A stretch of DNA of 64,000 bases from Hyphomicrobiales bacterium (GTDB lineage Bacteria > Pseudomonadota > Alphaproteobacteria > Rhizobiales > Devosiaceae). Below the pieces are notes generated by a model, which saw nothing but the letters and a program-made list of their open reading frames with translations, did no database searches and was not told the DNA's origin. The position numbers and the translations under genes were made by a program. How positions within the stretch are numbered: the stretch's first letter is position 1; every line of letters starts with the position of its first letter. The stretch is from NCBI GenBank assembly GCA_004144345.1, contig SEEL01000012.1, forward strand, positions 1 to 64,000, read 5' to 3'. This document shows, piece by piece, positions 1 to 64,000 of this stretch.

Positions 1-382
1 GCCGGAATCTCTCTCCACGTCCGGCGGTGGTTCAGATGCGCCGCCCTACCGGCTCCTAACGCATCCGCTCGACAGGGCTGGTAACTGTCCCTGCCGTCCA
101 CCGTGCCGCCAATGGCGGACACAGCCTCGATCCCGGGTTTGTAGTGGCGAGCGACCCCGCCCCACCCGGCCTCCGCTCCCCGGCTGCTCGTTTGCAACCA
201 TCGCTCCCGAAGAGCGGATAGGGGGATCATACACCCGCTGGAATCGACGTGGATAACTTCGCCCGAAATCGGGGTGTGCGCCTAGAGCCGCCTGAGGATT
301 CCGCTTGTTGAGTTAAGCGCTTTTGGGGGTCGAGATTAATGCGTAGATTCTGGAGGAATCCGATGCTGCGGTTCCTGCCGAA

Positions 383-464
383 CGTCATCCCCGCGCAGGC
401 GGGGATCCAGGGGCCACGACCATTGTGCTGACTGCCCTGGATTCCCGCCTGCCCGGGAATGACG
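383..464. repeat. intergenic palindromic repeat element
   Basis: The two ends form a long imperfect inverted repeat: CGTCATCCCCGC at the left and GCCCGGGAATGACG at the right, with internal GGGGATCCAGG and CCCTGGATTCCC arms around about 20 unpaired bases. This is the familiar layout of the GTCAT-type palindromic repeats found between genes in alphaproteobacteria. Family membership is from memory, not a search. Confidence 0.7.
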
Positions 465-486
465 TTGTGGGGGCAGGGGCTTTCGT

Positions 487-714
487 GGGTGGGGTCGCCC
501 CCACCACCGCTGCGCGGTCCCCCTCCCCCGTTGCACGGGGGAGGATAGCTGATTGTGCCATCGCGGCTGGGATTCGCCCCACCCACCGGCTGCGCCGGTC
601 CCCCCTCCCCGGTGGGGAGGGAGGGGCTCCACTCAAGGTGCGGCAGTCAGGTCTCCCTCCTCGGCGCGGAGCGCTGGGGAGGGGGGACCATGCGAAGCAT
701 GGTGGGTGGGGTTG
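487..714. repeat. three copies of a CCCCACC/CCCTCCCC mosaic module
   Basis: Copies at about 487-544 and 572-631 are in the same direction: each has a cccac(c)cacc block, a short imperfect palindrome (accgctgcgcggt or accggctgcgccggt), then a C-rich run and a G-rich answer. A third copy at about 652-714 is inverted. A related copy lies at 9333-9397 next to the sulfate locus. The high GC and inverted arms suggest RNA structure or a non-autonomous mobile repeat. Confidence 0.65.
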
Positions 715-765
715 GCAGCGTCCACCCGTGGGGACAGACCCGGCCCTGGCAACTGGATCGTTGTT

Positions 766-1251
766 CTATTTTCTTGGGGCGACGGGGCGGATGAGGCTCG
801 TCAGGCCTTTGCCGGCCTTGAAGGCTTTGATGGCTTCGTACTGGACGCAGCCGGGGGCCATTTCCATCAGTTCGATGCGGTTGCCGTCGGGGTCGGCGAC
901 CCAGGCGCCGCGGTTGTTGTCGAGCCCGATCTTGCTGGGATCGAGCGGGTGCATCAGCTGGTGGCCGGCGGCGGCGAGTTCGGCGGCGGCTTTCTCGATG
1001 TTGTCGACGGTGATGCACAGATGGTTGAAGCCGGTGACTTCAGGGCCGGGCGCGTTCTGGCCGGCCGGGCCGCCGCCGGTGAGTTCGAGATAGAGATTAT
1101 CGTCGAAGCGCAGATAGACGATCCACGGCTGGCCGTCGTCATTGCACAGCTCGAGGAACGGCGCGAAGCCGAGCTGTTCGTAGAATTTGATCGAGGCCTT
1201 GAGGTCCCGCGTCTTGAAGTTGATGTGACCCAGCGTCTGGAATGTGCCCAC
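766..1251 (-). CDS. VOC-family (glyoxalase-like) metalloenzyme
   Basis: A 161-residue protein with two beta-alpha-beta-beta-beta repeats of the vicinal oxygen chelate fold. The four metal-ligand positions of the glyoxalase I class are visible: His9 (LGHINF), Glu56 (LYLELTG), His77 (FNHLCI) and Glu127 (DGNRIELME). This supports a divalent-metal lyase or isomerase such as lactoylglutathione lyase. The substrate is not determinable, because dioxygenases and resistance proteins share the fold. GTG start with GGGAG upstream. It is transcribed away from the riboswitch-ribN unit, and its promoter region holds a 12-bp palindrome. Confidence 0.8.
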   Translation of the reverse strand: MGTFQTLGHINFKTRDLKASIKFYEQLGFAPFLELCNDDGQPWIVYLRFDDNLYLELTGGGPAGQNAPGPEVTGFNHLCITVDNIEKAAAELAAAGHQLMHPLDPSKIGLDNNRGAWVADPDGNRIELMEMAPGCVQYEAIKAFKAGKGLTSLIRPVAPRK

Positions 1252-1300
1252 TTGCCTGCTCCCTGCCCTTGTCGGCCTGTTGGACGCTTCCCTACGATAG

Positions 1301-1347
1301 ATTATCGATAATACGAAGGGGTCCGGGGAGGATTATTTCGTATTATC
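1301..1347. promoter_or_regulatory. palindromic operator candidate upstream of VOC gene
   Basis: ATTATCGATAAT (1301-1312) is a perfect 12-bp palindrome about 50 bases upstream of the VOC start. Overlapping it, GATAATACGAA (1307-1317) is repeated in perfect inversion as TTCGTATTATC (1337-1347), 19 bases apart. In GC-rich surroundings these AT-rich arms look like a regulator binding region. No regulator can be assigned. Confidence 0.4.
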
Positions 1348-1481
1348 AACGCGCCGCGAATGCTGCGTTGCGCAAAGCGCTGTTGCTCGCGGGAGCCGTA
1401 CGGTCTATCTATCCATCGTTGCTTCACGATGGAGCAGCAATCATAATGGTCGCGCGTCCGAACCGGCGCGCTCCACACAAA

Positions 1482-1622
1482 CGTTCTCAGGGCGGGGTGT
1501 AACTCCCCACCGGCGGTAATGGCGGCAACGCCTAGCCCGCGAGCGGCCCGGCCTCGGTCGGGTGTCAGCAGATTTGGGTGCGATCCCCGAGCCGACGGTC
1601 ATAGTCCGGATGAAAGAGAACG
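1482..1622 (+). ncRNA. FMN riboswitch (RFN element)
   Basis: All conserved blocks of the RFN aptamer are present in order: the 5' P1 arm ending in TTCTCAGGGCGGGGTG, CCCCACCGGCGGTAA, AGCCCGCGAGCG, GTCAGCAGATTTGG, GAGCCGACGGTCATAGTCCGGATG and the closing AAAGAGAACG that pairs with the start. It binds flavin mononucleotide and normally shuts off riboflavin genes when FMN is plentiful. It lies about 100 bases upstream of the ribN start. Confidence 0.97.
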
Positions 1623-1653
1623 GGTATTTGAGCCGCGCCGGCTCCGCGCCCCT

Positions 1654-1720
1654 ATCGGGTCGTGGGCCGCCGGTCCCGATCCCGTCCGTAACCCTGAGGA
1701 AACTGGTTACGAAAGGATCG
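1654..1720 (+). promoter_or_regulatory. riboswitch expression platform with competing hairpins
   Basis: A sequestor helix pairs 1677-1682 (CGATCC) with 1715-1720 (GGATCG) and 1687-1693 (CGTAACC) with 1705-1711 (GGTTACG), burying most of the AAGGA ribosome site at 1713-1717. A competing helix pairs 1654-1659 (ATCGGG) with 1675-1680 (CCCGAT), using part of the same strand. The two cannot form together, which is the layout expected of translational control. Pairing was done by eye without energy calculation. Confidence 0.55.
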
Positions 1721-1723
1721 AAA

Positions 1724-2707
1724 TTGAACCAGCTTTCCTCTTCCCAAAATACCAGCGGCACCGTGACCGGGCCGTTGCTGATGCTTGTCGCCATGCTGGC
1801 CTTTGCCGGCACCAATGTGCTGCAGTCGCTGCTGTCGACGCCTGCCGAATATGGCGGCTTCGGCGTTGCATCGACCGGCATGACGTTCTGGCAATATCTG
1901 GTGGCAACGGTGATCGCCTTGCCGCTGATCGCCAGAATCGGGGTGAAGAACCTCCGCACGTCGCATCCGGTGGCCCATGAAATCCGCGCCTTCGTCTCGG
2001 CGCTGGGCGTCCATGTGTTCGTCTATGGCTTCGCCTCGGGCATGCCCGTGTGGCAGGTGGTGGCGCTGCTCGCCACCGGCCCGCTGTTCATCGTGCTGGG
2101 CTCGGTGCTGTTCCTGCGCGAGAAGGTGACGGCGGTGCGATTGATCGCGGCGCTGCTCGGCTTTGTCGGGGCGCTGATGGTGTCGGGGATCGGCAGCGAG
2201 GGGTTCTCCGCGCTGGTGCTGATCCCGATCGCGGCGGCGGCCCTGTGGGCGACGACCGACGTGCTGACCAAATATCTGATCAAGCAGGGCGAGAGCCCCG
2301 AGACGCTGACCGTGTCGCTGCTGGTGCTGGTGACGCCGAACCATCTGCTGATCCTGTTGGCGGCGACGCTGCTGGCCCCGCTGGGCGTGTTGCCGGCGGG
2401 TGTCGCGACGGGCTTCCCGTTCCAGCTGCCTGCCGATCTCGGGCTGTGGCTGTTGCTGCTGCTCGGCGTGCTGACGGCGGTGGCGCAGTATTTCCTCGCC
2501 TTTGCCTACCGGGCGGCGGACGCGACCTATCTGCAGCCCTTCGCCGATCTCAAGGTGCCGCTGACGGCGGTGCTGGGCTTCATCTTCCTCACCCAGGTGC
2601 CGACGCTCTGGTTCTGGGTGGGCACGGCGCTGATCGTCGGCGCCTCGCTGCTGATCTTCTTTGCCGAATCCGGCAACCGGAACGCCGACCGGCTGGCGCC
2701 GGCCTGA
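1724..2707 (+). CDS. ribN: riboflavin transporter, DMT/EamA family (RibN-like)
   Basis: A 327-residue membrane protein of about ten hydrophobic helices in two EamA repeats, for example MLVAMLAFAGTNVLQS early and TAVLGFIFLTQVPTLWFW late. A DMT-family permease directly under FMN riboswitch control in Hyphomicrobiales matches RibN, the riboflavin importer. The start is TTG at 1724, with AAGGA six bases upstream. The open frame extends back into the riboswitch, but those residues are not membrane-protein-like. A drug/metabolite exporter is the alternative, but the riboswitch argues for riboflavin. Confidence 0.87.
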   Translation: MNQLSSSQNTSGTVTGPLLMLVAMLAFAGTNVLQSLLSTPAEYGGFGVASTGMTFWQYLVATVIALPLIARIGVKNLRTSHPVAHEIRAFVSALGVHVFVYGFASGMPVWQVVALLATGPLFIVLGSVLFLREKVTAVRLIAALLGFVGALMVSGIGSEGFSALVLIPIAAAALWATTDVLTKYLIKQGESPETLTVSLLVLVTPNHLLILLAATLLAPLGVLPAGVATGFPFQLPADLGLWLLLLLGVLTAVAQYFLAFAYRAADATYLQPFADLKVPLTAVLGFIFLTQVPTLWFWVGTALIVGASLLIFFAESGNRNADRLAPA

Positions 2708-2723
2708 CATCGGCTCAACCGAG

Positions 2724-2748
2724 AGGGTCGCGCGGCTTGCGCGGCCCT
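2724..2748 (+). terminator. terminator-like hairpin after ribN
   Basis: AGGGTCGCGC (2724-2733) pairs with GCGCGGCCCT (2739-2748) over ten bases with one G-U pair and a five-base loop, starting 16 bases after the ribN stop. There is no T-run, so intrinsic termination is uncertain. Confidence 0.4.
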
Positions 2749-2771
2749 GCTCCAGCCTCTAGGTATCGCTC

Positions 2772-3026
2772 ATGGCGATGAACCAGAACGACACCGATTT
2801 CTTCCGGCCGGCCTGGCGGCGCTGGCTGGTGATTGCCGCCGTGGCCGGATGGTTCGGCTTCGAGCTGCTGGTCAGCCGCGACCAGCTCTGGATGATGCTG
2901 ACCGGCATCGCCCTCGCCTATGCGGTGTGGAACTTCATTATACGCTGGAAGGACACGCCGCCGGCCGCGCCCGCCGAACTGCCGCCCGCCGGCGACCCGC
3001 CGCCGGATGAGCCGCCGAAGGCTTAA
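2772..3026 (+). CDS. small two-helix membrane protein, unknown function
   Basis: An 84-residue protein with two hydrophobic segments (about residues 18-33, WLVIAAVAGWFGFELLV, and 39-55, MMLTGIALAYAVWNFII) and a Pro/Glu/Ala-rich hydrophilic tail. I recognise no family. ATG at 2772, with a second in-frame ATG two codons later. It sits between ribN and purU in the same direction. The codon usage looks normal for the region, so it is probably a real gene. Confidence 0.6.
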   Translation: MAMNQNDTDFFRPAWRRWLVIAAVAGWFGFELLVSRDQLWMMLTGIALAYAVWNFIIRWKDTPPAAPAELPPAGDPPPDEPPKA

Positions 3027-3097
3027 GCCTGTTTTCGCCGCCCGCTTGACCCTGGCCCGGCCTGTGGCGATAGAAGCGCCGCATAGTGGAGCCTGAA

Positions 3098-3955
3098 ATG
3101 TCCGCCAATTTCGTCCTGACGCTGAGCTGCGCCGACCGCCCCGGCATCGTCGCCGCGGTGACCACCGAGCTTGCCGCGCTCGACGCCAATATCGCCGAAT
3201 CCAACCAGTTCTGGGACCAGGAGACCGGCACCTTCTTCATGCGCCTCGCCTTCACGGCGCCCGCCGGCATCGACCGCGACACCATCGAGCGGGCGCTGAA
3301 GCCGGCGATCGAGCGCTTCGGCATGCGCACGGCGCTGGTGGACCAGGGACGCAAGAAGAAGATCGTCGTGCTGGTCAGCAAATTCGACCATGCGCTGCTG
3401 CACCTGCTCTACCAGATCCGCGTCGGCTGGCTGGACGCCGAAGTGGCCGCGATCATTTCCAACCACGAGGATTCGCGGACCACAGCCGATTACGAAGGCA
3501 TCCCCTACCACTATCTGCCGGTGGCGCGGGACAAGTCGGACAAGGCGGCGCAGGAAGCCGAAATCCTGAAGCTGGTGAAAGACACGGGCGCCGAGCTGGT
3601 GGTGCTGGCGCGCTATATGCAGGTGCTTGGCGACCAGTTCGCGACCCGGCTCTACGGCCAGATCATCAACATCCACCACTCGTTCCTGCCCAGCTTCAAG
3701 GGCGCCAAGCCCTATCACCAGGCGCATGAGCGCGGCGTCAAGATCATCGGCGCCACGGCGCATTACGTGACGCCCGACCTCGACGAGGGCCCGATCATCG
3801 AGCAGGAAACCGGCCGCGTCACCCATGCGATGAGCCCCGACGACCTCGTGGCGGCGGGCCGCGATATCGAGAGCCGGGTGCTGGCGCGCGCGGTAAAGCT
3901 CCACCTCGAGAGCCGGGTCATGCTAAACGGCAGGAAGACCGTCGTCTTCGGCTAG
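3098..3955 (+). CDS. purU: formyltetrahydrofolate deformylase
   Basis: Hydrolyses 10-formyltetrahydrofolate to formate and tetrahydrofolate in one-carbon metabolism. An N-terminal ACT regulatory domain (residues about 4-75, LTLSCADRPGIVAAV) is followed by a formyltransferase domain with the catalytic triad Asn191, His193 (NIHHSFLPS) and Asp229 (LDEGP). The 285-residue length is typical. I chose ATG 3098 because GGAG lies seven bases before it; a GTG four codons upstream is in frame but lacks a site. The tautomerase gene follows nine bases after the stop. Confidence 0.95.
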   Translation: MSANFVLTLSCADRPGIVAAVTTELAALDANIAESNQFWDQETGTFFMRLAFTAPAGIDRDTIERALKPAIERFGMRTALVDQGRKKKIVVLVSKFDHALLHLLYQIRVGWLDAEVAAIISNHEDSRTTADYEGIPYHYLPVARDKSDKAAQEAEILKLVKDTGAELVVLARYMQVLGDQFATRLYGQIINIHHSFLPSFKGAKPYHQAHERGVKIIGATAHYVTPDLDEGPIIEQETGRVTHAMSPDDLVAAGRDIESRVLARAVKLHLESRVMLNGRKTVVFG

Positions 3956-3964
3956 GAGATCAGC

Positions 3965-4351
3965 ATGCCCTCGACCCGCCTCGAAACGCGCACCGGCTGG
4001 CTTGCCGGGCGCCACGCCGCGCTGGCCGCGGCCATTCAGCAGGCGCTGGTCGAGAGCATCAAAATCCCCGAGCACGACCGCGATATCCGGATCCTCGAAT
4101 ATCCGGCCGAAGCCTTCCTGCCGCCGCCGGGCCGCGGGGCCAATTACAGCGTGCTCGAGATCAGCCTGTTCACCGGCCGCTCGCTCGACGCCAAGCGCAA
4201 GCTCTTCGCGGCGCTGGCGGCAGCGCTCGCCCCATTCGGCCTCGGCGAGGGCGACCTCAAGGTGATCCTCATCGACGTGCCGCGCGAGAATTGGGGGCTG
4301 CGCGGCAAATCGGCGGCCGATCTCGAACTCGGCTTCAAGATCGACGTGTGA
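3965..4351 (+). CDS. tautomerase-family protein
   Basis: A 128-residue protein beginning Met-Pro, so cleavage of the Met would expose the catalytic N-terminal proline of the tautomerase superfamily. The layout (LAGRHAALAAAIQQAL helix, strand ILEYPAEAF, then SLDAKRKLFAALAAAL and VILIDVPRENWG) matches the Tautomerase_2 type. Likely a cytoplasmic keto-enol isomerase of unknown substrate. It follows purU closely, and the next gene's TTG start begins one base after its stop, so an operon is likely. Confidence 0.75.
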   Translation: MPSTRLETRTGWLAGRHAALAAAIQQALVESIKIPEHDRDIRILEYPAEAFLPPPGRGANYSVLEISLFTGRSLDAKRKLFAALAAALAPFGLGEGDLKVILIDVPRENWGLRGKSAADLELGFKIDV

Positions 4352-4352
4352 G

Positions 4353-5303
4353 TTGAGCCCGACCTCGATCTTCGCCGACCGGCGGGCGCTATTCGGCTTT
4401 GCGACGCTGTGCTGCCTGCTCTGGGGCAGCGCCGTGCCGGCGGTGAAATTCGGCTATGGGCTGATCGGCATTGCGCCGGGCGACACGCCGTCGCTGTTGC
4501 TGTTCGCCGGCATGCGCTTCTGCCTCGCGGGGCTGCTGCTGCTCGGCTATGCGCTGCTCAGCGGCCGGCCGATCGGCATGAGCCTCAAGCGGACCGGCGA
4601 AGTGACGCTGCTCGGGCTCGGCCAGACGAGTGTGCAGTACCTGACCTACTATGTGGGGCTGGCGCACACGACCGCGGTCAAGACCTCGATCATGTCGTCG
4701 ACGCTGGTGTTCTTCTCGGTGCTCTTGGCGCATTTCATCTATGCCGACGACCGGCTGACAACGCGGCGCATCGCCGGATGCCTGCTCGGCTTTGCCGGCG
4801 TGGTGGCGGTGAATTTCGGCGCCGGGGTCTTCGATTTCCATTTCTCGCTCGAGGGCGAGGGGCTGCTGCTGGTCTCAACCTTCTCGGCTTCGCTGTTCGC
4901 CATCTATGGAAGGCGGCTGAGCCAGAACATGGACGCGACCGTGATGACGGGCTGGCAGCTGCTGTTCGGCGGCGTGGCGCTGACCGCGCTGGGGCTCGCC
5001 GGTGGCGGGCACTTCGAGAGCTTCAGCCTTGGCGCGGGACTGCTGGTGGTCTACCTCGCGGCCGTGTCGGCCGTGGCGTTTGCGCTCTGGAGCCTGCTGC
5101 TCAAGCACAATCCCGTCGGCTCGGTGGCCGTCTACAATTTCGAGATCCCGATCTTCGGCGCGCTGCTCGCCGCGCTGGTGCTGGGCGAGAGCGTGCTCGA
5201 ATGGAAGAACCTCGCGGCGCTGATCCTTGTCAGCGCCGGCATCTGGCTGGTGACGCGGGCTAGCTCGCCGCGGTCGGGAACAGGCGCCAGCGCTTCGGCT
5301 TGA
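4353..5303 (+). CDS. DMT/EamA-family transporter
   Basis: A 316-residue inner-membrane protein with about ten helices in two EamA repeats ([17 protein letters not shown] near the start, [18 protein letters not shown] near the end). It is a drug/metabolite-type permease of unknown substrate. TTG start immediately after the tautomerase stop, consistent with translational coupling. Its last 44 bases overlap the 3' end of cysA on the opposite strand. Confidence 0.8.
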
Positions 5304-6303
5304 ACGCAATTCTGGTCTTCTCGCCGGCCGGGTGATCGAACGGCAGGTCGATCTCGACGCGGTCGGGCAGACCGCCGATCTCGAGCTCGACGCGGCGCGT
5401 GCCGCCAACGCGGCGCGAGGCGACGACGACACCGGCCAGCGCCGTGCCTTCGCTCACCAGTTCCACATCATGCGGCCGGAAGAACAGCTGTGCTGGCCCC
5501 TTGGGCGTATCCTGCGCGCCCAGCCCGATGGCGCGGCCGCCCACCCAAACTTCATTGTTGTCGATCTCGACCGGCAGCGACGAGGATTCGCCGATGAAGT
5601 TGAAGACGAAGGGGTTGGCCGGGTTGTCGTAGACATCGTCGGGCGAGCCGACCTGCTCGATCTTGCCCTGGCTCATGACGACGAGGCGATCGGCGAGTTC
5701 GAGCGCCTCCTCCTGGTCGTGCGTCACGAACACCGTGGTATGGCCCGTCTTGTCGTGGATCTCGCGCAGCCATTTGCGCAATTCCTTGCGCACCTGCGCA
5801 TCGAGCGCACCGAACGGCTCGTCGAGCAGCAGCACGCGCGGCTCGATGGCGAGCGCCCGGGCCAGCGCCACGCGCTGCCGCTGGCCGCCCGAGAGCTGCT
5901 GCGGATAACGGGCGTGGAGGCCCGAGAGCTGCACGAGGTCGAGCAGTTCCATCGCCCGGCGGCGGATTTCGGCGCGCGGCGGACGGGTGGCGCGCGGCCG
6001 CACCTTGAGACCGAACGAGATGTTGTCGAGCACCGTCATGTTGCGGAACAGCGCATAGGCCTGGAACACGAAGCCGACATTGCGCTCCTGCACGGTCTTG
6101 GACGATGCGTCTTCCTCGCCGAAGAAGATGCGGCCGGCGGTCGGCGTCTCGAGGCCGGCGATCAGCCGCAAGAGCGTCGTTTTACCGGAACCGGACGGGC
6201 CAAGCAGCGCGATGAGTTCGCCCGAACGGATGCTGAGCGAGACATCGTTCAGCGCCGGGTAGCGCGAGAACTGCTTGAGGACGTTTTGTACGCGTATATC
6301 CAA
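5260..6303 (-). CDS. cysA: sulfate/thiosulfate ABC transporter ATPase
   Basis: A 347-residue ATPase. Walker A (GPSGSGKTT), signature LSGGQRQ, Walker B (VLLLDEP) and the [14 protein letters not shown] switch region are intact, and a TOBE-type C-terminal domain ([10 protein letters not shown]) follows. It energises CysTW. The open frame extends into cysW, but that part is a shadow. TTG at 6303 has AGGAAG six bases upstream, ten bases after the cysW stop. The final gene of sbp-cysT-cysW-cysA. Confidence 0.93.
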
Positions 6304-6313
6304 CAGGAGCTTC

Positions 6314-7210
6314 CTAGTGACGCCGGGTGCCCGCGAGTTCATCGCCATAGCGGAACTCGAGGATGGTTTTAACGAGGAGCGTGACGAGCGCAAGCATCGC
6401 CAGCAGCGAAGCGACCGCAAAGGCGGCAGCGAAATTGTATTCGTTGTAGAGGATTTCGATATCGAGCGGCATGGTGGTGGTCTTGCCGCGGATATGGCCG
6501 GAAACCACCGAAACCGCCCCGAATTCGCCCATGGCGCGGGCGTTGCAGAGCAGCACGCCGTAGAGCAGGCCCCATTTGATATTGGGCAGCGTGACGCGCC
6601 AGAAGGTCTGCCAGCCGGTGGCCCCGAGGCTGAGCGCCGCCTCCTCGTCGCCATTGCCCTGGTCCTGCATCAGCGGGATCAGTTCGCGGGCGATGAAGGG
6701 GAAGGTCACAAAGATCGTCGCCAGCACGATGCCGGGCACGGCGAAGATGATCTCGATATTGTTGGCCCTGAGGAACGGATGCAGGAAACTCTGCGCGCCG
6801 AACAGCAGCACATAGACCATGCCCGAAACCACCGGCGACACCGAGAACGGCAGGTCGATCAGCGTGGTGAGGAAGGTCTTGCCGGGAAATTCGTACTTGG
6901 CGACGCACCAGGCGGCGGCGATGCCGAACACCAGATTGAGCGGTACCGCGATGGCGGCAACGAGCAGCGTCAGGCGGATGGCCGCCAGCGACTGCGCGTC
7001 GGTAAAGGCGGCGAAATAGGCATCGGCGCCCTTACGGAAGGCTTCCGTGAACACCAGCACCAGCGGCAGCACCAGCACCGCCAGCATGAAGGCCATGGCG
7101 ATGCCGATCAGCAGCCATTTCACCCAGGGGCGTTCGGTGGTCGGACGCGTATGGGCGTAGGGCGCGATCGGCCGCCGGCTATCATAGACGAGGTCGTCCT
7201 GCTCATACAT
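6314..7210 (-). CDS. cysW: sulfate ABC transporter permease CysW
   Basis: A 298-residue inner-membrane permease with six predicted helices and the EAA-type loop ([26 protein letters not shown]). The substrate assignment comes from gene order and similarity to CysW ([21 protein letters not shown] segment). It overlaps the end of cysT by eight bases. Confidence 0.93.
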
Positions 7211-8084
7211 TGCCGAACCTCCTGCGTGCCCAGGTCTGGATGAGATTGATGATCAGCAGCATCGCGAAGGCGATGAGCAGCATGATCGCGGCAATGACCG
7301 CGGCCCCTGCCTGATCGAACTCCTCGAGCTTGATGACGATCAGCACCGGCGCGATCTCCGAGATGTTCGGCAGATTGCCGGCGATGAAGATGACCGAGCC
7401 GTATTCACCGACGGCGCGGGCGAAGGCCAGCGCGAAGCCGGTGAGAATGGCCGGCGTCAGCCGGGGCAGAATGACGTGCGTAATGGTCTGCCAGCGATTG
7501 GCGCCGAGCGTCGCCGCGGCCTCTTCGAGTTCGGCCTCGAACTCCTCGAGCACGGGTTGCACGGTACGCACGACAAAGGGCAGACCGATGAAGATCAGCG
7601 CAATGACGATGCCGGTCGGCGTATAGGCGATCTTCCAGCCCAACTGGAACGGCCCGTTGGGCCCGACAAGCCAGCCGACCCAGCCCTTGGGCGCATAGAG
7701 CGTCGAGAGCGCGATGCCCGCGACCGCCGTGGGCAGCGCGAAGGGCAGATCGACGATCGCATCGAGGATGCGGCGGCCGGGGAATTTGTAGCGCACCAAT
7801 ACCCAGGCGACGATCAGGCCGAAGACGACGTTGATCCCCGCGGCAATCAGCGACGCGCCGAAGCTGACGCGCAGTGCATTGACCGTACGCGGCGAGGTGG
7901 CGATCCGCACGATATCCTCGGGGGATACCGTGGCGGCCTTGAGGAACAGGCCGATGATCGGGATGAGGACGATGAGGCTCAGATAGACCAGCGTATAGCC
8001 GAAAGTCAGGCCGAAGCCGGGGACTACGCTGGGCTTCACAAAGCTCCACCCCGCTTTCGCGGGGTGGGTGGAAATGGCCGCCAT
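7203..8084 (-). CDS. cysT: sulfate ABC transporter permease CysT
   Basis: A permease of about 293 residues, with the PSVVPGFGLTFGYTLVYLSL opening typical of CysT/CysU and the EAA loop (AAATLGANRWQTITHVILPRL). I place the start at ATG 8084 because rhizobial CysT proteins, as I remember them, keep a W-x-F just before the PSV motif. A GTG at 8039 with GGAG four bases upstream is a real alternative, and it would leave the strong hairpin at 8046-8067 outside the coding region. Confidence 0.9.
   Translation of the reverse strand: MAAISTHPAKAGWSFVKPSVVPGFGLTFGYTLVYLSLIVLIPIIGLFLKAATVSPEDIVRIATSPRTVNALRVSFGASLIAAGINVVFGLIVAWVLVRYKFPGRRILDAIVDLPFALPTAVAGIALSTLYAPKGWVGWLVGPNGPFQLGWKIAYTPTGIVIALIFIGLPFVVRTVQPVLEEFEAELEEAAATLGANRWQTITHVILPRLTPAILTGFALAFARAVGEYGSVIFIAGNLPNISEIAPVLIVIKLEEFDQAGAAVIAAIMLLIAFAMLLIINLIQTWARRRFGNV
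8046..8067 (-). other. hairpin just after sulfate-binding protein gene
   Basis: CCACCCCGC (8046-8054) and GCGGGGTGG (8059-8067) form a perfect nine-base stem with a four-base loop, 28 bases after the sbp stop. It lacks a T-run. Likely role: protecting the upstream mRNA or reducing read-through, so that the binding protein is made in excess over the permeases. It lies inside or just before cysT depending on the start. Confidence 0.55.
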
Positions 8085-8094
8085 TGTGGAGCCG

Positions 8095-9126
8095 TCAGCC
8101 TTGTGGGGCGAAGATCTGGTCAAAGATGCCGCCATCCCCGAAGTGCTTGGGCTGGGCAGTCTTCCAGCCGCCAAAGAGGGGGTCATCAATAGAGATCAGA
8201 TCGATCTTTGGGAAGGCATCGAGCAGCGCCTTGTCCGTGACGATATCCGGGTTGGACGGGCGGTAATGATTGGCCGCGGCGATGGTCTGACCCTCGGCCG
8301 AGTAGAGATAGTTGAGATATTCCGTCGCCAGTTCAACGGTGCCATGCGCTTCGGCGTTCTTGTCGACGACGGCGACCGGCGGCTCGGCGAGGATCGACGA
8401 GGGCGGATAGACCACGTCGAAATTGTCGGCGCCGAATTCATCCAGCACGAGGAAGGCTTCGTTCTCCCAGGCCAGCAACACGTCGCCCAGTTCCTTCTGC
8501 GCGAAGGTGACGGTCGAGCCGCGGGCACCGGTATCGAGCACCGGGACGTGGGCGAAGAGTTCCTTGACGAACTCGATGTTCTTGGCTTCGTCGCCGCCAT
8601 TGGCCTTGTTCGACCAGGCCCAGGCCGCCAGATAGTTCCAGCGCGCGCCGCCCGAGGTCTTCGGGTTCGGCGTGATGACTTCGACGCCGTCCTTGATCAG
8701 ATCGCCCCAGTCGCTGATGCCCTTGGGATTGCCCTTGCGCACGAGGAACACGATGGTCGAGGTGTAGGGCGTGGAATTGTTGGCAAACTCGCCGCGCCAG
8801 TCGGTGTTGAACAGGCCGGCCTTTTCCGCGATCGCATTGATGTCGCCTTCAAGCGCCAGCGTCACGACGTCGGCCTGCAGGCCGTCGATCACCGACTGGG
8901 CCTGCTTGCCCGAGCCGCCATGGCTCTGTTCGATGGTGACATTGTTGCCGGTGGTTTCATTCCAGTGCTTGGCGAACGCGACGTTATAGGCCGCGTAGAG
9001 CTCGCGGGTCGGATCGTAGCTGACATTGAGCAGTGTCTGGTCGGCGGCACGGGCGGTTACTACTCCCGTGAGCGCCACGGACGCGAAAAGCGCGCCGATG
9101 GCGAGAAGTCGTGCAGTCGTCTTCAT
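8095..9126 (-). CDS. sbp: sulfate ABC transporter substrate-binding protein
   Basis: A 343-residue periplasmic protein with a Sec signal peptide ([21 protein letters not shown], cleavage near ARAAD). The mature part opens [17 protein letters not shown] and contains [19 protein letters not shown] and [16 protein letters not shown], all typical of CysP/Sbp proteins. ATG 9126 is preceded by GGAGG six bases upstream; the longer open frame has no signal peptide. First gene of the sulfate operon. Confidence 0.95.
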
Positions 9127-9402
9127 CAGAACCTCCAAGGTAACTGACGTAACTCTACCGTCTTGGTCGGCATTCACAAGGTTGCCGTAATCGCCTGAAA
9201 ATGCCCCAAGGAGAAAATCTTCCCGTTCGAGAACGCAGAACCGCAAGTTTCGTTCAGTTGATTCCGGATTGGGGTCGAAACCGGGAATGGAATTGCGGGG
9301 ACGGACGGAGCAACGAGGCGAGCATAGTGCTGGCGACCGCCCCCTCCCTGCGGGTGGTCCCCCTCCCCCGCTGCGCGGTGGAGGAGCCTGACTGCCGACT
9401 CT
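9127..9402. other. sbp upstream region with mosaic repeat copy
   Basis: This 276-base gap must hold the sulfate operon promoter or read-through from the Rrf2 gene. The part next to sbp (9140-9300) is less GC-rich. Bases 9333-9397 are a fourth copy of the repeat module seen at 487-714, ending in CCTGACTGCCG, whose complement CGGCAGTCAGG occurs at 641-651. No gene seen. Confidence 0.5.
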
Positions 9403-9840
9403 CTACAATGCGGCTTCGGGGAGGCGGTTGTTGGCGACGGCGTCGGCGAAGGTGGTGTGGTCGAGGACGTCGCGCTGGGCTTTGACGACGTGGGCGAAGA
9501 CGTGGCGGATTTCGCAGCTGGCTTCGTCCTGGCAATCGGCGCAGCGGCGGTAGGCGATCTTGCTGAGGCAGGGGAGCGGGGCGATGGGGCCGTCGATGAG
9601 GCGCAGCACTTCGCCGAAAGTGATCTTGTCGGCGGGTTTGAGCAGCACATAGCCGCCGAGGCGCCCGCGGCGGCTGGCGACGATGCCGTGCCGCTTCAGT
9701 TCCAAGAGGATCTGCTCGAGGAATTTCTTCGGGATCGCCTGCGCCTTGGAGATTTCCGCAATCATCAGCGATGACTCGGGCGGCGCTTTGACCAGCGCCA
9801 CGAGAGCCCGCAGCGCATATTTGGCCTTTTGCGAGATCAT
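9403..9840 (-). CDS. Rrf2-family transcriptional regulator
   Basis: A 145-residue winged-helix protein (KYALRALVALVKAP, then IPKKFLEQILLELKRHGIVASRRGRLGGY) with a Cys-rich loop: Cys91, Cys100, Cys103 and Cys109. Rrf2 proteins such as IscR and RirA bind Fe-S clusters through similar cysteines, so a redox or Fe-S sensing role is plausible. The position directly upstream of sbp-cysTWA suggests control of sulfate uptake. The specific regulon is inference. Confidence 0.88.
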   Translation of the reverse strand: MISQKAKYALRALVALVKAPPESSLMIAEISKAQAIPKKFLEQILLELKRHGIVASRRGRLGGYVLLKPADKITFGEVLRLIDGPIAPLPCLSKIAYRRCADCQDEASCEIRHVFAHVVKAQRDVLDHTTFADAVANNRLPEAAL

Positions 9841-9888
9841 CGAATGCCTATGGGGTTAGGCGAGATATAGCCGATTTCCGCCGGAAAG

Positions 9889-12099
9889 CTATTCCCCGGC
9901 GGGTTCAACTTCCGGCTTGTAGGGCGCGCCCGGCGTGGTGGCCGGGCCGCCGGCGCGCGGCGGGCGGGGAGCAGCGGGCAGTTCCGGCTCGGCCGGCTCA
10001 TCCGGCTCGCCGGCGGCAAAGTGCACGGTCGCCTCCGGCACGAGCTCGAAGGAAGGCATCTCGCCGATAAGGACGACCGCCGGTGCCTCGGCTTCTTCCT
10101 CGGCGGGCTCGACCGGGGTTTCACCCAGGGCGGGCACGACTTCCGGGGGCTCGGCCGGACCTTCGGGGACATGCGCCGGATGCGCCGCTTCGATGGCCGC
10201 TTCCAGTTCCTCGATCGGAATGGCCGGCGCGACGGGGGCCGGCTTCGCCAGCGGCATGACGCCTTCGAGCTTGAGCGCGGCGGCCACCGCATCGAGGCTG
10301 GCCCGCTCGCGCCCGGCCTGCGCGTCCTCGTCACTGACCGGATGGGCGAAGCCCAGCATGCCGAGGCCGATCTCGCGCTCGCCCATGATCACTTCATTGG
10401 CGCCCAGATCGCGCAGATAGGAGACTTCCTCGTCGGAATGGGCGCGGGCGATGATGATGAGGGCCGGATTGTGCTTGCGCGACTGCTCGACCGCCTGCCC
10501 CGCCTCGAAGGCATTGGGGATGGCGACGATGAGCGTCCTGGCGCCGTCGATATTGGCGAGGGCGAGCGTTTCCGGGGTGGCGGCATTGCCGACGATCACT
10601 TCGATGCCGGCGGCCTGGGCCACGGCGATGCGCGGTTCGGCATCCTCGATGAGGACGAAGGGCGCATGCTGCTGCTGGAGGCCGTCGGCAACGACGGTGC
10701 CGACGCCGCCATAGCCGATTAGCACCGTATGGCCGGTGAGCGCGGTGGGGAGGCTCTCGTCGCGGATGTCCGCGACCGGCGCGGCGGCCGGGGCGGCCGC
10801 TGCCGTGCTGAGTTCGGGCTCCACGCGATTGGCAACGACGATGCCGGGATGCTTGGCCGCGACGCGCGCTTCGAGCCGCGGCCGCATGGCTTCGGCGATG
10901 AAGAAGATCGCGGGGTTGAGCACGATCGAGATCAGCGCGCCGGCCAGAATGAGGTCGCGGCCTTCCTGTGGCAGGATGCCGAGGCCGACGCCGAGCGCGG
11001 CGAGGATGAAGGAGAATTCGCCGATCTGCGCCAGGCTGGCCGCGATGGTGAGCGAGGTGCCCACCGGCTGGCGGAAGGCGACGCCGATGAGGAAGGCGAA
11101 CGCCGACTTGCCGATGATGATGATGAACACCGTCGCCAGCACATCGAGCGGCCGCTCGATGATGATGGAGGGATCGAACAGCATGCCGACCGAAACGAAG
11201 AACAGCACGGCGAACGCGTCGCGGAGCGGCAGCGTTTCCTGCGCGGCGCGGTTGGAGAGTTCGGATTCCGAGAGGATCATGCCGGCAAAGAAGGCGCCGA
11301 GCGCGAGGCTCACGCCGAACAGATAGGCCGAGCCGGCGGCGACGCCGAGCGCGATGGCCAGCACCGCGAGGCGGAACAATTCGCGGCTGCCGGTATGGGC
11401 CGTCATATGGAGGCCCCACGGAATGAAGCGGCGGCCGACCACCAGCATGAAGCCGACAAAGGCCGCGAGCTTGACCAGCGTGATGCCGAGGACGCCCCAC
11501 AGACTCGCCTCAATGCCGGTGAAGCGCTCGAACAGATCAACGAACGGGTCGTGCACTTCGGACGCCGTACCGCCGAGCAGGGTGGAGAGCGCCGGGATCA
11601 GAACGAGGGCGAGGACCATCGCGATGTCCTCGACGATGAGCCAGCCGACCGCGATGCGGCCGCGTTCGCTTTCGACGAGGTGGCGGTCCTGCAGCGCCTT
11701 GAGCAGCACGACGGTCGAGGCGACCGACAGCGCAAGGCCGAAGACGAGGCCGGCGCCGACCGTCCAGCCGAGCAGCAGCGCGAGGCCAAGGCCCATCACC
11801 GTGGCGCCGGCGATCTGCACCACGGCGCCGGGAATGGCGATGGCGCGGACGCTGAGCAGATCCTTGAGCGAGAAATGCAGGCCCACGCCGAACATCAGCA
11901 GGATCACGCCGATTTCGCTGAGCTCGGTCGCCAGCTCCGCATCGGCGACGAAGCCGGGGGTGAAGGGACCGACCGCGACGCCCGCCAGCAGATAGCCAAC
12001 CAGCGGCGGCATTTTGAGGCGATTGGCGATTGCGCCGAAGATGAACGCCAGCACCAGACCCGCAACGATCGTTGAGATCAGGGGTGTGTCGTGCGGCAT
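9889..12099 (-). CDS. CPA2-family cation:proton antiporter with RCK domain (YbaL/KefB-like)
   Basis: A 736-residue protein. An antiporter domain of about 12 helices (residues about 5-400) is followed by an NAD-binding TrkA-N/RCK domain (HTVLIGYGGVGTVVADGL). A Pro/Glu/Ala-rich tail of about 150 residues, with no fold I recognise, ends the protein. Likely a K+/H+ or Na+/H+ exchanger gated by nucleotide. ATG 12099 has GGAGG seven bases upstream, better spaced than the TTG one codon earlier. Confidence 0.88.
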   Translation of the reverse strand: MPHDTPLISTIVAGLVLAFIFGAIANRLKMPPLVGYLLAGVAVGPFTPGFVADAELATELSEIGVILLMFGVGLHFSLKDLLSVRAIAIPGAVVQIAGATVMGLGLALLLGWTVGAGLVFGLALSVASTVVLLKALQDRHLVESERGRIAVGWLIVEDIAMVLALVLIPALSTLLGGTASEVHDPFVDLFERFTGIEASLWGVLGITLVKLAAFVGFMLVVGRRFIPWGLHMTAHTGSRELFRLAVLAIALGVAAGSAYLFGVSLALGAFFAGMILSESELSNRAAQETLPLRDAFAVLFFVSVGMLFDPSIIIERPLDVLATVFIIIIGKSAFAFLIGVAFRQPVGTSLTIAASLAQIGEFSFILAALGVGLGILPQEGRDLILAGALISIVLNPAIFFIAEAMRPRLEARVAAKHPGIVVANRVEPELSTAAAAPAAAPVADIRDESLPTALTGHTVLIGYGGVGTVVADGLQQQHAPFVLIEDAEPRIAVAQAAGIEVIVGNAATPETLALANIDGARTLIVAIPNAFEAGQAVEQSRKHNPALIIIARAHSDEEVSYLRDLGANEVIMGEREIGLGMLGFAHPVSDEDAQAGRERASLDAVAAALKLEGVMPLAKPAPVAPAIPIEELEAAIEAAHPAHVPEGPAEPPEVVPALGETPVEPAEEEAEAPAVVLIGEMPSFELVPEATVHFAAGEPDEPAEPELPAAPRPPRAGGPATTPGAPYKPEVEPAGE

Positions 12100-12281
12100 C
12101 AATAACCCTCCGGCGCGGCTAGAACCTTAGTTCTGATGATGGGGTGACCCTTCGCGCAACATGGGGGCGAATCCCGCGCCGCGCAACCGCACAAGGCCCG
12201 CAAAACGCGGCGAAATCATGGGAATCGTGCCGCCCGCTAGGCGAATGCAACGCACATCGGAGTAACCAATGGGCGGTTGAG

Positions 12282-12307
12282 GGGCGGGCCGCCGGAGCAG
12301 CCCGCCC
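12282..12307 (-). terminator. hairpin after papain-like protease gene
   Basis: GGGCGGGC (12282-12289) pairs perfectly with GCCCGCCC (12300-12307) across a ten-base loop, eight bases after the protease stop on the minus strand. There is no clear T-run after it, so factor-independent termination is uncertain. Confidence 0.5.
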
Positions 12308-12314
12308 GGAGCGG

Positions 12315-13919
12315 CTATTCGCTGGTCGTGACCGGCAGCAGCGTAGCGGTGACGCGGCCGGCTTCGCCCGACAGCACGCCCTCGCGCAGCGCCGAGAGGA
12401 ACTGGCGATGCGTTTCGACATCGGGCCGGGCGGCGCCGAACAGCGGCTTTTCGCTGGAGACGACGAGCAGCAATTCGTCGCCGACCGGCGGCGCGACGGT
12501 CAGTTGCGTCTGGCCGGCATCGGCATTGCCGAAGCGCACGACGGTGTGGCCCGCCTTGGGCCGCAGATCGCCGGAGGTCGGCTGCGTGACGTTCACGACA
12601 TTGCCGTCGGCAGCGAAATAGGCGGCATAGAGATAGCTCGCAAAGCCCGGCGTCTCGATGCCCAGATTAAGGGCGTCACCGACCTTGGGTTCGGTCGGCG
12701 CGATGGCGACCTGCGGCACATCGGTCTCGCCGAGCTGGCTGGCGAGGGTGAGCTTCACCTCGCAGGCCGGCCAGGGCGCGAGCGCCACATCGACGCTGTC
12801 GACGCTGCCGCTGAGCGCGTCGGTGACGCGGTCGAGATCGGCTTCGGTACCGACAAAGCCGCTGGCGATGGTGTTGCCCTCGGCATCGGTGCCGATATCG
12901 ACCTTGCCGCAGCTGAGGTCACCAATATCGGCGGCCACATCGGTGGCGGCGAAATCGCGCGTCGCGCCGTCGGTCGGCACGAGGATCAGCGGCGGCTTGA
13001 AGGGCGGGTTCACCGGCGGCGGCGCATCGTTGATCACGTCAGGCGAGAAATCCGCCTCGGCGAGGCTGATCTCGGGATCGCCCGGCAGATGCATGATGTG
13101 GCCTTCCCAGACGCGCGCCGCGAAGGTGTCGTAGGTCATGCGGCCATAGCCGGCATCGCCCCAGCTGGTGTTCCACGAATTGATGAATTTGAAGGTCTTG
13201 GTCGCATCGTCATAGCCGACCAGCGTGAAGGCGTGGCCGCCCTCATTGTTGGATTCGGGCGTCGACCGCCACACCGACTGGCGCGGGTTGAGATCGAAGA
13301 AGGCCGCATCGAGCGCGGCGGTGATGACAACCGGATGGCCCTTGGCCAGCGCGCCCTTGACCTTGTCGAGATCGGGATAGCGCTGGTCCCACACCAGCTC
13401 ATAGCTATCGATCTTGAAATCGGTAGCACGCATGCGCGCCGGCGGCAGCGGCATCGGGCATTTGGTGTCGTCATAGGGGTAGTCGGCGAGCGAGGGCGCA
13501 CCCTGGCGCAGCACATCCATGGCATCGGGGACGTAGGAGCCCTGCATGCAGTCCGTGCCGAGGTGGATGATGTTGAACACCCAGGCCGGGCTCGGCACGT
13601 TCGACATCGACTGGATGTCGCGATGCTCGACCTGGTAGGCGTAATAGGCGCGGGCCGCATAGGCGGTGGCCCAGCCGACGCAGGAGCCCTGGTTGAGCTG
13701 GTCGCCCACCGGCGGCATGTAGCGCGACAGATCAACGGCGGGCGGCAGGAAATCGCGATAGACCGGCGCCTGCGGCAGCTCGGCCAACCGCTCGGGCGGT
13801 GTCGGCGTGGCGCCGGTGCTGTAGCGGCGCTCCTGCGACAGCGCCCCCGAACTGCTCATGGCAACGATCAGGGCGGCCGCGGCAAGTGCGCCCAGCCCGG
13901 CAAGTTTCAATCCACGCAT
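12315..13919 (-). CDS. secreted C1-family (papain-like) cysteine peptidase
   Basis: A 534-residue protein with a signal peptide (MRGLKLAGLGALAAAALIVA, end near ALSQE). A papain-type domain carries Gln77, Cys80 (NQGSCVGWATAYA), His229 (GGHAFTLVGYDD) and Asn247 (FINSWNTSWG), so the catalytic set is complete. After a proline-rich linker, the C-terminal part (LNLGIETPGFASYLYAAYFAADG onwards) resembles a DUF4384 domain. ATG 13919 has GAGGGA six bases upstream. Likely periplasmic or exported; the target is unknown. Confidence 0.85.
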   Translation of the reverse strand: MRGLKLAGLGALAAAALIVAMSSSGALSQERRYSTGATPTPPERLAELPQAPVYRDFLPPAVDLSRYMPPVGDQLNQGSCVGWATAYAARAYYAYQVEHRDIQSMSNVPSPAWVFNIIHLGTDCMQGSYVPDAMDVLRQGAPSLADYPYDDTKCPMPLPPARMRATDFKIDSYELVWDQRYPDLDKVKGALAKGHPVVITAALDAAFFDLNPRQSVWRSTPESNNEGGHAFTLVGYDDATKTFKFINSWNTSWGDAGYGRMTYDTFAARVWEGHIMHLPGDPEISLAEADFSPDVINDAPPPVNPPFKPPLILVPTDGATRDFAATDVAADIGDLSCGKVDIGTDAEGNTIASGFVGTEADLDRVTDALSGSVDSVDVALAPWPACEVKLTLASQLGETDVPQVAIAPTEPKVGDALNLGIETPGFASYLYAAYFAADGNVVNVTQPTSGDLRPKAGHTVVRFGNADAGQTQLTVAPPVGDELLLVVSSEKPLFGAARPDVETHRQFLSALREGVLSGEAGRVTATLLPVTTSE

Positions 13920-14017
13920 CGGCATTCCCTCAAAGCGACGACAGGTATCGGCCGGCAGAATTAGCACGGCCATGCGGGCCGGAGAATGGCCGAGTTGTGA
14001 CCGCAAACCGCGGTTGC

Positions 14018-14566
14018 TCAGTCGAATGTGTCGGCTTCGGCGAGCAGCGGCGCGGCCGCGTCCTTGGCGGAGAGCAACGGCGCGAGACCGGCGGGCCAGG
14101 CGATGGCGAGATCAGGATCGTCCCAGCGGATCGACCGCTCGGCGGCGCGGTCGTAATGGCCGGTCGTCTTGTAGATCACCTCGGTGCCCGCCTCGAGCGC
14201 GACGAAGCCATGTGCGAAGCCAGCGGGTACGTAGAGCTGTCGGCGATTGGCGGCCGACAGCCGCTCGGCCACCCAGCGGCCATAGGTCGGCGAGGCTTTG
14301 CGGATGTCGACTGCGACGTCGAGAATGCCGCCGACGATGACACGCACCAGCTTGCCCTGCGCGGCGGGCGGCAGCTGGTAGTGGAGACCGCGGAGCACGT
14401 TACGCGCCGAACGCGAATGATTGTCCTGGACGAAGGTGACGTCGAGACCCGTCGCCGCCGCGAAGCTGCGCGCATTGAAGCTTTCGGTGAACCAGCCGCG
14501 CTCATCCTCGAACAGAGCCGGCTCAAGCAGCAGCACCTCGGGCAGCGCCAGCCTCGTCGCCTTCAT
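14018..14566 (-). CDS. rfbC: dTDP-4-dehydrorhamnose 3,5-epimerase
   Basis: A 182-residue cupin enzyme, third step of dTDP-L-rhamnose synthesis. RGLHYQ contains the catalytic His, and VDIRKASPTYGRW, YVPAGFAHGF and the late YKTTGHYDRAAERSIRWDDPD (in part) are family hallmarks. The start ATG overlaps the rfbB stop as ATGA, so the genes are translationally coupled. Last gene of the rfbD-A-B-C operon. Confidence 0.94.
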   Translation of the reverse strand: MKATRLALPEVLLLEPALFEDERGWFTESFNARSFAAATGLDVTFVQDNHSRSARNVLRGLHYQLPPAAQGKLVRVIVGGILDVAVDIRKASPTYGRWVAERLSAANRRQLYVPAGFAHGFVALEAGTEVIYKTTGHYDRAAERSIRWDDPDLAIAWPAGLAPLLSAKDAAAPLLAEADTFD

Positions 14567-15627
14567 GCGCCCTGCCCTTCGTAATGTTTCGCCACCCAGT
14601 CGCGATAGGCGCCCGAGGTGACGTCGCCCACCCAATCGGCATGGTCGAGGTACCAGAGCAGCGTCGCTTCGAGCCCCGTGGCGAAATCGTAGCGGGGACG
14701 CCAGCCGAGATCGCGCGCGATCTTGCCCGCATCGATCGCATAGCGCCGGTCATGGCCCGGCCGGTCCGCGACGAAGGCGATCTGGTCGCGATAGGAGCCG
14801 GCATTCAATGGCCGATGACGATCGAGCAGGTCGCAGAGCGCACCGACGATGTCGAGATTGGTCCGCTCGGCATCGCCGCCGATGGTGTAGACGGCGCCCG
14901 GCGCGCCGCGCTCGAGGATCGCAGCGAGCGCGTGGCAATGATCGGCCACATGCAGCCAGTCGCGGATCTGCTGGCCGTCGCCATAGAGCGGCAGGCTCTT
15001 GCCGGCGAGCGCATTGTGGATGACCAGCGGGATCAGTTTTTCGGGAAACTGGTACGGCCCGTAATTGTTCGAGCAGTTCGAGATCAGCACCGGCAGACCA
15101 TAGGTCGCGTGCCAGGCGCGCACGAGATGATCGGCCGCCGCCTTACTCGCGGCATAGGGCGAATTGGGCGCGTAGGGCGTGCGCTCGTTGAACCTGGGAT
15201 CGGTGGGACCGAGGCTGCCGAACACCTCGTCGGTCGAGACCTGCAAATAGCGGAAGCGTTCACGCTTCCCGGGATGCGCGTCGAGATGCGCGCGCACCGC
15301 TTCGAGCAGGCGCAGCGTGCCCGTGACATTGGTGTCGACAAAGGTTTCGGGTCCACGGATGGAGCGATCGACGTGGCTCTCGGCGGCGAGATTGGCGACA
15401 TGATCGATCCCCTCGCTATCGAGCAATTGTTCGACCAGTTCGCGATCGAGGATCGAACCCTGTACGAACCGGAAGCGGGGATCATTTTCAGCAGCAGCAA
15501 GGTTGGCGCGATTGCCGGCATAGGTGAGCGCATCGAGCACCACGACGCGCTCGGCGCCATTGGCCAGTAGGTGCGCGACGAAATTGGCGCCGATGAAGCC
15601 GGCGCCGCCGGTGACCAGCAGGCGCAT
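14563..15627 (-). CDS. rfbB: dTDP-glucose 4,6-dehydratase
   Basis: A 354-residue extended SDR. It converts dTDP-glucose to dTDP-4-keto-6-deoxyglucose. NAD-binding GGAGFIGANF starts at residue 7, catalytic STDEVFG supplies Thr, Asp and Glu, and YAASK carries the Tyr and Lys. SNNYGPYQFPEKLIP is also characteristic. ATG 15627 overlaps the rfbA stop (ATGA). Confidence 0.95.
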   Translation of the reverse strand: MRLLVTGGAGFIGANFVAHLLANGAERVVVLDALTYAGNRANLAAAENDPRFRFVQGSILDRELVEQLLDSEGIDHVANLAAESHVDRSIRGPETFVDTNVTGTLRLLEAVRAHLDAHPGKRERFRYLQVSTDEVFGSLGPTDPRFNERTPYAPNSPYAASKAAADHLVRAWHATYGLPVLISNCSNNYGPYQFPEKLIPLVIHNALAGKSLPLYGDGQQIRDWLHVADHCHALAAILERGAPGAVYTIGGDAERTNLDIVGALCDLLDRHRPLNAGSYRDQIAFVADRPGHDRRYAIDAGKIARDLGWRPRYDFATGLEATLLWYLDHADWVGDVTSGAYRDWVAKHYEGQGA

Positions 15628-16502
15628 CAGGGCGACCCCGGCAGCGCGTGCAGATAGCGGCCATAGTCGGTGCCCTTCATGGCGGCAGCAAGGGCCAGCA
15701 ATTGCTCGTCCCTGATCCAGCCGAGCCGCCAAGCGAGCTCTTCGGGGCAGGCAAGCTTGAACCCCTGGCGATGCTGCAGCGTGGCGATAAACTGGCTCGC
15801 TTCGAGCAGCGAGTCATGCGTGCCGGTATCGAGCCAGGCATAGCCACGCCCCATCAGCTCGACATGGAGCGCGCCACGTTCAAGATAGAGCCGGTTGAGG
15901 TCGGTGATTTCGAGCTCGCCCCGCGCCGAGGGTTTCAGGCTGCGGGCCAGCTCCACCACTTCGGCATCGTAGAAATAGAGACCGGTGACGGCGTAGCTGG
16001 ATTTCGGCGTCGCCGGTTTTTCCTCGAGTCCGACGACCCTGCCCTGTGCATCGAACTCGGCAACGCCATAGCGCTCGGGATCGCGCACATGATGCGCAAA
16101 GACCGTGGCGCCCGAATTTCGCGCATCGGCGCGGCCAAGCAGCTCGCCGATATTGTGGCCGTAAAAGATGTTGTCGCCGAGGATCAGCGCGCTGGGATCG
16201 TCGCCGAGAAAGCCGGCGCCGATGAGGAAAGCCTGCGCCAGACCATCGGGACTGGGCTGCACGGCATAACTGAGCTCGATGCCCCATTTGCGCCCATCGC
16301 CCAGCAACTGGCGAAAGCGCGGCGTATCCTCGGGCGTCGAGATGATGAGGATGTCGCGCAACCCGGCCTGCATCAGCGTCGAGAGCGGATAATAGATCAT
16401 CGGCTTGTCGTAGATGGGCAGCATTTGCTTGCTAATCGCGAGCGTCGCCGGATGGAGGCGCGTGCCGGCACCGCCGGCCAGAATGATCCCCTTGCGCTTC
16501 AT
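15627..16502 (-). CDS. rfbA: glucose-1-phosphate thymidylyltransferase
   Basis: A 291-residue nucleotidyltransferase making dTDP-glucose, the first step of the rhamnose pathway. [13 protein letters not shown] (residues 8-20) is the nucleotide-binding signature; [20 protein letters not shown] and [10 protein letters not shown]-like [12 protein letters not shown] follow. Length is normal. It overlaps rfbD and rfbB by four bases at each end. Confidence 0.95.
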
Positions 16503-17395
16503 CGCCCGCCTTCCCCCACCAAAGCGCTGACCGTGTCCCGGACGTGATGGGTCCAGTCCGGCAGCGTGACGTCAAGAGCGGCGCGCAATTTACCGGTGTC
16601 GAGGCGCGAATTGAGCGGCCGTTTCGCCGGCAAGGGATAGTCGCCGGCAGTGATCGGGAGGATCGCGTCGGGCGCGACACGGAGCGTCATGCCAGCATCC
16701 CGTGCCTCGGCGATGGCGTATGCCGCAAGCCCGTGCCAGCTGGTCTCGCCAGCGGCCGCGAGATGGTAGACGCCTGAGGGCGGCGGCGTGTCCCGCGCAA
16801 TGGCGGCGACGGCCTGCGCGGTGACATCGGCGATGAGCGACGCCGAGGTCGGCGCGCCATACTGGTCGGCGACGACGCGCAGGCTGTCGCGCTCGGCCGC
16901 GAGCCGCAGCATGGTGCGGATGAAATTGTTGCCGATGGGCGAATGCACCCAACTGGTGCGGAAGATCAGGTGGCGCGCGCCGGACGCGGCAAGCGCCGCT
17001 TCGCCGTCGCGCTTGCTGCGGCCATAGGCATTGAGCGGCGCCGGAGCATCGGCTTCGACATAGGCACCGGGCTTGTGGCCGCCAAACACATAGTCGGTGG
17101 AATAGTGGACGACAGTGGCGCCTGATCCGGCGGCCCATGCGCCGATCTCGGCGACCGCATGATGGTTGATGCGATCGGCAAGATCGGGCTCGCTCTCGGC
17201 GCGATCGACCGCCGTATAGGCCGCGCAATTGATGACGATGGCGGGCTCAATCGCGGCCAATGCCTGGGCCACTGCGCCGGGTTGGGCGAGATCGGCATCG
17301 CCGCGCCCCAGCGCCACGACCTTGCCCAAAGGCGCCAGCGCCCGGCTCGCCGCCGAGCCGATTTGGCCGTTCCTGCCGAGGATCACCAGTGTCAA
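16499..17395 (-). CDS. rfbD: dTDP-4-dehydrorhamnose reductase
   Basis: A 298-residue SDR catalysing the last step to dTDP-L-rhamnose. GRNGQIGSA is the NADPH motif near the N terminus, [16 protein letters not shown] and the YGRSKRDGE Tyr-Lys motif follow. The open frame continues far upstream without a stop, but only up to about 17395 does it resemble the family. I chose TTG 17395; GTG 17386 is an alternative. First gene of the operon, divergent from ugd. Confidence 0.92.
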
Positions 17396-17527
17396 ATTGC
17401 GCCCACCCTGCCGCAAACCGGCAGAGACAGCATTTTGGCGACAAATCCAAGAGGCGGTTCGGTTGACGCGGGCGCCAGCGGGGGCGAAAAGGCCCGCTAT
17501 AGATTTCGGCAGCATTTCAGGACCAGC

Positions 17528-18865
17528 ATGAACATCACCGTTTTCGGCGCCGGCTATGTCGGACTGGTTCAGGCGGCGGTGTTTGCCGAGGCCGGGCACC
17601 GGGTGCAATGCGTCGATATCGACGCGGCCAAGGTCCGGGCGCTGAACGAGGGCCAGATCCCGATTTTCGAGCCGGACCTGCCCGGGCTGGTGGCGCGCAA
17701 TCTGCGCGAGGGCCGGCTGAGCTTTACTGCCGACGTGGCGGCGGGCGTGAACCTTGCCGAAGTGCTGTTTATCGCCGTCGGCACGCCCTCCAACGAGGAT
17801 GGCTCGGCCGACCAGAGCCATGTCGCATCGGTGGCGAAATCGATCGGCACGCATATGAGCGCGCCCAGGATCGTGGTGATCAAATCGACGGTGCCGGTCG
17901 GCACCAACGAGATGGTGCGCGACATCATCGCGGGTGCGATGCGCGAGGCCGGGCGCGAGATCGGCTTCGATGTCGCCTCCAATCCCGAATTCCTGCGCGA
18001 GGGCGCGGCGGTGGACGATTGCACCAAGCCCGACCGCATCATCATCGGCACGACGAGCAAGCACACCGAAGACGTGCTGCGCGCGCTCTATGCGCCGTTC
18101 AACCGCAGCCATGACAAGCTGATCGTGATGGACCCGCGCAGCGCCGAGCTGACGAAATATGCGGCCAACGCGATGCTCGCGACGCGCATCAGCTTCATGA
18201 ACGAGATCGCCGGACTGGCCGACCGGCTGGGCGCCGACGTAGAGCTGATCCGCAAGGGCATCGGCGCCGATCCGCGCATCGGCTATGCGTTCCTCTATCC
18301 GGGCATCGGCTTTGGCGGCTCGTGCTTCCCCAAGGATGTGCGCGCGCTGATCCGCATGGCCGGCCTTGCCGGCGACGAGCCGCTGATCCTCAACGCCGTG
18401 CAGCAGCGCAACGCCTTGCAGAAGCACATGCTGGTCGACAAGATCGCCCGCTATTTTGGCGGTGACCTCAAGGACAAGACGTTCGCCCTGTGGGGTCTCG
18501 CCTTCAAGCCGAAGACCAATGACATGCGCGAGGCGCCGGCGCTCCACATCATGGAGGCGCTGTGGGCGGCGGGCGCGACGGTGCGCGCCTATGATCCCGA
18601 GGCGATGGACGAATGCGCGCGGCACTATGGTCCGCGCGACGATTTGCGACTGGTGGCGAGCCGCGATGCGGCGCTCGATGGCGCCGATGCGCTGATCATC
18701 GCCACCGAATGGAAGGTGTTCCAGTCCCCCGATTTCGCGGCGATCAAGGGCAAGCTCAAGCGGCCGGTGATCTTCGATGGCCGCAACATTTTCGATCCAG
18801 CCTATGTGGCGGCGCAGGGCATCGACTATTTCGCCATCGGCCGCGGCCTGCGGCCGGCGGACTGA
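17528..18865 (+). CDS. ugd: UDP-glucose 6-dehydrogenase
   Basis: A 445-residue NAD-dependent enzyme oxidising UDP-glucose to UDP-glucuronate for polysaccharide synthesis. N-terminal Rossmann motif GAGYVG (residues 7-12), catalytic Cys266 in GGSCFPKD, and the C-terminal UDP-binding domain ([19 protein letters not shown]). ATG 17528 has AGGA about seven bases upstream. Divergent from the rhamnose operon, with 132 bases between, pointing to a shared surface polysaccharide role. Confidence 0.95.
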
Positions 18866-18891
18866 CCCGCCCGGCCGCGATAGACTGCGGC

Positions 18892-18921
18892 TTGACCCTG
18901 CGCAAGAACTGCCGGTATTAA
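18892..18921 (+). promoter_or_regulatory. candidate sigma-70 promoter of lacI-type gene
   Basis: TTGACC (18892-18897) and TATTAA (18916-18921) are separated by 18 bases, 41 bases before the TTG start. Just downstream GTAGCG (18931-18936) and CGCTAC (18941-18946) form a small inverted repeat that could be an autoregulatory site. Confidence 0.45.
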
Positions 18922-18961
18922 CGTTCCTACGTAGCGCGTCCGCTACCTGTGGAGTGTTCTG

Positions 18962-19984
18962 TTGAAGAAGCGCGCCCGGCTGAAGGACATTGCCGAGCTG
19001 ACGGGGTTTTCGACCAACACCGTGTCGCTCGCCCTGCACCATAGCCCGCTCGTGGCTGCGGAGACGAGCGCGGCGATCTGGACCGTGGCGCGGCAGCTCA
19101 AATACCGGCCAAACCAGCTGGCCCGCTCGCTGGTGAACCAGCAGTCGAAGACCATCGGCCTCGTTCTTACCAATATCCAGAACCCGATTCTAACGCGTGC
19201 CGCGGAGGCCATCCAGAAAGCGCTGCTCGGGCATCGCTACGCGACGCTGTTCGCCACCTCGAACCATTCGCTCGAACAGGAGAAGCTCGCCATCGAGACC
19301 TTCCTCGGGCGGCAGGTCGACGGGCTGCTGGTCTATCCGACGCATCATGGCGAGATCGCCCATATCGTGGAAGCGCAGGAACAGGGGACGCCCGTCGTGC
19401 TGCTGTCGGGCGGGCGCGATGCCAGCATCGATGCCGTGGCGATCGACTCGCGCGTCGGCGCGCAGCGCGCCACCGAACATCTGCTCAGCCTCGGTCACCG
19501 CCGCATCGGCGTGATCGATATTGCGCCGGCGCTGGGCAATTTCGAGAAGCAGGACGGCTATCGCGATGCGCTCAAGGCGCACGGCATTGCGCTCGATCGC
19601 GAGTTGATCGTCGAGGCGGGCCGCACCGGCCTTGGTGAAGGCTATGCCGCCGCCGGCGTTCTGCTGGGTCTAGGGGCACCGCCGACGGCGATCCTCGCGG
19701 CCAATGATCTGGCGGCCATCGGCGCCATCCACCGGCTCGATGAAATGGGCATCAGCGTGCCCAAGGACATGTCGGTGGTGGGTTTCGACAATATCGATCT
19801 CGCCGCGCATGTGCGGCCGCCACTGACGACGGTGAGCTATGACGCCGACTTGCTGGCCTCGCGCGCCGTGGAGCGGCTGCTGCGGCTGATCGAGGCCGAT
19901 GTCGCGGTGGAAACACAGCACCAGGTCGAGTTCGTCGAGCCCGAACTGATCGTCCGCAACTCTACTGCCCGACCCAAAGGATAG
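18962..19984 (+). CDS. LacI-family transcriptional regulator
   Basis: A 340-residue repressor with an N-terminal LacI helix-turn-helix (LKDIAELTGFSTNTVSLALH, residues 7-26) and a periplasmic-binding-like ligand domain (TIGLVLTNIQNPILTRAAEAI onwards). TTG start with GGAG eight bases upstream. Its stop overlaps the ribosome site of the aldo/keto reductase gene, so the pair is coupled. It probably controls that gene, and possibly the sialic acid operon that converges on it; the latter is a guess. Confidence 0.9.
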   Translation: MKKRARLKDIAELTGFSTNTVSLALHHSPLVAAETSAAIWTVARQLKYRPNQLARSLVNQQSKTIGLVLTNIQNPILTRAAEAIQKALLGHRYATLFATSNHSLEQEKLAIETFLGRQVDGLLVYPTHHGEIAHIVEAQEQGTPVVLLSGGRDASIDAVAIDSRVGAQRATEHLLSLGHRRIGVIDIAPALGNFEKQDGYRDALKAHGIALDRELIVEAGRTGLGEGYAAAGVLLGLGAPPTAILAANDLAAIGAIHRLDEMGISVPKDMSVVGFDNIDLAAHVRPPLTTVSYDADLLASRAVERLLRLIEADVAVETQHQVEFVEPELIVRNSTARPKG

Positions 19985-19988
19985 CATT

Positions 19989-20966
19989 TTGAGCATTACC
20001 CCGGCCGCGAGCCTTGTGCCTTTCCGCCTCGGCGACAATCCGATCGCGCAGCTACCCGTCGGCCTCGGCGGCTCGTGGTTCATGCCCTATGCCAATCCGA
20101 GCGGCGAGGACGCCAATTATCTCGGCGCGATGGAAGCGGCCTTCGAGCAGGGCGTGACGCATTTCGACACCGGCGCCACCTATGGCAAGGGGCACTCCGA
20201 GGAGCTCTACGGCCAGTTCCTCAGGGGCAAGCGCGACAAGGTCTTCATCGCCAGCAAATACGATCCGCCGGAGAGCACGGCCGAGGCGATGTACGGCATG
20301 ATCGGCGAGAGCCTCAGGCGGCTCGGCGTCGACAAGATCGACCTCTACTACATCCACTGGCCACGCACCGGCCGTGACATGCGCCCGGTGATGGAAGGGC
20401 TGCAGCGGGCCCGCGACGAGGGCAAGGTCGGCGCCGTGGGCGTCAGCAATTTCTCGGTGGCCGAGATGGCGCAGGTGAGCGAGGTCGCCAGGATCGATGC
20501 GCACCAGTTGGGCTACAATCTGCTGTGGCGCTATGCCGAGGACGAGGTGATCCCCTGGTGCCGCGACCATGGCGTGGCCGTGGTCACCTATTCGACGCTG
20601 GCGCACGGCATCCTGACGGGCAAATTCGGGCGCGAACTGGCGCTCGATCCGGACGATCAGCGCAACCGCATCCTGCCGTTCCGCGCCGACATCTGGCCGC
20701 ATGTGCATGCGGGCGTCGAGCAGCTGAAGGCGATCGCTGCGGAAGTGAACCGGCCGCTCGCGCATCTGGCGCTGCGCTGGACGCTGGCGCAGCCCGCCAT
20801 TGCGCTCACCATCATCGGAGGCCGCAACGCCGCGCAGGTGCGCGACACGCTGCCGGCACTCGAGGGCGATATCCCGGCAGGCGTGTTCGAGCGGATGAGC
20901 GCGATCAGCGATGCGGTCATGCAGCACATGCCGCATGCCGACAATCTCTTCGGCCGCGTCGGCTGA
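19989..20966 (+). CDS. aldo/keto reductase
   Basis: A 325-residue NADPH-dependent oxidoreductase. The catalytic tetrad can be followed: Asp and Tyr in HFDTGATYGKG, Lys in FIASKYD, His in YYIHWPRTG. VGVSNFS and the final TIIGGRNAAQV cofactor region are typical. TTG start with AAAGGA six bases upstream, four bases after the regulator stop. Likely reduces or oxidises a sugar or sugar aldehyde. Only three bases separate it from the convergent oxidoreductase gene. Confidence 0.87.
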   Translation: MSITPAASLVPFRLGDNPIAQLPVGLGGSWFMPYANPSGEDANYLGAMEAAFEQGVTHFDTGATYGKGHSEELYGQFLRGKRDKVFIASKYDPPESTAEAMYGMIGESLRRLGVDKIDLYYIHWPRTGRDMRPVMEGLQRARDEGKVGAVGVSNFSVAEMAQVSEVARIDAHQLGYNLLWRYAEDEVIPWCRDHGVAVVTYSTLAHGILTGKFGRELALDPDDQRNRILPFRADIWPHVHAGVEQLKAIAAEVNRPLAHLALRWTLAQPAIALTIIGGRNAAQVRDTLPALEGDIPAGVFERMSAISDAVMQHMPHADNLFGRVG

Positions 20967-20969
20967 GGC

Positions 20970-22079
20970 CTAGCGGGCGGTGATCTCGGACACGGCGACC
21001 TTGCGGTCCTCGGCGAGCGACAGGGTCAGCCCATCGGCCGTCGCGATGGCCGCCATGGCGGCGCTGCCATCGGTGAGCGCGGCATATTCGGGCTGCGGCG
21101 GCTGGCCCTGCAGCAGCCCGTGGAAGTAGATCAGCTCGTAGTCGATGATGGTCTTGAGCCACATAGGCAGGTCGATGGACGGATTGCCATAGACGATGCC
21201 GCCGCCCCCCGTGCTCTCGCGATAGGTGCGGCTGCGATCCGCGTCTTCCTGCGGTGTGCGATGGAGGAGGAAGCGCTCGTGCCGGTCGGCGGTGCGCAGC
21301 TCAACACCCACATCCTGCATGTCGATGCGGATGGCGCCCAGCGTGCCTTCGATCAGCAGATAGTGCTCGGGCCAGCGGAAGACCGAACCATACTCGAGAG
21401 TGGCAAAACGCTTGCCGGCGAATTCGAGCGTGATCAGCAGCATGTCGTCTTCGTCGCCGAAGCCGGGGCCCTGATGCGCGACATTGCCGCCGGCCATGGT
21501 GACGCGTTCGGCCGGCCCCATGATGAACTGCACGAGGTCGAGTTCATGGATGTGGTGGTAGAGGTGGCCACCCGAAAGCTGGCGCTGCTTCTTCCACGTC
21601 ACCTGCGGCTTTGGTGTTTCCCAGCCATTGCGCACCGCGCGGCAGTAGAGGACATCGCCCAGGACGCCCTCGGCGATCAGGGCCTTGGCCCGGCGCACGC
21701 CATCCTTGAAGTTGGTAACATGCCCCGCCATGAAGAGGACGCCCGACGAGCCGGCAGCCTCGACCATCAGCGCGCAATCTGCATAGGAGAGCGCGATCGG
21801 CTTTTCGCAGAAGATGTGCTTGCCATGCCGGGCGGCGGCAAGCGCCGGCTCGACATGGGCGAAGTTGGGGGACGCAATGACCACCGCATCGACGTCGCCG
21901 CTGCCGCACAATTCATCGACGCTCGCTGCCTGGCGGGCGCCAAGCTCGGCGGCGATGCCGGCGGCGTTGGCCGGATCGTAGACCAGCGTCACTTCCGCAT
22001 CGGGCAGCTTGTTCAGGGCGCGCGCCAGCGGCGCCCCGAAATAGCCCGTGCCGATGACGCCGTAGCGGATCGGTTTCAC
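20970..22079 (-). CDS. Gfo/Idh/MocA-family oxidoreductase
   Basis: A 369-residue NAD(P)-dependent dehydrogenase with Rossmann motif YGVIGTGYFGAPLARAL and the family EKPIAL motif (FCEKPIALSYADC). GTG 22079 has GGGGGA upstream. Last gene of the putative sialic acid operon, 17 bases after the aldolase-family gene. In that setting it could be NanOx-like, the oxidoreductase that converts 2,7-anhydro-Neu5Ac to Neu5Ac in other bacteria. That assignment is inference from context; a different sugar is possible. Confidence 0.85.
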   Translation of the reverse strand: MKPIRYGVIGTGYFGAPLARALNKLPDAEVTLVYDPANAAGIAAELGARQAASVDELCGSGDVDAVVIASPNFAHVEPALAAARHGKHIFCEKPIALSYADCALMVEAAGSSGVLFMAGHVTNFKDGVRRAKALIAEGVLGDVLYCRAVRNGWETPKPQVTWKKQRQLSGGHLYHHIHELDLVQFIMGPAERVTMAGGNVAHQGPGFGDEDDMLLITLEFAGKRFATLEYGSVFRWPEHYLLIEGTLGAIRIDMQDVGVELRTADRHERFLLHRTPQEDADRSRTYRESTGGGGIVYGNPSIDLPMWLKTIIDYELIYFHGLLQGQPPQPEYAALTDGSAAMAAIATADGLTLSLAEDRKVAVSEITAR

Positions 22080-22096
22080 TTGCCGTCCCCCGTAGT

Positions 22097-23014
22097 TCAG
22101 GCGAGGAGGCCGGTGTCGCGGAGCAGCGTCTCGATCTGCTGGGCTTCGCTGTCGTTGAGCGCGCGCTGCGGCCGGGCCATGACATTGGTGTCGATGACGC
22201 CGAGGCGGCGCATGGCCGTCTTGAAGGCACCGACGCCGGCCGAGCCAGCGCTCGTGCGGGCCACCGAAACCCAGACCATTTCGAACAGGCGGCAGAGACG
22301 TTCCTGTTCGGCGCGGGCGGCGGCGACATCGCCGGCCTGACAATAGTCCCAGAGACGCACATAGCCAGCCGGATCGACATTGGCGAGACCCGGCACGACG
22401 CCATGGGCACCCATGTTGAGCACGCTGTCGACGACGATTTCGGAGCCCGTCATGGCGAAGAAATCGGGGATGTCCTTGGTGTCGGACAGCACGTAGCGCA
22501 GATTGCCGTCATCACCGCTCGAATCCTTGAGGCCGATGATGGTGCCTTCGCGCGCCAGCGTGTTGGTGGTCTTGCGGTCGAGCTTGATGTTGACGCAGAC
22601 CGGGATGTCATAGGCGATCACCGGAATATCGATGGCTTCGCGCACATAGCGGAAATGATCGATGGTCTCGGAGAGATTGGTGCGCGCGTAGAAGGGCGCG
22701 GTGATGACCACGGCGTCGGCGCCGGCTGCCTGTGCGTCCTTCGCATGAGCGATGACGCGATCGGTGGCCGTATCGATGGCGCCGACGATCACCGGCACGC
22801 GGCCATTGGCATGCTTGACCGCGCTCTCGACGACCTTGCGGCGGGTCTGCTCGTTGTGGAACACCACTTCACTGGTCGACCCCAGGACGAAGAGGCCATG
22901 CACGCCATTGCCCACCAGGTGCTCAAGGACCCGCTTGTACGAGTCGTAATCGACCTCGAAAGACGGCGTGAGCGGGGTAACGACGGGCGGGACGACGCCG
23001 GTAAACTTGGGCAC
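22097..23014 (-). CDS. DapA/N-acetylneuraminate lyase family aldolase
   Basis: A 305-residue TIM-barrel Schiff-base aldolase. The substrate carboxylate loop is GSTSEV, the catalytic Tyr is in AYDIPV and the Schiff-base Lys in IGLKDSSGD. Its place directly after nanE-nanK supports N-acetylneuraminate lyase activity (Neu5Ac to ManNAc and pyruvate), although it is not especially close to E. coli NanA as I remember it. GTG start. The gene starts two bases after the upstream stop. Confidence 0.82.
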   Translation of the reverse strand: MPKFTGVVPPVVTPLTPSFEVDYDSYKRVLEHLVGNGVHGLFVLGSTSEVVFHNEQTRRKVVESAVKHANGRVPVIVGAIDTATDRVIAHAKDAQAAGADAVVITAPFYARTNLSETIDHFRYVREAIDIPVIAYDIPVCVNIKLDRKTTNTLAREGTIIGLKDSSGDDGNLRYVLSDTKDIPDFFAMTGSEIVVDSVLNMGAHGVVPGLANVDPAGYVRLWDYCQAGDVAAARAEQERLCRLFEMVWVSVARTSAGSAGVGAFKTAMRRLGVIDTNVMARPQRALNDSEAQQIETLLRDTGLLA

Positions 23015-23016
23015 TT

Positions 23017-24594
23017 TCAGATCTTTCTGTCAGGTGAGCTTGTTGAAGTTGGAGCGGGTAGCACTGCGGTATCGAGCGCGAGTTGCAGCGCGCCGACGAG
23101 TCCGCTTTCGGCCCCCAGGGCGGCGGGCACGACTTCGGGCTGGAACAGCGCGGGTTCGTTGTGCAGATGGGTCAGCACGCGCGGCAGATAGCCATCGGCG
23201 AGGCCGACACTGCCGCCGATCGCGACGCGATCGAGGCCGAGGATGGCGGTGAGATCACCGACAAGCGCCGCGACGGCAGCGGCCGACTGGTCGATGATCG
23301 GCTCGAAGCGGGCATCGTCGAAGACGGCGCGCGCATCGGGCAGCCCGGCGGCCGTGGCAATAGCGCGTCCAGCAGCGACGCTCTCGACCGTGCCGAACCG
23401 GCCCGACCCGCAAAGCGCCTGGCTGAGACGCGAACTGGCGAAGCCGACGTGACCCGCAAGGCCGGTGGAGCTGTCGACCAGCCGCCCGCCCAGCACGAGC
23501 CCGCCGCCAACGCCGGTTGAAACCGTGATGTACGCGAAGTTGTGAGCGCCCCGCCCCGCACCGAGCCGGGATTCTGCGACGGCGGCAGCGTCGGCATCGT
23601 TGACGACGATGACATTGCGGCCGAGACGCTCGCGCAGCGCGCTTTGCAGCGGCGCAGCCTGAATGGACTGCAGCGTATCGGTATTGACCGCATACCAATT
23701 GCCGCGCGTGTCGATGCGGCCGGCAACGGCGACGCCAACCGGATCGCCATGGCGATGGCCGAGCGCCGTCAGCATGCCATTCAGCACATCGAGCTGGGCC
23801 CAGAAGCCGCCGGCGGCATCGGTGGGCTGCTGCAGCCGCTCGACGATCCTGCCGTCTTCGATGCGGGCGGCGGCCGTCTTGGTGCCGCCGAGATCGAGGG
23901 CATACCCTGTGAGGCGCTGCTGGCCCTTGCGCACCGCATCGGCGAACCAGCCGGTGATATGCTCGAGCCGGGTTAGCGCGCTGCCGACGGTAACGGCATG
24001 AGCCCCCGCCGCCATGGCGCGCGCTGCGAGTTCCGGCGTGTTGAAGCGCCCCTCGGCCATCACGAAGCCGGAGCCGAGCGCTCGCAACGCAGCCAGCAAC
24101 TCAAAATCGGGGCCGTCGTGCAGGCCTTCGGTTTCCGCCGTGTAGCCCGACATGGTCGAGCCGATGACAGCGGCACCGCCGGCGAGCGCGTGACGCGCAT
24201 CGTCCAGCGTGGAGCAGTCGGCCATGGCGAGACGGCCAGTGCTCAGGATCGCCGCAAGCACGTCCTCGCGCGACGATGGGCGCGGGCGCGACGTAGCGTC
24301 GTAGGAGATGATGTCGGCACCGGCTTCGGCCAGCGCCAGCGCGTCCTCGACGCGCACCGTAATGCGCACCGGACTGTCTGGCAGATCGCTCTTGACGATC
24401 CCGACGATCGGCACGTCGACGACGGGACGCACGGCCCGCAGATTGTCGATGCCTTCAATGCGCAGGCCCGCAGCACCACCTGCGACCGCGGCGCGCGCCA
24501 TGGCGGCGACGATCTCGGGCCGGTCCATCGGACCATCGTCAACTGGTTGGCAGGAGGCGACGAGGCCACCCCTGAGACGTTCCAACACGCTCAC
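23017..24594 (-). CDS. bifunctional NanE-NanK fusion (ManNAc-6-P epimerase/ManNAc kinase)
   Basis: A 525-residue fusion. Residues about 1-222 are N-acetylmannosamine-6-phosphate 2-epimerase (LRGGLVASCQPVDDGPMD, VGIVKSDLPDSPVRIT, FVMAEGRFNTPE). Residues about 228-510 are a ROK-family kinase (YALDLGGTKTAAARI, NVIVVNDADAAA, STGVGGG). Together they turn ManNAc into GlcNAc-6-P, the middle of sialic acid catabolism. The usual ROK zinc motif CxCGxxGC is degenerate here (ALCGSGRFGTVE). GTG start overlaps the ATPase stop by four bases. Confidence 0.9.
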   Translation of the reverse strand: MSVLERLRGGLVASCQPVDDGPMDRPEIVAAMARAAVAGGAAGLRIEGIDNLRAVRPVVDVPIVGIVKSDLPDSPVRITVRVEDALALAEAGADIISYDATSRPRPSSREDVLAAILSTGRLAMADCSTLDDARHALAGGAAVIGSTMSGYTAETEGLHDGPDFELLAALRALGSGFVMAEGRFNTPELAARAMAAGAHAVTVGSALTRLEHITGWFADAVRKGQQRLTGYALDLGGTKTAAARIEDGRIVERLQQPTDAAGGFWAQLDVLNGMLTALGHRHGDPVGVAVAGRIDTRGNWYAVNTDTLQSIQAAPLQSALRERLGRNVIVVNDADAAAVAESRLGAGRGAHNFAYITVSTGVGGGLVLGGRLVDSSTGLAGHVGFASSRLSQALCGSGRFGTVESVAAGRAIATAAGLPDARAVFDDARFEPIIDQSAAAVAALVGDLTAILGLDRVAIGGSVGLADGYLPRVLTHLHNEPALFQPEVVPAALGAESGLVGALQLALDTAVLPAPTSTSSPDRKI

Positions 24595-25442
24595 GACCGA
24601 ACCTCCGTTGCGGCAACACTGTCCTTGGGATGCAACAAACTCGGTGCCGCGTCGAGCAGTGTCCGGGTGTAGTCCTCAGACGGATTGTCGAGAATTTGCC
24701 CCGACGGACCGAACTCGACGATCCGGCCATTGCGCATGACCGCGATTTCGTCGGCCATGTACCGCACCGTCTGCAGATCGTGGGAGATGAACACCATGCC
24801 GAGCCGAAGCGTGCGCTTGAGGTCCTGCAGCAGATTGAGGATTTGCGCCCGAACCGAGACGTCGAGGGCCGACGTCGGCTCGTCGGCAACGATGACTTCG
24901 GGCTCAAGCGAGAGGGCACGGGCAATCGCCACGCGCTGCCGCTGGCCGCCCGAAAGCTGCGCCGGAATGGCGTCGAGCACCGATTGCGGCAGGCCGACAA
25001 GGGCGATGAGTTCGGAGACGCGGGCGCGGCGGCTCGCGGCATCGCCGATGCCGTGGACTTCAAGCGGATCGGTGAGCGCGTCGCGCACCAGCATGCGCGC
25101 ATTGAGCGCCGTGGCCGGATCCTGGAAGACGACGGAAACGACGCGGCCGATGCGTTTGCGCATGGCGGCATTGAAGCGGCGCACTTCGGTACCGCCGAAG
25201 AGGACCTGCCCTTCGCTCGGCGGCACGAGGCCGATCAGTACCTTGGCGGCGGTCGATTTGCCGGAACCGGATTCGCCGACGATGCCCAGCGTATGGCCGC
25301 GGCGCACCGACAGCGAGACGTTGTCGACGGCGCGCACCTTGTGCGGCTTGAACAGGGTCGAGGCGCGGGTGGCGAAATCGACCGAGACATTGCGCAACTC
25401 GATCACCGGCCCGCCGGCACTGCTGTGGTGAGAGCTGGTCAT
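24591..25442 (-). CDS. peptide-type ABC transporter ATPase (OppF/DppF-like)
   Basis: A 283-residue ATPase with Walker [10 protein letters not shown], signature LSGGQRQ, Walker [12 protein letters not shown] and the C-terminal Opp-type end. It pairs with the fused ATPase domain encoded just upstream to drive one importer. Neighbouring nan-type genes suggest sialic acid as the cargo, as in SatABCD of Haemophilus ducreyi. Its ATG overlaps the upstream stop by four bases. Confidence 0.9.
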
Positions 25443-27430
25443 GAGCGGACCTCGAGCGGCAGGATCGGCGGATCATCGGGCGAAGCGGCATGGAAATGGC
25501 CGGTGTGCCCCACTTCGCGCAATACGCGCGCCGCCCCGGCATTGGCCGCCGGGTTGGACGAGCGCGGTGCGAACCGATCGCCCGCCGGATAGTCGCGCGG
25601 CGACGGCACGGTGCCGCGGATCTGATGCAACCGCGAGGCGCCGGCCTCGATGCTGAGCACCGCACCGAGCAGGCCGCGCGTATATTCGTGGATCGGCTGG
25701 GTGAGGATTTCGCGGGTCGGGCCGCGCTCGACCAGCTGACCCGCATACATGACGGCGACGCGATGCGAGAGTTCGGCGACCAGCGCCAGATCGTGCGACA
25801 CGAAGAGCATGGCAAAGCCGAGCTCGTCGCGGAGGCGGTTGAGCAGCTCGACCACCTGCTTCTGCACCGTGACATCGAGCGCGGTGGTCGGCTCGTCGGC
25901 GATGACGAGCTTGGGGTCGCGGGTCAGCGCCATGGCAATCAGCACGCGCTGACGCTGGCCGCCCGACAATTCGTGCGGATAGGAATTGAGCGTCCGTTCC
26001 GGGTCGAGGCCGACCATCGTCAGCAGCTCGACGGCGGTGCGGGTGCCGCCGCGCGAGGTGAGCTGCTTCAGCTGCGAGCGGATGAGCATGGCCGGGTTCA
26101 GCGACGACAGCGCGTCCTGGTAGATCATGGCGATGCCGCGACCGCGCAGCTTGTTGCGCTCGCGCTCGCTCATCGTCAGGAGGTTCTTGCCCTCGAACAG
26201 GATCTCGCCACGGATGCGGGCGCGCGGATCGAGCAGGCCCATGATGGCAAGCGAGGTGATCGACTTGCCGCAGCCGGATTCGCCGACCAGCGCCACGGTC
26301 TCGCCAGCGTGGACGCTGAACGAGACATTGTCGACGATATCGACATCGCCATGGCGGGGGAAACCGATGCTGAGATTGCGCACTTCGAGCAGCGGCGGCT
26401 CGCTGCCGCGGTGAACGAGGCGATCGGTCCGCCCCAGTTCGACGCGGCGCAGCTCGGCGAGCCGCTGTTCCAGCGACACGGGCTGTTCGACGGCACTGTC
26501 GGCCTTCGGCGCCTCAAGCTGGTCGATGGCAGCGGCGACGGTGGTCGCGTTGACGTTCGAGCGGCTGCGCGGCGCGGCCATCGCATCGGTCATGCCTTCG
26601 GCGAGGATGTTGAGCGACAGCACGGTGATGGTGATCAGCACGCCGGCAAAGAGCGTCGGCCACCAGGCGCCCGACATCACCAGCTGGCGGCCCGCCGCCA
26701 TGACATTGCCCCAGGACGGCTCGGGATCGGGCACGCCGGCCTGGATGAACGACAGCGAGGCCTCAAAGACGATGGCGTCGGCAACCAGCACGGTCGAGAA
26801 CACCAGCACCGGCGCGAGGCAGTTGCGGGCCACGTGCTTGATGAGGATGCGCGGCGTCGAGGCGCCCATCACCTGCACGGCGGCAACATAGTCGTCGGCG
26901 AACTGGCCGATGATGTTGGCGCGGATCACGCGCGTCAGCTGCGGCGTGTAGAGGAAGGCGATGGTGAATACGAGGACCGGCAGCGACTGGCCGAACACGC
27001 TCACGAGCATCACGGCCAGCGCGATGCCGGGGAACGACATGACCATGTCGAGGACCCGCATCAGCACTTCCGACACCCATTTGTTGGCGGTGGCGGTGAT
27101 CGCGCCGAGGATCGAGGCGGCGACCAGCGCGACGGCGGTCGCGGCGAGGCCGATGATCAGCGAATAGCTTGCGCCGTGGAGGAGGCGCGAGAACACGTCG
27201 CGGCCCTGCCGGTCGGTACCGAACCAGTTGACGGCATCGGGCGCGGCGGGACCACGGGTGAGCCCGGTGGCCAGCGGCGAGAACGGCGCGAGCAGCGGCG
27301 CGAAGATCGCCGCGAGCACGACGATGAGCAGCACGCCGAGCGCGATGCGCGAGGCAAGCGGCAGGTCGCGCAGGCCGGCGAGCCGCATGCCCGGTACGGA
27401 GAGCTTCTGGGTAAGCTGGGATCTCAGCAT
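25439..27430 (-). CDS. ABC permease-ATPase fusion (DppC + DppD-like)
   Basis: A 663-residue fusion. Residues about 20-290 form an OppC/DppC permease (NWFGTDRQGRDVFSRLL, MSFPGIALAVMLVSVFGQ). After a hydrophilic linker (about 290-345) comes an OppD/DppD ATPase with Walker A GESGCGKS, LSGGQRQ and LVIADEP. Peptide-family importers usually encode these separately. No stop or frameshift lies between the parts and the linker is long enough to connect them, so the fusion seems genuine. Confidence 0.9.
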   Translation of the reverse strand: MLRSQLTQKLSVPGMRLAGLRDLPLASRIALGVLLIVVLAAIFAPLLAPFSPLATGLTRGPAAPDAVNWFGTDRQGRDVFSRLLHGASYSLIIGLAATAVALVAASILGAITATANKWVSEVLMRVLDMVMSFPGIALAVMLVSVFGQSLPVLVFTIAFLYTPQLTRVIRANIIGQFADDYVAAVQVMGASTPRILIKHVARNCLAPVLVFSTVLVADAIVFEASLSFIQAGVPDPEPSWGNVMAAGRQLVMSGAWWPTLFAGVLITITVLSLNILAEGMTDAMAAPRSRSNVNATTVAAAIDQLEAPKADSAVEQPVSLEQRLAELRRVELGRTDRLVHRGSEPPLLEVRNLSIGFPRHGDVDIVDNVSFSVHAGETVALVGESGCGKSITSLAIMGLLDPRARIRGEILFEGKNLLTMSERERNKLRGRGIAMIYQDALSSLNPAMLIRSQLKQLTSRGGTRTAVELLTMVGLDPERTLNSYPHELSGGQRQRVLIAMALTRDPKLVIADEPTTALDVTVQKQVVELLNRLRDELGFAMLFVSHDLALVAELSHRVAVMYAGQLVERGPTREILTQPIHEYTRGLLGAVLSIEAGASRLHQIRGTVPSPRDYPAGDRFAPRSSNPAANAGAARVLREVGHTGHFHAASPDDPPILPLEVRS

Positions 27431-27431
27431 G

Positions 27432-28397
27432 TCAGATCGACCTGATGCGCGGATTGACCAGCACGTAGAGCAGGTCGACGATGGCGTTGATCACGACGAA
27501 GGCCAGCGCCACGGTGAGCGTGACGCCCTGCACGAGGTTGGGTTCGTTGTTCGTCACGCCGTTGAGGATGAGCATGCCCATGCCGTTGATGTTGAAGATG
27601 ATCTCGATGACCACGGCGCCGCCCATCAGGTAGCCGATCCGCAGGCCCAGGACGGTGATCGGCGTGATCAGCGCGTTGCGCAGCACATTGCGGCCGACGA
27701 CCACGTGACGCGGAATGCCAGCGCCGAGCGCGGTGCGCACATAATCCTTGTCGAGTTCCTCGACGACCGCGGTGCGCACGACGCGCGACAGCTGGCCGAT
27801 GACCGGTACGGCGAGGGCGACGGCGGGCAGCAGCATGCGCTGGAACCAGCCGCCGAAATTGTCGAACATGTCGGGCAGGCGACCCGATGTGGGCAGCACG
27901 GAGAAGATGCCGACCTTGTTGCCGAGCAGCTGGATCAGCAGCACGGCGAGCCAGAATGAGGGCGTCGACAGCGACGCGATGGAGAGCACGCGGATCAGCT
28001 GGTCGGGCCAGCGGTCGCGATAGATGGCGGCGACAACGCCCAGCACGAGCGAACCGGCGATGGCGAAGATCAGGCCGAGGAAGGTCAGCTGCAGCGTGAT
28101 CGGGAAGGCCCTGGTGACTTCGTCGATAACCGGCAGCTGGCGCGCCGAGAAAGTGCCGAGATCGAGCCGGGTGAGGCCGCCGAGGAAGGTCACATAGCGG
28201 GTGAGCAGCGGGTCGTCGAGACCGTGCGCGAGGCGGTATTCCTGCCGCGCTTCGATAGAGGCGCCCTCGCCGAGCGCGGTAATCGCCGGGTCCACCTTCG
28301 AAAAGGACATCACCACAAAGACGAGGAAGGTGATTCCCAGGATCATGATGGGCAGCTGCACGAGGCGGCGCCCGATCAGGCTGAGCACTTTGGACAT
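27432..28397 (-). CDS. peptide-type ABC transporter permease (DppB-like)
   Basis: A 321-residue inner-membrane permease with the DppB opening (LIGRRLVQLPIMILGITFLVF) and the late GAVVIEIIFNINGMG motif. It forms the channel together with the permease half of the fused protein one base downstream. The gap to the binding-protein gene holds a strong hairpin. Confidence 0.91.
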   Translation of the reverse strand: MSKVLSLIGRRLVQLPIMILGITFLVFVVMSFSKVDPAITALGEGASIEARQEYRLAHGLDDPLLTRYVTFLGGLTRLDLGTFSARQLPVIDEVTRAFPITLQLTFLGLIFAIAGSLVLGVVAAIYRDRWPDQLIRVLSIASLSTPSFWLAVLLIQLLGNKVGIFSVLPTSGRLPDMFDNFGGWFQRMLLPAVALAVPVIGQLSRVVRTAVVEELDKDYVRTALGAGIPRHVVVGRNVLRNALITPITVLGLRIGYLMGGAVVIEIIFNINGMGMLILNGVTNNEPNLVQGVTLTVALAFVVINAIVDLLYVLVNPRIRSI

Positions 28398-28441
28398 TTC
28401 TCGACCGGTCCCCAGTGAGAGTGGACTGCGACGGAAGCTTT

Positions 28442-28472
28442 GGGCCCCGGGGGGAGGAGGTTCCCGGAGCCC
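28442..28472 (-). other. intercistronic hairpin after binding-protein gene
   Basis: GGGCCCCGGG (28442-28451) and CCCGGAGCCC (28463-28472) form a ten-base stem (one G-U pair on the transcribed strand) with an 11-base loop, about 60 bases after the binding-protein stop. Likely stabilises the upstream message or partly terminates transcription. Confidence 0.55.
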
Positions 28473-28533
28473 ATGCGGTAGCGGTACGGGCGGGCGTCAG
28501 CCTTGCGAGCCGGCGCCCTACCCTCGTGCCACC

Positions 28534-30108
28534 TTACTCTTTGACACCAACCCCGAGGAAGGAGAGGCCAGTGGTCGGCACCGGCGCGAAGCCCTCGAGT
28601 TCATCGGCAGTCCAGGCGGTCGGGAGCTGGCGGTGGAACAGCGGGTAGAGCGGCACCTGCTCGGAGATCAGGTCCATCGCTTCGTTCCACTTGGCCTGCT
28701 GCTCGTCGCCGGAGAGCTTCTGCGCGTCCGACAGCAGAGCCGTCAGCTGCTTGTAGCCCTCGGAACCGGCCCAACGGTAGCGGCTGGTCGGCCAGACATT
28801 GTCGCCGAACCACCACTGCATCAGGATGTCCGGGTCATTGCCGAACACCGACGGATCGCCGGGGGCAATCATGACCTGCATCTCGTTGTTGTCGACCTTG
28901 CCATACTGGCCACCCGACTGCCCGATATCGAGCGTCGTGTTGAAGCCGACCGCATCAAGCGATTCCTTGATGATCGGGGCAACGTCCTTGACCCAGCCAT
29001 GGTCCGTGCTCATCAGCGTGATGTCGAGCGAGGGCACACCGGCTTCGGCGAGGAGGGCCTTGGCCTTCTCCGGATCGTAGCCATAGACGACCTTGGCCTT
29101 GTGGTAGTTCGGATGGGTCTCGGGCAGGAACGAGGTCGCGGCGGTGGCATTGTCGAGCATGCCGGTGCCGATGATCTTGTCCATGTCGAGCGCATAGAAG
29201 AACGCCTGGCGGACGCGGACGTCATCGAACGGCGCGGCCGAGGTGTTGAACATCGCAAACAGCAGGCCGAAGGACTGGGCCTTCTCGAGCGTCGACGTCG
29301 CGGCAACGGCGTCGATGTCGATGTAGGGGACGTCCTCGATCGCCATCACGGTGCCCGACGACAGCGCGTTAACGCGGGCGCTCGGATCCGAAATGAGGTT
29401 CCAGACCATGTTCTTGGCGAGGGCCGGGCGCGGACCGGTATAGGCGTCGTTGCGCTCGAACAGGATTTCGGCTTCGGGAACGGCCGAGATCAGCTTGTAC
29501 GGGCCCGAACCGATCGGCTGCTTGCCGAAGCCATCGGCGTCGGCTTCGACCACGGCGCGCGGCACGATCTTGACCGAGCCAAGGCGTGAGTTGAACAGCG
29601 AGAACGGGAATTCGTTGGTGATCTTGACGGTATCGGCGGAGACCGCCTCGACCTTGTCGATGAACGCCACGAAGGAGCGGAACAGCGACTTCGATTCGGG
29701 ATCGAGCACGCGCTCGTACGAGTAGACGACGTCGTCGGCGGTGACCGGCGCGCCATTGTGGAACACGGCACCCGGACGCAGCTTGACCACATAGGTGAGG
29801 CCGCCATCTTCGCTGACCGGCATTTCGGCCGCGAGGGCGGCGTAGGGCTCACGGGTGACCGGGTCGAGATCGACCAGACCTTCGAACACATGCCAGTTGG
29901 CCGCGACCGTAACGGCGCCCGAAGCGTTCAGCGGGTCGAAGGTACCGGAGAGGCCATAGGCGATGGCCGCCTGGATGGTCGCCTCGGTGTTGACGCCTGC
30001 CGGCGTTTCCTGGGCGATGGCGCTACCGCCAAGCATCCACATCGACGCGAAGGCGCCGGCCAGCAGGCCAACGGCACGACGCGACAGCACTAGTTTTTGA
30101 CGATTCAA
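28534..30108 (-). CDS. ABC transporter substrate-binding protein, family 5 (SatA-like by context)
   Basis: A 524-residue periplasmic protein with a signal peptide (about residues 10-32, ending AIAQE) and the SBP_bac_5 fold (LTYVVKLRPGAVFHNGAPVTADDVVYS, then DDVRVRQAFFYALDMD). The family binds peptides, nickel or oligosaccharides, and SatA of H. ducreyi binds sialic acid. The catabolic genes in the same operon point to sialic acid here. TTG 30108 has GGAGGGA about six bases upstream. First gene of the operon. Confidence 0.88.
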   Translation of the reverse strand: MNRQKLVLSRRAVGLLAGAFASMWMLGGSAIAQETPAGVNTEATIQAAIAYGLSGTFDPLNASGAVTVAANWHVFEGLVDLDPVTREPYAALAAEMPVSEDGGLTYVVKLRPGAVFHNGAPVTADDVVYSYERVLDPESKSLFRSFVAFIDKVEAVSADTVKITNEFPFSLFNSRLGSVKIVPRAVVEADADGFGKQPIGSGPYKLISAVPEAEILFERNDAYTGPRPALAKNMVWNLISDPSARVNALSSGTVMAIEDVPYIDIDAVAATSTLEKAQSFGLLFAMFNTSAAPFDDVRVRQAFFYALDMDKIIGTGMLDNATAATSFLPETHPNYHKAKVVYGYDPEKAKALLAEAGVPSLDITLMSTDHGWVKDVAPIIKESLDAVGFNTTLDIGQSGGQYGKVDNNEMQVMIAPGDPSVFGNDPDILMQWWFGDNVWPTSRYRWAGSEGYKQLTALLSDAQKLSGDEQQAKWNEAMDLISEQVPLYPLFHRQLPTAWTADELEGFAPVPTTGLSFLGVGVKE

Positions 30109-30123
30109 GGTAGTCCCTCCATT

Positions 30124-30143
30124 GACATCAGACGTCAGATGTC
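30124..30143. promoter_or_regulatory. 20-bp palindrome in the nan-type operon promoter
   Basis: GACATCAGACGTCAGATGTC is nearly symmetric: outer arms GACATC/GATGTC and a central GACGTC are perfect, with one mismatched pair between. It sits 16 bases upstream of the binding-protein start codon, just downstream of a weak -35/-10 pair (TTGCAT, TAGGTA) on the minus strand. This fits a repressor site blocking the operon. Confidence 0.45.
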
Positions 30144-30205
30144 TACCTAACGTGGGCCTGAAGCTTATGCAATCCCCTTGTTTTGAGGTTTTGGGGCTTC
30201 ACAAT

Positions 30206-30219
30206 GCCGGTATACCGGC
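30206..30219. promoter_or_regulatory. perfect palindrome upstream of gntR-type gene
   Basis: GCCGGTATACCGGC is a perfect 14-bp palindrome 27 bases upstream of the regulator start codon. Its core GGTATACC contains GGTATA, the repeat unit bound by E. coli NanR, also a GntR/FCD protein. This makes it the best autoregulation site candidate. Confidence 0.5.
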
Positions 30220-30245
30220 GCAGGGACACCCCGGGGGGAGAGTGT

Positions 30246-30977
30246 ATGAACGACCTGAGCGATGCCACTTCCAGCGAGTCGAGGATGCGCCGCAGCACGA
30301 CCGCCGAGCAGATCAAACGCCTGATCCTGCTGCGCGGGTTGCACCCCGGTGATGTGATCCCGACGGAAACCGACCTCTGCGAAGAGCTCGGCGTCTCGAG
30401 ATCATCGGTTCGCGAAGCCATCCGAACACTCGCCACGCTCGATATTGTCGAAGTACGGCACGGGGTTGGCACCGTCGTCGGCCAGATGAGCCTCACCCCT
30501 CTCGTCGAAACACTGGTGTTCCGGGGCGTCCTGCTGCCGGGCGACGATCTGGCCGCCCTGCGCGACGTGGTCGAGTTGCGCTGCGCCTTCGATCTGGCGC
30601 TTGCCGACGCTGTGGTCGACGCCCATCGCGACCAGCCCAATGAGAGCATTTCCCGCCTCGTGGCGCGGATGATCGAGAGCGCCGACAAGGAGCAGCCCTA
30701 TCTGCTCGAGGACAAGCAGTTCCACGCCGAACTGCTGGCACCGCTCAAGAACCAGCTCGCCGGGCAGCTGGTGACGGCCTTCTGGGACATTCACAGCGCT
30801 GTTCTGCCGCGGCTGGGTCTCGCTTTGCCGGCCGATCTACGCCAGACGGCGCAAGCCCATAGCGACATGTTCGACGCGGCCAAGGCTGGCGATCGCGACG
30901 CCTATGGGCGCGCCGTGGTCGACCATTACGAGCCGTTGCTGCGCATGCTGGAAACGTCCTCCGCCAAGGCGGGCTGA
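30246..30977 (+). CDS. GntR-family regulator, FCD subfamily (NanR-like by context)
   Basis: A 243-residue regulator. The N-terminal winged helix (TTAEQIKRLILLRGLHPGDVIPTETDLCEELGVSRSSVREAIRTL, in part) is followed by an all-helical FCD ligand domain (FHAELLAPL, HSDMFDAAKAGDRDAYGRAV). FCD domains bind small acids, often with a metal. Divergent from the transporter-nan operon, so it is the likely controller. ATG 30246 has GGGGGGAG about six bases upstream; the open frame begins earlier but without a site. Confidence 0.9.
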   Translation: MNDLSDATSSESRMRRSTTAEQIKRLILLRGLHPGDVIPTETDLCEELGVSRSSVREAIRTLATLDIVEVRHGVGTVVGQMSLTPLVETLVFRGVLLPGDDLAALRDVVELRCAFDLALADAVVDAHRDQPNESISRLVARMIESADKEQPYLLEDKQFHAELLAPLKNQLAGQLVTAFWDIHSAVLPRLGLALPADLRQTAQAHSDMFDAAKAGDRDAYGRAVVDHYEPLLRMLETSSAKAG

Positions 30978-31093
30978 GCCAGCGACGGCTGACCGGGGCC
31001 GTCCGCAAATATCCCGATTTCTTGGTGAACTGCGGGCGTACGGATATCGTATAGCCGTTGCGACCCAGACCGGGCCGAGATTGGAACAGATCG

Positions 31094-32164
31094 ATGAAAC
31101 GTCGGAGCCGCTTGAGCGGGTGGTGGATATTTCTCCTGCTGGTGGTGGCTGCCGGTATCGGCTGGGCGCTTGTCACCCGGCCCTGGGAGCCCAAGCCGAC
31201 GCTGGTCGCCATCGAGACCGTGACCGCCGGTCCGGCGAGCCGGGTGCTCGCGGTCAATGGCCGGGTCGAGCCCGAAAAGAAGGTCGAGATCAGCTCGACG
31301 GTCAACGGCCGCGTTGCCACCGTGCCGGTGATCGAGGGCGATGAAGTCGCCGCCGGCGAACCGCTGCTGACCGTCGACGACACGCAACAGCGCGCCACCG
31401 TGTCGCAGGCCAATTCGCAGCTCGACGCCGCTCAATCGCAGATTCAGCAGGCGCAACTGAACCTCGACCGCGCCGTCGCGCTCGGCGATTCCATTTCGCA
31501 AAAGCAGGTGGACGATCTGCGCTTCGCCGTCGAGACGGCACAGAAGGAAGCCGACCGGCTGGCTGCCCTAGTCCAGCAGACGCAGGATCTGCTCGATGAA
31601 TATGTGGTGCGGGCGCCCTTCTCGGGCTCCGTGCTGAGCCGTGGCGCCGACCCCGGCCAGGTGGTCAGCAGTTCGACATCACTCTTCCTCTTCGCCGACC
31701 TCTCGTCGCTGCTGGGTGAAGCAAGCGTCGATGAACTCTACGCCTCGGAAGTGCGCCGTGGCCTACCGGTGAAGGCGCGCCCGGCCGGACACGCGCAGAT
31801 CATCGATGGCGAGGTGAGCTACATCTCGCCGCGCGTCGATTCCTCGACCGGCGGCCGCCTCGTGCGTGTCACACTGCCTGGCGGCGGCGACCTCGATCTG
31901 CCCGTCGGCCTGACCGTCACGCTCAACATCATCGTCGAGCAGCGCGACGACGCCGTCACCATTCCGCGCAGCGCACTCGCGGACATTGAAGAGCCGGCGG
32001 TCTATGTGATCGAAGCCGGCAAGGCGGTGCTCAAGCCCGTCCAGTACATCGACTGGCCGTCGGACCGGCTGATCGTCCTCCAGGGCCTCGCCAATGGCGA
32101 GACGCTGATCGTCGATGGCAAGGCCGTGAAGGCCGAGGGCGCGCTCGTCGCCGCCCGGGAGTAG
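31094..32164 (+). CDS. HlyD-like periplasmic adaptor of an ABC efflux system
   Basis: A 356-residue membrane fusion protein: N-terminal anchor helix (WWIFLLLVVAAGIGWAL), a biotinyl-lipoyl half (VNGRVEPEKKVEISSTVNGRVATVPV), a helical hairpin rich in Gln/Ala (about residues 95-165), then the second lipoyl half (VRAPFSGSVLSRGADPGQVV) and a beta-barrel. It bridges the permease to an outer-membrane channel, not encoded here. First gene of a three-gene operon; ribosome site weak. Confidence 0.87.
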   Translation: MKRRSRLSGWWIFLLLVVAAGIGWALVTRPWEPKPTLVAIETVTAGPASRVLAVNGRVEPEKKVEISSTVNGRVATVPVIEGDEVAAGEPLLTVDDTQQRATVSQANSQLDAAQSQIQQAQLNLDRAVALGDSISQKQVDDLRFAVETAQKEADRLAALVQQTQDLLDEYVVRAPFSGSVLSRGADPGQVVSSSTSLFLFADLSSLLGEASVDELYASEVRRGLPVKARPAGHAQIIDGEVSYISPRVDSSTGGRLVRVTLPGGGDLDLPVGLTVTLNIIVEQRDDAVTIPRSALADIEEPAVYVIEAGKAVLKPVQYIDWPSDRLIVLQGLANGETLIVDGKAVKAEGALVAARE

Positions 32165-32169
32165 GCGCT

Positions 32170-33375
32170 GTGCTTTACAGCCTCAAGATTGCGACGCGCT
32201 ATCTCACCGCGAACCGGGGGCAGTCGCTGCTGCTCGTGCTCGGCGTCGCCGTCGGCGTCTATGTTTTCGTGTTCATGAGCGCGCTCATCGGCGGCCTTGC
32301 CGTGCTGCTGCTCGATCGCACGGTGGGCAGCATCGCCCATGTGGTGGTCGAACCTGCCGACCGTGACCCGGCAACGCTCGTGGCGGCGGACGGCACGACG
32401 CTGGTCGCCGTGCTCAAATCGAGCCAGCAGCGTCCGGTGCTGCAGGCGGCAGAGGCCTATCTGCCGATCATCTCCGACGTGCCGCTGGTCTCGACCGTGG
32501 TCGGCAAGGTGCTCGGCAACGGCTTTGTCGTGAAGGGCGAGGCCGTGTCGCCCGTCCTGATCACCGGCATTGAGGCCAAGGACATTTCAGCCATCGCCGA
32601 TATCGAATCGAGTCTGGTTGCCGGCTCGACCGAACTGATGCTGGGCACCGCGGTGATCGGCAAGGGACTCGCCGACAAGCTGGGCCTCGGCGTCGGCCAG
32701 TCGGTGATCGTGCGGTCGGAGCGCGATATCGAACAGTCGATCACCGTCGGCGGTATCTTCCAGCTGGGCGTGTCCGCCGTCGACGATACGGCGATCTACC
32801 TCAACATCCGCGCGGCGCGCGTGCTGCTCGATTTGCCCGAGGGTCTGTCGCGCTACGAGATCAAGCTCGACGATCTGCAGCAGGCAAAGAGCGCCGCCGC
32901 CGCCATTGCGGCGCGCACGGGATTGAAGGCGACCGCCTGGCAGGACCAGAACGCGCAATTGCTCGAAGGTCTCACCGCGCAGGCGCGCTCCGGCGATCTC
33001 ATCAAGGGCTTCGCGCTCGTGACGATCATCATCGGCGTGGCGAGCGCCCTGCTGCTCTCGACCTATCGCCGGCAGAGCGAGATCGGCATCATGCGCGCCA
33101 TGGGCGCAAGCCGCGCCTTCGTGGTGTTCGTATTCATCATCCAGGGCGCGCTGATCGGACTCTCCGGAGGACTGCTGGGCGCCGGCCTCGGCTATCTGTC
33201 GCTGCTGCCCTTCCCGCCGCCGGAGCTGACACAGGGCGGCGGCTTGCCGGTCGATTATCGCCTCGGCGCCTATGAGACGGCGATCATCCTGACGCTGGTG
33301 GGCGCTGTCCTCGCCGCCATCTGGCCGGCCTACTCGGCCTCGCGCACCGACCCTGTGAAAGCGATCGGCCCATGA
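32170..33375 (+). CDS. FtsX/MacB-type ABC transporter permease
   Basis: A 401-residue protein with one N-terminal helix, a large periplasmic domain (about residues 45-270) and three C-terminal helices (KGFALVTIIIGVASALLLS, FVFIIQGALIGLSGG, ETAIILTLVGAVLAAIWP), with the conserved EIGIMRAMGAS cytoplasmic loop. GTG start six bases after the adaptor stop. Type VII mechanotransmission systems export lipoproteins, peptides or glycolipids; the cargo here is unknown. Confidence 0.87.
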   Translation: MLYSLKIATRYLTANRGQSLLLVLGVAVGVYVFVFMSALIGGLAVLLLDRTVGSIAHVVVEPADRDPATLVAADGTTLVAVLKSSQQRPVLQAAEAYLPIISDVPLVSTVVGKVLGNGFVVKGEAVSPVLITGIEAKDISAIADIESSLVAGSTELMLGTAVIGKGLADKLGLGVGQSVIVRSERDIEQSITVGGIFQLGVSAVDDTAIYLNIRAARVLLDLPEGLSRYEIKLDDLQQAKSAAAAIAARTGLKATAWQDQNAQLLEGLTAQARSGDLIKGFALVTIIIGVASALLLSTYRRQSEIGIMRAMGASRAFVVFVFIIQGALIGLSGGLLGAGLGYLSLLPFPPPELTQGGGLPVDYRLGAYETAIILTLVGAVLAAIWPAYSASRTDPVKAIGP

Positions 33376-34064
33376 GCGAAGGCAGCCTCGTCGCGGTTCG
33401 CGGCCTCACCAAGAATTACGAGGAAGGCGAGAATGTCGCGCGCATCCTCAAGGGCGTCGAACTCGACATCCAGCGCGGCGAGCTCGTGGCGCTGCTCGGC
33501 CCCTCGGGCTCGGGCAAATCGACCCTGCTCAACATCCTCGGCACCCTGGCGCGGCCGACCGACGGCACGCTCTCGATATTGGGCGAGAGCCTGATCGGAG
33601 CGGACGATGCGCTGCTGACCGAGTTCCGCAACCGGCATATCGGCTTCGTGTTCCAGGCGCATCTGCTGCTGCCCGATTTCACGGCGCTCGAGAACGTCAT
33701 GTTCCCAGCCGCCGCGCGGCACGGCCGCGAGCGGCGCGAGGATCAGGCGCGGGCCGCCGAACTGCTCGACCGTGTCGGCCTTTCCGCCCGGCGCGACTTC
33801 CTCGCCAGCAAGCTCTCGGGTGGCCAGAAGCAGCGCGTGGCCGTCGCCCGCTCGCTGATGAACGCACCGGAGCTGGTGCTGGCCGACGAGCCGACGGGCA
33901 ATCTCGACCGCGAAAGCGCCGACCAGGTGATGGGGCTGCTCACCGAGATCAACGAGCGCGATGGCACGAGCTTCCTGATCTCGACCCACGACGAAAAGAT
34001 CGCCGGCCGGTGCCGCCGCCAGATCTTCATGGTCGACGGCAAGGTCGCCGACGACGGCCGCTAG
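33372..34064 (+). CDS. LolD/MacB-type ABC transporter ATPase
   Basis: A 230-residue ATPase with Walker A GPSGSGKST, signature LSGGQKQ, Walker B LVLADEPTGNLD and the switch His in ISTHDEK. Its ATG overlaps the permease stop (ATGA). It drives the adaptor-permease pair upstream. The last four bases overlap the end of livF on the other strand. Confidence 0.9.
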   Translation: MSEGSLVAVRGLTKNYEEGENVARILKGVELDIQRGELVALLGPSGSGKSTLLNILGTLARPTDGTLSILGESLIGADDALLTEFRNRHIGFVFQAHLLLPDFTALENVMFPAAARHGRERREDQARAAELLDRVGLSARRDFLASKLSGGQKQRVAVARSLMNAPELVLADEPTGNLDRESADQVMGLLTEINERDGTSFLISTHDEKIAGRCRRQIFMVDGKVADDGR

Positions 34065-34846
34065 ATCGCGAGATATTCGCGGCGGAGGGCTTCGTCGGCG
34101 AGAACGTCGGCGGCCGAGCCGGTGAAGGCGACTTCGCCGGTATCGAGGATGACGGCGCGGTCGGCGAGGCGCAGGGCGGCGACGGCGTTCTGTTCGACGA
34201 TGATCGTCGTGATGCCGATGGCCTTGATCTCGTTGAGGATCTTTTCGATCTCGGAAACGATCACCGGCGCCAGCCCTTCATAGGGCTCGTCGAGCAGCAG
34301 CAGCTTGAGATTGCGCGCGAGCGCCCGCGCGATGGCCAGCATCTGCTGTTCGCCGCCCGACAGCGTCACGCCGTCCTGGCGGCGGCGTTCGGCAAGGCGG
34401 GGGAAGTGCGAGTAGATGCGGTCGAGATCCCAGCCGGTGCCGGGAGCGACCTGCGCGAGAGTCAGATTTTCCTCGACCGTCAGCCCCTGGATGATGCGCC
34501 GGTCCTCGGGCACCAGCTGAACGCCGGCACGCGCCGCTTCGAACGATCTCATGCGATGGAGGGCTAGGCCCTCAAGCCAGATCTCGCCCGATCGCAGGGT
34601 CGGGTTGTCGACCCGCGCGATGGCGCGCAGCGTCGAGGTCTTGCCCGCGCCGTTACGGCCGAGCAAGGCGAGAATCTCGCCATGCTGCACATCGAGCGAG
34701 ACGCCCTGCACGATGTAGCTCTCGCCGTAATAGGCGTGGATGTCCTTGGTCGAAAAGAACGGCGCCTTGGTCGCCGCAGTCGCGGCAGCGGGCGCGGTGT
34801 CAATAGCGGGGGCGAAGCTCGAATCCATCTCTATTGCACTCATCAA
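34061..34846 (-). CDS. livF: branched-chain amino acid-type ABC transporter ATPase LivF
   Basis: A 261-residue ATPase with Walker A GRNGAGKTS, signature LSGGEQQ, Walker B LLLLDEPYEGLAP and the LivF-type IVEQNAVAAL segment. An Ala-rich N-terminal extension of about 25 residues precedes the domain. ATG overlaps the livG stop by four bases. The liv-type symbol reflects family, not proven substrate. Confidence 0.9.
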   Translation of the reverse strand: MMSAIEMDSSFAPAIDTAPAAATAATKAPFFSTKDIHAYYGESYIVQGVSLDVQHGEILALLGRNGAGKTSTLRAIARVDNPTLRSGEIWLEGLALHRMRSFEAARAGVQLVPEDRRIIQGLTVEENLTLAQVAPGTGWDLDRIYSHFPRLAERRRQDGVTLSGGEQQMLAIARALARNLKLLLLDEPYEGLAPVIVSEIEKILNEIKAIGITTIIVEQNAVAALRLADRAVILDTGEVAFTGSAADVLADEALRREYLAI

Positions 34847-35634
34847 TGGGCCTCGAGACGGTGCGCGCCGCCAAGATAGGCCTCCTGCACCTTTTCATTG
34901 CCGCGAATGGCGTCGGGCAATCCCTCCGCGATGATCTTGCCACCCGAGAGGACCGAGATCTTGTCGGCCAAGGAGAACACAACATGCATGTCATGTTCAA
35001 TGATCACCTTGGTCATGCCGCGCGCCTTGATCTTCTGGAGCAGTTCGATGGTGGTGTTGGTGTCGTGCCGGCTCATGCCTGCAGTCGGCTCGTCGAGCAG
35101 CAGCAGGCGCGGATGCTGGATGAGGCACATGGCAAGTTCCATGCGGCGCTTGTCGCCCCGGCTGAGAGCGCCGGCATGTGAGTCCCGCCGCTCGTAGAGG
35201 CCGACATCGGCGAGCAGTTCCTCGGCCTCGCGGCGAATGGCGCTCTCGGAGCCGAGGCCGCGCAGCATGTTGACCTGGAACGCGCCATCGCGCTTGGCGA
35301 AGGCGGGGATCATCACATTGTGCAGCACCGAGAGGTCCGCGAAGATCTCCGGCGTTTGGAACACTCGGGCGATGCCCAGCTGGTTGATCTGGTGCGGCTT
35401 GCGGCCGGTGAGGACGGCGCCGTCGAACACCACTTGCCCGCTGGTCGGCGCCAGCTTGCCGATGATGACATTGAGCAGCGTCGACTTGCCGGCCCCGTTG
35501 GGGCCGATGATGGCGTGGGTCTCGCCCTCGATCACCTGCAGGTCGATATCGCTCAGGGCATGCAGGCCGCCGAAGCGCTTGTGGACATCGGCGACGTGGA
35601 GAACGACGTTTGGCGTTGTGGTCATGGCCGTCAC
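34843..35634 (-). CDS. livG: branched-chain amino acid-type ABC transporter ATPase LivG
   Basis: A 263-residue ATPase with Walker A GPNGAGKST, signature LSRGDKRRMELA (a divergent ABC signature), Walker B LLLLDEPTAGMS and the LivG-type IIEHDMHVVFSLAD. The signature reads SRGD in place of SGGQ; this kind of variation is seen in urea/amide-type homologues. The stop lies beside the livF start. Confidence 0.9.
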   Translation of the reverse strand: MTAMTTTPNVVLHVADVHKRFGGLHALSDIDLQVIEGETHAIIGPNGAGKSTLLNVIIGKLAPTSGQVVFDGAVLTGRKPHQINQLGIARVFQTPEIFADLSVLHNVMIPAFAKRDGAFQVNMLRGLGSESAIRREAEELLADVGLYERRDSHAGALSRGDKRRMELAMCLIQHPRLLLLDEPTAGMSRHDTNTTIELLQKIKARGMTKVIIEHDMHVVFSLADKISVLSGGKIIAEGLPDAIRGNEKVQEAYLGGAHRLEAH

Positions 35635-36771
35635 CTATTCTGCCGGCTGAACATGGGCGGTGGGACGCGGCGTCGGGGCACCGGGCCGGCGGAAGAGATT
35701 GGCGAGCCGGCGCACGCCTTCCATGATGCCACCGGGCAGGAAAATCACGACGAGCACGAAGACGAGACCCAGCGTCAGGAACCAGCCATCGCCGACGAAT
35801 TTCGAGGTGACCTTGACCGCGAGTTCCGACACGCCCTCTGGCAGGAAGCTGTAGAAGCGCACGAGGATCTGGTCGTTGAGCGCCGACAGGATGTTCTCGA
35901 AATATTTGATCAGCCAGGCGCCGATCACCGGTCCGACCAGCGTGCCGACGCCGCCGAGGATGGTCATCAGCACCACCTCGCCCGAAGCGGTCCACTGCAT
36001 GCGCTCGGCACCGGCCAGCGGATCGGTGACCGCGAGCAGCGCGCCGGCAAGACCGGCATACATGCCCGAGATCAGGAAGGCCGACAGGGCGTAGGGACGC
36101 GTGTTGAAACCGGTGAACTGCATGCGCGTCTGGTTGGACTTGATGGCCTTGAGCATCATGCCGAAAGGCGAGCCCGCGATGCGCTGGGCGAGGACGAACG
36201 CCACGATGAGGAAGAAGGCGCAGAAGTAGAAGCCGGCATAGCCGCTGAGCTGCTGGCCGAGGAGAGTCGGCACGGGCTGGCCCACATAGGTCTGGCCGGT
36301 GATCGCATCGAGCACGCGCGGATCGCGCAGGGTCAGCTGCAGACCGGTTTCGCCATTGGTGATCGGCGTGAGCACCGAGTAAGCGAGATTGTAGCTCATC
36401 TGCGCGAAGGCGAGCGTCAGGATGGAGAAGTAGATGCCGGAGCGCCTGAGGCTAAGATAGCCGATGACCAGCGCGAAGAGGCCGGAGACGATTACGGCAA
36501 GGATCAGCGCCGGGAAGGCATCGAGCGACAGCAGCTTGAACGACCACACGGCGGTGTAGGAGCCGACGCCGAAGAATGCGGCATGGCCAAAGCTCAGATA
36601 GCCCGTGAGGCCGAACAGGATGTTAAAGCCCACGGCGAAGATGCCGTAGATCATGAAGCGCTGCAGCAGATCCGGGTAGCCGGCGCCGAAGGGCGCGAGC
36701 CAGATGGGCATAGCGAGCACGACGAGGGCGAAGCCGACCGAGAGCAGCAGATCGTTGCGTGACGAGGACAT
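35635..36771 (-). CDS. livM: branched-chain amino acid-type ABC transporter permease LivM
   Basis: A 378-residue inner-membrane permease of the LivM type ([22 protein letters not shown], then [15 protein letters not shown] near the C terminus). A proline-rich cytoplasmic tail ends the protein. It begins right after livH; the binding-protein gene is upstream. Confidence 0.9.
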
Positions 36772-36772
36772 A

Positions 36773-37804
36773 TCAGGACTCCATCACGCCACGGCGGCCC
36801 ATCAATCCGCGCGGACGGACGAGCAGGATGACGACGGCAACGAGGTAGATGATGATCTGGTCGATGCCCGGGAACACGGCCTTGACCTGGGTCATCGAGG
36901 CAAAGGACTGGAGGATGCCGAGCAGAAAGCCGGCGGCGACCGCGCCTGGTAGCGAGCCCATGCCGCCCACCACGACGACCACGAAGCTGAGGACGAGGAA
37001 GTCCATGCCGATATGGTAGTTGGGTGGCAGAAGCGGCGTGTACATGACGCCGGCCATGCCCGCGACGACGGCGGCAAGGCCGAACATGAAGGTGAAGCGC
37101 CGGTCGATATTGATGCCGAGCAGCCCGACCGTTTCACGGTCCGCCATGCCGGCGCGCACCACCATGCCGAAGGTGGTGAATTGCAGGAAGGCGAAGACGC
37201 CGCCGATGACGACTGCAGCGAACAGGAAGTAGATCAGCCGCCACACCGGATAGGTGATGATGTTGGCCTGCATGCCGAGCCACGCGCCGATATCGGCAGC
37301 GCCGCGCGCGGCGTCGGGCATGGGCTGCGGCATGGGGTTGGGCCCGAAGAAGGCCTTGATGACTTCCTGCGCCACGATGGCAAGGCCGAAGGTCACGAGG
37401 ATCTGCTCGGCATGCGTGCGCTTGTAGAAATGCTTGATGATGCCGCGCTCAAGCGCAACGCCGATCACGAACATCACGGGGATGGTGATCAGGAGCGAGA
37501 GGGGCACCGAATAGTTGACGAGGACCGCGCCCGTATCGCCGAGCCACGCCTGCATAAGCGGCTCGCGTATTTCCAGCGGGGCGCCCCAGGGGGAAAGCTG
37601 TTCGGGGTCGATGGTGACCGTTTCCATGGTGAGGACCATGCGCACGGTGACCGCGCAAAAGGCTCCCAGCATGAACAGCGCGCCATGCGCGAAATTGACG
37701 ACGCCCAGCGTGCCAAAAACGAGGGTGAGGCCAAGCGCGATGAGCGCATAGGCGGCGCCCTTGTCGAGCCCGTTGAGGAACTGGAGGAAGATGACCTCGA
37801 ACAT
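36773..37804 (-). CDS. livH: branched-chain amino acid-type ABC transporter permease LivH
   Basis: A 343-residue permease opening [23 protein letters not shown] with the LivH hallmark [16 protein letters not shown] and late [18 protein letters not shown] periplasmic insertion of about 40 residues follows the second helix ([22 protein letters not shown], in part), longer than usual. First permease after the binding-protein gene. Confidence 0.9.
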
Positions 37805-37848
37805 TGTATGCTCCGTTCAGCGATGGGTCGCTGTTGCCCGGCAGAGAT

Positions 37849-37874
37849 CGTCACCGCCGCGTACGGCGGTGACG
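37849..37874 (-). other. strong hairpin after liv binding-protein gene
   Basis: CGTCACCGCCG (37849-37859) and CGGCGGTGACG (37864-37874) form a perfect 11-base stem with a four-base loop, 25 bases after the binding-protein stop and 45 bases before livH. No T-run. The same arrangement occurs after three other binding-protein genes in the window. Confidence 0.6.
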
Positions 37875-37899
37875 TTCATGCTACGGGACTTGCCGTCGA

Positions 37900-39258
37900 T
37901 CAGGCACAGACCGGCGCCGGCTCGGCCGGGCCAAGCTCGCCACCGAAGATGGTGTGATCGTAGGTGGTGACGTCGCGCGACACTTCCTGCACGACGTTGA
38001 GCACGTCGAACTGGCTGGGCGGGGCCGCATTGCCCTGCACGACGAGCACGGACTTCATGCACTGGTGGTCTTCGGCACGGTAGAGGGTCGGACCATTGCC
38101 CATGCCGTCGAACTCGTGACCCTCGAGGGCCTTGATGATCTCGGGCGGGTAGAAGGTGCCGGCACGTTCGACCGCATCCGCATAAAGCAGGGCCTGGACG
38201 TAAGCCGTGTGCGCAGCCTGCGACGGCGGCGAGCCATAGGCGGCGCCGAAGGACTTGGTGAAGGCCTTCGAGCCTTCGTCCTGCAGGTTCCAGTGCCAGT
38301 TGGACGTACCGAACACACCACGCACGGCTTCGCCGGCGCCCTTGGCCATCAGCTCGGAGATCAGCGGCGTGATGATCTCGAACTGCTTGCCGTTGGCCTG
38401 GCGGTCGCGCAGGCCGAACTGCACGGCCTGCGGCAGCGAGTTCACCATGTCGAGGCCATAGTGGTTGAGGATCAGCACGTCGGCGCCCGAATTGAGGATC
38501 GGGGTGAGGTACTGCGAGTAGTCCGTCGAGCCGAGCGGCGTGCGGACGGCGGCGACGGTTTCCCAGCCGAGGGCTTCGGTCGCGTTCTTGATCGACTCTT
38601 CCTGGGTCCAGCCCCAGGTGTAGTCGGCGGTCAAATGGTAGGCGCGGCGATCCTTGCCGTACTGCTCGCCCAACACCGGAGCGAGAGCGATACCGGACTG
38701 GTAAGCATTGAAGAAGTGACGGAAGCCGTAGCGGCGCTTGTCCTTGCCGGTGGTGTCGTTGGAGTGAGTGAGGCCGGCCATGAAGATGATGCCCATCTCC
38801 TGGCAGAGACCCTGCACGGCGATGGCCTCGCCCGATGACGAACCGCCGGTGATCATGATCGCGCCATCGCGCTCGATCATGCGGGTGGCGCCAGCGCGGG
38901 CCACGTCGGACTTGGTCTGGCTGTCGGACGACACATAGGTCACCTTCTTGCCCAGGATGCCATTGCCCTTGAGCACGCTCGGCTTGAGCACGTTCAGCAG
39001 GCCGCCGTCGCCCTCGCCATTTAGGTGCTGGAAGGCCAGCTCATAGGCCTTCTGTTCGTCGGCGCCCTCTTCGGCATAGGCGCCGGTGAGCGGCAGGTTC
39101 AAACCGATGGTGACGGTGCTGCCGGTGGGGTTGTTGCAGAACTCCTGCGCCCAGGCACCACGGGTAAAGATCAGCGGGGAAACGCCGGTGGCCAGAATAC
39201 CGGCAAGGCCGGTCTTCAGCACGCCGCGGCGGCTGAAGCCCTTCGATGAATTGGTCAT
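37900..39258 (-). CDS. branched-chain amino acid/amide-type ABC substrate-binding protein
   Basis: A 452-residue periplasmic protein. The N terminus (FSRRGVLKTGLAGILATG) has the twin-arginine motif, so Tat export is likely. The Peripla_BP_6 fold is clear (VTIGLNLPLTGAYAEEGADEQKAYELA, in part, and ITGGSSSGEAIAVQGLCQE). ATG 39258 has AAGGAGGAG six bases upstream. First gene of the five-gene importer; the ligand could be an amino acid, amide, urea-like compound or aromatic acid. Confidence 0.87.
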   Translation of the reverse strand: MTNSSKGFSRRGVLKTGLAGILATGVSPLIFTRGAWAQEFCNNPTGSTVTIGLNLPLTGAYAEEGADEQKAYELAFQHLNGEGDGGLLNVLKPSVLKGNGILGKKVTYVSSDSQTKSDVARAGATRMIERDGAIMITGGSSSGEAIAVQGLCQEMGIIFMAGLTHSNDTTGKDKRRYGFRHFFNAYQSGIALAPVLGEQYGKDRRAYHLTADYTWGWTQEESIKNATEALGWETVAAVRTPLGSTDYSQYLTPILNSGADVLILNHYGLDMVNSLPQAVQFGLRDRQANGKQFEIITPLISELMAKGAGEAVRGVFGTSNWHWNLQDEGSKAFTKSFGAAYGSPPSQAAHTAYVQALLYADAVERAGTFYPPEIIKALEGHEFDGMGNGPTLYRAEDHQCMKSVLVVQGNAAPPSQFDVLNVVQEVSRDVTTYDHTIFGGELGPAEPAPVCA

Positions 39259-39371
39259 AAGCTCCTCCTTGAGCGGCGGGAGCGGGTGCATTGCCAGCTT
39301 CCTCGGCGCGTCGACCTACTATCCGGGCGCCAGCAAACGTTCGCAATATCTCGTTGATATCCTTGCCTAAT

Positions 39372-39417
39372 TTTGTAAATGCTTGAACTTGATCCGCCCC
39401 AAAACTGTCAATACAGT
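39372..39417. promoter_or_regulatory. operator candidates between liv operon and XRE/ScfR gene
   Basis: TTTGTAAA (39372-39379) differs by one base from TTTGCAAA, the core bound by actinobacterial ScfR-class regulators (RamB, PrpR). ACTGT-CAAT-ACAGT (39404-39417) is an inverted repeat 17 bases before the regulator start. Both lie in the 176-base divergent promoter region. Confidence 0.4.
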
Positions 39418-39434
39418 GACAAATGGGGGGGAAG

Positions 39435-41054
39435 ATGCGCGCACCGATCGGGCTCAGAATCAGGTCGCAGCGCCGCGCCGTGGGCATTTCTCAGGCCACC
39501 CTCGCCCGCCGCGCCGGCATCTCGGCGAGCTACCTCAACCTCATCGAGGGCAACAAACGCCATGTCGGTGGCTCGCTGTTGCTCCGCCTCGCCCAGGCGC
39601 TCGAACTCGATATCGGCGAGCTGAGCGGCGAATCGGAGCATCGGCTGATCGCCGAAGTCGACGAGGCGCTAGCGGATCCGATGCTGGGCGGCATCGTCAT
39701 GCCGTCGGCACACGATCTGGTGGCGCAGCAACCCGCCGCCGCACTCGCCATTGCCCGCCTCCATCGTGCCTATGAGGGCGCGCGGGCCACGGCGGACGAT
39801 TATGCCGACCGGCTGCGGGCCGACCCGCTGCTGGCGCAATTGCTGCATCGCGTGCTCTCGGGCATCACCGCCGTCCGTTCGAGCGCCGAAATTCTCGACG
39901 AAGTACCCGACCTCGACGAAGCCGAGCGCCGGCGCTTCATCGAGTCCCTGACGCGCGAAACCAAGGGCCTCAGCGAAGTAGCGCGCGGCCTCGTTGGCCA
40001 GTTCGAGGTGGATGCCAAGGCGCGCCGCCTGTCGCCGCAACGCGAGCTCGACGATCTGATCTTCGCCAACGACAATTACTTTCCCGCGCTGGAGCAAGTG
40101 GCGGCGGAGCTGCGCCGCGGCATTGAGGCGGAGGGTCCGTTCGGCGAAGCGACATTGACGACGCTGCTTGCCCGCCGCTTCGGTATTGCCGTGCGGAGGA
40201 GCGCTGGCCGCGAAGTCGACGCGGCCGGCTTTCCCGGCCAGTACCATTATGATGCAACGGCGCGAACCATGTGGTTCCAGACCAGCACAGTGGCGGCGAC
40301 GCGCCAGTTCCAGCTGACGCGCCTGTTCGCCGAACTGGTCGCATCGGCCGCGATCGAGCGCGAGGTCGAGGCGCCCGAACTGACCTCGACGACATCGCGG
40401 CGGCTCGCCTATCGCGCCCTCGGTTCCTATCTCGCGGGCGCTATCGTGTTCCCCTATTCGGAGTTCCTGGCTCGGGCGGAAGCGCTGACCTACGACATCG
40501 AGGCGCTGCAGCAGGCCTATATTGCGAGCTTCGAGCAGGTGGCGCACCGGCTGGTGACGCTGCGCAAGCCCGGCGAGAGCGGCGTGCCGTTCGGCTTCCT
40601 GCGCTCGGACCCGGCGGGACGGTTGACCAAGCACTTCCCCCTGCCCGGCCTGCCCCTGCCAAGCGCCGGGCACGCCTGCCCTCTGTGGGCCATCTACGAC
40701 GCCTTCCGCACGCCCGAACGGGCGGTGCGCCAATTGGTGCAGTTCCCCGACGGCTCGCGCTATCTGTTCGTGGCGCGCGCCCAGTCGCGCCGCCCCTCGA
40801 ACTTTGCCGACCGGCCGATCCATACCTCGATCATGCTGGCCTGCGACGCCTTGCAGGCCGACCGCACCGTCTATGGCGCGGGGCTGCCGCTCGCCGATGC
40901 CGCGCTGGATGTGCCGGTGGGGCCGGCCTGCCGGCTTTGCCCGCGGCGCGACTGCGCCGAGCGGCAGGAGGAAGCGCTGGCCGCCGGCGGGCGGCCGCTG
41001 GCCATTCGCGCGCCCCTCGTGGCCCGAACAATGGGTGATGGCGAAGCGGAATGA
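39435..41054 (+). CDS. XRE/ScfR-type regulator with ImmA/IrrE and DHp-like domains
   Basis: A 539-residue protein. An XRE helix-turn-helix (residues about 6-62, RSQRRAVGISQATLARRAGI) begins it. The C-terminal half matches the ImmA/IrrE plus DUF2083 layout of short-chain fatty acyl regulators, ending in the typical Cys cluster CRLCPRRDCAERQ. Between them, residues about 136-190 (HRVLSGITAVRSSAEIL and onwards) resemble a kinase DHp helix pair. ATG 39435 chosen over 39423 because it follows GGGGGGG. A run of kinase and receiver genes follows. Confidence 0.85.
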   Translation: MRAPIGLRIRSQRRAVGISQATLARRAGISASYLNLIEGNKRHVGGSLLLRLAQALELDIGELSGESEHRLIAEVDEALADPMLGGIVMPSAHDLVAQQPAAALAIARLHRAYEGARATADDYADRLRADPLLAQLLHRVLSGITAVRSSAEILDEVPDLDEAERRRFIESLTRETKGLSEVARGLVGQFEVDAKARRLSPQRELDDLIFANDNYFPALEQVAAELRRGIEAEGPFGEATLTTLLARRFGIAVRRSAGREVDAAGFPGQYHYDATARTMWFQTSTVAATRQFQLTRLFAELVASAAIEREVEAPELTSTTSRRLAYRALGSYLAGAIVFPYSEFLARAEALTYDIEALQQAYIASFEQVAHRLVTLRKPGESGVPFGFLRSDPAGRLTKHFPLPGLPLPSAGHACPLWAIYDAFRTPERAVRQLVQFPDGSRYLFVARAQSRRPSNFADRPIHTSIMLACDALQADRTVYGAGLPLADAALDVPVGPACRLCPRRDCAERQEEALAAGGRPLAIRAPLVARTMGDGEAE

Positions 41055-41102
41055 GTGTGCTTAACTGTGCCGTTTCGCGAAAGCGGACAATAAGGGGGGA
41101 AT

Positions 41103-41483
41103 ATGGCGGTCGACGTACTGATTGCCGAGGATGAACCAAGCATCCTGGAATCGCTCGACTTCATCCTGCGCCGTGCGGGCTGGTCGATTGCTGCGGTGAC
41201 CGATGGCGACGCCGTCATCGGCATGCTGCGCAAGACGCCGCCCAAGGTGCTGGTGCTCGACGTCATGCTGCCCAAGCGCTCGGGCTTCGACATCCTCAAG
41301 CAAATCCGCGCCGACGACATGCTGCACGATCTGCCGGTACTGATCCTCACCGCCAAGGGCCAGGCCAAGGACCGCCGTACGGCTGAAGAACTGGGAGCCG
41401 ACGGCTTCATCACCAAGCCCTACGCCAATGCCGAAGTGCTCGATGAAGTTCGCCGCCTGATCGGGGCGGCACAGTCGGGCTGA
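41103..41483 (+). CDS. stand-alone response regulator receiver
   Basis: A 126-residue CheY-like protein with acidic pocket Glu9/Asp10, phospho-acceptor Asp53 (VLVLDVMLP), Thr83 (LILTAKG) and Lys105 (ITKPYAN): all the residues needed for phosphorylation. There is no output domain. Encoded 48 bases after the XRE gene and four bases before the small membrane protein, so one operon is likely. Cognate kinase: the symporter-kinase downstream. Confidence 0.92.
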   Translation: MAVDVLIAEDEPSILESLDFILRRAGWSIAAVTDGDAVIGMLRKTPPKVLVLDVMLPKRSGFDILKQIRADDMLHDLPVLILTAKGQAKDRRTAEELGADGFITKPYANAEVLDEVRRLIGAAQSG

Positions 41484-41487
41484 CGCC

Positions 41488-41718
41488 ATGGGCGGCAAGC
41501 TCATCAGTGGGGCGTTGTTCCTCACCATATTGGGCACCTTGCTGCTGTTGCCGCCGCTTGCCAATGTCTTCCAATTGCAGCGGCGCTTCTTCGGCCTGCC
41601 GGCAGAACTGATCTATCTGTTCGCCTGCTGGGGAGTACTGATCGCGGCTGCTTTCTGGCTGAGCCGGCGACTGCCGCGCGAGGCCGAAGCCGAGCCGCGC
41701 AACGAGGATGACACCTGA
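41488..41718 (+). CDS. small two-helix membrane protein (CbrX-like position)
   Basis: A 76-residue protein with two hydrophobic helices (LISGALFLTILGTLLLLPPLA and ELIYLFACWGVLIAAAFWL, residues about 5-25 and 40-58) and an acidic tail. Its stop overlaps the next ATG as TGATG. In Pseudomonas a small gene cbrX overlaps cbrA in the same way, and several sodium-solute symporters have two-helix partner subunits. I do not recognise the sequence itself; the role is inferred from position. Confidence 0.7.
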   Translation: MGGKLISGALFLTILGTLLLLPPLANVFQLQRRFFGLPAELIYLFACWGVLIAAAFWLSRRLPREAEAEPRNEDDT

Positions 41719-44384
41719 TGCTGTCGTCCGAACTCGTCATCGCGATCGCCATCGGTTATGTGGGCCTGCTGTTCCTCATCGCCTATGTCAGCGATCGCCT
41801 CACGCGCAGCGGCAAGGCGGCTTTCCTCCACTCGCCCTTCGTCTATACGCTCGCCATTTCGGTCTATTGCACCAGCTGGACCTTTTACGGCGCGGTCGGT
41901 TCGGCGGCGCGCAACGGGCTCGAATATCTCGCGATCTATCTGGGTCCCACCATCGTCTTCATCGGCTGGTGGTTCATCCTGCGCCGCCTCGTGCGCATCA
42001 GCCACAACCAGCGCATCACTTCGATCGCCGATCTGCTGTCCTCGCGTTTCGGCAAGTCGAGCCGGCTGGCGGTGCTGATCACCATCATCGCCGTCATCGG
42101 CATCGCCCCCTATATTGCGCTGCAGCTGAAAGCGGTGACCTCGTCCATCCACGCCATCTCACGCGTCGGCAGCGGCAGCATCGGCGGCATCGACGAGGTG
42201 AGCCTCGCTCTCGCGGTGGCGGCTGGAATGGCGCTCTTCACCATTCTGTTCGGCACCCGCAATGTCGACGCCAAGGAGCAGCATCTGGGCGTCGTGGCGG
42301 CCATCGCCTTCGAGGCTATCGTCAAGCTCGCGGCGCTCGTCGCCACCGGCATCTTCGTCATCTATGTGGGTGGCGGACTGGAGGCGATCTTCTCACGCGC
42401 CGAGGCGGCAGGGGTCGACATCTACTCCATCGGCACCTTCGACGATCGCTGGGTCGCCATGAATGTGCTGTCGGCGGCAGCGATCCTCTGCCTGCCGCGC
42501 CAGTTCCAGATCACCGTGGTCGAGAACTCGAACGAGAACCATCTGCGCACCGCCAGCTGGGCCTTCCCGGGCTATCTGCTGCTGGTGAGCCTGTTCACGC
42601 TGCCCATTGCGCTCTTCGGGCTGACCTCGATGCCGGCGGGCACGAACCCCGACATGTTCGTGCTCACCCTGCCGCTGGCCGCCGGCCATGAAGGCCTCGC
42701 GCTGTTCAGTTTCATCGGCGGCTTCTCATCGGCCACCTCGATGATCATCGTCGAATCCATTGCGCTCTCGATCATGGTGTCCAACCACATCGTCATGCCG
42801 CTGGTACTGCGCTTCACGCAGGGTCGCGGCACGGTGCGCGGGCAAGGCGTCAGCCAGTTGCTGCTCAACTCGCGGCGCTTTTCGATCGCCGTCATCCTCG
42901 GGCTCGGCTTCCTCTATTTCTACCTGACGCGCGACTCCAACGCGCTGGCCCCGATCGGCCTCATCTCCTTCTGCGGCGTGGCGCAGTTCCTGCCCTCGAT
43001 CCTCGCCGCGCTGTTCTGGCGCGAGGCAACGCTGAAGGCGGCAACGGCCGCTGTCGCCGTGGGCTTCGTGGTCTGGGCCTGGTCGAGCTTCATGCCATCC
43101 TTTGCCGGCTCCTCGACGCTGGTGGCAGGCATCATGGCGCAGGGTCCGTGGGGCCTGACCTGGCTGAGGCCCGAAGCGCTGTTCGGCCTGACCGGCATCG
43201 ACCCCCTGGTCAATGTCGTGTTCTGGAGTCTCTTCCTCAACACCCTCACGCTGGTGGTTGTCTCGCTGCTCACATCGCCCTCTGCGCTCGAGCGCGTGCA
43301 GGCCGGGTTGTTCATCGATCTGTTCCGGCCATCGACCTCCGGTAGCCCATCGGTGATCCGCGGCTCGGCCACGGCGCACGATCTGTTCTTCGTGGCGGAG
43401 CGCGTCCTTGGCAGCACGCGCGCCACCGCCCTGTTCGCTGATATTCCACCGGACCCGCCGCCGCAGTTCATCGACCGTCTCGAACGCGAACTCGCCGGCT
43501 CGGTCGGTGCCGCCTCCGCCCATGTGATGCTGAGCAAGGTCGTCTCCGGTGACGCGATCTCGATCGAGGAGGTCTTCAAGATGGCCGGCGAGACGCGTCA
43601 GGCCATCGAGTATTCGCAAGAACTCGAACGCACCTCCGAGGAACTGCGCTCGACCGCCGCCCAGCTGGAGAATGCCAACCTGAAGCTGCGCGAACTCGAC
43701 GGCCAGAAGGACGAGTTCCTGAGCCAGGTGAGCCACGAAGTGCGGACGCCGATGGCCTCGATCCGTTCCTTCTCCGAGATCCTGCTCGAGGATGACCTCA
43801 GTGAGGGCCAGCGCCACCGCTTCGTGTCGACGATCCACCAGGAGAGCTTGCGGCTCACCAAGCTGCTGGACGAAATCCTCGATCTCAGCACGCTCGAGCG
43901 CGGCGAGCGCCCGTGGGAGAATGTCAGCGTCGATGCCGAAGCGGCGCTGGAGCGCGCCATCGACGTGTGTGCCCCGCTGGCGAAGCGCCGCAACATGCAG
44001 ATCGTCGTCGGCCCACGCGCCGGCCGCGCCACGATCGAAGGCGACGCCGACCGGCTGTGCCAGGTGCTGATCAATCTGCTGTACAATGCGATCAAGTACA
44101 ACGACGCGCCGGAACCCATGGTGCAGGCGCGCTCGCGCTGCAGCCGCGGCCGCTACGTCATCGAGATTGCCGACAACGGTCCGGGCATTGCCAAGGCCGA
44201 CCGCAAGCTGATCTTCGAGAAGTTCTCACGCGGCCAGAGCGGCGTCCCCACCCCCGCCGGTGCCGGGCTCGGCCTCGCCATCTCGCGGCAGCTGGTCGAA
44301 CGCATGAACGGCAAGCTGGAACTGGTCCCCAGCCCCGACCGCGGCGCCTGCTTCCGCGTTACCCTTCCGCTGCTTTCACGCTGA
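41718..44384 (+). CDS. sodium:solute symporter-STAC-histidine kinase (CbrA/CrbS-like)
   Basis: An 888-residue sensor. About 13 helices of a sodium-solute symporter fold (residues 1-540, with YTLAISVYCTSWTFYGAVG and CLPRQFQITVVENSNENHL) are followed by a STAC-like linker (about 560-620, RLERELAGSVGAASAH). A coiled coil, a HisKA domain with His673 (VSHEVRTPMASIRSFSEIL) and a HATPase domain (LLYNAIKY, DNGPGIAK, GAGLGLAIS) complete it. No PAS domain is visible. Transport or binding of a carbon source may be the signal. Confidence 0.93.
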   Translation: MLSSELVIAIAIGYVGLLFLIAYVSDRLTRSGKAAFLHSPFVYTLAISVYCTSWTFYGAVGSAARNGLEYLAIYLGPTIVFIGWWFILRRLVRISHNQRITSIADLLSSRFGKSSRLAVLITIIAVIGIAPYIALQLKAVTSSIHAISRVGSGSIGGIDEVSLALAVAAGMALFTILFGTRNVDAKEQHLGVVAAIAFEAIVKLAALVATGIFVIYVGGGLEAIFSRAEAAGVDIYSIGTFDDRWVAMNVLSAAAILCLPRQFQITVVENSNENHLRTASWAFPGYLLLVSLFTLPIALFGLTSMPAGTNPDMFVLTLPLAAGHEGLALFSFIGGFSSATSMIIVESIALSIMVSNHIVMPLVLRFTQGRGTVRGQGVSQLLLNSRRFSIAVILGLGFLYFYLTRDSNALAPIGLISFCGVAQFLPSILAALFWREATLKAATAAVAVGFVVWAWSSFMPSFAGSSTLVAGIMAQGPWGLTWLRPEALFGLTGIDPLVNVVFWSLFLNTLTLVVVSLLTSPSALERVQAGLFIDLFRPSTSGSPSVIRGSATAHDLFFVAERVLGSTRATALFADIPPDPPPQFIDRLERELAGSVGAASAHVMLSKVVSGDAISIEEVFKMAGETRQAIEYSQELERTSEELRSTAAQLENANLKLRELDGQKDEFLSQVSHEVRTPMASIRSFSEILLEDDLSEGQRHRFVSTIHQESLRLTKLLDEILDLSTLERGERPWENVSVDAEAALERAIDVCAPLAKRRNMQIVVGPRAGRATIEGDADRLCQVLINLLYNAIKYNDAPEPMVQARSRCSRGRYVIEIADNGPGIAKADRKLIFEKFSRGQSGVPTPAGAGLGLAISRQLVERMNGKLELVPSPDRGACFRVTLPLLSR

Positions 44385-44392
44385 TCCACGCG

Positions 44393-45412
44393 CTAGCGCG
44401 GCTTCGCAGGAAGGGAGTCCGGCACAGCTGCCTCCTCGTTGAGAGCGTCCAGCGTGCGGGAGGCGCGGCGGCGTTCGCGCAGATGATTGAATTGCTGGTC
44501 GGCGAGGACGCCCACGAGGATCACCGCACCCATCACGGCGAAGTTCAGCGATGAGGGGATGCCGAGGAGATTGACGAGGTTCTGTAGTTCCTGCAGCAGC
44601 ACCGCGCCCAGCACCACGCCGATGACCGAGCCTTCGCCGCCGCGCAGCGAGAAGCCGCCGAGAACCGCAGCAGCAATGGCGTAAAGTTCGTAGAAATTGC
44701 CATGCGATGAGGGCTGCACGGATTTGGTGAACATGGCGAAATAGATCGCCGCGATCGAGGTGAGCACGGCGCAGATCACATAGGCCGAGGTGATGACGAG
44801 ACCGGTGCGGATGCCGGAATAGCGGGCGGCGTCCTCGTTCTTTCCAACGGCGCTCAGATGCCGTCCGTAGACCGAGCGGTGCAGCACCACCCAGCAGACC
44901 GCGCCCAGCAGGAGCATCGCGAAGAATGAATGCGGAATGCCGAAGGAGCGCCCGATGGTAAGCCACTCAAGTTCAGGATAGCTGGCACCGAACGGAAAGC
45001 CCGCGGTCGCTTCGCCGGTGTAGCCGCGCGCCACGCCGCGATAGATGAGAAGCCCGCAGAGCGTCACCACGAAGGGCTGCATCCTGAGCTTTGTGATGAG
45101 CAGGCCATGCGCGAGGCCCATCAGCGTGCCGACACCGATGGTGATCAGCATGGCCAGCGGCCACGGCACGCCGAGCTTGCCGACCATGTCGACGAAGATC
45201 ACACCGAGCAGCGCGATCATCGAGCCTGCGGACAATTCGATGCCGCCGGTCATGATCACGAAGCCCTGCCCGATGGCGAACAGGCCGAAGAGGCCGATCA
45301 AATTTGCGGTGTTGCCGAGATTGATCGGCGACAGGAACAACGGGTTCCGCAAATAGACGATGGCCCCCACGATGATGATCAGGACGGCGAGGCCGAAATC
45401 CTTCTTCTGCAT
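44393..45412 (-). CDS. CUT2 sugar ABC transporter permease (RbsC-like)
   Basis: A 339-residue inner-membrane protein with the RbsC-family motif GFVIMTGGIELSAGSMIALLGVIF and a late region GGEGSVIGVVLGAVLLQELQNLVNLL. A hydrophilic tail (about 35 residues) ends it. Last gene of a binding protein-ATPase-permease operon. Only eight bases separate it from the convergent kinase gene. Sugar specificity unknown. Confidence 0.9.
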   Translation of the reverse strand: MQKKDFGLAVLIIIVGAIVYLRNPLFLSPINLGNTANLIGLFGLFAIGQGFVIMTGGIELSAGSMIALLGVIFVDMVGKLGVPWPLAMLITIGVGTLMGLAHGLLITKLRMQPFVVTLCGLLIYRGVARGYTGEATAGFPFGASYPELEWLTIGRSFGIPHSFFAMLLLGAVCWVVLHRSVYGRHLSAVGKNEDAARYSGIRTGLVITSAYVICAVLTSIAAIYFAMFTKSVQPSSHGNFYELYAIAAAVLGGFSLRGGEGSVIGVVLGAVLLQELQNLVNLLGIPSSLNFAVMGAVILVGVLADQQFNHLRERRRASRTLDALNEEAAVPDSLPAKPR

Positions 45413-45420
45413 GCTTCCCC

Positions 45421-46935
45421 CTAATGCGCGCCGACGGCCAGCCGGAGCACGGCCTGTTCGGCGAAATGTTCACGCGCCAGCGCGCCCGCCACCCTGCCCT
45501 CGCGCAGTACGACGATGCGGTCGGACACCCCGATGACTTCCTCCATGTCGCTGGAGATCATGACGATGCCGACGCCAGCATCGGCGAGTTCGCGCATCAG
45601 CCGGTAAATCTCGGACTTCGCGCCGACGTCGATGCCGCGCGTCGGCTCGTCGAAGATGATCAGCCGCGGCCGCATCGACAGCCATTTGGCGAGCACGACC
45701 TTCTGCTGGTTGCCACCGGAGAGCTCCGCCGCGACGCGCGATACATCGGCCATGCGGATGCCAAGACGGCGGCGCTGATCCTCGGCGCGGTCGCGGAGCA
45801 GCCGGTCCGACACGAGGCCGCGCCGGGAGACCGATTGCAGGTCGGCCAGCGAGATATTGTCGGCAATGGTGCTCTCGATCACGAGGCCAGTCCGCTTGCG
45901 ATCCTCGGGCACCAGATAGAGCCCCGCGCGAATGGCATCGTGGGGCGTGCGCCCCGCGAAGGGTGCACCAGCGAACTCGATGTCGCCATCGAGCATTGGC
46001 GCGATGCCGAACAGCGCCTCGGCCAGCTCGGTTCGGCCCGCTCCCACGAGACCGGCGACGCCAAGTATTTCTCCTGCGCGCACCTCGAGATCGGCACGGG
46101 CACGCGGCCGGGCCGCGGTGCGGACGCCGCGAAGCGAGAGGACGGTGTCGCCGGCCGGCCGCGCCGGTGGTGTGTAGATGGTCTTGAGATCGCGCCCGAT
46201 CATCAGCCGGATCATGGCGTCGTGGCGGATATTACTGCGCGCAAGTTCTCCGGCCACCCGGCCGTCGCGCAGCCCCACCACGCGATCGGCGCACTCCTCG
46301 ATTTCGGCCAGCCGGTGCGAGATGTAGATGACCGCGATGCCCTGCTGCTTTAGATCGGCGATGACCTTCATCAGGGTCTTCGTCTCGGCCAGCGTAAGCG
46401 ACGACGTCGGCTCGTCCATGATGACGATGCGCGCCTCGATCGACAGGGACTTGGCGATCTCGAGCAACTGCCGTTCGGCGAGCGACAGATCGGCGACCAA
46501 CGTATCGGGACCAAATTTCGCGCCGACTCGGGCCAGCAACGGACGCGCCTCATCGCGCATCGCCTGCCGGTCGAGCAGGCGCAGCGGGCCATGCCGTTTC
46601 TCGCGACCGAGAAAGATGTTGGCCGCCACATCGAGATTGTCGAAGACGTTGAGTTCCTGATGCACGAAGGCAATGCCGGCGCCCTGCGACTGGCGCACCG
46701 TGAGATGGCTGCTGGCGGTATCACCGATGACGATGCGGCCGGCGCTCGGCTCGATGACGCCGCCGAGGATCTTCATCAGCGTCGATTTTCCCGCACCATT
46801 CTCGCCGATCAGCGCCAGCACTTCACCGGCGTGCACGGCCAGCGTGACATCGGAGAGCGCGACGACTCCGGGATAGACCTTGGAGATGTTCTCAAGGGCC
46901 AGAAGTGGTCGTGGCGCTAAATCGGTTGAAGTCAT
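45421..46935 (-). CDS. CUT2 sugar ABC transporter ATPase, double domain (RbsA-like)
   Basis: A 504-residue protein with two tandem ATPase domains. The first has Walker A GENGAGKST and Walker B IVIMDEPTSSL; the second has an incomplete Walker A, as is usual in this family, and ABC signature LSGGNQQ. ATG 46935 follows a weak ribosome site; a TTG two codons earlier is also possible. Separated from the binding-protein gene by 105 bases holding two hairpins. Confidence 0.9.
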   Translation of the reverse strand: MTSTDLAPRPLLALENISKVYPGVVALSDVTLAVHAGEVLALIGENGAGKSTLMKILGGVIEPSAGRIVIGDTASSHLTVRQSQGAGIAFVHQELNVFDNLDVAANIFLGREKRHGPLRLLDRQAMRDEARPLLARVGAKFGPDTLVADLSLAERQLLEIAKSLSIEARIVIMDEPTSSLTLAETKTLMKVIADLKQQGIAVIYISHRLAEIEECADRVVGLRDGRVAGELARSNIRHDAMIRLMIGRDLKTIYTPPARPAGDTVLSLRGVRTAARPRARADLEVRAGEILGVAGLVGAGRTELAEALFGIAPMLDGDIEFAGAPFAGRTPHDAIRAGLYLVPEDRKRTGLVIESTIADNISLADLQSVSRRGLVSDRLLRDRAEDQRRRLGIRMADVSRVAAELSGGNQQKVVLAKWLSMRPRLIIFDEPTRGIDVGAKSEIYRLMRELADAGVGIVMISSDMEEVIGVSDRIVVLREGRVAGALAREHFAEQAVLRLAVGAH

Positions 46936-46955
46936 CGGCAACTCTGGAGCGGAAG

Positions 46956-47027
46956 GCCCGCCGGCTATCAGGGGCCGGCGGGCAGAGGAGATGGGACCGC
47001 ACCGGCCCCGGGAGCGTTCCGGTGCGG
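46956..47027 (-). other. double hairpin between binding-protein and ATPase genes
   Basis: First stem: GCCCGCCGGC (46956-46965) with GCCGGCGGGC (46974-46983), ten bases, perfect, eight-base loop. Second stem: CCGCACCGG (46997-47005) with CCGGTGCGG (47019-47027), nine bases, perfect. Both lie within the 105-base gap after the binding-protein stop. Likely mRNA 3' protection or partial termination. Confidence 0.6.
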
Positions 47028-47040
47028 CAGCATGGCAGCC

Positions 47041-47988
47041 CTAGCCGCCGATGCGTTCCTTCAGCTCGGCCTCGAAGGCATCGACATTAGCCTTGTCGAT
47101 GACCTTGGTCGGCACAATGATCAGGCCATCCGCAGGGACGCCCGACTTGTCGCCTTCGAGATATTTCGCCAGCAGATGCATGCCCTGATAGCCCCACTGA
47201 TAGGGGTCCTGGACTACCGTGCCGGCGAAACTGCCCTCGCGGACTGCACCGAGCGTGATCGGATCCTCATCGAAGCCGATGACGGTAACCTGCCCAAGCT
47301 TGCCGGCGGCCTGCAGGGCTTCGTAGATCTTGGGCGGGTTGTAGGAATAGAACCCGACCATGCAGTTGATGTCGGGATTGGCGGCGAGGACGTCATCGAC
47401 ATTGGAGCGCGCCCGGGCGAAATCTACATCGTCGCCACGCACATCCACCAGCTCGATGCCCTTGCCCTCGACCGCCTGACGGAAGCCGGCGATGCGCTCG
47501 ATGGCGTTGTCAGCACCGAGGAAGCCGACAAAGCCCATGCATTTGGCGCCATTGGGCAATGCCTTGACGGCGATCTCACCAGCCTGGACGCCGGCCAGCG
47601 TATTGGACGAGCCCAGATAGGCGATACGGTTGCTCGCCGGGGCGTCACTGTCGGTGGTGAAGAGCGGCACCTGCGCGGCAATGCGGTTGAAGGCGTCGAT
47701 CGAGTTCTTCGGATCGGCCGACGAGATCATGATGGCATCGGTGCCGGCGGCGACGAGATCGTCCATCAGGGCATTCTGCAGGGCTGCAGTACCCTGCGCG
47801 GGATAGCGGAACTGCAGCTCGTAGTTCGGCAATTCGGACTGCGCCTTGTTCACGCCGGCTTCCGCCAGCTTCCAGAAATCGGAAGCGGCATTGACCACGA
47901 AGGCGAGCTGCTTCTTGTCCTGCGCCACGGCCGGACCGGCCAGCACGGCCGCAAGTGCAACGATAGATACGGTAAGTTTGACGTTCAT
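47041..47988 (-). CDS. CUT2 sugar ABC substrate-binding protein
   Basis: A 315-residue periplasmic protein with a signal peptide (MNVKLTVSIVALAAVLAG, cleavage near AVAQD) and the Peripla_BP_4 fold (LAFVVNAASDFWKLAEAGVNKA, in part, DPYQWGYQGMHLLAKYL near the end). ATG 47988 has GGGAGG six bases upstream; the earlier open frame lacks a signal. First gene of the CUT2-A importer. Ligand unknown, probably a monosaccharide or polyol. Confidence 0.9.
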   Translation of the reverse strand: MNVKLTVSIVALAAVLAGPAVAQDKKQLAFVVNAASDFWKLAEAGVNKAQSELPNYELQFRYPAQGTAALQNALMDDLVAAGTDAIMISSADPKNSIDAFNRIAAQVPLFTTDSDAPASNRIAYLGSSNTLAGVQAGEIAVKALPNGAKCMGFVGFLGADNAIERIAGFRQAVEGKGIELVDVRGDDVDFARARSNVDDVLAANPDINCMVGFYSYNPPKIYEALQAAGKLGQVTVIGFDEDPITLGAVREGSFAGTVVQDPYQWGYQGMHLLAKYLEGDKSGVPADGLIIVPTKVIDKANVDAFEAELKERIGG

Positions 47989-48161
47989 TGGTTTCCTCCC
48001 AAATCGGCAGGGCGGGTTAGCCGCTCCCGACGACGTTTTCCCTGTCCCGCGGCACCCATTGCCGCCAGACGTCATACCCATCGCGATCCACGAGCGGACG
48101 CCGGTAGCGGGAACCCCGCCAGTCCGGCACGCGAGCGGTATCCTGTGCCGCGTCCCTGCCC

Positions 48162-49136
48162 CTAACCCGGGTACCAGACGACGCGTGGATCATCGGCCGC
48201 CCGAACGTAGTTCCAGGCCTGCGCGATGAGTTGTTCGAGATCGACAAGCGGTCGCCATCCGAGCACCAGGCGGGCCTTGGCGTTGTCGAGCCAATTGCTG
48301 AAATAGGGTGTCGCGATATCGACCACGGGCAGACCGTGCGCGGCGCTCAAGTGCCGCGCCACATCGCCATAGTCGACCGGCTCGGACATCGAGATGTTGA
48401 ACAGTTCGCCACTGGCGGCGGGATTGTCGAGCGCCGCAAGAATGGCGCGCACCAGATCATCCACATGAATGAAGTTGCGCTTCAGCGGCGTGCCGTCGGC
48501 CGCGCGCAGTAGCGGCACCGTTTCGGTCTGCGCCAGGCGCTCGATCTGGTCAGCGCTGAAGAACTCGCTCCAGGCGGGACCGCCGAACTGCGCGCGAAAA
48601 CTGAGGACATGGCGGAAGTCGTCCTTTTCCATGATCCACGGCGCGCGCAGGCAGCAACCATTGAGGCCGTACTGGATGGCGTACTGCTCCAGCATCACTT
48701 CCTCGATGACCTTGGTCAGCGCATAACAGCCGGGATAGGCGCGGCGCGGTGAGCTCTCGGTGATGGGAGCGTCGTAGTGCTGGAAGATGTGCCCCACCGA
48801 GCAGTCGCCGCCGATCAGCACGAACTGCCTTGCCGTGGGCGAGGCGCGAAACGCCTCGAGCAAATTGAACATGCCCTTCAAGCCAACATCGATGGCGAGG
48901 TCCGGCGATTCCTTGACCGCCGCCATGTGGAGCACATGCGTGACGTCAGCCATGGCGAGCCGCATGGCAGCCGGATCAGAAAGCGAAGCGCGCACCACTT
49001 CGACGGCCGGATGATTGAGGGTCCGGTTGTTGCAGACCGCCCGGACGGACCAGCCAGCAAAGCGCTGTTCCGCCAGGAAGGCAGGCAGGAAGTTCGTTCC
49101 CACCTTGCCTGTGATGCCGGTAACCAGAAGCTTCAA
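48162..49136 (-). CDS. NAD-dependent epimerase/dehydratase family protein
   Basis: A 324-residue extended SDR with N-terminal TGITGKVG cofactor motif, VLHMAAVKESPD, and the active-site Tyr-Lys in CYALTKVIEE. TTG start with no strong ribosome site (GGGGCCTGACAG). It lies between the two CUT2 binding-protein genes, in the same direction as both, and probably acts on a sugar or sugar nucleotide brought in or made nearby. Specific reaction unknown. Confidence 0.85.
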   Translation of the reverse strand: MKLLVTGITGKVGTNFLPAFLAEQRFAGWSVRAVCNNRTLNHPAVEVVRASLSDPAAMRLAMADVTHVLHMAAVKESPDLAIDVGLKGMFNLLEAFRASPTARQFVLIGGDCSVGHIFQHYDAPITESSPRRAYPGCYALTKVIEEVMLEQYAIQYGLNGCCLRAPWIMEKDDFRHVLSFRAQFGGPAWSEFFSADQIERLAQTETVPLLRAADGTPLKRNFIHVDDLVRAILAALDNPAASGELFNISMSEPVDYGDVARHLSAAHGLPVVDIATPYFSNWLDNAKARLVLGWRPLVDLEQLIAQAWNYVRAADDPRVVWYPG

Positions 49137-49237
49137 CTGTCAGGCCCCTTCAGACGCGGGCCACAAGCCCGAACGCAATGCGCGCCTCCAGTGGGCAGGG
49201 CACCACCGGGCGCCATGCCATTGCTTGGAGGACAAGG

Positions 49238-50227
49238 TTACGGGGCGCAGAAGCCCGGTTCTTCATGGGTGCAGACGTCGAGGCCCGTATATTGCGGGTC
49301 GGGCACCGTCTCGCCGTTGATGAGCTTGATCATCACATCGGGAGCCTTGAGGCCCATCTCGCGCGGCCGCTGCCCGATCTGGGCGTGGCTGCGGCCTTCG
49401 TTGAAGGCCTGGACCTGCGGCGGCAGCGTGTCGCCGGCAACGATGATGAGATCATTGCTCTTCAGCCGGTCCATGACCTGGTCGGTGACCTGGGCATAGG
49501 CCTGCGGCGCGAACTGGGCCCAGCCACCGATCAGGATGAAGGCGTCGAGATCGGGGTTGGCCGTGAACACGTCGGCCATCTGCTGATTGGCCAGATCGAT
49601 CTGGTCATTGGTGAACACGGGGCAGCCCTGGATTTCGGTCCAGCCACCTTCGCCAGCGAGGCGTGCCGTACCCTTGGCGCCCGAGATCGTGTCGCGGAAG
49701 CCGGCGGCCCGCGCATTGATGTTGTCAGCAGCGACGTTGCCGAGCTGGAGGCAAATGGTGCCGCCCGCCGGCTTCAGCCGCTGCGCCTGCTGGGCCATCA
49801 TCACGCCCATCAGATAGTTGTCGGTGCCAAGGAACGTGGCACGCAGCCCCCTGTCGGCTTCCGACAGATCCGCATCGACGGTCATGACCGGAATCTTGGG
49901 CGCGATTTCCTTGAGCCGGTTGGCCATCGCGGGCGCGTTGGAGGGCGAAATGGCAATCGCCGCGACGCCCTTGGTGATCAGATCGTCGACAATCTGCACC
50001 TCACCCGCCTCGTCGGCGCTCGACGCCGGGCCGGTGTAGAAGCATTCATATTCTGAACTCGGATTGGCCGCGGCCCAATCCTGACAGCCGAGATTGATCT
50101 GCTCGAAGAACGGATTGTCCAAACCCTTGACCACGATCGCCAGGGTTTTCTTTTCCTGCGCCTGAGCACCAGCGGCAGCCATCGCCAGAATGGCGGTGAG
50201 CGCGGCCAGCTGACTTACGTACCTCAT
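49238..50227 (-). CDS. CUT2 sugar ABC substrate-binding protein, Cys-rich
   Basis: A 329-residue periplasmic protein (signal peptide MRYVSQLAALTAILAMAAAG, cleavage near AQAQE) with the Peripla_BP_4 fold (LAIVVKGLDNPFFEQINLG). Six cysteines occur in the mature part: GCQDW, YECF, TICLQ, GCPVF, DVCTH and GFCAP. That is unusual for this family and suggests disulfides. Divergent from the ATPase-permease pair at 50483-52242, its probable partners (CUT2-B). Confidence 0.88.
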   Translation of the reverse strand: MRYVSQLAALTAILAMAAAGAQAQEKKTLAIVVKGLDNPFFEQINLGCQDWAAANPSSEYECFYTGPASSADEAGEVQIVDDLITKGVAAIAISPSNAPAMANRLKEIAPKIPVMTVDADLSEADRGLRATFLGTDNYLMGVMMAQQAQRLKPAGGTICLQLGNVAADNINARAAGFRDTISGAKGTARLAGEGGWTEIQGCPVFTNDQIDLANQQMADVFTANPDLDAFILIGGWAQFAPQAYAQVTDQVMDRLKSNDLIIVAGDTLPPQVQAFNEGRSHAQIGQRPREMGLKAPDVMIKLINGETVPDPQYTGLDVCTHEEPGFCAP

Positions 50228-50482
50228 TGTAGTTCCTCCCTTTGTAGTGACAGGGCGCCCGGCGGTTCCGAACGCCCATTTCTCCGTCCTGCCGGTGTTT
50301 GATCTCCCCCCAGCAGCCCGATGCTCTCGCTGGCCACGCAGCTTGTTCGCTGCCTGCCTATATTATTTGATAATATCATCATTGATCTTGCCACGACGTC
50401 AAGCTGGAATCTATTGATCAAGCAACGGCACGAGCCACGGCACCCCACGGGGCCGAGCAACTGACGAGTCTTCGGGGGAGCA
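50228..50482. promoter_or_regulatory. divergent promoter region of CUT2-B with AT-rich palindrome
   Basis: In 255 bases, the only clear element is TATTATTTGATAATA (50361-50375; arms TATTAT/ATAATA) overlapping TGATAATATCA (50368-50378), an odd palindrome. A near copy TGATAATATTA occurs at 50500-50510, inside the start of the ATPase gene. They fit paired sites for a LacI-type repressor; the LacI gene at 52249 is a candidate. Confidence 0.4.
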
Positions 50483-51223
50483 ATGACGGCACTAAGGCTT
50501 GATAATATTAGTAAACACTTCGGCGCCATTCACGCCCTGACCGATGTCTCGCTGAGCATCGAGCCCGGCGAGGTGATGGGCCTGATGGGCGACAATGGCG
50601 CCGGCAAATCGACGCTGGTGAAGGTGATCGCCGGGAACTTTGCTCCCACGGCTGGCGAGATCCACATTGCCGATAGCCGGGTGCAGTTCCACAAACCGCT
50701 AGACGCCCAGCGGGCCGGCATCGAGGTCGTCTACCAGGACCTCGCGATCTGCAACAATCTGTCGGCCGCCTCGAACGTCTTTCTAGGCCGCGAACTGACG
50801 CGGCAGTTCGGCCCTATCCGCATCGTCGACTACGCGACCATGCGCGCCCGCGCCGGCGAACTGTTCAAGCGGCTCAAGTCCGAAACGCGGCCGAGCGATC
50901 TGGTGAAGCGCATGTCGGGCGGCCAGCGGCAGGCCGTCGCCATCGCGCGCACCCTTCTCAGCGACGCCAAGATCGTACTGATGGACGAGCCTACCGCCGC
51001 CATATCGGTGCGGCAGGTGGCCGAGGTGCTCAACCTCATCCGCCAGCTTCGCGACCACGGCATCGCTGTGGTGCTGATCAGCCACCGCATGCCCGACGTC
51101 TTCCAGGTGGCGGACAGGATCGCCGTGCTGCGGCGCGGCCGGCTGGTGGCCAGCAAGAAGGCCGCCGACTCCTCGCCCGAGGAGGTCACCGGCCTCATCA
51201 CCGGCGCCATTGAATTTGCATGA
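50483..51223 (+). CDS. CUT2 sugar ABC transporter ATPase, single domain (FrcA-like)
   Basis: A 246-residue ATPase with Walker A GDNGAGKST, signature MSGGQRQ, Walker B IVLMDEPTAAI and ISHRMPDVF switch region. Unlike RbsA-type proteins it has one domain, as in FrcA of rhizobia. ATG 50483 has GGGGGA seven bases upstream. The permease gene follows with overlap or a short gap. Confidence 0.9.
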   Translation: MTALRLDNISKHFGAIHALTDVSLSIEPGEVMGLMGDNGAGKSTLVKVIAGNFAPTAGEIHIADSRVQFHKPLDAQRAGIEVVYQDLAICNNLSAASNVFLGRELTRQFGPIRIVDYATMRARAGELFKRLKSETRPSDLVKRMSGGQRQAVAIARTLLSDAKIVLMDEPTAAISVRQVAEVLNLIRQLRDHGIAVVLISHRMPDVFQVADRIAVLRRGRLVASKKAADSSPEEVTGLITGAIEFA

Positions 51224-51240
51224 CCGAGCAAGGAAAAGAC

Positions 51241-52242
51241 ATGTCGACGAACACCCTGACGGACGCCATCGGCGGCTCGGAGCATCGCAATCCGCTGGCG
51301 CGCCTTGTCAGTCACCAGACCTTCTGGGTCTTCCTCGCGGCGCTACTTGCTTGCCTTGCGCTTGCCCTACTCACCGACACCTTCGCCACCGAACGCAACC
51401 TGTTCAATGTGTCGCGCAATTTTGCCTTTGTCGGCATCATCGCGCTGGGCATGACCGCGGTCATTGCGCTGGGCGGCATCGACCTTTCGGTCGGCTCCAC
51501 GGTGGTGCTTTCAGCCATGACGGTGGCTGTGCTGATGTCAGGTGGAATGCCGTTTTGGATCGGCATCCCCGCGGCGCTGCTGGTGGCGGTCGCGGTCGGT
51601 GTCGTCAACGGCGTGCTGATCGCCTATGTCGGCATGCCGCCCTTTGTCGTCACGCTCGGCATGCTCTCCGTGGCGCGCTCGCTGGCGATGGTCCTCTCCG
51701 ACAACAAGATGATCTACGAGTTCGGCCCCGATCACGGGCTGCTGCTGGGGCTGGGCGGCGGCTCGACCATGGGCCTGCCCAATCCGCTGATCGTTCTCGC
51801 GATCCTCGCGGCGATTACCGGCTTCCTGTTCAGATGGACGCGCTGGGGGCAGCACCTGTTCGCCATCGGCGGCAATGAGCAGGCCGCCAAGCTCACGGGT
51901 ATTCCCGTCCGCCAGTTGAAGGTCTCGGTCTATGTGTTCTCGGCCCTGACCGCCGGCATCACCGGCGTGCTCGAAGTGGGCTGGCTCGGTGGCGTCACCA
52001 CCAATCTCGGCCAGGGCATGGAACTGTCGGTCATTGCGGCGGCCGTTATCGGCGGCGCCAATCTGGCGGGCGGCGTCGGCACCGCCTTCGGCGCGATCGT
52101 CGGTGCGCTGCTGATCGAAGTGATCCGCAACAGCCTGATCCTGCTTGGCATCAGTACATTCTGGCAGGGCGCCTTCGTCGGCTCATTCATCGTCATCGCC
52201 GTCGCCTTCGACCGCTTCCGCAGCGTGCGCTCGTCGGAATAG
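51241..52242 (+). CDS. CUT2 sugar ABC transporter permease (FrcC-like)
   Basis: A 333-residue permease with the family hallmark GMTAVIALGGIDLSVGSTVVL and late GGANLAGGVGTAFGAIVGALL. I chose ATG 51241, which has AAGGA about six bases upstream; ATG 51220, overlapping the ATPase stop as ATGA, is the alternative. It ends six bases before the convergent LacI gene. Confidence 0.9.
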   Translation: MSTNTLTDAIGGSEHRNPLARLVSHQTFWVFLAALLACLALALLTDTFATERNLFNVSRNFAFVGIIALGMTAVIALGGIDLSVGSTVVLSAMTVAVLMSGGMPFWIGIPAALLVAVAVGVVNGVLIAYVGMPPFVVTLGMLSVARSLAMVLSDNKMIYEFGPDHGLLLGLGGGSTMGLPNPLIVLAILAAITGFLFRWTRWGQHLFAIGGNEQAAKLTGIPVRQLKVSVYVFSALTAGITGVLEVGWLGGVTTNLGQGMELSVIAAAVIGGANLAGGVGTAFGAIVGALLIEVIRNSLILLGISTFWQGAFVGSFIVIAVAFDRFRSVRSSE

Positions 52243-52248
52243 CCGCTG

Positions 52249-53283
52249 CTAGCGCTGCGTCGACTCGCGCTCGAGGAGTTCGCACTCGACCTTGATCCGG
52301 CTCGGCAAGGAATGGAGCCCGCCGGCATCGTCGAGCAGCAGTTCGACGGCCGAGCGGCCCATCTCATAGAGCGGCAGCACCAGCGTGCTCAGCGGCGGAT
52401 GCATGTACTGGGCGATCTCGCGGTCATCGAAACCGATCACCGCGACGTCGCGTGGCACTTCGTGTCCGAGTTCCCTGAGGGCATCGTAGCAACCGACGGC
52501 CATCATGTCGTTGGCGCAGAAGATGCCGTCCGGAGGTTCGGCCAGCGCCATGAGTTCGTGCGTCATCTCATAGCCCGATGATGGCTCCCAGTTGCCCGGC
52601 TTCACCAGCGCCGCGTCGAACGGCACGTCATTGCTCGCCAGCGCCTGCTTGTAGCCCTTGAGCCGGTCGCGCGCCGCGTCGACGCCCTGCTGCCCGTTGA
52701 TCAGCGCGACCCGCTTGCAGCCCTTGTTGAGCAGATGTTCTGTCGCCACCCGGCCGCCCAGCACGTCGCCGGGGAGGATCGAATGGAATTTGTGCGCCTC
52801 GTCGTAGCAGTTCACCAGCACGAGCCGGTGCCGCGCCAGCGCCGCCGGCGGCTGCACCTGCCGCGTGAGGATGGTGCCATAGATGAGCCCGAGGATCGGC
52901 ATCTGGCCGAGGCCGGCGAGGATGTTGGTCTCGACGTCGGCATCGGCATGGCTGACGCCCATCAGCATGTTGATGCCGGCTTCGAGGGCCTTGTCGCGGG
53001 CGCCCTCGAAGGCGAGCGACATCCAGGGATCGGTGATGGTCTCGTCGGCGATGAAGATGATGGTGGACTGGCCGCCCGGCGCCGCCCGCTGGCCGCGCCG
53101 CACGAATTTGTAGCCCAGTGCCTGGGCCGCATCGACGACGCGCTTGCGCGTCTCATCGGCCAGCCGCCCGCTCTTTCCCCCGCTCAGCACCAGCGACACT
53201 GTGGCCTGCGAAACGCCCGCCGCGGCCGCCACATCCATCATGGTCGGCCGTCCGCTTGGTGATCTGCGCTTCGAACTAACCAC
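52249..53283 (-). CDS. LacI-family transcriptional regulator
   Basis: A 344-residue repressor with the LacI helix-turn-helix (TMMDVAAAAGVSQATVSLVLSG) and a sugar-binding domain (STIIFIADETITDPWMSLAFEG, in part). GTG 53283 is my choice; the open frame runs further but without family resemblance. Convergent with the CUT2-B permease, which it likely controls together with the divergent binding-protein gene. Confidence 0.88.
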   Translation of the reverse strand: MVSSKRRSPSGRPTMMDVAAAAGVSQATVSLVLSGGKSGRLADETRKRVVDAAQALGYKFVRRGQRAAPGGQSTIIFIADETITDPWMSLAFEGARDKALEAGINMLMGVSHADADVETNILAGLGQMPILGLIYGTILTRQVQPPAALARHRLVLVNCYDEAHKFHSILPGDVLGGRVATEHLLNKGCKRVALINGQQGVDAARDRLKGYKQALASNDVPFDAALVKPGNWEPSSGYEMTHELMALAEPPDGIFCANDMMAVGCYDALRELGHEVPRDVAVIGFDDREIAQYMHPPLSTLVLPLYEMGRSAVELLLDDAGGLHSLPSRIKVECELLERESTQR

Positions 53284-53388
53284 GTGCCGATGCCCCTGCT
53301 GCGGCCCCCTATCTACTGCCGATTCACTTAGCAGGCTACGGGCGTTCGGCATATCCGCGGGCGCTATCTGGCCCACAATTGATAAGCC

Positions 53389-54252
53389 CTAGGCCAGCGC
53401 GCGTTTTCGCGGCGGCATGGCCGCAGCGATTACGTTGAGCAGTCCTGAGGCGACGACGATCACGAGGCCGACGAGCGCCACCCAGTCCGGATATTCACCG
53501 AACCAGAGCGCGCCGAACAGTATTGCCCAGATCATCTGCGAATAGTGCGTCGGCGCGATCGCATTGGCCGGCGCGAGGGTGCTCGCCTGGATCATCAACA
53601 GCCAGGCGACGCCGACGCACAGCCCGTGTCCCAGGAAGAGCGCCAACTGCGCGAGGCTCGGCATGACGAAGCCGGGCAGCATCAGCACGCCATTGAAGAT
53701 CATCCCGTACAGCACGCCTAGCGCCACGATGCTCAGGGGACTCTCGTCGGCTGCGACCTTGCGCAGGATGGTATTGGAAACCGCTGTCAGGCCAGCCCCG
53801 GCAAGGATCGTGAGGTGACCCGCGAGGACATTGTCAAAGCCCGGACGGATCACCAGCAGGACGCCCAGAAAGCTGATCAGCAGCAGACCCCAGCGATGTG
53901 GCGCCACCTTCTCGCCCAGGAAGAGGACGGACAGCACGGTGACAAAGAGGGGTGTGGTGAAGGCAATCGCATAATAGTCAGCGAGCGCGATTTGCGTGAG
54001 CGCGAAGATACCACAAGCGCCCGACAGACCGATCGCCACGGAGCGCAGGTGCACAAGCAAGGGATGCTTGAGTTTCAAGATGTTGCGCCAGCTGTGCCGG
54101 CGATTGGTCAGCGCGACCGGAATGATCGAGAACAGGATTGTGAAGAACGCGATTTCGAAAGCGGGCATCCCCGTTCCCGTGACCTTGACCAGGGCATCGG
54201 CGATCGAAAACAGCAGGAAGCTGACGAACGCCAGAATGACGCCGGTCGACAT
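53389..54252 (-). CDS. DMT/EamA-family transporter
   Basis: A 287-residue inner-membrane protein of about ten helices in two EamA halves (VSFLLFSIADALVKVTG and LFGALWFGEYPDWVALVGLV). The open frame upstream of 54252 is a shadow of the SDR gene. ATG 54252 has AAGGA ten bases upstream, rather far. Substrate unknown; it may move a product of the neighbouring catabolic genes. 105 bases separate it from the LacI gene. Confidence 0.82.
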   Translation of the reverse strand: MSTGVILAFVSFLLFSIADALVKVTGTGMPAFEIAFFTILFSIIPVALTNRRHSWRNILKLKHPLLVHLRSVAIGLSGACGIFALTQIALADYYAIAFTTPLFVTVLSVLFLGEKVAPHRWGLLLISFLGVLLVIRPGFDNVLAGHLTILAGAGLTAVSNTILRKVAADESPLSIVALGVLYGMIFNGVLMLPGFVMPSLAQLALFLGHGLCVGVAWLLMIQASTLAPANAIAPTHYSQMIWAILFGALWFGEYPDWVALVGLVIVVASGLLNVIAAAMPPRKRALA

Positions 54253-54344
54253 GTCTTTGATATCCTTGTCTGGAGAGTGACCTGGGGAGCGTGGGGGCGG
54301 GCGTGGACGCTCCGCCCCAAGGACTTCTCGAAGGGTCTCTGCGC

Positions 54345-55091
54345 TCAGTAGGTGGCGCGGCCGCCCGAAAGGTCGAACACGGAGCCGGTTGTGAAGCTGT
54401 TCTCTTCGCTCACCAGCCACGTGATCATGTTGGCCGCCTCGGCAACGTCCAGCAGACGTCCACGCGGTATCTTCGAGAGCATGTACTGGATGAACTCGGG
54501 CTTGAGTTCCTTGAGGATGGCCGTGTCGGCGGTCGCGGGCGTCACGCAGTTGACCGCAATGTTCTGTCCGGCAAGTTCCTTGCCGAGCGACTTCGACATG
54601 CCAATCACGCCCGCCTTGGCAGCCGAGTAGGCCGAGGCGTTGGGATTTCCCTCCTTGCCCGCGATCGAAGCGATGTTGACGATACGGCCATAGCCGCGCT
54701 GCTTCATGCCCGGAACGACCGCGCGATTTACATAGAAGGTGCCGTTGAGATCGACGTCGATCACCTTGCGCCACTCATTCAGATCATACTCGTCGAGTGG
54801 TGCGTTCTTGCCGGCGACACCGGCCGAGTGGACCAGCACGTCGAGACTGCCGAAATGCGCCTCGGTCTGCTGGGCCGCCTCAGTCACGGCAGTGGCGTCC
54901 GTGATGTTGACGCAGATGCAGAGCGTCTCTGCGCCGAGCTTGGCGCGCGCCGTGTCGAGCATTTCGGCGTTGAAGTCCCAGAGCGCGAGCTTGGCGCCGG
55001 AGGCCTGAAGCCGCTGAGCCACGGCAAAGCCAATGCCTTGGGCGCCGCCGGTTACCACCGCAACGCGGCCAGTCAGATCATAGGTATTCAC
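54345..55091 (-). CDS. SDR-family oxidoreductase
   Basis: A 248-residue classical SDR: TGGAQGIG cofactor motif, LVHSAGVAG, catalytic Ser in NIASIAGK and Tyr-Lys in YSAAKAG. The length is typical of FabG-like and sugar dehydrogenases. GTG 55091 is the best start: the family region begins right after it. It lies between a transporter and the CUT1 permeases in the same direction, suggesting a sugar or sugar-acid substrate. Confidence 0.87.
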   Translation of the reverse strand: MNTYDLTGRVAVVTGGAQGIGFAVAQRLQASGAKLALWDFNAEMLDTARAKLGAETLCICVNITDATAVTEAAQQTEAHFGSLDVLVHSAGVAGKNAPLDEYDLNEWRKVIDVDLNGTFYVNRAVVPGMKQRGYGRIVNIASIAGKEGNPNASAYSAAKAGVIGMSKSLGKELAGQNIAVNCVTPATADTAILKELKPEFIQYMLSKIPRGRLLDVAEAANMITWLVSEENSFTTGSVFDLSGGRATY

Positions 55092-55143
55092 TACGAGTAT
55101 CCACTTTGGTTCGATATCGGTGAGAGCGGCGATCGACGATCGC

Positions 55144-56007
55144 CTATCCCTTGAGGCCCGACGTTGCGATGCCTTCCACAAGGCGTCGTTGGAAGATGAC
55201 GAAGAAGATGATCACCGGAATGATCGCGAGCACGGACATTGCCAGCAACGGGCCGTAGGACGCGTCGCTTGAGGCGTCCATGAAGACGCGAAGGCCGAGC
55301 TGAACCGTGAGATTCTTGGGCGAGCTGAGGTAGATCAGCTGACCGAAGAAGTCGTCATAGGTCCAGATGAAGGTGAACAGGGCCGTCGTGATGAGTGCGG
55401 GAGTCAGCAGGGGCAGGATGATGCGGAAGAACACGCCGACATTGCCGCAACCATCGATCCGCGCCGCTTCGTCCAGCTCGCGCGGCAGGCCGCGGATGAA
55501 CTGCACCATGAGGAAGATAAAGAAGCCGTCGATGGCGAGGAACTTTGGTACGACCAGCGGCAGGAACGTATCGAGCCACCCGAGCTGACGGAAGATCATG
55601 TACTGGGGAACCAGCGTGACCTGATAGGGCAGCATGATCGTCACAAGCATCACAGCGAAGAGCGTTCGCCTGAAGGGAAACTCGAGCCGCGCAAACACAT
55701 AGGCAGCCATCGAGCAGGCAAGCGTATTGCCGATCACCGCGCCCAGCGACACGATCAGCGAGTTGACAAAATAGTCGCTGAAGGAACGGCCCGTGCCGGT
55801 CCAGCCGCGCACATAATTGTCGAGGATCAGCTGCGAGGGAAGGCCTGCCGGATCAGATAGGATCTCGCTCTGTGGCCGAAAGCTCGCGAGGAGCATCCAC
55901 GCGATGGGGTAGAGCATCACGAGGAGGCCGCCCCAGAGTGCGACTTGCCGCAGGATGTTGGAGGCAGACAGGCCCGGGCGGGCAGCTTGCACGAGGGACG
56001 TGGTCAT
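55144..56007 (-). CDS. CUT1 sugar ABC transporter permease (MalG-like)
   Basis: A 287-residue permease opening with a hydrophobic helix (VALWGGLLVMLYPIAWMLLASF) and the EAA loop ELDEAARIDGCGNVGVFFRIILPLL. It pairs with the MalF-like permease encoded upstream; the genes overlap by four bases (ATGA). Confidence 0.91.
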   Translation of the reverse strand: MTTSLVQAARPGLSASNILRQVALWGGLLVMLYPIAWMLLASFRPQSEILSDPAGLPSQLILDNYVRGWTGTGRSFSDYFVNSLIVSLGAVIGNTLACSMAAYVFARLEFPFRRTLFAVMLVTIMLPYQVTLVPQYMIFRQLGWLDTFLPLVVPKFLAIDGFFIFLMVQFIRGLPRELDEAARIDGCGNVGVFFRIILPLLTPALITTALFTFIWTYDDFFGQLIYLSSPKNLTVQLGLRVFMDASSDASYGPLLAMSVLAIIPVIIFFVIFQRRLVEGIATSGLKG

Positions 56008-56912
56008 TTCTCGTCACCATAGAAAACCCAGAAGCGCGACGTCGCAAAGAGCAGACCGGTGACGACACCAAGGATGCCAACCAGCAGCCAGGCCATGGCA
56101 GATGCATAGCCCATGCGGAAACCGACGAAGCCCTCAAGGTAGAGATAGAGGGAATAGAGCAGCGTTGAATCGATGGGGCCGCCCGTGCCGCCCGACACCA
56201 CATAGGAAGGCGTGAAATTCTGGAACGCGCCAATGATCTGCAGGATCAGATTGAAGAAGATCACCGGCGTGATCATCGGCAGCGTGATGCTCCAGAACAC
56301 GCGCCACTTGCTCGCGCCATCGATGGTGGCCGCCTCATAGAGAGACACGGGCACCTGCTTTAGCGCGGCGAGGAAGATGACCATCGGCGAGCCGAACTGC
56401 CAGACGGCCAGTGCGATCAGCGTCCAGATCGACGTGTTGGGCGACGTCAGCCAGCTGACACCCTGGATGCCAAAGACGCCGAGCACCTGGTTCACGGCGC
56501 CGTCGGCGCCGAAGATCAGTCGCCACATGATGGCAATGGCCACACTGCCGCCGAGCATCGAGGGCAGATAGTAGGCGGCACGCAGCCAACCGACGCCGCG
56601 CGTGTTGCGGACGAGGAGCATGGCGACCGCCAGGGCGAACGCGAGCTTCAGCGGCACGGATACGAGCGTGTAGAATGCGGTGACGGAGACGCTCTTGGCA
56701 TAGCGCGGGTCGGCGGTAAGCAACCGCACATAATTGTCGAGGCCGACCCAACGGCCCGGATCGAGGAGTCGATAGCTGGTGAGCGAGAGATATGCACTCG
56801 CGATCATCGGGCCCACGGTGAGGGCGAGCACCCCGAGGAGCCACGGAGACAGGAGCAGGAATGCAGCTCCCGTCTGGCGATTGACATTGCCGTTTTTTGA
56901 CTTGATTGCCAT
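56004..56912 (-). CDS. CUT1 sugar ABC transporter permease (MalF-like)
   Basis: A 302-residue permease with six predicted helices (AAFLLLSPWLLGVLALTVGPM first) and EAA loop YEAATIDGASKWRVFWSITLPMI. ATG 56912 is chosen; a TTG nine codons earlier is possible. 51 bases after the binding-protein gene. No ATPase gene lies in or next to this operon. Confidence 0.91.
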   Translation of the reverse strand: MAIKSKNGNVNRQTGAAFLLLSPWLLGVLALTVGPMIASAYLSLTSYRLLDPGRWVGLDNYVRLLTADPRYAKSVSVTAFYTLVSVPLKLAFALAVAMLLVRNTRGVGWLRAAYYLPSMLGGSVAIAIMWRLIFGADGAVNQVLGVFGIQGVSWLTSPNTSIWTLIALAVWQFGSPMVIFLAALKQVPVSLYEAATIDGASKWRVFWSITLPMITPVIFFNLILQIIGAFQNFTPSYVVSGGTGGPIDSTLLYSLYLYLEGFVGFRMGYASAMAWLLVGILGVVTGLLFATSRFWVFYGDEK

Positions 56913-56963
56913 GCGGTGTTCTTCTTGTGGCGTTGCCAAACGAGAGACGGGAGCTGCTATGCG

Positions 56964-58241
56964 TTAGCGGTTGACCACGCCCGGCAGCTGGTCGAAGAAC
57001 GCCTTGGCGCCGTCGGCCGCTGTCCGCTGCCCGAAGGCAACTTCCTGGCCGATACGGGCGAACAGATTGTTCTCATCGGCATAGCTCGGCGGCGACGGGC
57101 GAATGGCCCCGGTGGCGCCGGCCGCAACCAACGAGTCGAACTGCACCACGGCCTTCAGCGGATCGCCATCCGCCAGCGTCGCGGCGACAGCCTCGCGGGC
57201 CGCAGCGGTACCCGGCGAACCGCGAGTCATGCCCAGAATGGCGGCCGCCTCGGGATCGTTAAGCATCAGGTTCAGCGTTGCGACGGCGATGTCGGCGTGC
57301 TGGGTCGATGCCGGAACGGAGAACATCGTTCCAGCGGTGATCGAGTTCGCAGGGTTGCCATCGTCAGGGAGCGGCAACGGCGCGACCAGATCGGTCATCA
57401 GCGCCTGATAGCTGCCGGTACCCGAAGAGACGAACGTTTCGAGCGCGCCCTTGCCCGTCACCAGAATACTGGTTGTGTTGTCGCCCTGGATACGGGACGC
57501 CTGCACGTCGGCGCTGACGATGGCGCCGGACGCACGCAGATCGCCCCAATAGGTGAACCAGGCTTCGAGATCTTCGACGGTATCGTTGCGTGCGCCTTCT
57601 GCGGTCCAAAGGGTCTTGCCGGTGCGAGTCTGGTACCAGCCCTCGTAGACGGACTGGATCGACGATTCATCGGCCGACCCCTTGAGGGCGCCGCCACTGG
57701 CGTCAGAGATGGCCTGCGCCAGCTTGCCATACTCAGCCCAGTCCCAGCTTGCCGGAACTTCAATGCCGTATTTGTCGAACGCCGTCTTGTTGGCGAGAAC
57801 GGCGAAGGCCTGGATCGAGAAGGGAATGCCGACGATCTTGCCGTCAATCGTTCCCTGGGCGTCGAGCATGGCGCGATCGATACCGGAGATGTCGAGTGCC
57901 CCGGATTCGATGTAGGGCGTGAGGTCGAGCAGGAGCTGATGGAACTGCGGCAGATCCGGGGACGCCGTCTGGATCAGATCGGGGGCGTTGCCGCCCGCGA
58001 GCTGCGTCGCGAGGCGTTCGAGATACTGAGCGCGGCCCTGCGATTCACCGACATAGGTGACGTCGCTGAGCTTGCTCTCTGAAATCAGGGTCAGGGCGGC
58101 GTTGGTCTGCACCTGGCGTGCGTCGCCGCCCCACCAGGCCACGCGCAGCTCGACGGCGAAGGCCTGCGTGGCAAGGGCCGAAGTGAGCAAGGTCGAGGCG
58201 AGCAGGAATGCCGTCCTCTTGTAAAGGGGGTGCAGAATCAT
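56964..58241 (-). CDS. CUT1 sugar ABC substrate-binding protein
   Basis: A 425-residue periplasmic protein with a signal peptide (TAFLLASTLLTSALATQAFA) and the SBP_bac_1 fold (LRVAWWGGDARQ, IGIPFSIQAFAVLANKTAFDKYG in part). ATG 58241 has GGAGGAACT close upstream. Typical binding protein for a di- or oligosaccharide or glycerol-phosphate-type ligand; the exact ligand cannot be read from the sequence. First transporter gene after the IclR regulator. Confidence 0.9.
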   Translation of the reverse strand: MILHPLYKRTAFLLASTLLTSALATQAFAVELRVAWWGGDARQVQTNAALTLISESKLSDVTYVGESQGRAQYLERLATQLAGGNAPDLIQTASPDLPQFHQLLLDLTPYIESGALDISGIDRAMLDAQGTIDGKIVGIPFSIQAFAVLANKTAFDKYGIEVPASWDWAEYGKLAQAISDASGGALKGSADESSIQSVYEGWYQTRTGKTLWTAEGARNDTVEDLEAWFTYWGDLRASGAIVSADVQASRIQGDNTTSILVTGKGALETFVSSGTGSYQALMTDLVAPLPLPDDGNPANSITAGTMFSVPASTQHADIAVATLNLMLNDPEAAAILGMTRGSPGTAAAREAVAATLADGDPLKAVVQFDSLVAAGATGAIRPSPPSYADENNLFARIGQEVAFGQRTAADGAKAFFDQLPGVVNR

Positions 58242-58310
58242 AGTTCCTCCATAGGTATTGGGATGTGCTGGTGTGAGGGGTTCGTCTTGCGAGACCGGCG
58301 GCGTTCCGCC

Positions 58311-59111
58311 CTACTCGGCCCTGCTCCGCTGCGACTCCAGCTGTTCGATCGCCTGTCTGAGCTCGACATGGATGCGAGCTGCCAGATCAGGGTTGTAGCG
58401 GGGAGTCGGAATCGAAATTGACATGGCGGCTTCGACCTGGCCGCCCGGCGCGCGGATCGGCATGGCGATGCAGCGGCACCCGATCACATACTCCTCGATG
58501 TCCTGCGCGTAGCCGCGCGCCCGGATCATGTCGAGTTCGGAGCGCAACACGCTCTTGTCCGTGATGGTGCTGGCCGTGAAACGCTCGAGCGTCGCGCCGG
58601 CGAGCCGCCGATCCAGTTCTGCGGGCTCAAGAAAGGCCAGCAGAACCTTGCCGACGCCAGTGGCGTGCGCCGGGAGGCCCGACCCGACGCGCGAGACCAG
58701 CTTCATCGGCTGCGGCGATTCCGCGATCGCCAGATAGACGTTGTAGAGACCGTCGAGTTGCGCGAGCTGGACCGTTTCCCGCGTCGACTCCGTCAGTCCA
58801 TCCATGAGGGGCTGCGCGAGTTCAACAAGGCCGAGCTCCGGTTTGTAACCCTGTGCGACTTCCCACAACCGCGGCCCGAGGCGATAGAGTTTCGAGCCTT
58901 CCGCATGGTCGATGAAGCGCCGCGACACGGCCGTCTGCAGGAGCTGGTGCGCCGACGAGCCGGGCAGCCCCAGAGCACGCATGATCGAGGCGAACGAGCT
59001 GGCACCGCTTTCGGACAGATATTCGAGCAGCTGCATCAGACGGTCCGCGGACTTCACCGGGCCCGCGCCGCCGCCACTGTCACTCGACTTATTATCCGAC
59101 GGACTGGTCAT
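58311..59111 (-). CDS. IclR-family transcriptional regulator
   Basis: A 266-residue regulator with N-terminal winged helix (SADRLMQLLEYLSESGASSFASIMRALGLPGSSAHQLLQ, in part) and an IclR ligand domain (HATGVGKVLLAFL, IGCRCIAMPIRAPGG). Encoded between a DapA-family gene and the CUT1 importer on the same strand, nine bases after the former, so it probably controls this catabolic unit. Confidence 0.9.
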   Translation of the reverse strand: MTSPSDNKSSDSGGGAGPVKSADRLMQLLEYLSESGASSFASIMRALGLPGSSAHQLLQTAVSRRFIDHAEGSKLYRLGPRLWEVAQGYKPELGLVELAQPLMDGLTESTRETVQLAQLDGLYNVYLAIAESPQPMKLVSRVGSGLPAHATGVGKVLLAFLEPAELDRRLAGATLERFTASTITDKSVLRSELDMIRARGYAQDIEEYVIGCRCIAMPIRAPGGQVEAAMSISIPTPRYNPDLAARIHVELRQAIEQLESQRSRAE

Positions 59112-59120
59112 GCCAAGATC

Positions 59121-60044
59121 CTACTTGCTGCCGACGATGCTGGAGCAATGTTCTAGCAGCGCATCGATTTCGAGATCGTCCCAAAGCGTATCGAGCAAGT
59201 TCTGGTAGCCGGCATACAATGGCGGATGCGGCGTGCGGAGGCGCCGCGAGGTCAACACGCCACGCCGGATCAGCACGTGCTTCTGCTGGAACAGGAATTC
59301 CTCGGTCGATATGACGGCGATGATGAACGGCAGCAGACGCGCATGGAGCTGGCGGGCGGCAGCGCGCTCGCCATTGGCCACGAGCAGCCGCAGCGCCTCG
59401 AAGAACTCGGGGAAGGCCGGACCGGGCATTGTGCCATTTGCGCCGGCAAGGGCTTCGGACACGTAGTGACGGCCACCGTTTCCACCCAGGATGGACGCCT
59501 TGTCGCCCAGCTGGTCGCGGACGATCTGGGTCTTTTCCGCAGCGTTCTCCGGCTCGATCTTGAGGCACACCGGCTGGCTGGCGCGGCGGGCGAAGTCGAC
59601 AAGCTGACCTGCCGGCAGGTCGATGCCGGTCATGGCCGCAGCATCCTGATAGACGATGGTCACCGGCGACGCGGCGACGATCTCGACGAGCGTATCGACG
59701 ATGGCCTGCGGCTCACCGCGCAGGAAGCGGGGCCGGAACATGACGGCGCTGGCGCCGGCAGCACTCAGGGCCTCGAGTTCGCTTTTGACGCGCGACGTCG
59801 ACGCCTCGAGATTACCGACGACCTTGAGGCCCTCCTCATTCGAGATCCCGATGACAGTCGCCACTTCACGCGGCGTCAGCCGGTGGACCTCGCTGCCAAA
59901 GCCAACTCCGGCCCAGACGATGCCTTTGGCACGCAGGAACCGCAGCTCGCTGCGCAGTTCGCCTTCATCGACCTCGTTCTCGGCGTCGAAGGGCGTCACG
60001 AGGATCGGAACTATGCCGGTTGGCATCCGGGCATCGGCAGTCAT
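59121..60044 (-). CDS. DapA-family aldolase/dehydratase, divergent active-site loops
   Basis: A 307-residue TIM barrel of the DHDPS/NAL class. The Schiff-base Lys is in VCLKIEPEN, the Tyr in VTIVYQDAA. The usual GTTGE-type loop reads VGFGSEVHRLT, lacking the paired Thr, so it is probably not a dihydrodipicolinate synthase. A sugar-acid aldolase or dehydratase fits the IclR-CUT1 setting. First gene of that unit; ATG 60044. Confidence 0.82.
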   Translation of the reverse strand: MTADARMPTGIVPILVTPFDAENEVDEGELRSELRFLRAKGIVWAGVGFGSEVHRLTPREVATVIGISNEEGLKVVGNLEASTSRVKSELEALSAAGASAVMFRPRFLRGEPQAIVDTLVEIVAASPVTIVYQDAAAMTGIDLPAGQLVDFARRASQPVCLKIEPENAAEKTQIVRDQLGDKASILGGNGGRHYVSEALAGANGTMPGPAFPEFFEALRLLVANGERAAARQLHARLLPFIIAVISTEEFLFQQKHVLIRRGVLTSRRLRTPHPPLYAGYQNLLDTLWDDLEIDALLEHCSSIVGSK

Positions 60045-60386
60045 GTGATTTCATACCTATAAACTGTCTTTCATGTATGTGGCGGCACGTTGCTCCCCAT
60101 GTCAACGGCAGGATCGCCGGGATTCGCCAAAATGCGCCCAAAGTATAACAGTATTAGCCACATAGAACCGCTGCCAGCCACCGGGCGGCAGGGTTCTGAA
60201 TTCAGCGGGCTGGGATTTTTCTGAAGGCATGCCACGCGGCAGCGGGGCGCAGTCACGCGGGTGCATCGGCCGGGCGCGCGCTCTTCAGGAAGCAGCGATT
60301 AGTTTCGGAGGATCGCCTCGGCCGACTGGCCGGCTATCCAGGAGCCGCAGATCCGTCCGCGACCTCGGCCAGCCGGCTGCTTTTAG
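60045..60386. other. 342-base gap upstream of the DapA-IclR-CUT1 unit
   Basis: No gene seen. It must hold the promoter of the DapA-IclR-CUT1 operon; the least GC-rich part, tataacagtattag near 60140, is the most promoter-like. The rest is GC-rich with scattered short inverted repeats such as GGCCGACTGGCCGG near 60320. Confidence 0.4.
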
Positions 60387-61193
60387 CTATGCCGTGCGAT
60401 CGAAGTCGAAGAACAGCTCATCGACTGAAATGGGCGCCGAAAGCAGTTTCTGTTGGACGGCGTAGGTAACCAGCATTTCCATCGTGGTCCAGTTGGCGCT
60501 GATCCCATAGGGAATCGGATCTGGGCCGACGACGTCCATGAGTTTCAGCAGCTTTGCATCCTCCGGCTCCAAGGCATCGCCGCTTCGCAGACGATCGAGA
60601 TACCGCGCCTTGGATTCCACCAGCGCGTCGAACAGGATGCGCGGCACGTCAGGGTTCGCCGCGACGACCTCATCCCGAATGACCACGGTGCCATGGGTGG
60701 GCAGGACGCCTGTGCGAGCGAACCAGGCCGCAGCGTCGGCTGCCGGATCGGCGATGAGCTCGCGATAGGCCGCCGGGGGCTCGGTTGCCACGCCCCAGGT
60801 CTCGCTGGGCGGCCCTTCGCGACCGATGCCGGCATTGCCGAGAAAAGCCGCCTGAATCTCACCCGACCGCATCATGCTCGCGAGCGATTTTCCTTCGGGA
60901 GCATGCTGCACGTTGGGCGGAAGCCGGAGCTGCTCGACATGCTCCTCGTCATCGACGATCCAGTTCACCTTGGCGGGATCGACACCGTACTCGTTCTGCA
61001 GCACGCCGCGCGTCCACACACCGCCAGTCACGGAGTAGGCGCGCACACCGACCTTCTTGCCCTCGATATCCTTCGGCAGCGTAATGCCCGCATCAGGGCG
61101 CACCACGAGGCCATTGTGGTGGAAACGCTGGTGCACGGCCGACAGAAATGATTCCGGCACCATGGGGCAGTGCTTGAATGCGGGAGCGATCAA
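60387..61193 (-). pseudogene. N-terminally truncated NMT1/dihydroxyphthalate decarboxylase-like binding protein
   Basis: 268 residues remain of a protein family that is normally about 330 long. GITLPKDIEGKKVGVRAYSVTGGVWTRGVLQ and the C-terminal half are well preserved, but no signal peptide or N-terminal lobe of about 70 residues is present. The first residues (IAPAFKHCPMVPESFLSAV) are a second-frame reading of the dehydrogenase gene. It is most likely a broken gene. Confidence 0.6.
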
Positions 61194-61857
61194 TCAGTTC
61201 GTCGGTGTCTGGCGTGTCGGGCAAGGTCGAGACGAGGATACCTGTTTTGGGTAGCAACTCGTCGATGCCCGAAATATCCACCACCCCGTCGAGGTCAACC
61301 GTCGCCTCGCCGGATCGGGTGACTCCCCACACGACACAGCCAAGCCGCTTTAGGAGAACGGCGGCCGCGCCTCCTATCGCGCCAACACCAAGCATGGTGA
61401 CGCGCCTGGTCCGCAGCGCCGGCGTGTAGATCGGTTCCCATGCCGCCGTCGCCTTGTTCTCGATGAACTGCGGAATCGCAGAATTGAGCATCAGGGCAGC
61501 GGTGAGAATATATTCTGCGCCCTTCTCGGCATGGACACCGGAGGCATTTGATACGAGCAGCCCCTTGGGTAGGCTCGGCACGGTCTTTTCCATTCCCGCG
61601 TAAGCAGTCTGCACCCATTTCAGCTTGGGCGCGACTCGCCGCGCCTCGTCCAACGGTGTCTTGGTCAGCAGAAAGAGGATCTCGGCGTCCCTTGCTCCAT
61701 CCGGAAGCTGGTCCGCTCCTACGCCCTCACTGATCGTAAACCTGCTGCCCAGCCCGCGACCTGCGAGAGCTACTTCGAGGCGCTCGGGGGCGAGGCGCAG
61801 CGCACCAGGCCTCGCCGGCGGATTTTGAATGTGAATCTGTCGCTTGCCTGCCGCCAT
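61093..61857 (-). pseudogene. C-terminally truncated D-2-hydroxyacid dehydrogenase
   Basis: 254 residues of an NAD-dependent D-isomer dehydrogenase, normally 310-330. Cofactor motif GVGAIGGAAAVLLKRLG and STLPDTPDTDELIDR are clear, but the sequence breaks off after GAGIISVGRA, before the catalytic Glu-His region. The remaining 13 residues are out-of-frame reading of the binding-protein gene. The two genes seem to have been joined by a deletion near 61140. Confidence 0.6.
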
Positions 61858-61982
61858 CGCTGATCACCTCATAGTTTGGTTCTCAACGCCATCAGGCGGC
61901 TTTGGATCACTTCGCGTAGCACGGCCTAAGGTCCGATGGAGTACCCCAGAGTCGGCGCCGCGAGACTGACCGATGTAGCGGA

Positions 61983-62876
61983 TTACGCCACGCCGCGGCC
62001 CCCGGTGACGCCGTAGACCTCGCCCGTGATGTAGCTGGCCTCCTGTGAGGCTAAAAGCACATAGACCGGCGCCAACTCGACCGGCTGGCCCGGTCTTCCA
62101 AAGATGGTATCCCCGCCGAACCTCTGGACCTTCTCTTGCGTCTGCCCACCGCTCGGCTGGAGCGGTGTCCAAATCGGTCCGGGCGCGACGGCGTTGACTC
62201 GTATGCCCTTCTCCATGAGTTGCTTCGACAACGACTTGCTGTAGGCGACGATGCCGGCCTTTGTCGTTGAGTAGTCCAGCAGAGCTTCGGATGGTTCGTA
62301 CGCGACGACGGATGCAGTCATGATGATAGACGCACCAGGAGGAAGGTGCGGCACAGCCGCTTTGGTGATCCAGTGCATGGCATAGAGGTTGGTCTTCATC
62401 GTCACGTCGAAGTCCTCAGTCGTGACCTCCTTAATGGAGGGCCGGGTCTGCTGATGACCCGCATTGACGACGAGGATGTCGAGACCGCCGAGGCCCGTCA
62501 CGGCCTTCTCCACCAGCTCTAGGCACCATTCCTCGCTGGTGATATCTCCAGGAAGCGCCACGGCCGAGCGGCCCTCCGCTTCGATGAGTTCTAGTACCTC
62601 GTTAGCATCCCGCTCCTCGCTCGGGAGGTATGCGATCGCGACATCCGCTCCCTCGCGGGCAAACGCGATGGCTGCGGCGCGGCCGATGCCGGAGTCGCCT
62701 CCGGTGATGAGTGCGCGACGACCGCTCAGACGACTGTGGCCGACATAGCTCTCCTCGCCGTGGTCGGCGGTAGGCTTCAACTTGGCGTCGAGCCCGGGGA
62801 CCTTCTGCGGCTGCTTGGGAAAAGGCGGACGCGGATACTGATGTCGGGGATCCTGCATAGTCGTAAGGTCGGTCAT
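61983..62876 (-). CDS. SDR-family oxidoreductase, stress-type (YhdF/YghA-like)
   Basis: A 297-residue SDR with an N-terminal extension typical of the group (DPRHQYPRPPFPKQPQKVPG), cofactor motif TGGDSGIGRA, LVVNAGHQQ and Tyr-Lys in YSTTKAG. ATG 62876 has AGGAG seven bases upstream. Such proteins are commonly stress-induced, and the neighbouring universal stress protein fits this. Substrate unknown. Confidence 0.88.
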   Translation of the reverse strand: MTDLTTMQDPRHQYPRPPFPKQPQKVPGLDAKLKPTADHGEESYVGHSRLSGRRALITGGDSGIGRAAAIAFAREGADVAIAYLPSEERDANEVLELIEAEGRSAVALPGDITSEEWCLELVEKAVTGLGGLDILVVNAGHQQTRPSIKEVTTEDFDVTMKTNLYAMHWITKAAVPHLPPGASIIMTASVVAYEPSEALLDYSTTKAGIVAYSKSLSKQLMEKGIRVNAVAPGPIWTPLQPSGGQTQEKVQRFGGDTIFGRPGQPVELAPVYVLLASQEASYITGEVYGVTGGRGVA

Positions 62877-63216
62877 TGTTATCTCCTCTAGCGAGCGATA
62901 ACGAGCATAGGTTGGGAGGGTTGCCGGGCCGAAGCGATCCAGTGGGAGAGTGGCCCGGTGGGAAGTCGCGCGCGACTGGTAGCCCCAACAGGCGTGATGC
63001 ATCCTCACCGCCACCGATGGCGAGCCTGGCACCGCCTATGCTCGTCTAGTTGAGTACAATCGAACCGACGACGTCGCGACGATACAATTGGTTGGGAGAG
63101 CGGAACAAGCCAGATCATTCCCAGGAGCCATCTGCGCCGCGGGTGCAGTTTCACGTTTCCTGCGTGCTCTTGCAATGGCTGCCACCATGGGCAACCCTGT
63201 CACTCGGGAGGCAGGG

Positions 63217-64000
63217 ATGACTGAAGCACCACGCGCTACCATTAGGCATGTTACACTGGCCACCGATCTGACAGCGAGGAGCGACCGGGCGTTCGATCGC
63301 GCTGTCGCTTTGGCGCGGAGATGGCATGCCAAGTTGCTGATCGTTCATGCCGTCGAAGAACGGCAGCACCCCACCGATCAACCTTCCTGGCGCCGAGGGG
63401 CCGACCCCGTACGGGCGGCTCGCTCGAAGCTGCAATTCGACTATCCTGGATGGGAGGGACTGGAGACGGCGATCGAGGTCAGGGCGGGCGACCCCGAGAC
63501 CGTGGTTCTAGAGGCTGCGGGCCGTGAGAATACTGACCTAATCGTCACGGGCATCTCTCGCGAAGATCTCTACGGTCGGGACGAACTGGGCGCGCTGGTG
63601 CCTGCCCTTGCCAGGAAGGCGCTCGCACCCCTCCTTGTGGTCAAGAAGCGACCCACGGCTGCGCCACGCCGCGTCGTGGTGGCGTCCGACTTGACCGATA
63701 CGTCGCATACGGCGCTGCACCTAGCCGTGGGCTTGTTTGGACCGGGACGCCTGACCCTGTTCAACGCCTTCGACATCCCCTATCGCGGTCTTGTCGGCGA
63801 CAGGGACGAGCTTGAGCGCACCATGCGCCCCAGCGTTATTGAGGAGTGTCGGGCCGTGCTTGTTGACGCCGCCGGCACCACCGCGGCCGAGCAAATCGAG
63901 ATTGTGGCAGAGCTGGGTGCGCCCGCTCCCATCCTCGCTCAACTCGTCTTGGACCGCGACATCGACCTAGTTGTGACCGGCACCTATGGACGATCTGGCC
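63217..64000 (+). CDS. tandem universal stress protein, partial (runs off window)
   Basis: The frame is open from ATG 63217 to the window edge, 261 codons without a stop. The first UspA domain opens RHVTLATDLTARSDRAF and has a degenerate nucleotide loop (TGISREDLYG). The second opens RRVVVASDLTDTSH and reaches the canonical VVTGTYGRSG at the edge. GGGAGGCAGGG lies just before the start. Likely an ATP-binding stress protein; about 15-30 residues are missing. Confidence 0.88.
   Translation, partial: MTEAPRATIRHVTLATDLTARSDRAFDRAVALARRWHAKLLIVHAVEERQHPTDQPSWRRGADPVRAARSKLQFDYPGWEGLETAIEVRAGDPETVVLEAAGRENTDLIVTGISREDLYGRDELGALVPALARKALAPLLVVKKRPTAAPRRVVVASDLTDTSHTALHLAVGLFGPGRLTLFNAFDIPYRGLVGDRDELERTMRPSVIEECRAVLVDAAGTTAAEQIEIVAELGAPAPILAQLVLDRDIDLVVTGTYGRSG

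Follow-up and report, generated by a model that had tools for sequence, protein, structure and literature searches.

A ScfR-type regulator with a DHp-like hairpin, encoded beside a lone receiver and a symporter-histidine kinase, as a candidate two-component output in a Devosiaceae bacterium

The window analyzed here comprises 64,000 nt of a Hyphomicrobiales bacterium (Devosiaceae; GCA_004144345.1, contig SEEL01000012.1, positions 1 to 64,000, forward strand), and its relevant features are listed in Table 1. The genes for the XRE regulator, the receiver, and the symporter-kinase lie where the initial annotation had placed them; it had missed the 76-aa ORF between the latter two, the minus-strand ABC operon at 34061-39291, which is the likely target of the regulator, and the two-box operator. 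Residues of the XRE protein are numbered from 39423, but the ATG at 39435, downstream of a G-rich stretch, looks likelier as its start, in which case 4 should be subtracted.

Table 1. Features of the regulator, two-component, and importer genes in the window
Feature	Position	Strand	Remarks
XRE/ScfR-type regulator with DHp insert	39423..41054	+	543 aa; Pfam HTH_3, Peptidase_M78 (IrrE-like), ScfRs PF09856
Linker helix (residues 104-133) and DHp-like hairpin (residues 135-203, H142)	39732..40031	+	profile, BLASTP, and AF2 evidence
Operator box TTTTGTAAAT	39371..39380	+	predicted; between XRE gene and divergent ABC operon
Lone receiver	41103..41483	+	D53, T83, K105; Pfam Response_reg E 1.5e-26
76-aa protein	41488..41718	+	two apparent membrane helices (by eye)
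SSS (SLC5-like) symporter-histidine kinase	41718..44384	+	H673; HisKA and HATPase_c (Pfam)
Substrate-binding protein, ABC importer	37900..39291	-	Peripla_BP_6; probable target gene
Permease 1	36773..37804	-	UrtB/LivH-like, under cut-off; conserved
Permease 2	35635..36771	-	BPD_transp_2; conserved
ATPase 1	34843..35634	-	ABC_tran and BCA_ABC_TP_C; conserved
ATPase 2	34061..34846	-	homologues keep gene order

The regulator belongs to the ScfR family, scoring 143.3 bits against a cut-off of 24 for PF09856, with the HTH and IrrE-like domains also found. Its profile (A3) matched the PrpR structure 6cyj at E 6.8e-91, and the Fe-S motif C503-x2-C506-x4-C511 is invariant in that alignment. The order of XRE HTH, IrrE-like, and PF09856 C-terminal domains, together with the CX2CX4C motif, is that of the ScfR/IsaR regulators PrpR, RamB, and PccR; two-box operators are also shared (PMC10370305), and the PrpR box, TTTGCAAA-like (PMC6765138), resembles the box in the window. 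Unlike these regulators, however, the protein encoded in the window has an insert of about 60-70 residues, DHp in character, between the HTH and the sensing core, and it has two-component partners and an importer as probable target.

Our analyses confirm, from sequence comparison and a structural model, that this insert is a predicted DHp (HisKA-like) hairpin lying between the DNA-binding and sensing domains. The initial annotation had aligned it with the HisKA domain of the kinase, and the alignment holds, with H142-RVLSGITAVRSSAEIL opposite H673-EVRTPMASIRSFSEIL and 7/17 residues identical by our own count. Pairwise BLASTP of XRE 113-186 against kinase 636-720 gave 38 bits (E 1e-6), above chance, and the NCBIfam CreC kinase model matched XRE 137-204 (E 3.7e-5, 22.8 bits). 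In the Pfam scan, HisKA gave no match in the window's XRE protein; of the 37 sequences in alignment A4, it matched 20 at E <= 0.1 (best 6.1e-5). When the XRE DHp profile was searched against 15 other genomes, the HisKA domain of the partner kinase was the best non-XRE match in all of them (53-74 bits, the next best reaching at most 46), even in genomes where the XRE and kinase genes are far apart. Kinship with just any kinase was rejected, since in its own genome the profile scored 57 bits with the partner and 46 with the next best, a kinase that we named CreC-like from our own reading of the ORF. Across 61 loci, duplicates included, insert and kinase DHp share 22-50% identity (mean 32%), and most inserts of 58 XRE-kinase pairs retain I/V-R-S (+9 to +11) and E-I-L (+14 to +16). 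E+1, R+3, and P+5 are all present in the 58 partner kinases; in the inserts of these pairs they occur in 6, 3, and 0 cases, respectively, with R in place of E at +1 and G in place of P at +5 in the window's insert. Pfam scanning found no CA domain in the window's regulator, which is not a histidine kinase by this measure.

In the AlphaFold2 model of the XRE protein, helices at 104-133, 135-158 (holding H142), and 166-203 form a DHp-like hairpin of moderate confidence (block pLDDT 56-82). The isolated hairpin gave no Foldseek match at E <= 0.001 (best E 0.73, probability 0.94); ranks 1-9 were all kinases at weak E-values of 0.73-1.9, and unrelated helical proteins began at rank 10. A profile search of solved structures returned HK853 only at E 0.027, amid unrelated chains at 0.04-0.1. 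The initial annotation had made its proposal depend on a HisKA-like fold of the insert; a hairpin with HisKA kinship was indeed found, with weak E-values in the structure searches.

The receiver, already described as lacking an output domain, consists of 126 aa with Response_reg as its only domain and all phosphorylation residues; its Asp and Lys are present in 107/107 rows (window and duplicates included), and the kinase His in 71/71 (duplicates included). The N-terminal part of the kinase matches the solved chain 10ed_A, "histidine kinase," at E 6.4e-66, which identifies it as a symporter domain. Pfam SSF had no match in the window's kinase; among five full-length relatives scanned it rose above the cut-off in one (L047) and stayed under it in L071, and no STAC model was among the matches of the Pfam scans of this kinase and its relatives. 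The symporter-kinase fusion and its probable carbon-source context resemble those of the SLC5/STAC kinases of CrbS/R, CbrA/B, and RpuS/R, and the small ORF 5' of the kinase is reminiscent of cbrX (PMC9100948). This ORF, whose TGA overlaps the kinase ATG, encodes a protein with no Pfam match, weak relatives of which lie directly 5' of the kinase in 44/67 kinase loci. CrbR, on the other hand, carries its own LuxR output in that account (PMC9100948), whereas the receiver in the window stands alone and the ScfR protein is the likely output.

The co-occurrence of regulator, receiver, and kinase anticipated by the initial annotation is supported. The receiver gene follows XRE in 50/64 loci, the kinase lies within the locus in 52/60, and by our own count 34 of 35 genomes with a DHp-type regulator also encode the kinase. 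An ABC binding-protein gene is divergent beside XRE in 55/61 loci; regulators at L047-L049, L053, L096, and L116 have no such ABC operon adjoining. In a second sample of 30 genomes and one plasmid, the receiver was found in 31/31, and the kinase and the binding protein in 30/31 each. Ordinary ScfR loci, by comparison, had a receiver, kinase, or importer in 0/21 cases. Homologues of the DHp regulator lacking a nearby receiver and kinase, which the initial annotation had regarded as counting against its proposal, do exist (L037, L039, L040, and L093), and the genomes of the first three carry both partners elsewhere.

The sequence between the regulator gene and the divergent importer contains a predicted two-box ScfR-like operator, the second, weak box (TGT-AAT core, by eye) lying about 32 bp downstream of the first at 39403-39412. 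The exact decamer TTTTGTAAAT occurs once in the 4.1-Mb assembly, which is weak evidence because 0.4 copies are expected from base composition. Among 12 other genomes, 9 have an exact copy immediately 5' of the XRE gene (exceptions G236, G159, and G287), as read by us from decamer positions against gene places. A global regulon was rejected, one-mismatch matches on both strands of the window's own genome numbering 9 against 18 in a reversed-pattern control; in 3 of the 12 genomes there were 11-19 box copies against 6-9 in that control. The octamer also lies upstream of 5/21 ordinary ScfR genes, several of whose starts look wrong; the box is therefore probably a trait of the ScfR family. A scan of 39200-39460 for sigma-70 promoters and terminators found nothing. 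The importer is probably the target of the regulator. Urea transport was rejected because the binding protein (66 vs 493 bits for UrtA) and permease 1 (167 vs 250 for UrtB) miss the NCBIfam cut-offs. Acetyl-CoA synthetase relatives occur in L050-L052, L063, and L076 and at one end of L115, and an SSF-type symporter gene is divergent from XRE in L047-L049 (Pfam SSF checked for L048); these are hints only, and acetate is not claimed as the ligand.

The reading that we consider most likely, at a little better than an even chance, is that the lone receiver, once phosphorylated by the kinase, docks on the DHp hairpin and switches the importer regulator. This would be a two-component system with its output domain on a separate protein. 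The domain, its kinship, the gene association, and the operator are seen in sequence and model, whereas the flow of phosphoryl groups and the docking are inferred. The symporter-kinase would sense or transport an extracellular carbon compound, the putative substrate probably being short-chain; the phosphorylated receiver might use on the hairpin the same face that it uses on the kinase, and its docking would alter DNA binding at the two-box operator, activating or repressing the divergent importer operon. A comparable role is known for DivL-DivK, where a DHp without a phosphorylatable His reads the state of a receiver (PMC4211667), although DivL, a pseudokinase that carries PAS and CA domains, does not bind DNA as the regulator in the window does. 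Since the PrpR-like core is kept with its Fe-S motif, the regulator may integrate outside signals with acyl-CoA signals from inside, which it would presumably bind.

The hairpin might also serve as the end of a four-step phosphorelay, in which the phosphoryl group would pass from the His of the kinase via the receiver Asp to His142, with phospho-His switching DNA binding. Spo0B and ChpT exemplify transfer between a receiver Asp and a DHp His; here the relay would end on a transcription factor. The insert His is kept in 66/75 rows (duplicates included) and 29/31 of the second sample, with T/S/N at +4 in 57/58, and this retention counts against pure docking, which would not require a His. About five lineages, however, have replaced it (F, Q, N, L, and again Q) while keeping receiver and kinase in the genome, among them L177 of the window's own family, and for this reason docking is favored over an obligatory phosphorelay, which we regard as unlikely. 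The same dispensability of the His fits an insert that is only a dimerization spacer, the regulator and its two-component neighbors being together because both serve the importer. PrpR itself is a tetramer (PMC6765138), and locus-specific covariation between insert and kinase was not seen, true-pair identity being at or below that of shuffled pairs at almost all positions. A mere spacer would nevertheless hardly be expected to retain R-S and E-I-L or to remain nearest to the partner kinase in 15/15 genomes, and we think it improbable. The DHp kinship across the 61 loci could, on the other hand, reflect a mixed dimer of the two DHps that tethers the regulator to the membrane until the signal or the receiver frees it; yet insert and kinase differ in the second helix from F+13 to F+20, and the lone receiver would be left without a clear role, making this very improbable.

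If receiver docking is correct, it would account, throughout the group, for the access of a single-domain receiver to DNA, with a DHp hairpin providing a transcription factor with its input, and it would assign a likely regulator and operator to the ABC importer. Outside sensing by the symporter-kinase and perhaps inside acyl-CoA status would meet on one importer regulator, a testable system. The same kinase module is elsewhere paired with an exonuclease bearing a degenerate DHp-like segment. The DHp may be a portable receiver port, the signal passing from one symporter-kinase through its lone receiver to the DHp of several effectors, such as the ScfR transcription factor and the DnaQ-type exonuclease, an idea to which we give slightly less than an even chance.

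The "new signalling system" of the initial annotation was too broad a term, because kinase and regulator are each of known families and a 2023 paper had noted the neighborhood, mentioning in passing a ScfR-like gene adjoining a two-component system (PMC10370305). What is new is a variation, a two-component output within the ScfR family; no description of a regulator with this DHp architecture was seen in the open-access literature. In the same paper, Pden_1785 of the Paracoccus denitrificans ScfR network is reported to cluster with two-component genes, a likeness of gene neighborhood (PMC10370305).

The XRE regulator of the window belongs to the ScfR family and carries an extra domain, a DHp (HisKA-like) insert of ~70 HisKA-related residues separating the HTH from the sensing core. 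Its C-terminal part matched M. tuberculosis PrpR, and it contains a CX2CX4C motif, which in PrpR holds a [4Fe-4S] cluster according to the accessible text of PMC6765138. The initial annotation had claimed that the insert is akin to the HisKA domain of the neighboring symporter-histidine kinase, and pairwise BLASTP bore this out (E 1e-6); the NCBIfam CreC model also matched the insert (E 3.7e-5). Pfam HisKA at E <= 0.1 recognized 20 of the 37 aligned segments and gave no match to the window's own insert at that threshold. Profile searches of solved structures returned weak matches to HK853 chains (E 0.027) and DivL (0.42), with unrelated chains interspersed at 0.04-0.1. AlphaFold2 modeled the whole protein (mean pLDDT 82) with helices at residues 104-133, 135-158, and 166-203, the hairpin reaching pLDDT 56-82 over ten-residue blocks, and the segment alone gave identical helices (pLDDT 77, pTM 0.42). 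Foldseek with the segment model placed histidine kinases at ranks 1-9 (HK853 together with its receiver at seven of these ranks) and unrelated helical proteins after them; the kinase matches had probabilities up to 0.94 yet E-values of 0.73-1.9, and nothing was returned at E 0.001. The insert is absent from the three ordinary ScfR proteins checked in alignments (L030, L032, and L066, the last being the second ScfR of the window's genome), and the remaining ordinary ScfR proteins are taken to lack it because their matches begin near residue 200.

Features of the regulator locus in the window
Feature	Position	Strand	Description
ABC importer, five genes		-	divergent from XRE gene
Putative operator box TTTTGTAAAT	39371		between the divergent genes
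XRE regulator	39423 (start)	+	543 aa; HTH, IrrE-like, ScfRs domains
Receiver		+	126 aa
Small membrane-like ORF	41488-41718	+	76 aa; stop overlaps kinase start
Symporter-histidine kinase		+	888 aa
Ribose-type ABC permease, ATPase, binding-protein genes	44393-50227	-	downstream; outside the conserved set

Our profile searches point to the partner kinase as the likely source, judged by sequence, from which the insert descends. A profile of 24 inserts, searched against the window's own genome and 15 others, scored the adjoining kinase at 57.4 bits versus 46.1 for a CreC-like kinase, and in all 15 other genomes the top non-regulator match, at 53-74 bits, was the HisKA domain of a kinase of the same family, even in the four (G001, G211, G117, and G041) where the kinase sits elsewhere or ~8 kb off; runner-up scores across the 15 genomes were 46 and 43 in one genome each and at most 32 in the rest. 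Regulator and same-locus kinase DHp domains share 22-50% identity (mean 32%; 61 loci, duplicates included).

The regulator and kinase also travel together across genomes. Among 289 genomes of the class, in which regulator matches at E <= 1e-30 were scored for up to four candidates per genome, a DHp-type regulator was present in 34 as the matches were read and in 35 with the later addition of G252, whereas a full-length kinase match (E <= 2e-198) was found in 39, with 12 further genomes having weaker, partial matches only. Both occurred in 34 genomes (hypergeometric 9e-38, kinship ignored), the sole regulator genome without the kinase being 68% complete with its gene at a contig end (G064).

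Gene neighborhoods were surveyed at 66 loci, with eight duplicates and the truncated L065, L081, and L104 dropped and the near-duplicates L080 and L084 kept. The importer's binding-protein gene was adjacent and divergent at 55 of the 61 loci with enough sequence (exceptions L047, L048, L049, L053, L096, and L116), a receiver followed the regulator at 50 of 64, and the kinase lay in the locus at 52 of 60; among the eight kinase exceptions, L050-L052 have it ~8 kb away, cut off at the locus end. Where the kinase is distant (L037, L039, L040, L044, and L050-L052), the regulator retains the ABC operon and the kinase retains a receiver; in G001 (L044, L075), one receiver gene adjoins the regulator and another the distant kinase. 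Six Burkholderiales loci (L085, L086, L088-L090, and L098; L088 is titled only Proteobacteria) carry a diverged ABC operon, with binding proteins scoring ~250 bits versus ~600, and in L047-L049 a symporter gene is divergent from the regulator in place of that operon; relatives of CBS-DUF294 and exonuclease genes lie close by in this last clade. A second sample, of 30 genomes of the order and one Neorhizobium plasmid, had the receiver in 31/31, the kinase in 30/31, and the binding protein in 30/31, both exceptions (L174 and L193, respectively) falling at contig ends. On the other hand, 20 ordinary ScfR loci, chosen by hand among the regulator matches, and L066, some cut by contig ends, had receiver, kinase, or ABC genes in 0/21 at the same thresholds. 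Weak relatives of the 76-aa ORF stand ahead of the kinase gene at 44 of the 67 kinase loci; the placement of this ORF resembles that of the cbrX ORF described upstream of cbrA. One locus recorded as Mesoflavibacter, a flavobacterial name, has an insert 77% identical to a Rhodospirillaceae locus, and its title is probably wrong.

Conservation was compared in 58 regulator-kinase pairs, from which duplicate and near-duplicate loci and those with unusable kinase sequence (L052, L088, L093, L096, L097, and L100) were left out. Counting from the phosphorylatable His, the inserts retain H in 52, T/S/N+4 in 57, R+10 in 54, S+11 in 56, E+14 in 49, I+15 in 58, and L+16 in 50, whereas E+1, R+3, and P+5, each present in 58/58 kinases, occur in 6, 3, and 0 inserts. 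Positions that face the receiver in HK853 structures are thus retained alongside loss of autokinase residues, which fits a role in receiver binding. At almost all positions, true-pair identity was not above that of shuffled pairs, so conservation is family-wide rather than pair by pair. The His site held H in 66, F in 5, Q in 2, and N in 2 of the 75 rows of the first alignment (window and duplicates included), and H in 29, L in 1, and Q in 1 of the 31 rows of the second sample, amounting to about five losses when tallied by residue and genus; the Leu variant (L177) belongs to the window's own family and has receiver, kinase, and importer all present. Because the receiver Asp is retained in 107/107 rows while some members have lost the His, phosphorylation of this His cannot be required throughout, and docking of the receiver, by analogy with DivL, would fit these losses better. 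DivL has Tyr at the His site and binds DivK~P, as stated in the available portion of PMC4211667.

The importer starts at 39291, leaving 131 bp before the regulator start. Across 62 regions upstream of the regulator (mutual likeness <= 70%), TTTGTAAA occurred exactly in 33, against 0.5 in shuffles, which preserve base or two-base-step content only. With up to one mismatch, 101 sites lay on the regulator strand (10 in shuffles) and 17 on the other, and 15 site pairs were exactly 32 bp apart, with 2 more at 31 (shuffles 0). The window's box TTTTGTAAAT has no other exact copy in the assembly, 0.4 being expected by chance. In the accessible parts of the literature, the PrpR recognition box is TTTGCAAA (PMC6765138), and RamB boxes are reported to come as a nearly identical pair separated by 18 bp (PMC10370305).

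Sequence and model together establish the domain, its kinship, an intact receiver, the gene linkage, and a putative operator, and suggest a mechanism in which the kinase would phosphorylate the receiver, which would then bind the DHp of the regulator, and the regulator would act at the ABC importer promoter with acyl-CoA as a possible co-ligand. Some loci hint at acetate or another short carboxylate as a possible ligand. The kinase belongs to the SLC5-kinase kind, alongside CrbS for acetate, CbrA for histidine or glucose, and RpuS for pyruvate (PMC9100948, as excerpted). Unlike ScfR and SLC5-kinase systems, however, the window system has a probable split output and a DHp on the DNA-binding protein; no description of such a DHp-bearing ScfR was found in the searched portions of the open-access literature. 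Pden_1785, a gene of the ScfR network, clusters with a two-component system and is only mentioned in the accessible text of PMC10370305.

The same receiver/symporter-kinase module may serve another output. In the five kinase genomes in which no DHp-type regulator was found, an exonuclease gene lies between receiver and kinase in four (L068, L070, L071, and L072, not L069). Such exonucleases carry a degenerate DHp-like segment: searches with two DHp profiles matched five of seven tested, with one profile or both (E 1.5e-8 to 0.01 at a database size of 10,000 sequences; shuffles 0/350). By eye, the His position holds E in L068 and L070. The exonuclease is of DnaQ type and stands beside the receiver/symporter-kinase module in these four loci and also in L049; that of L068 includes a PAS part.
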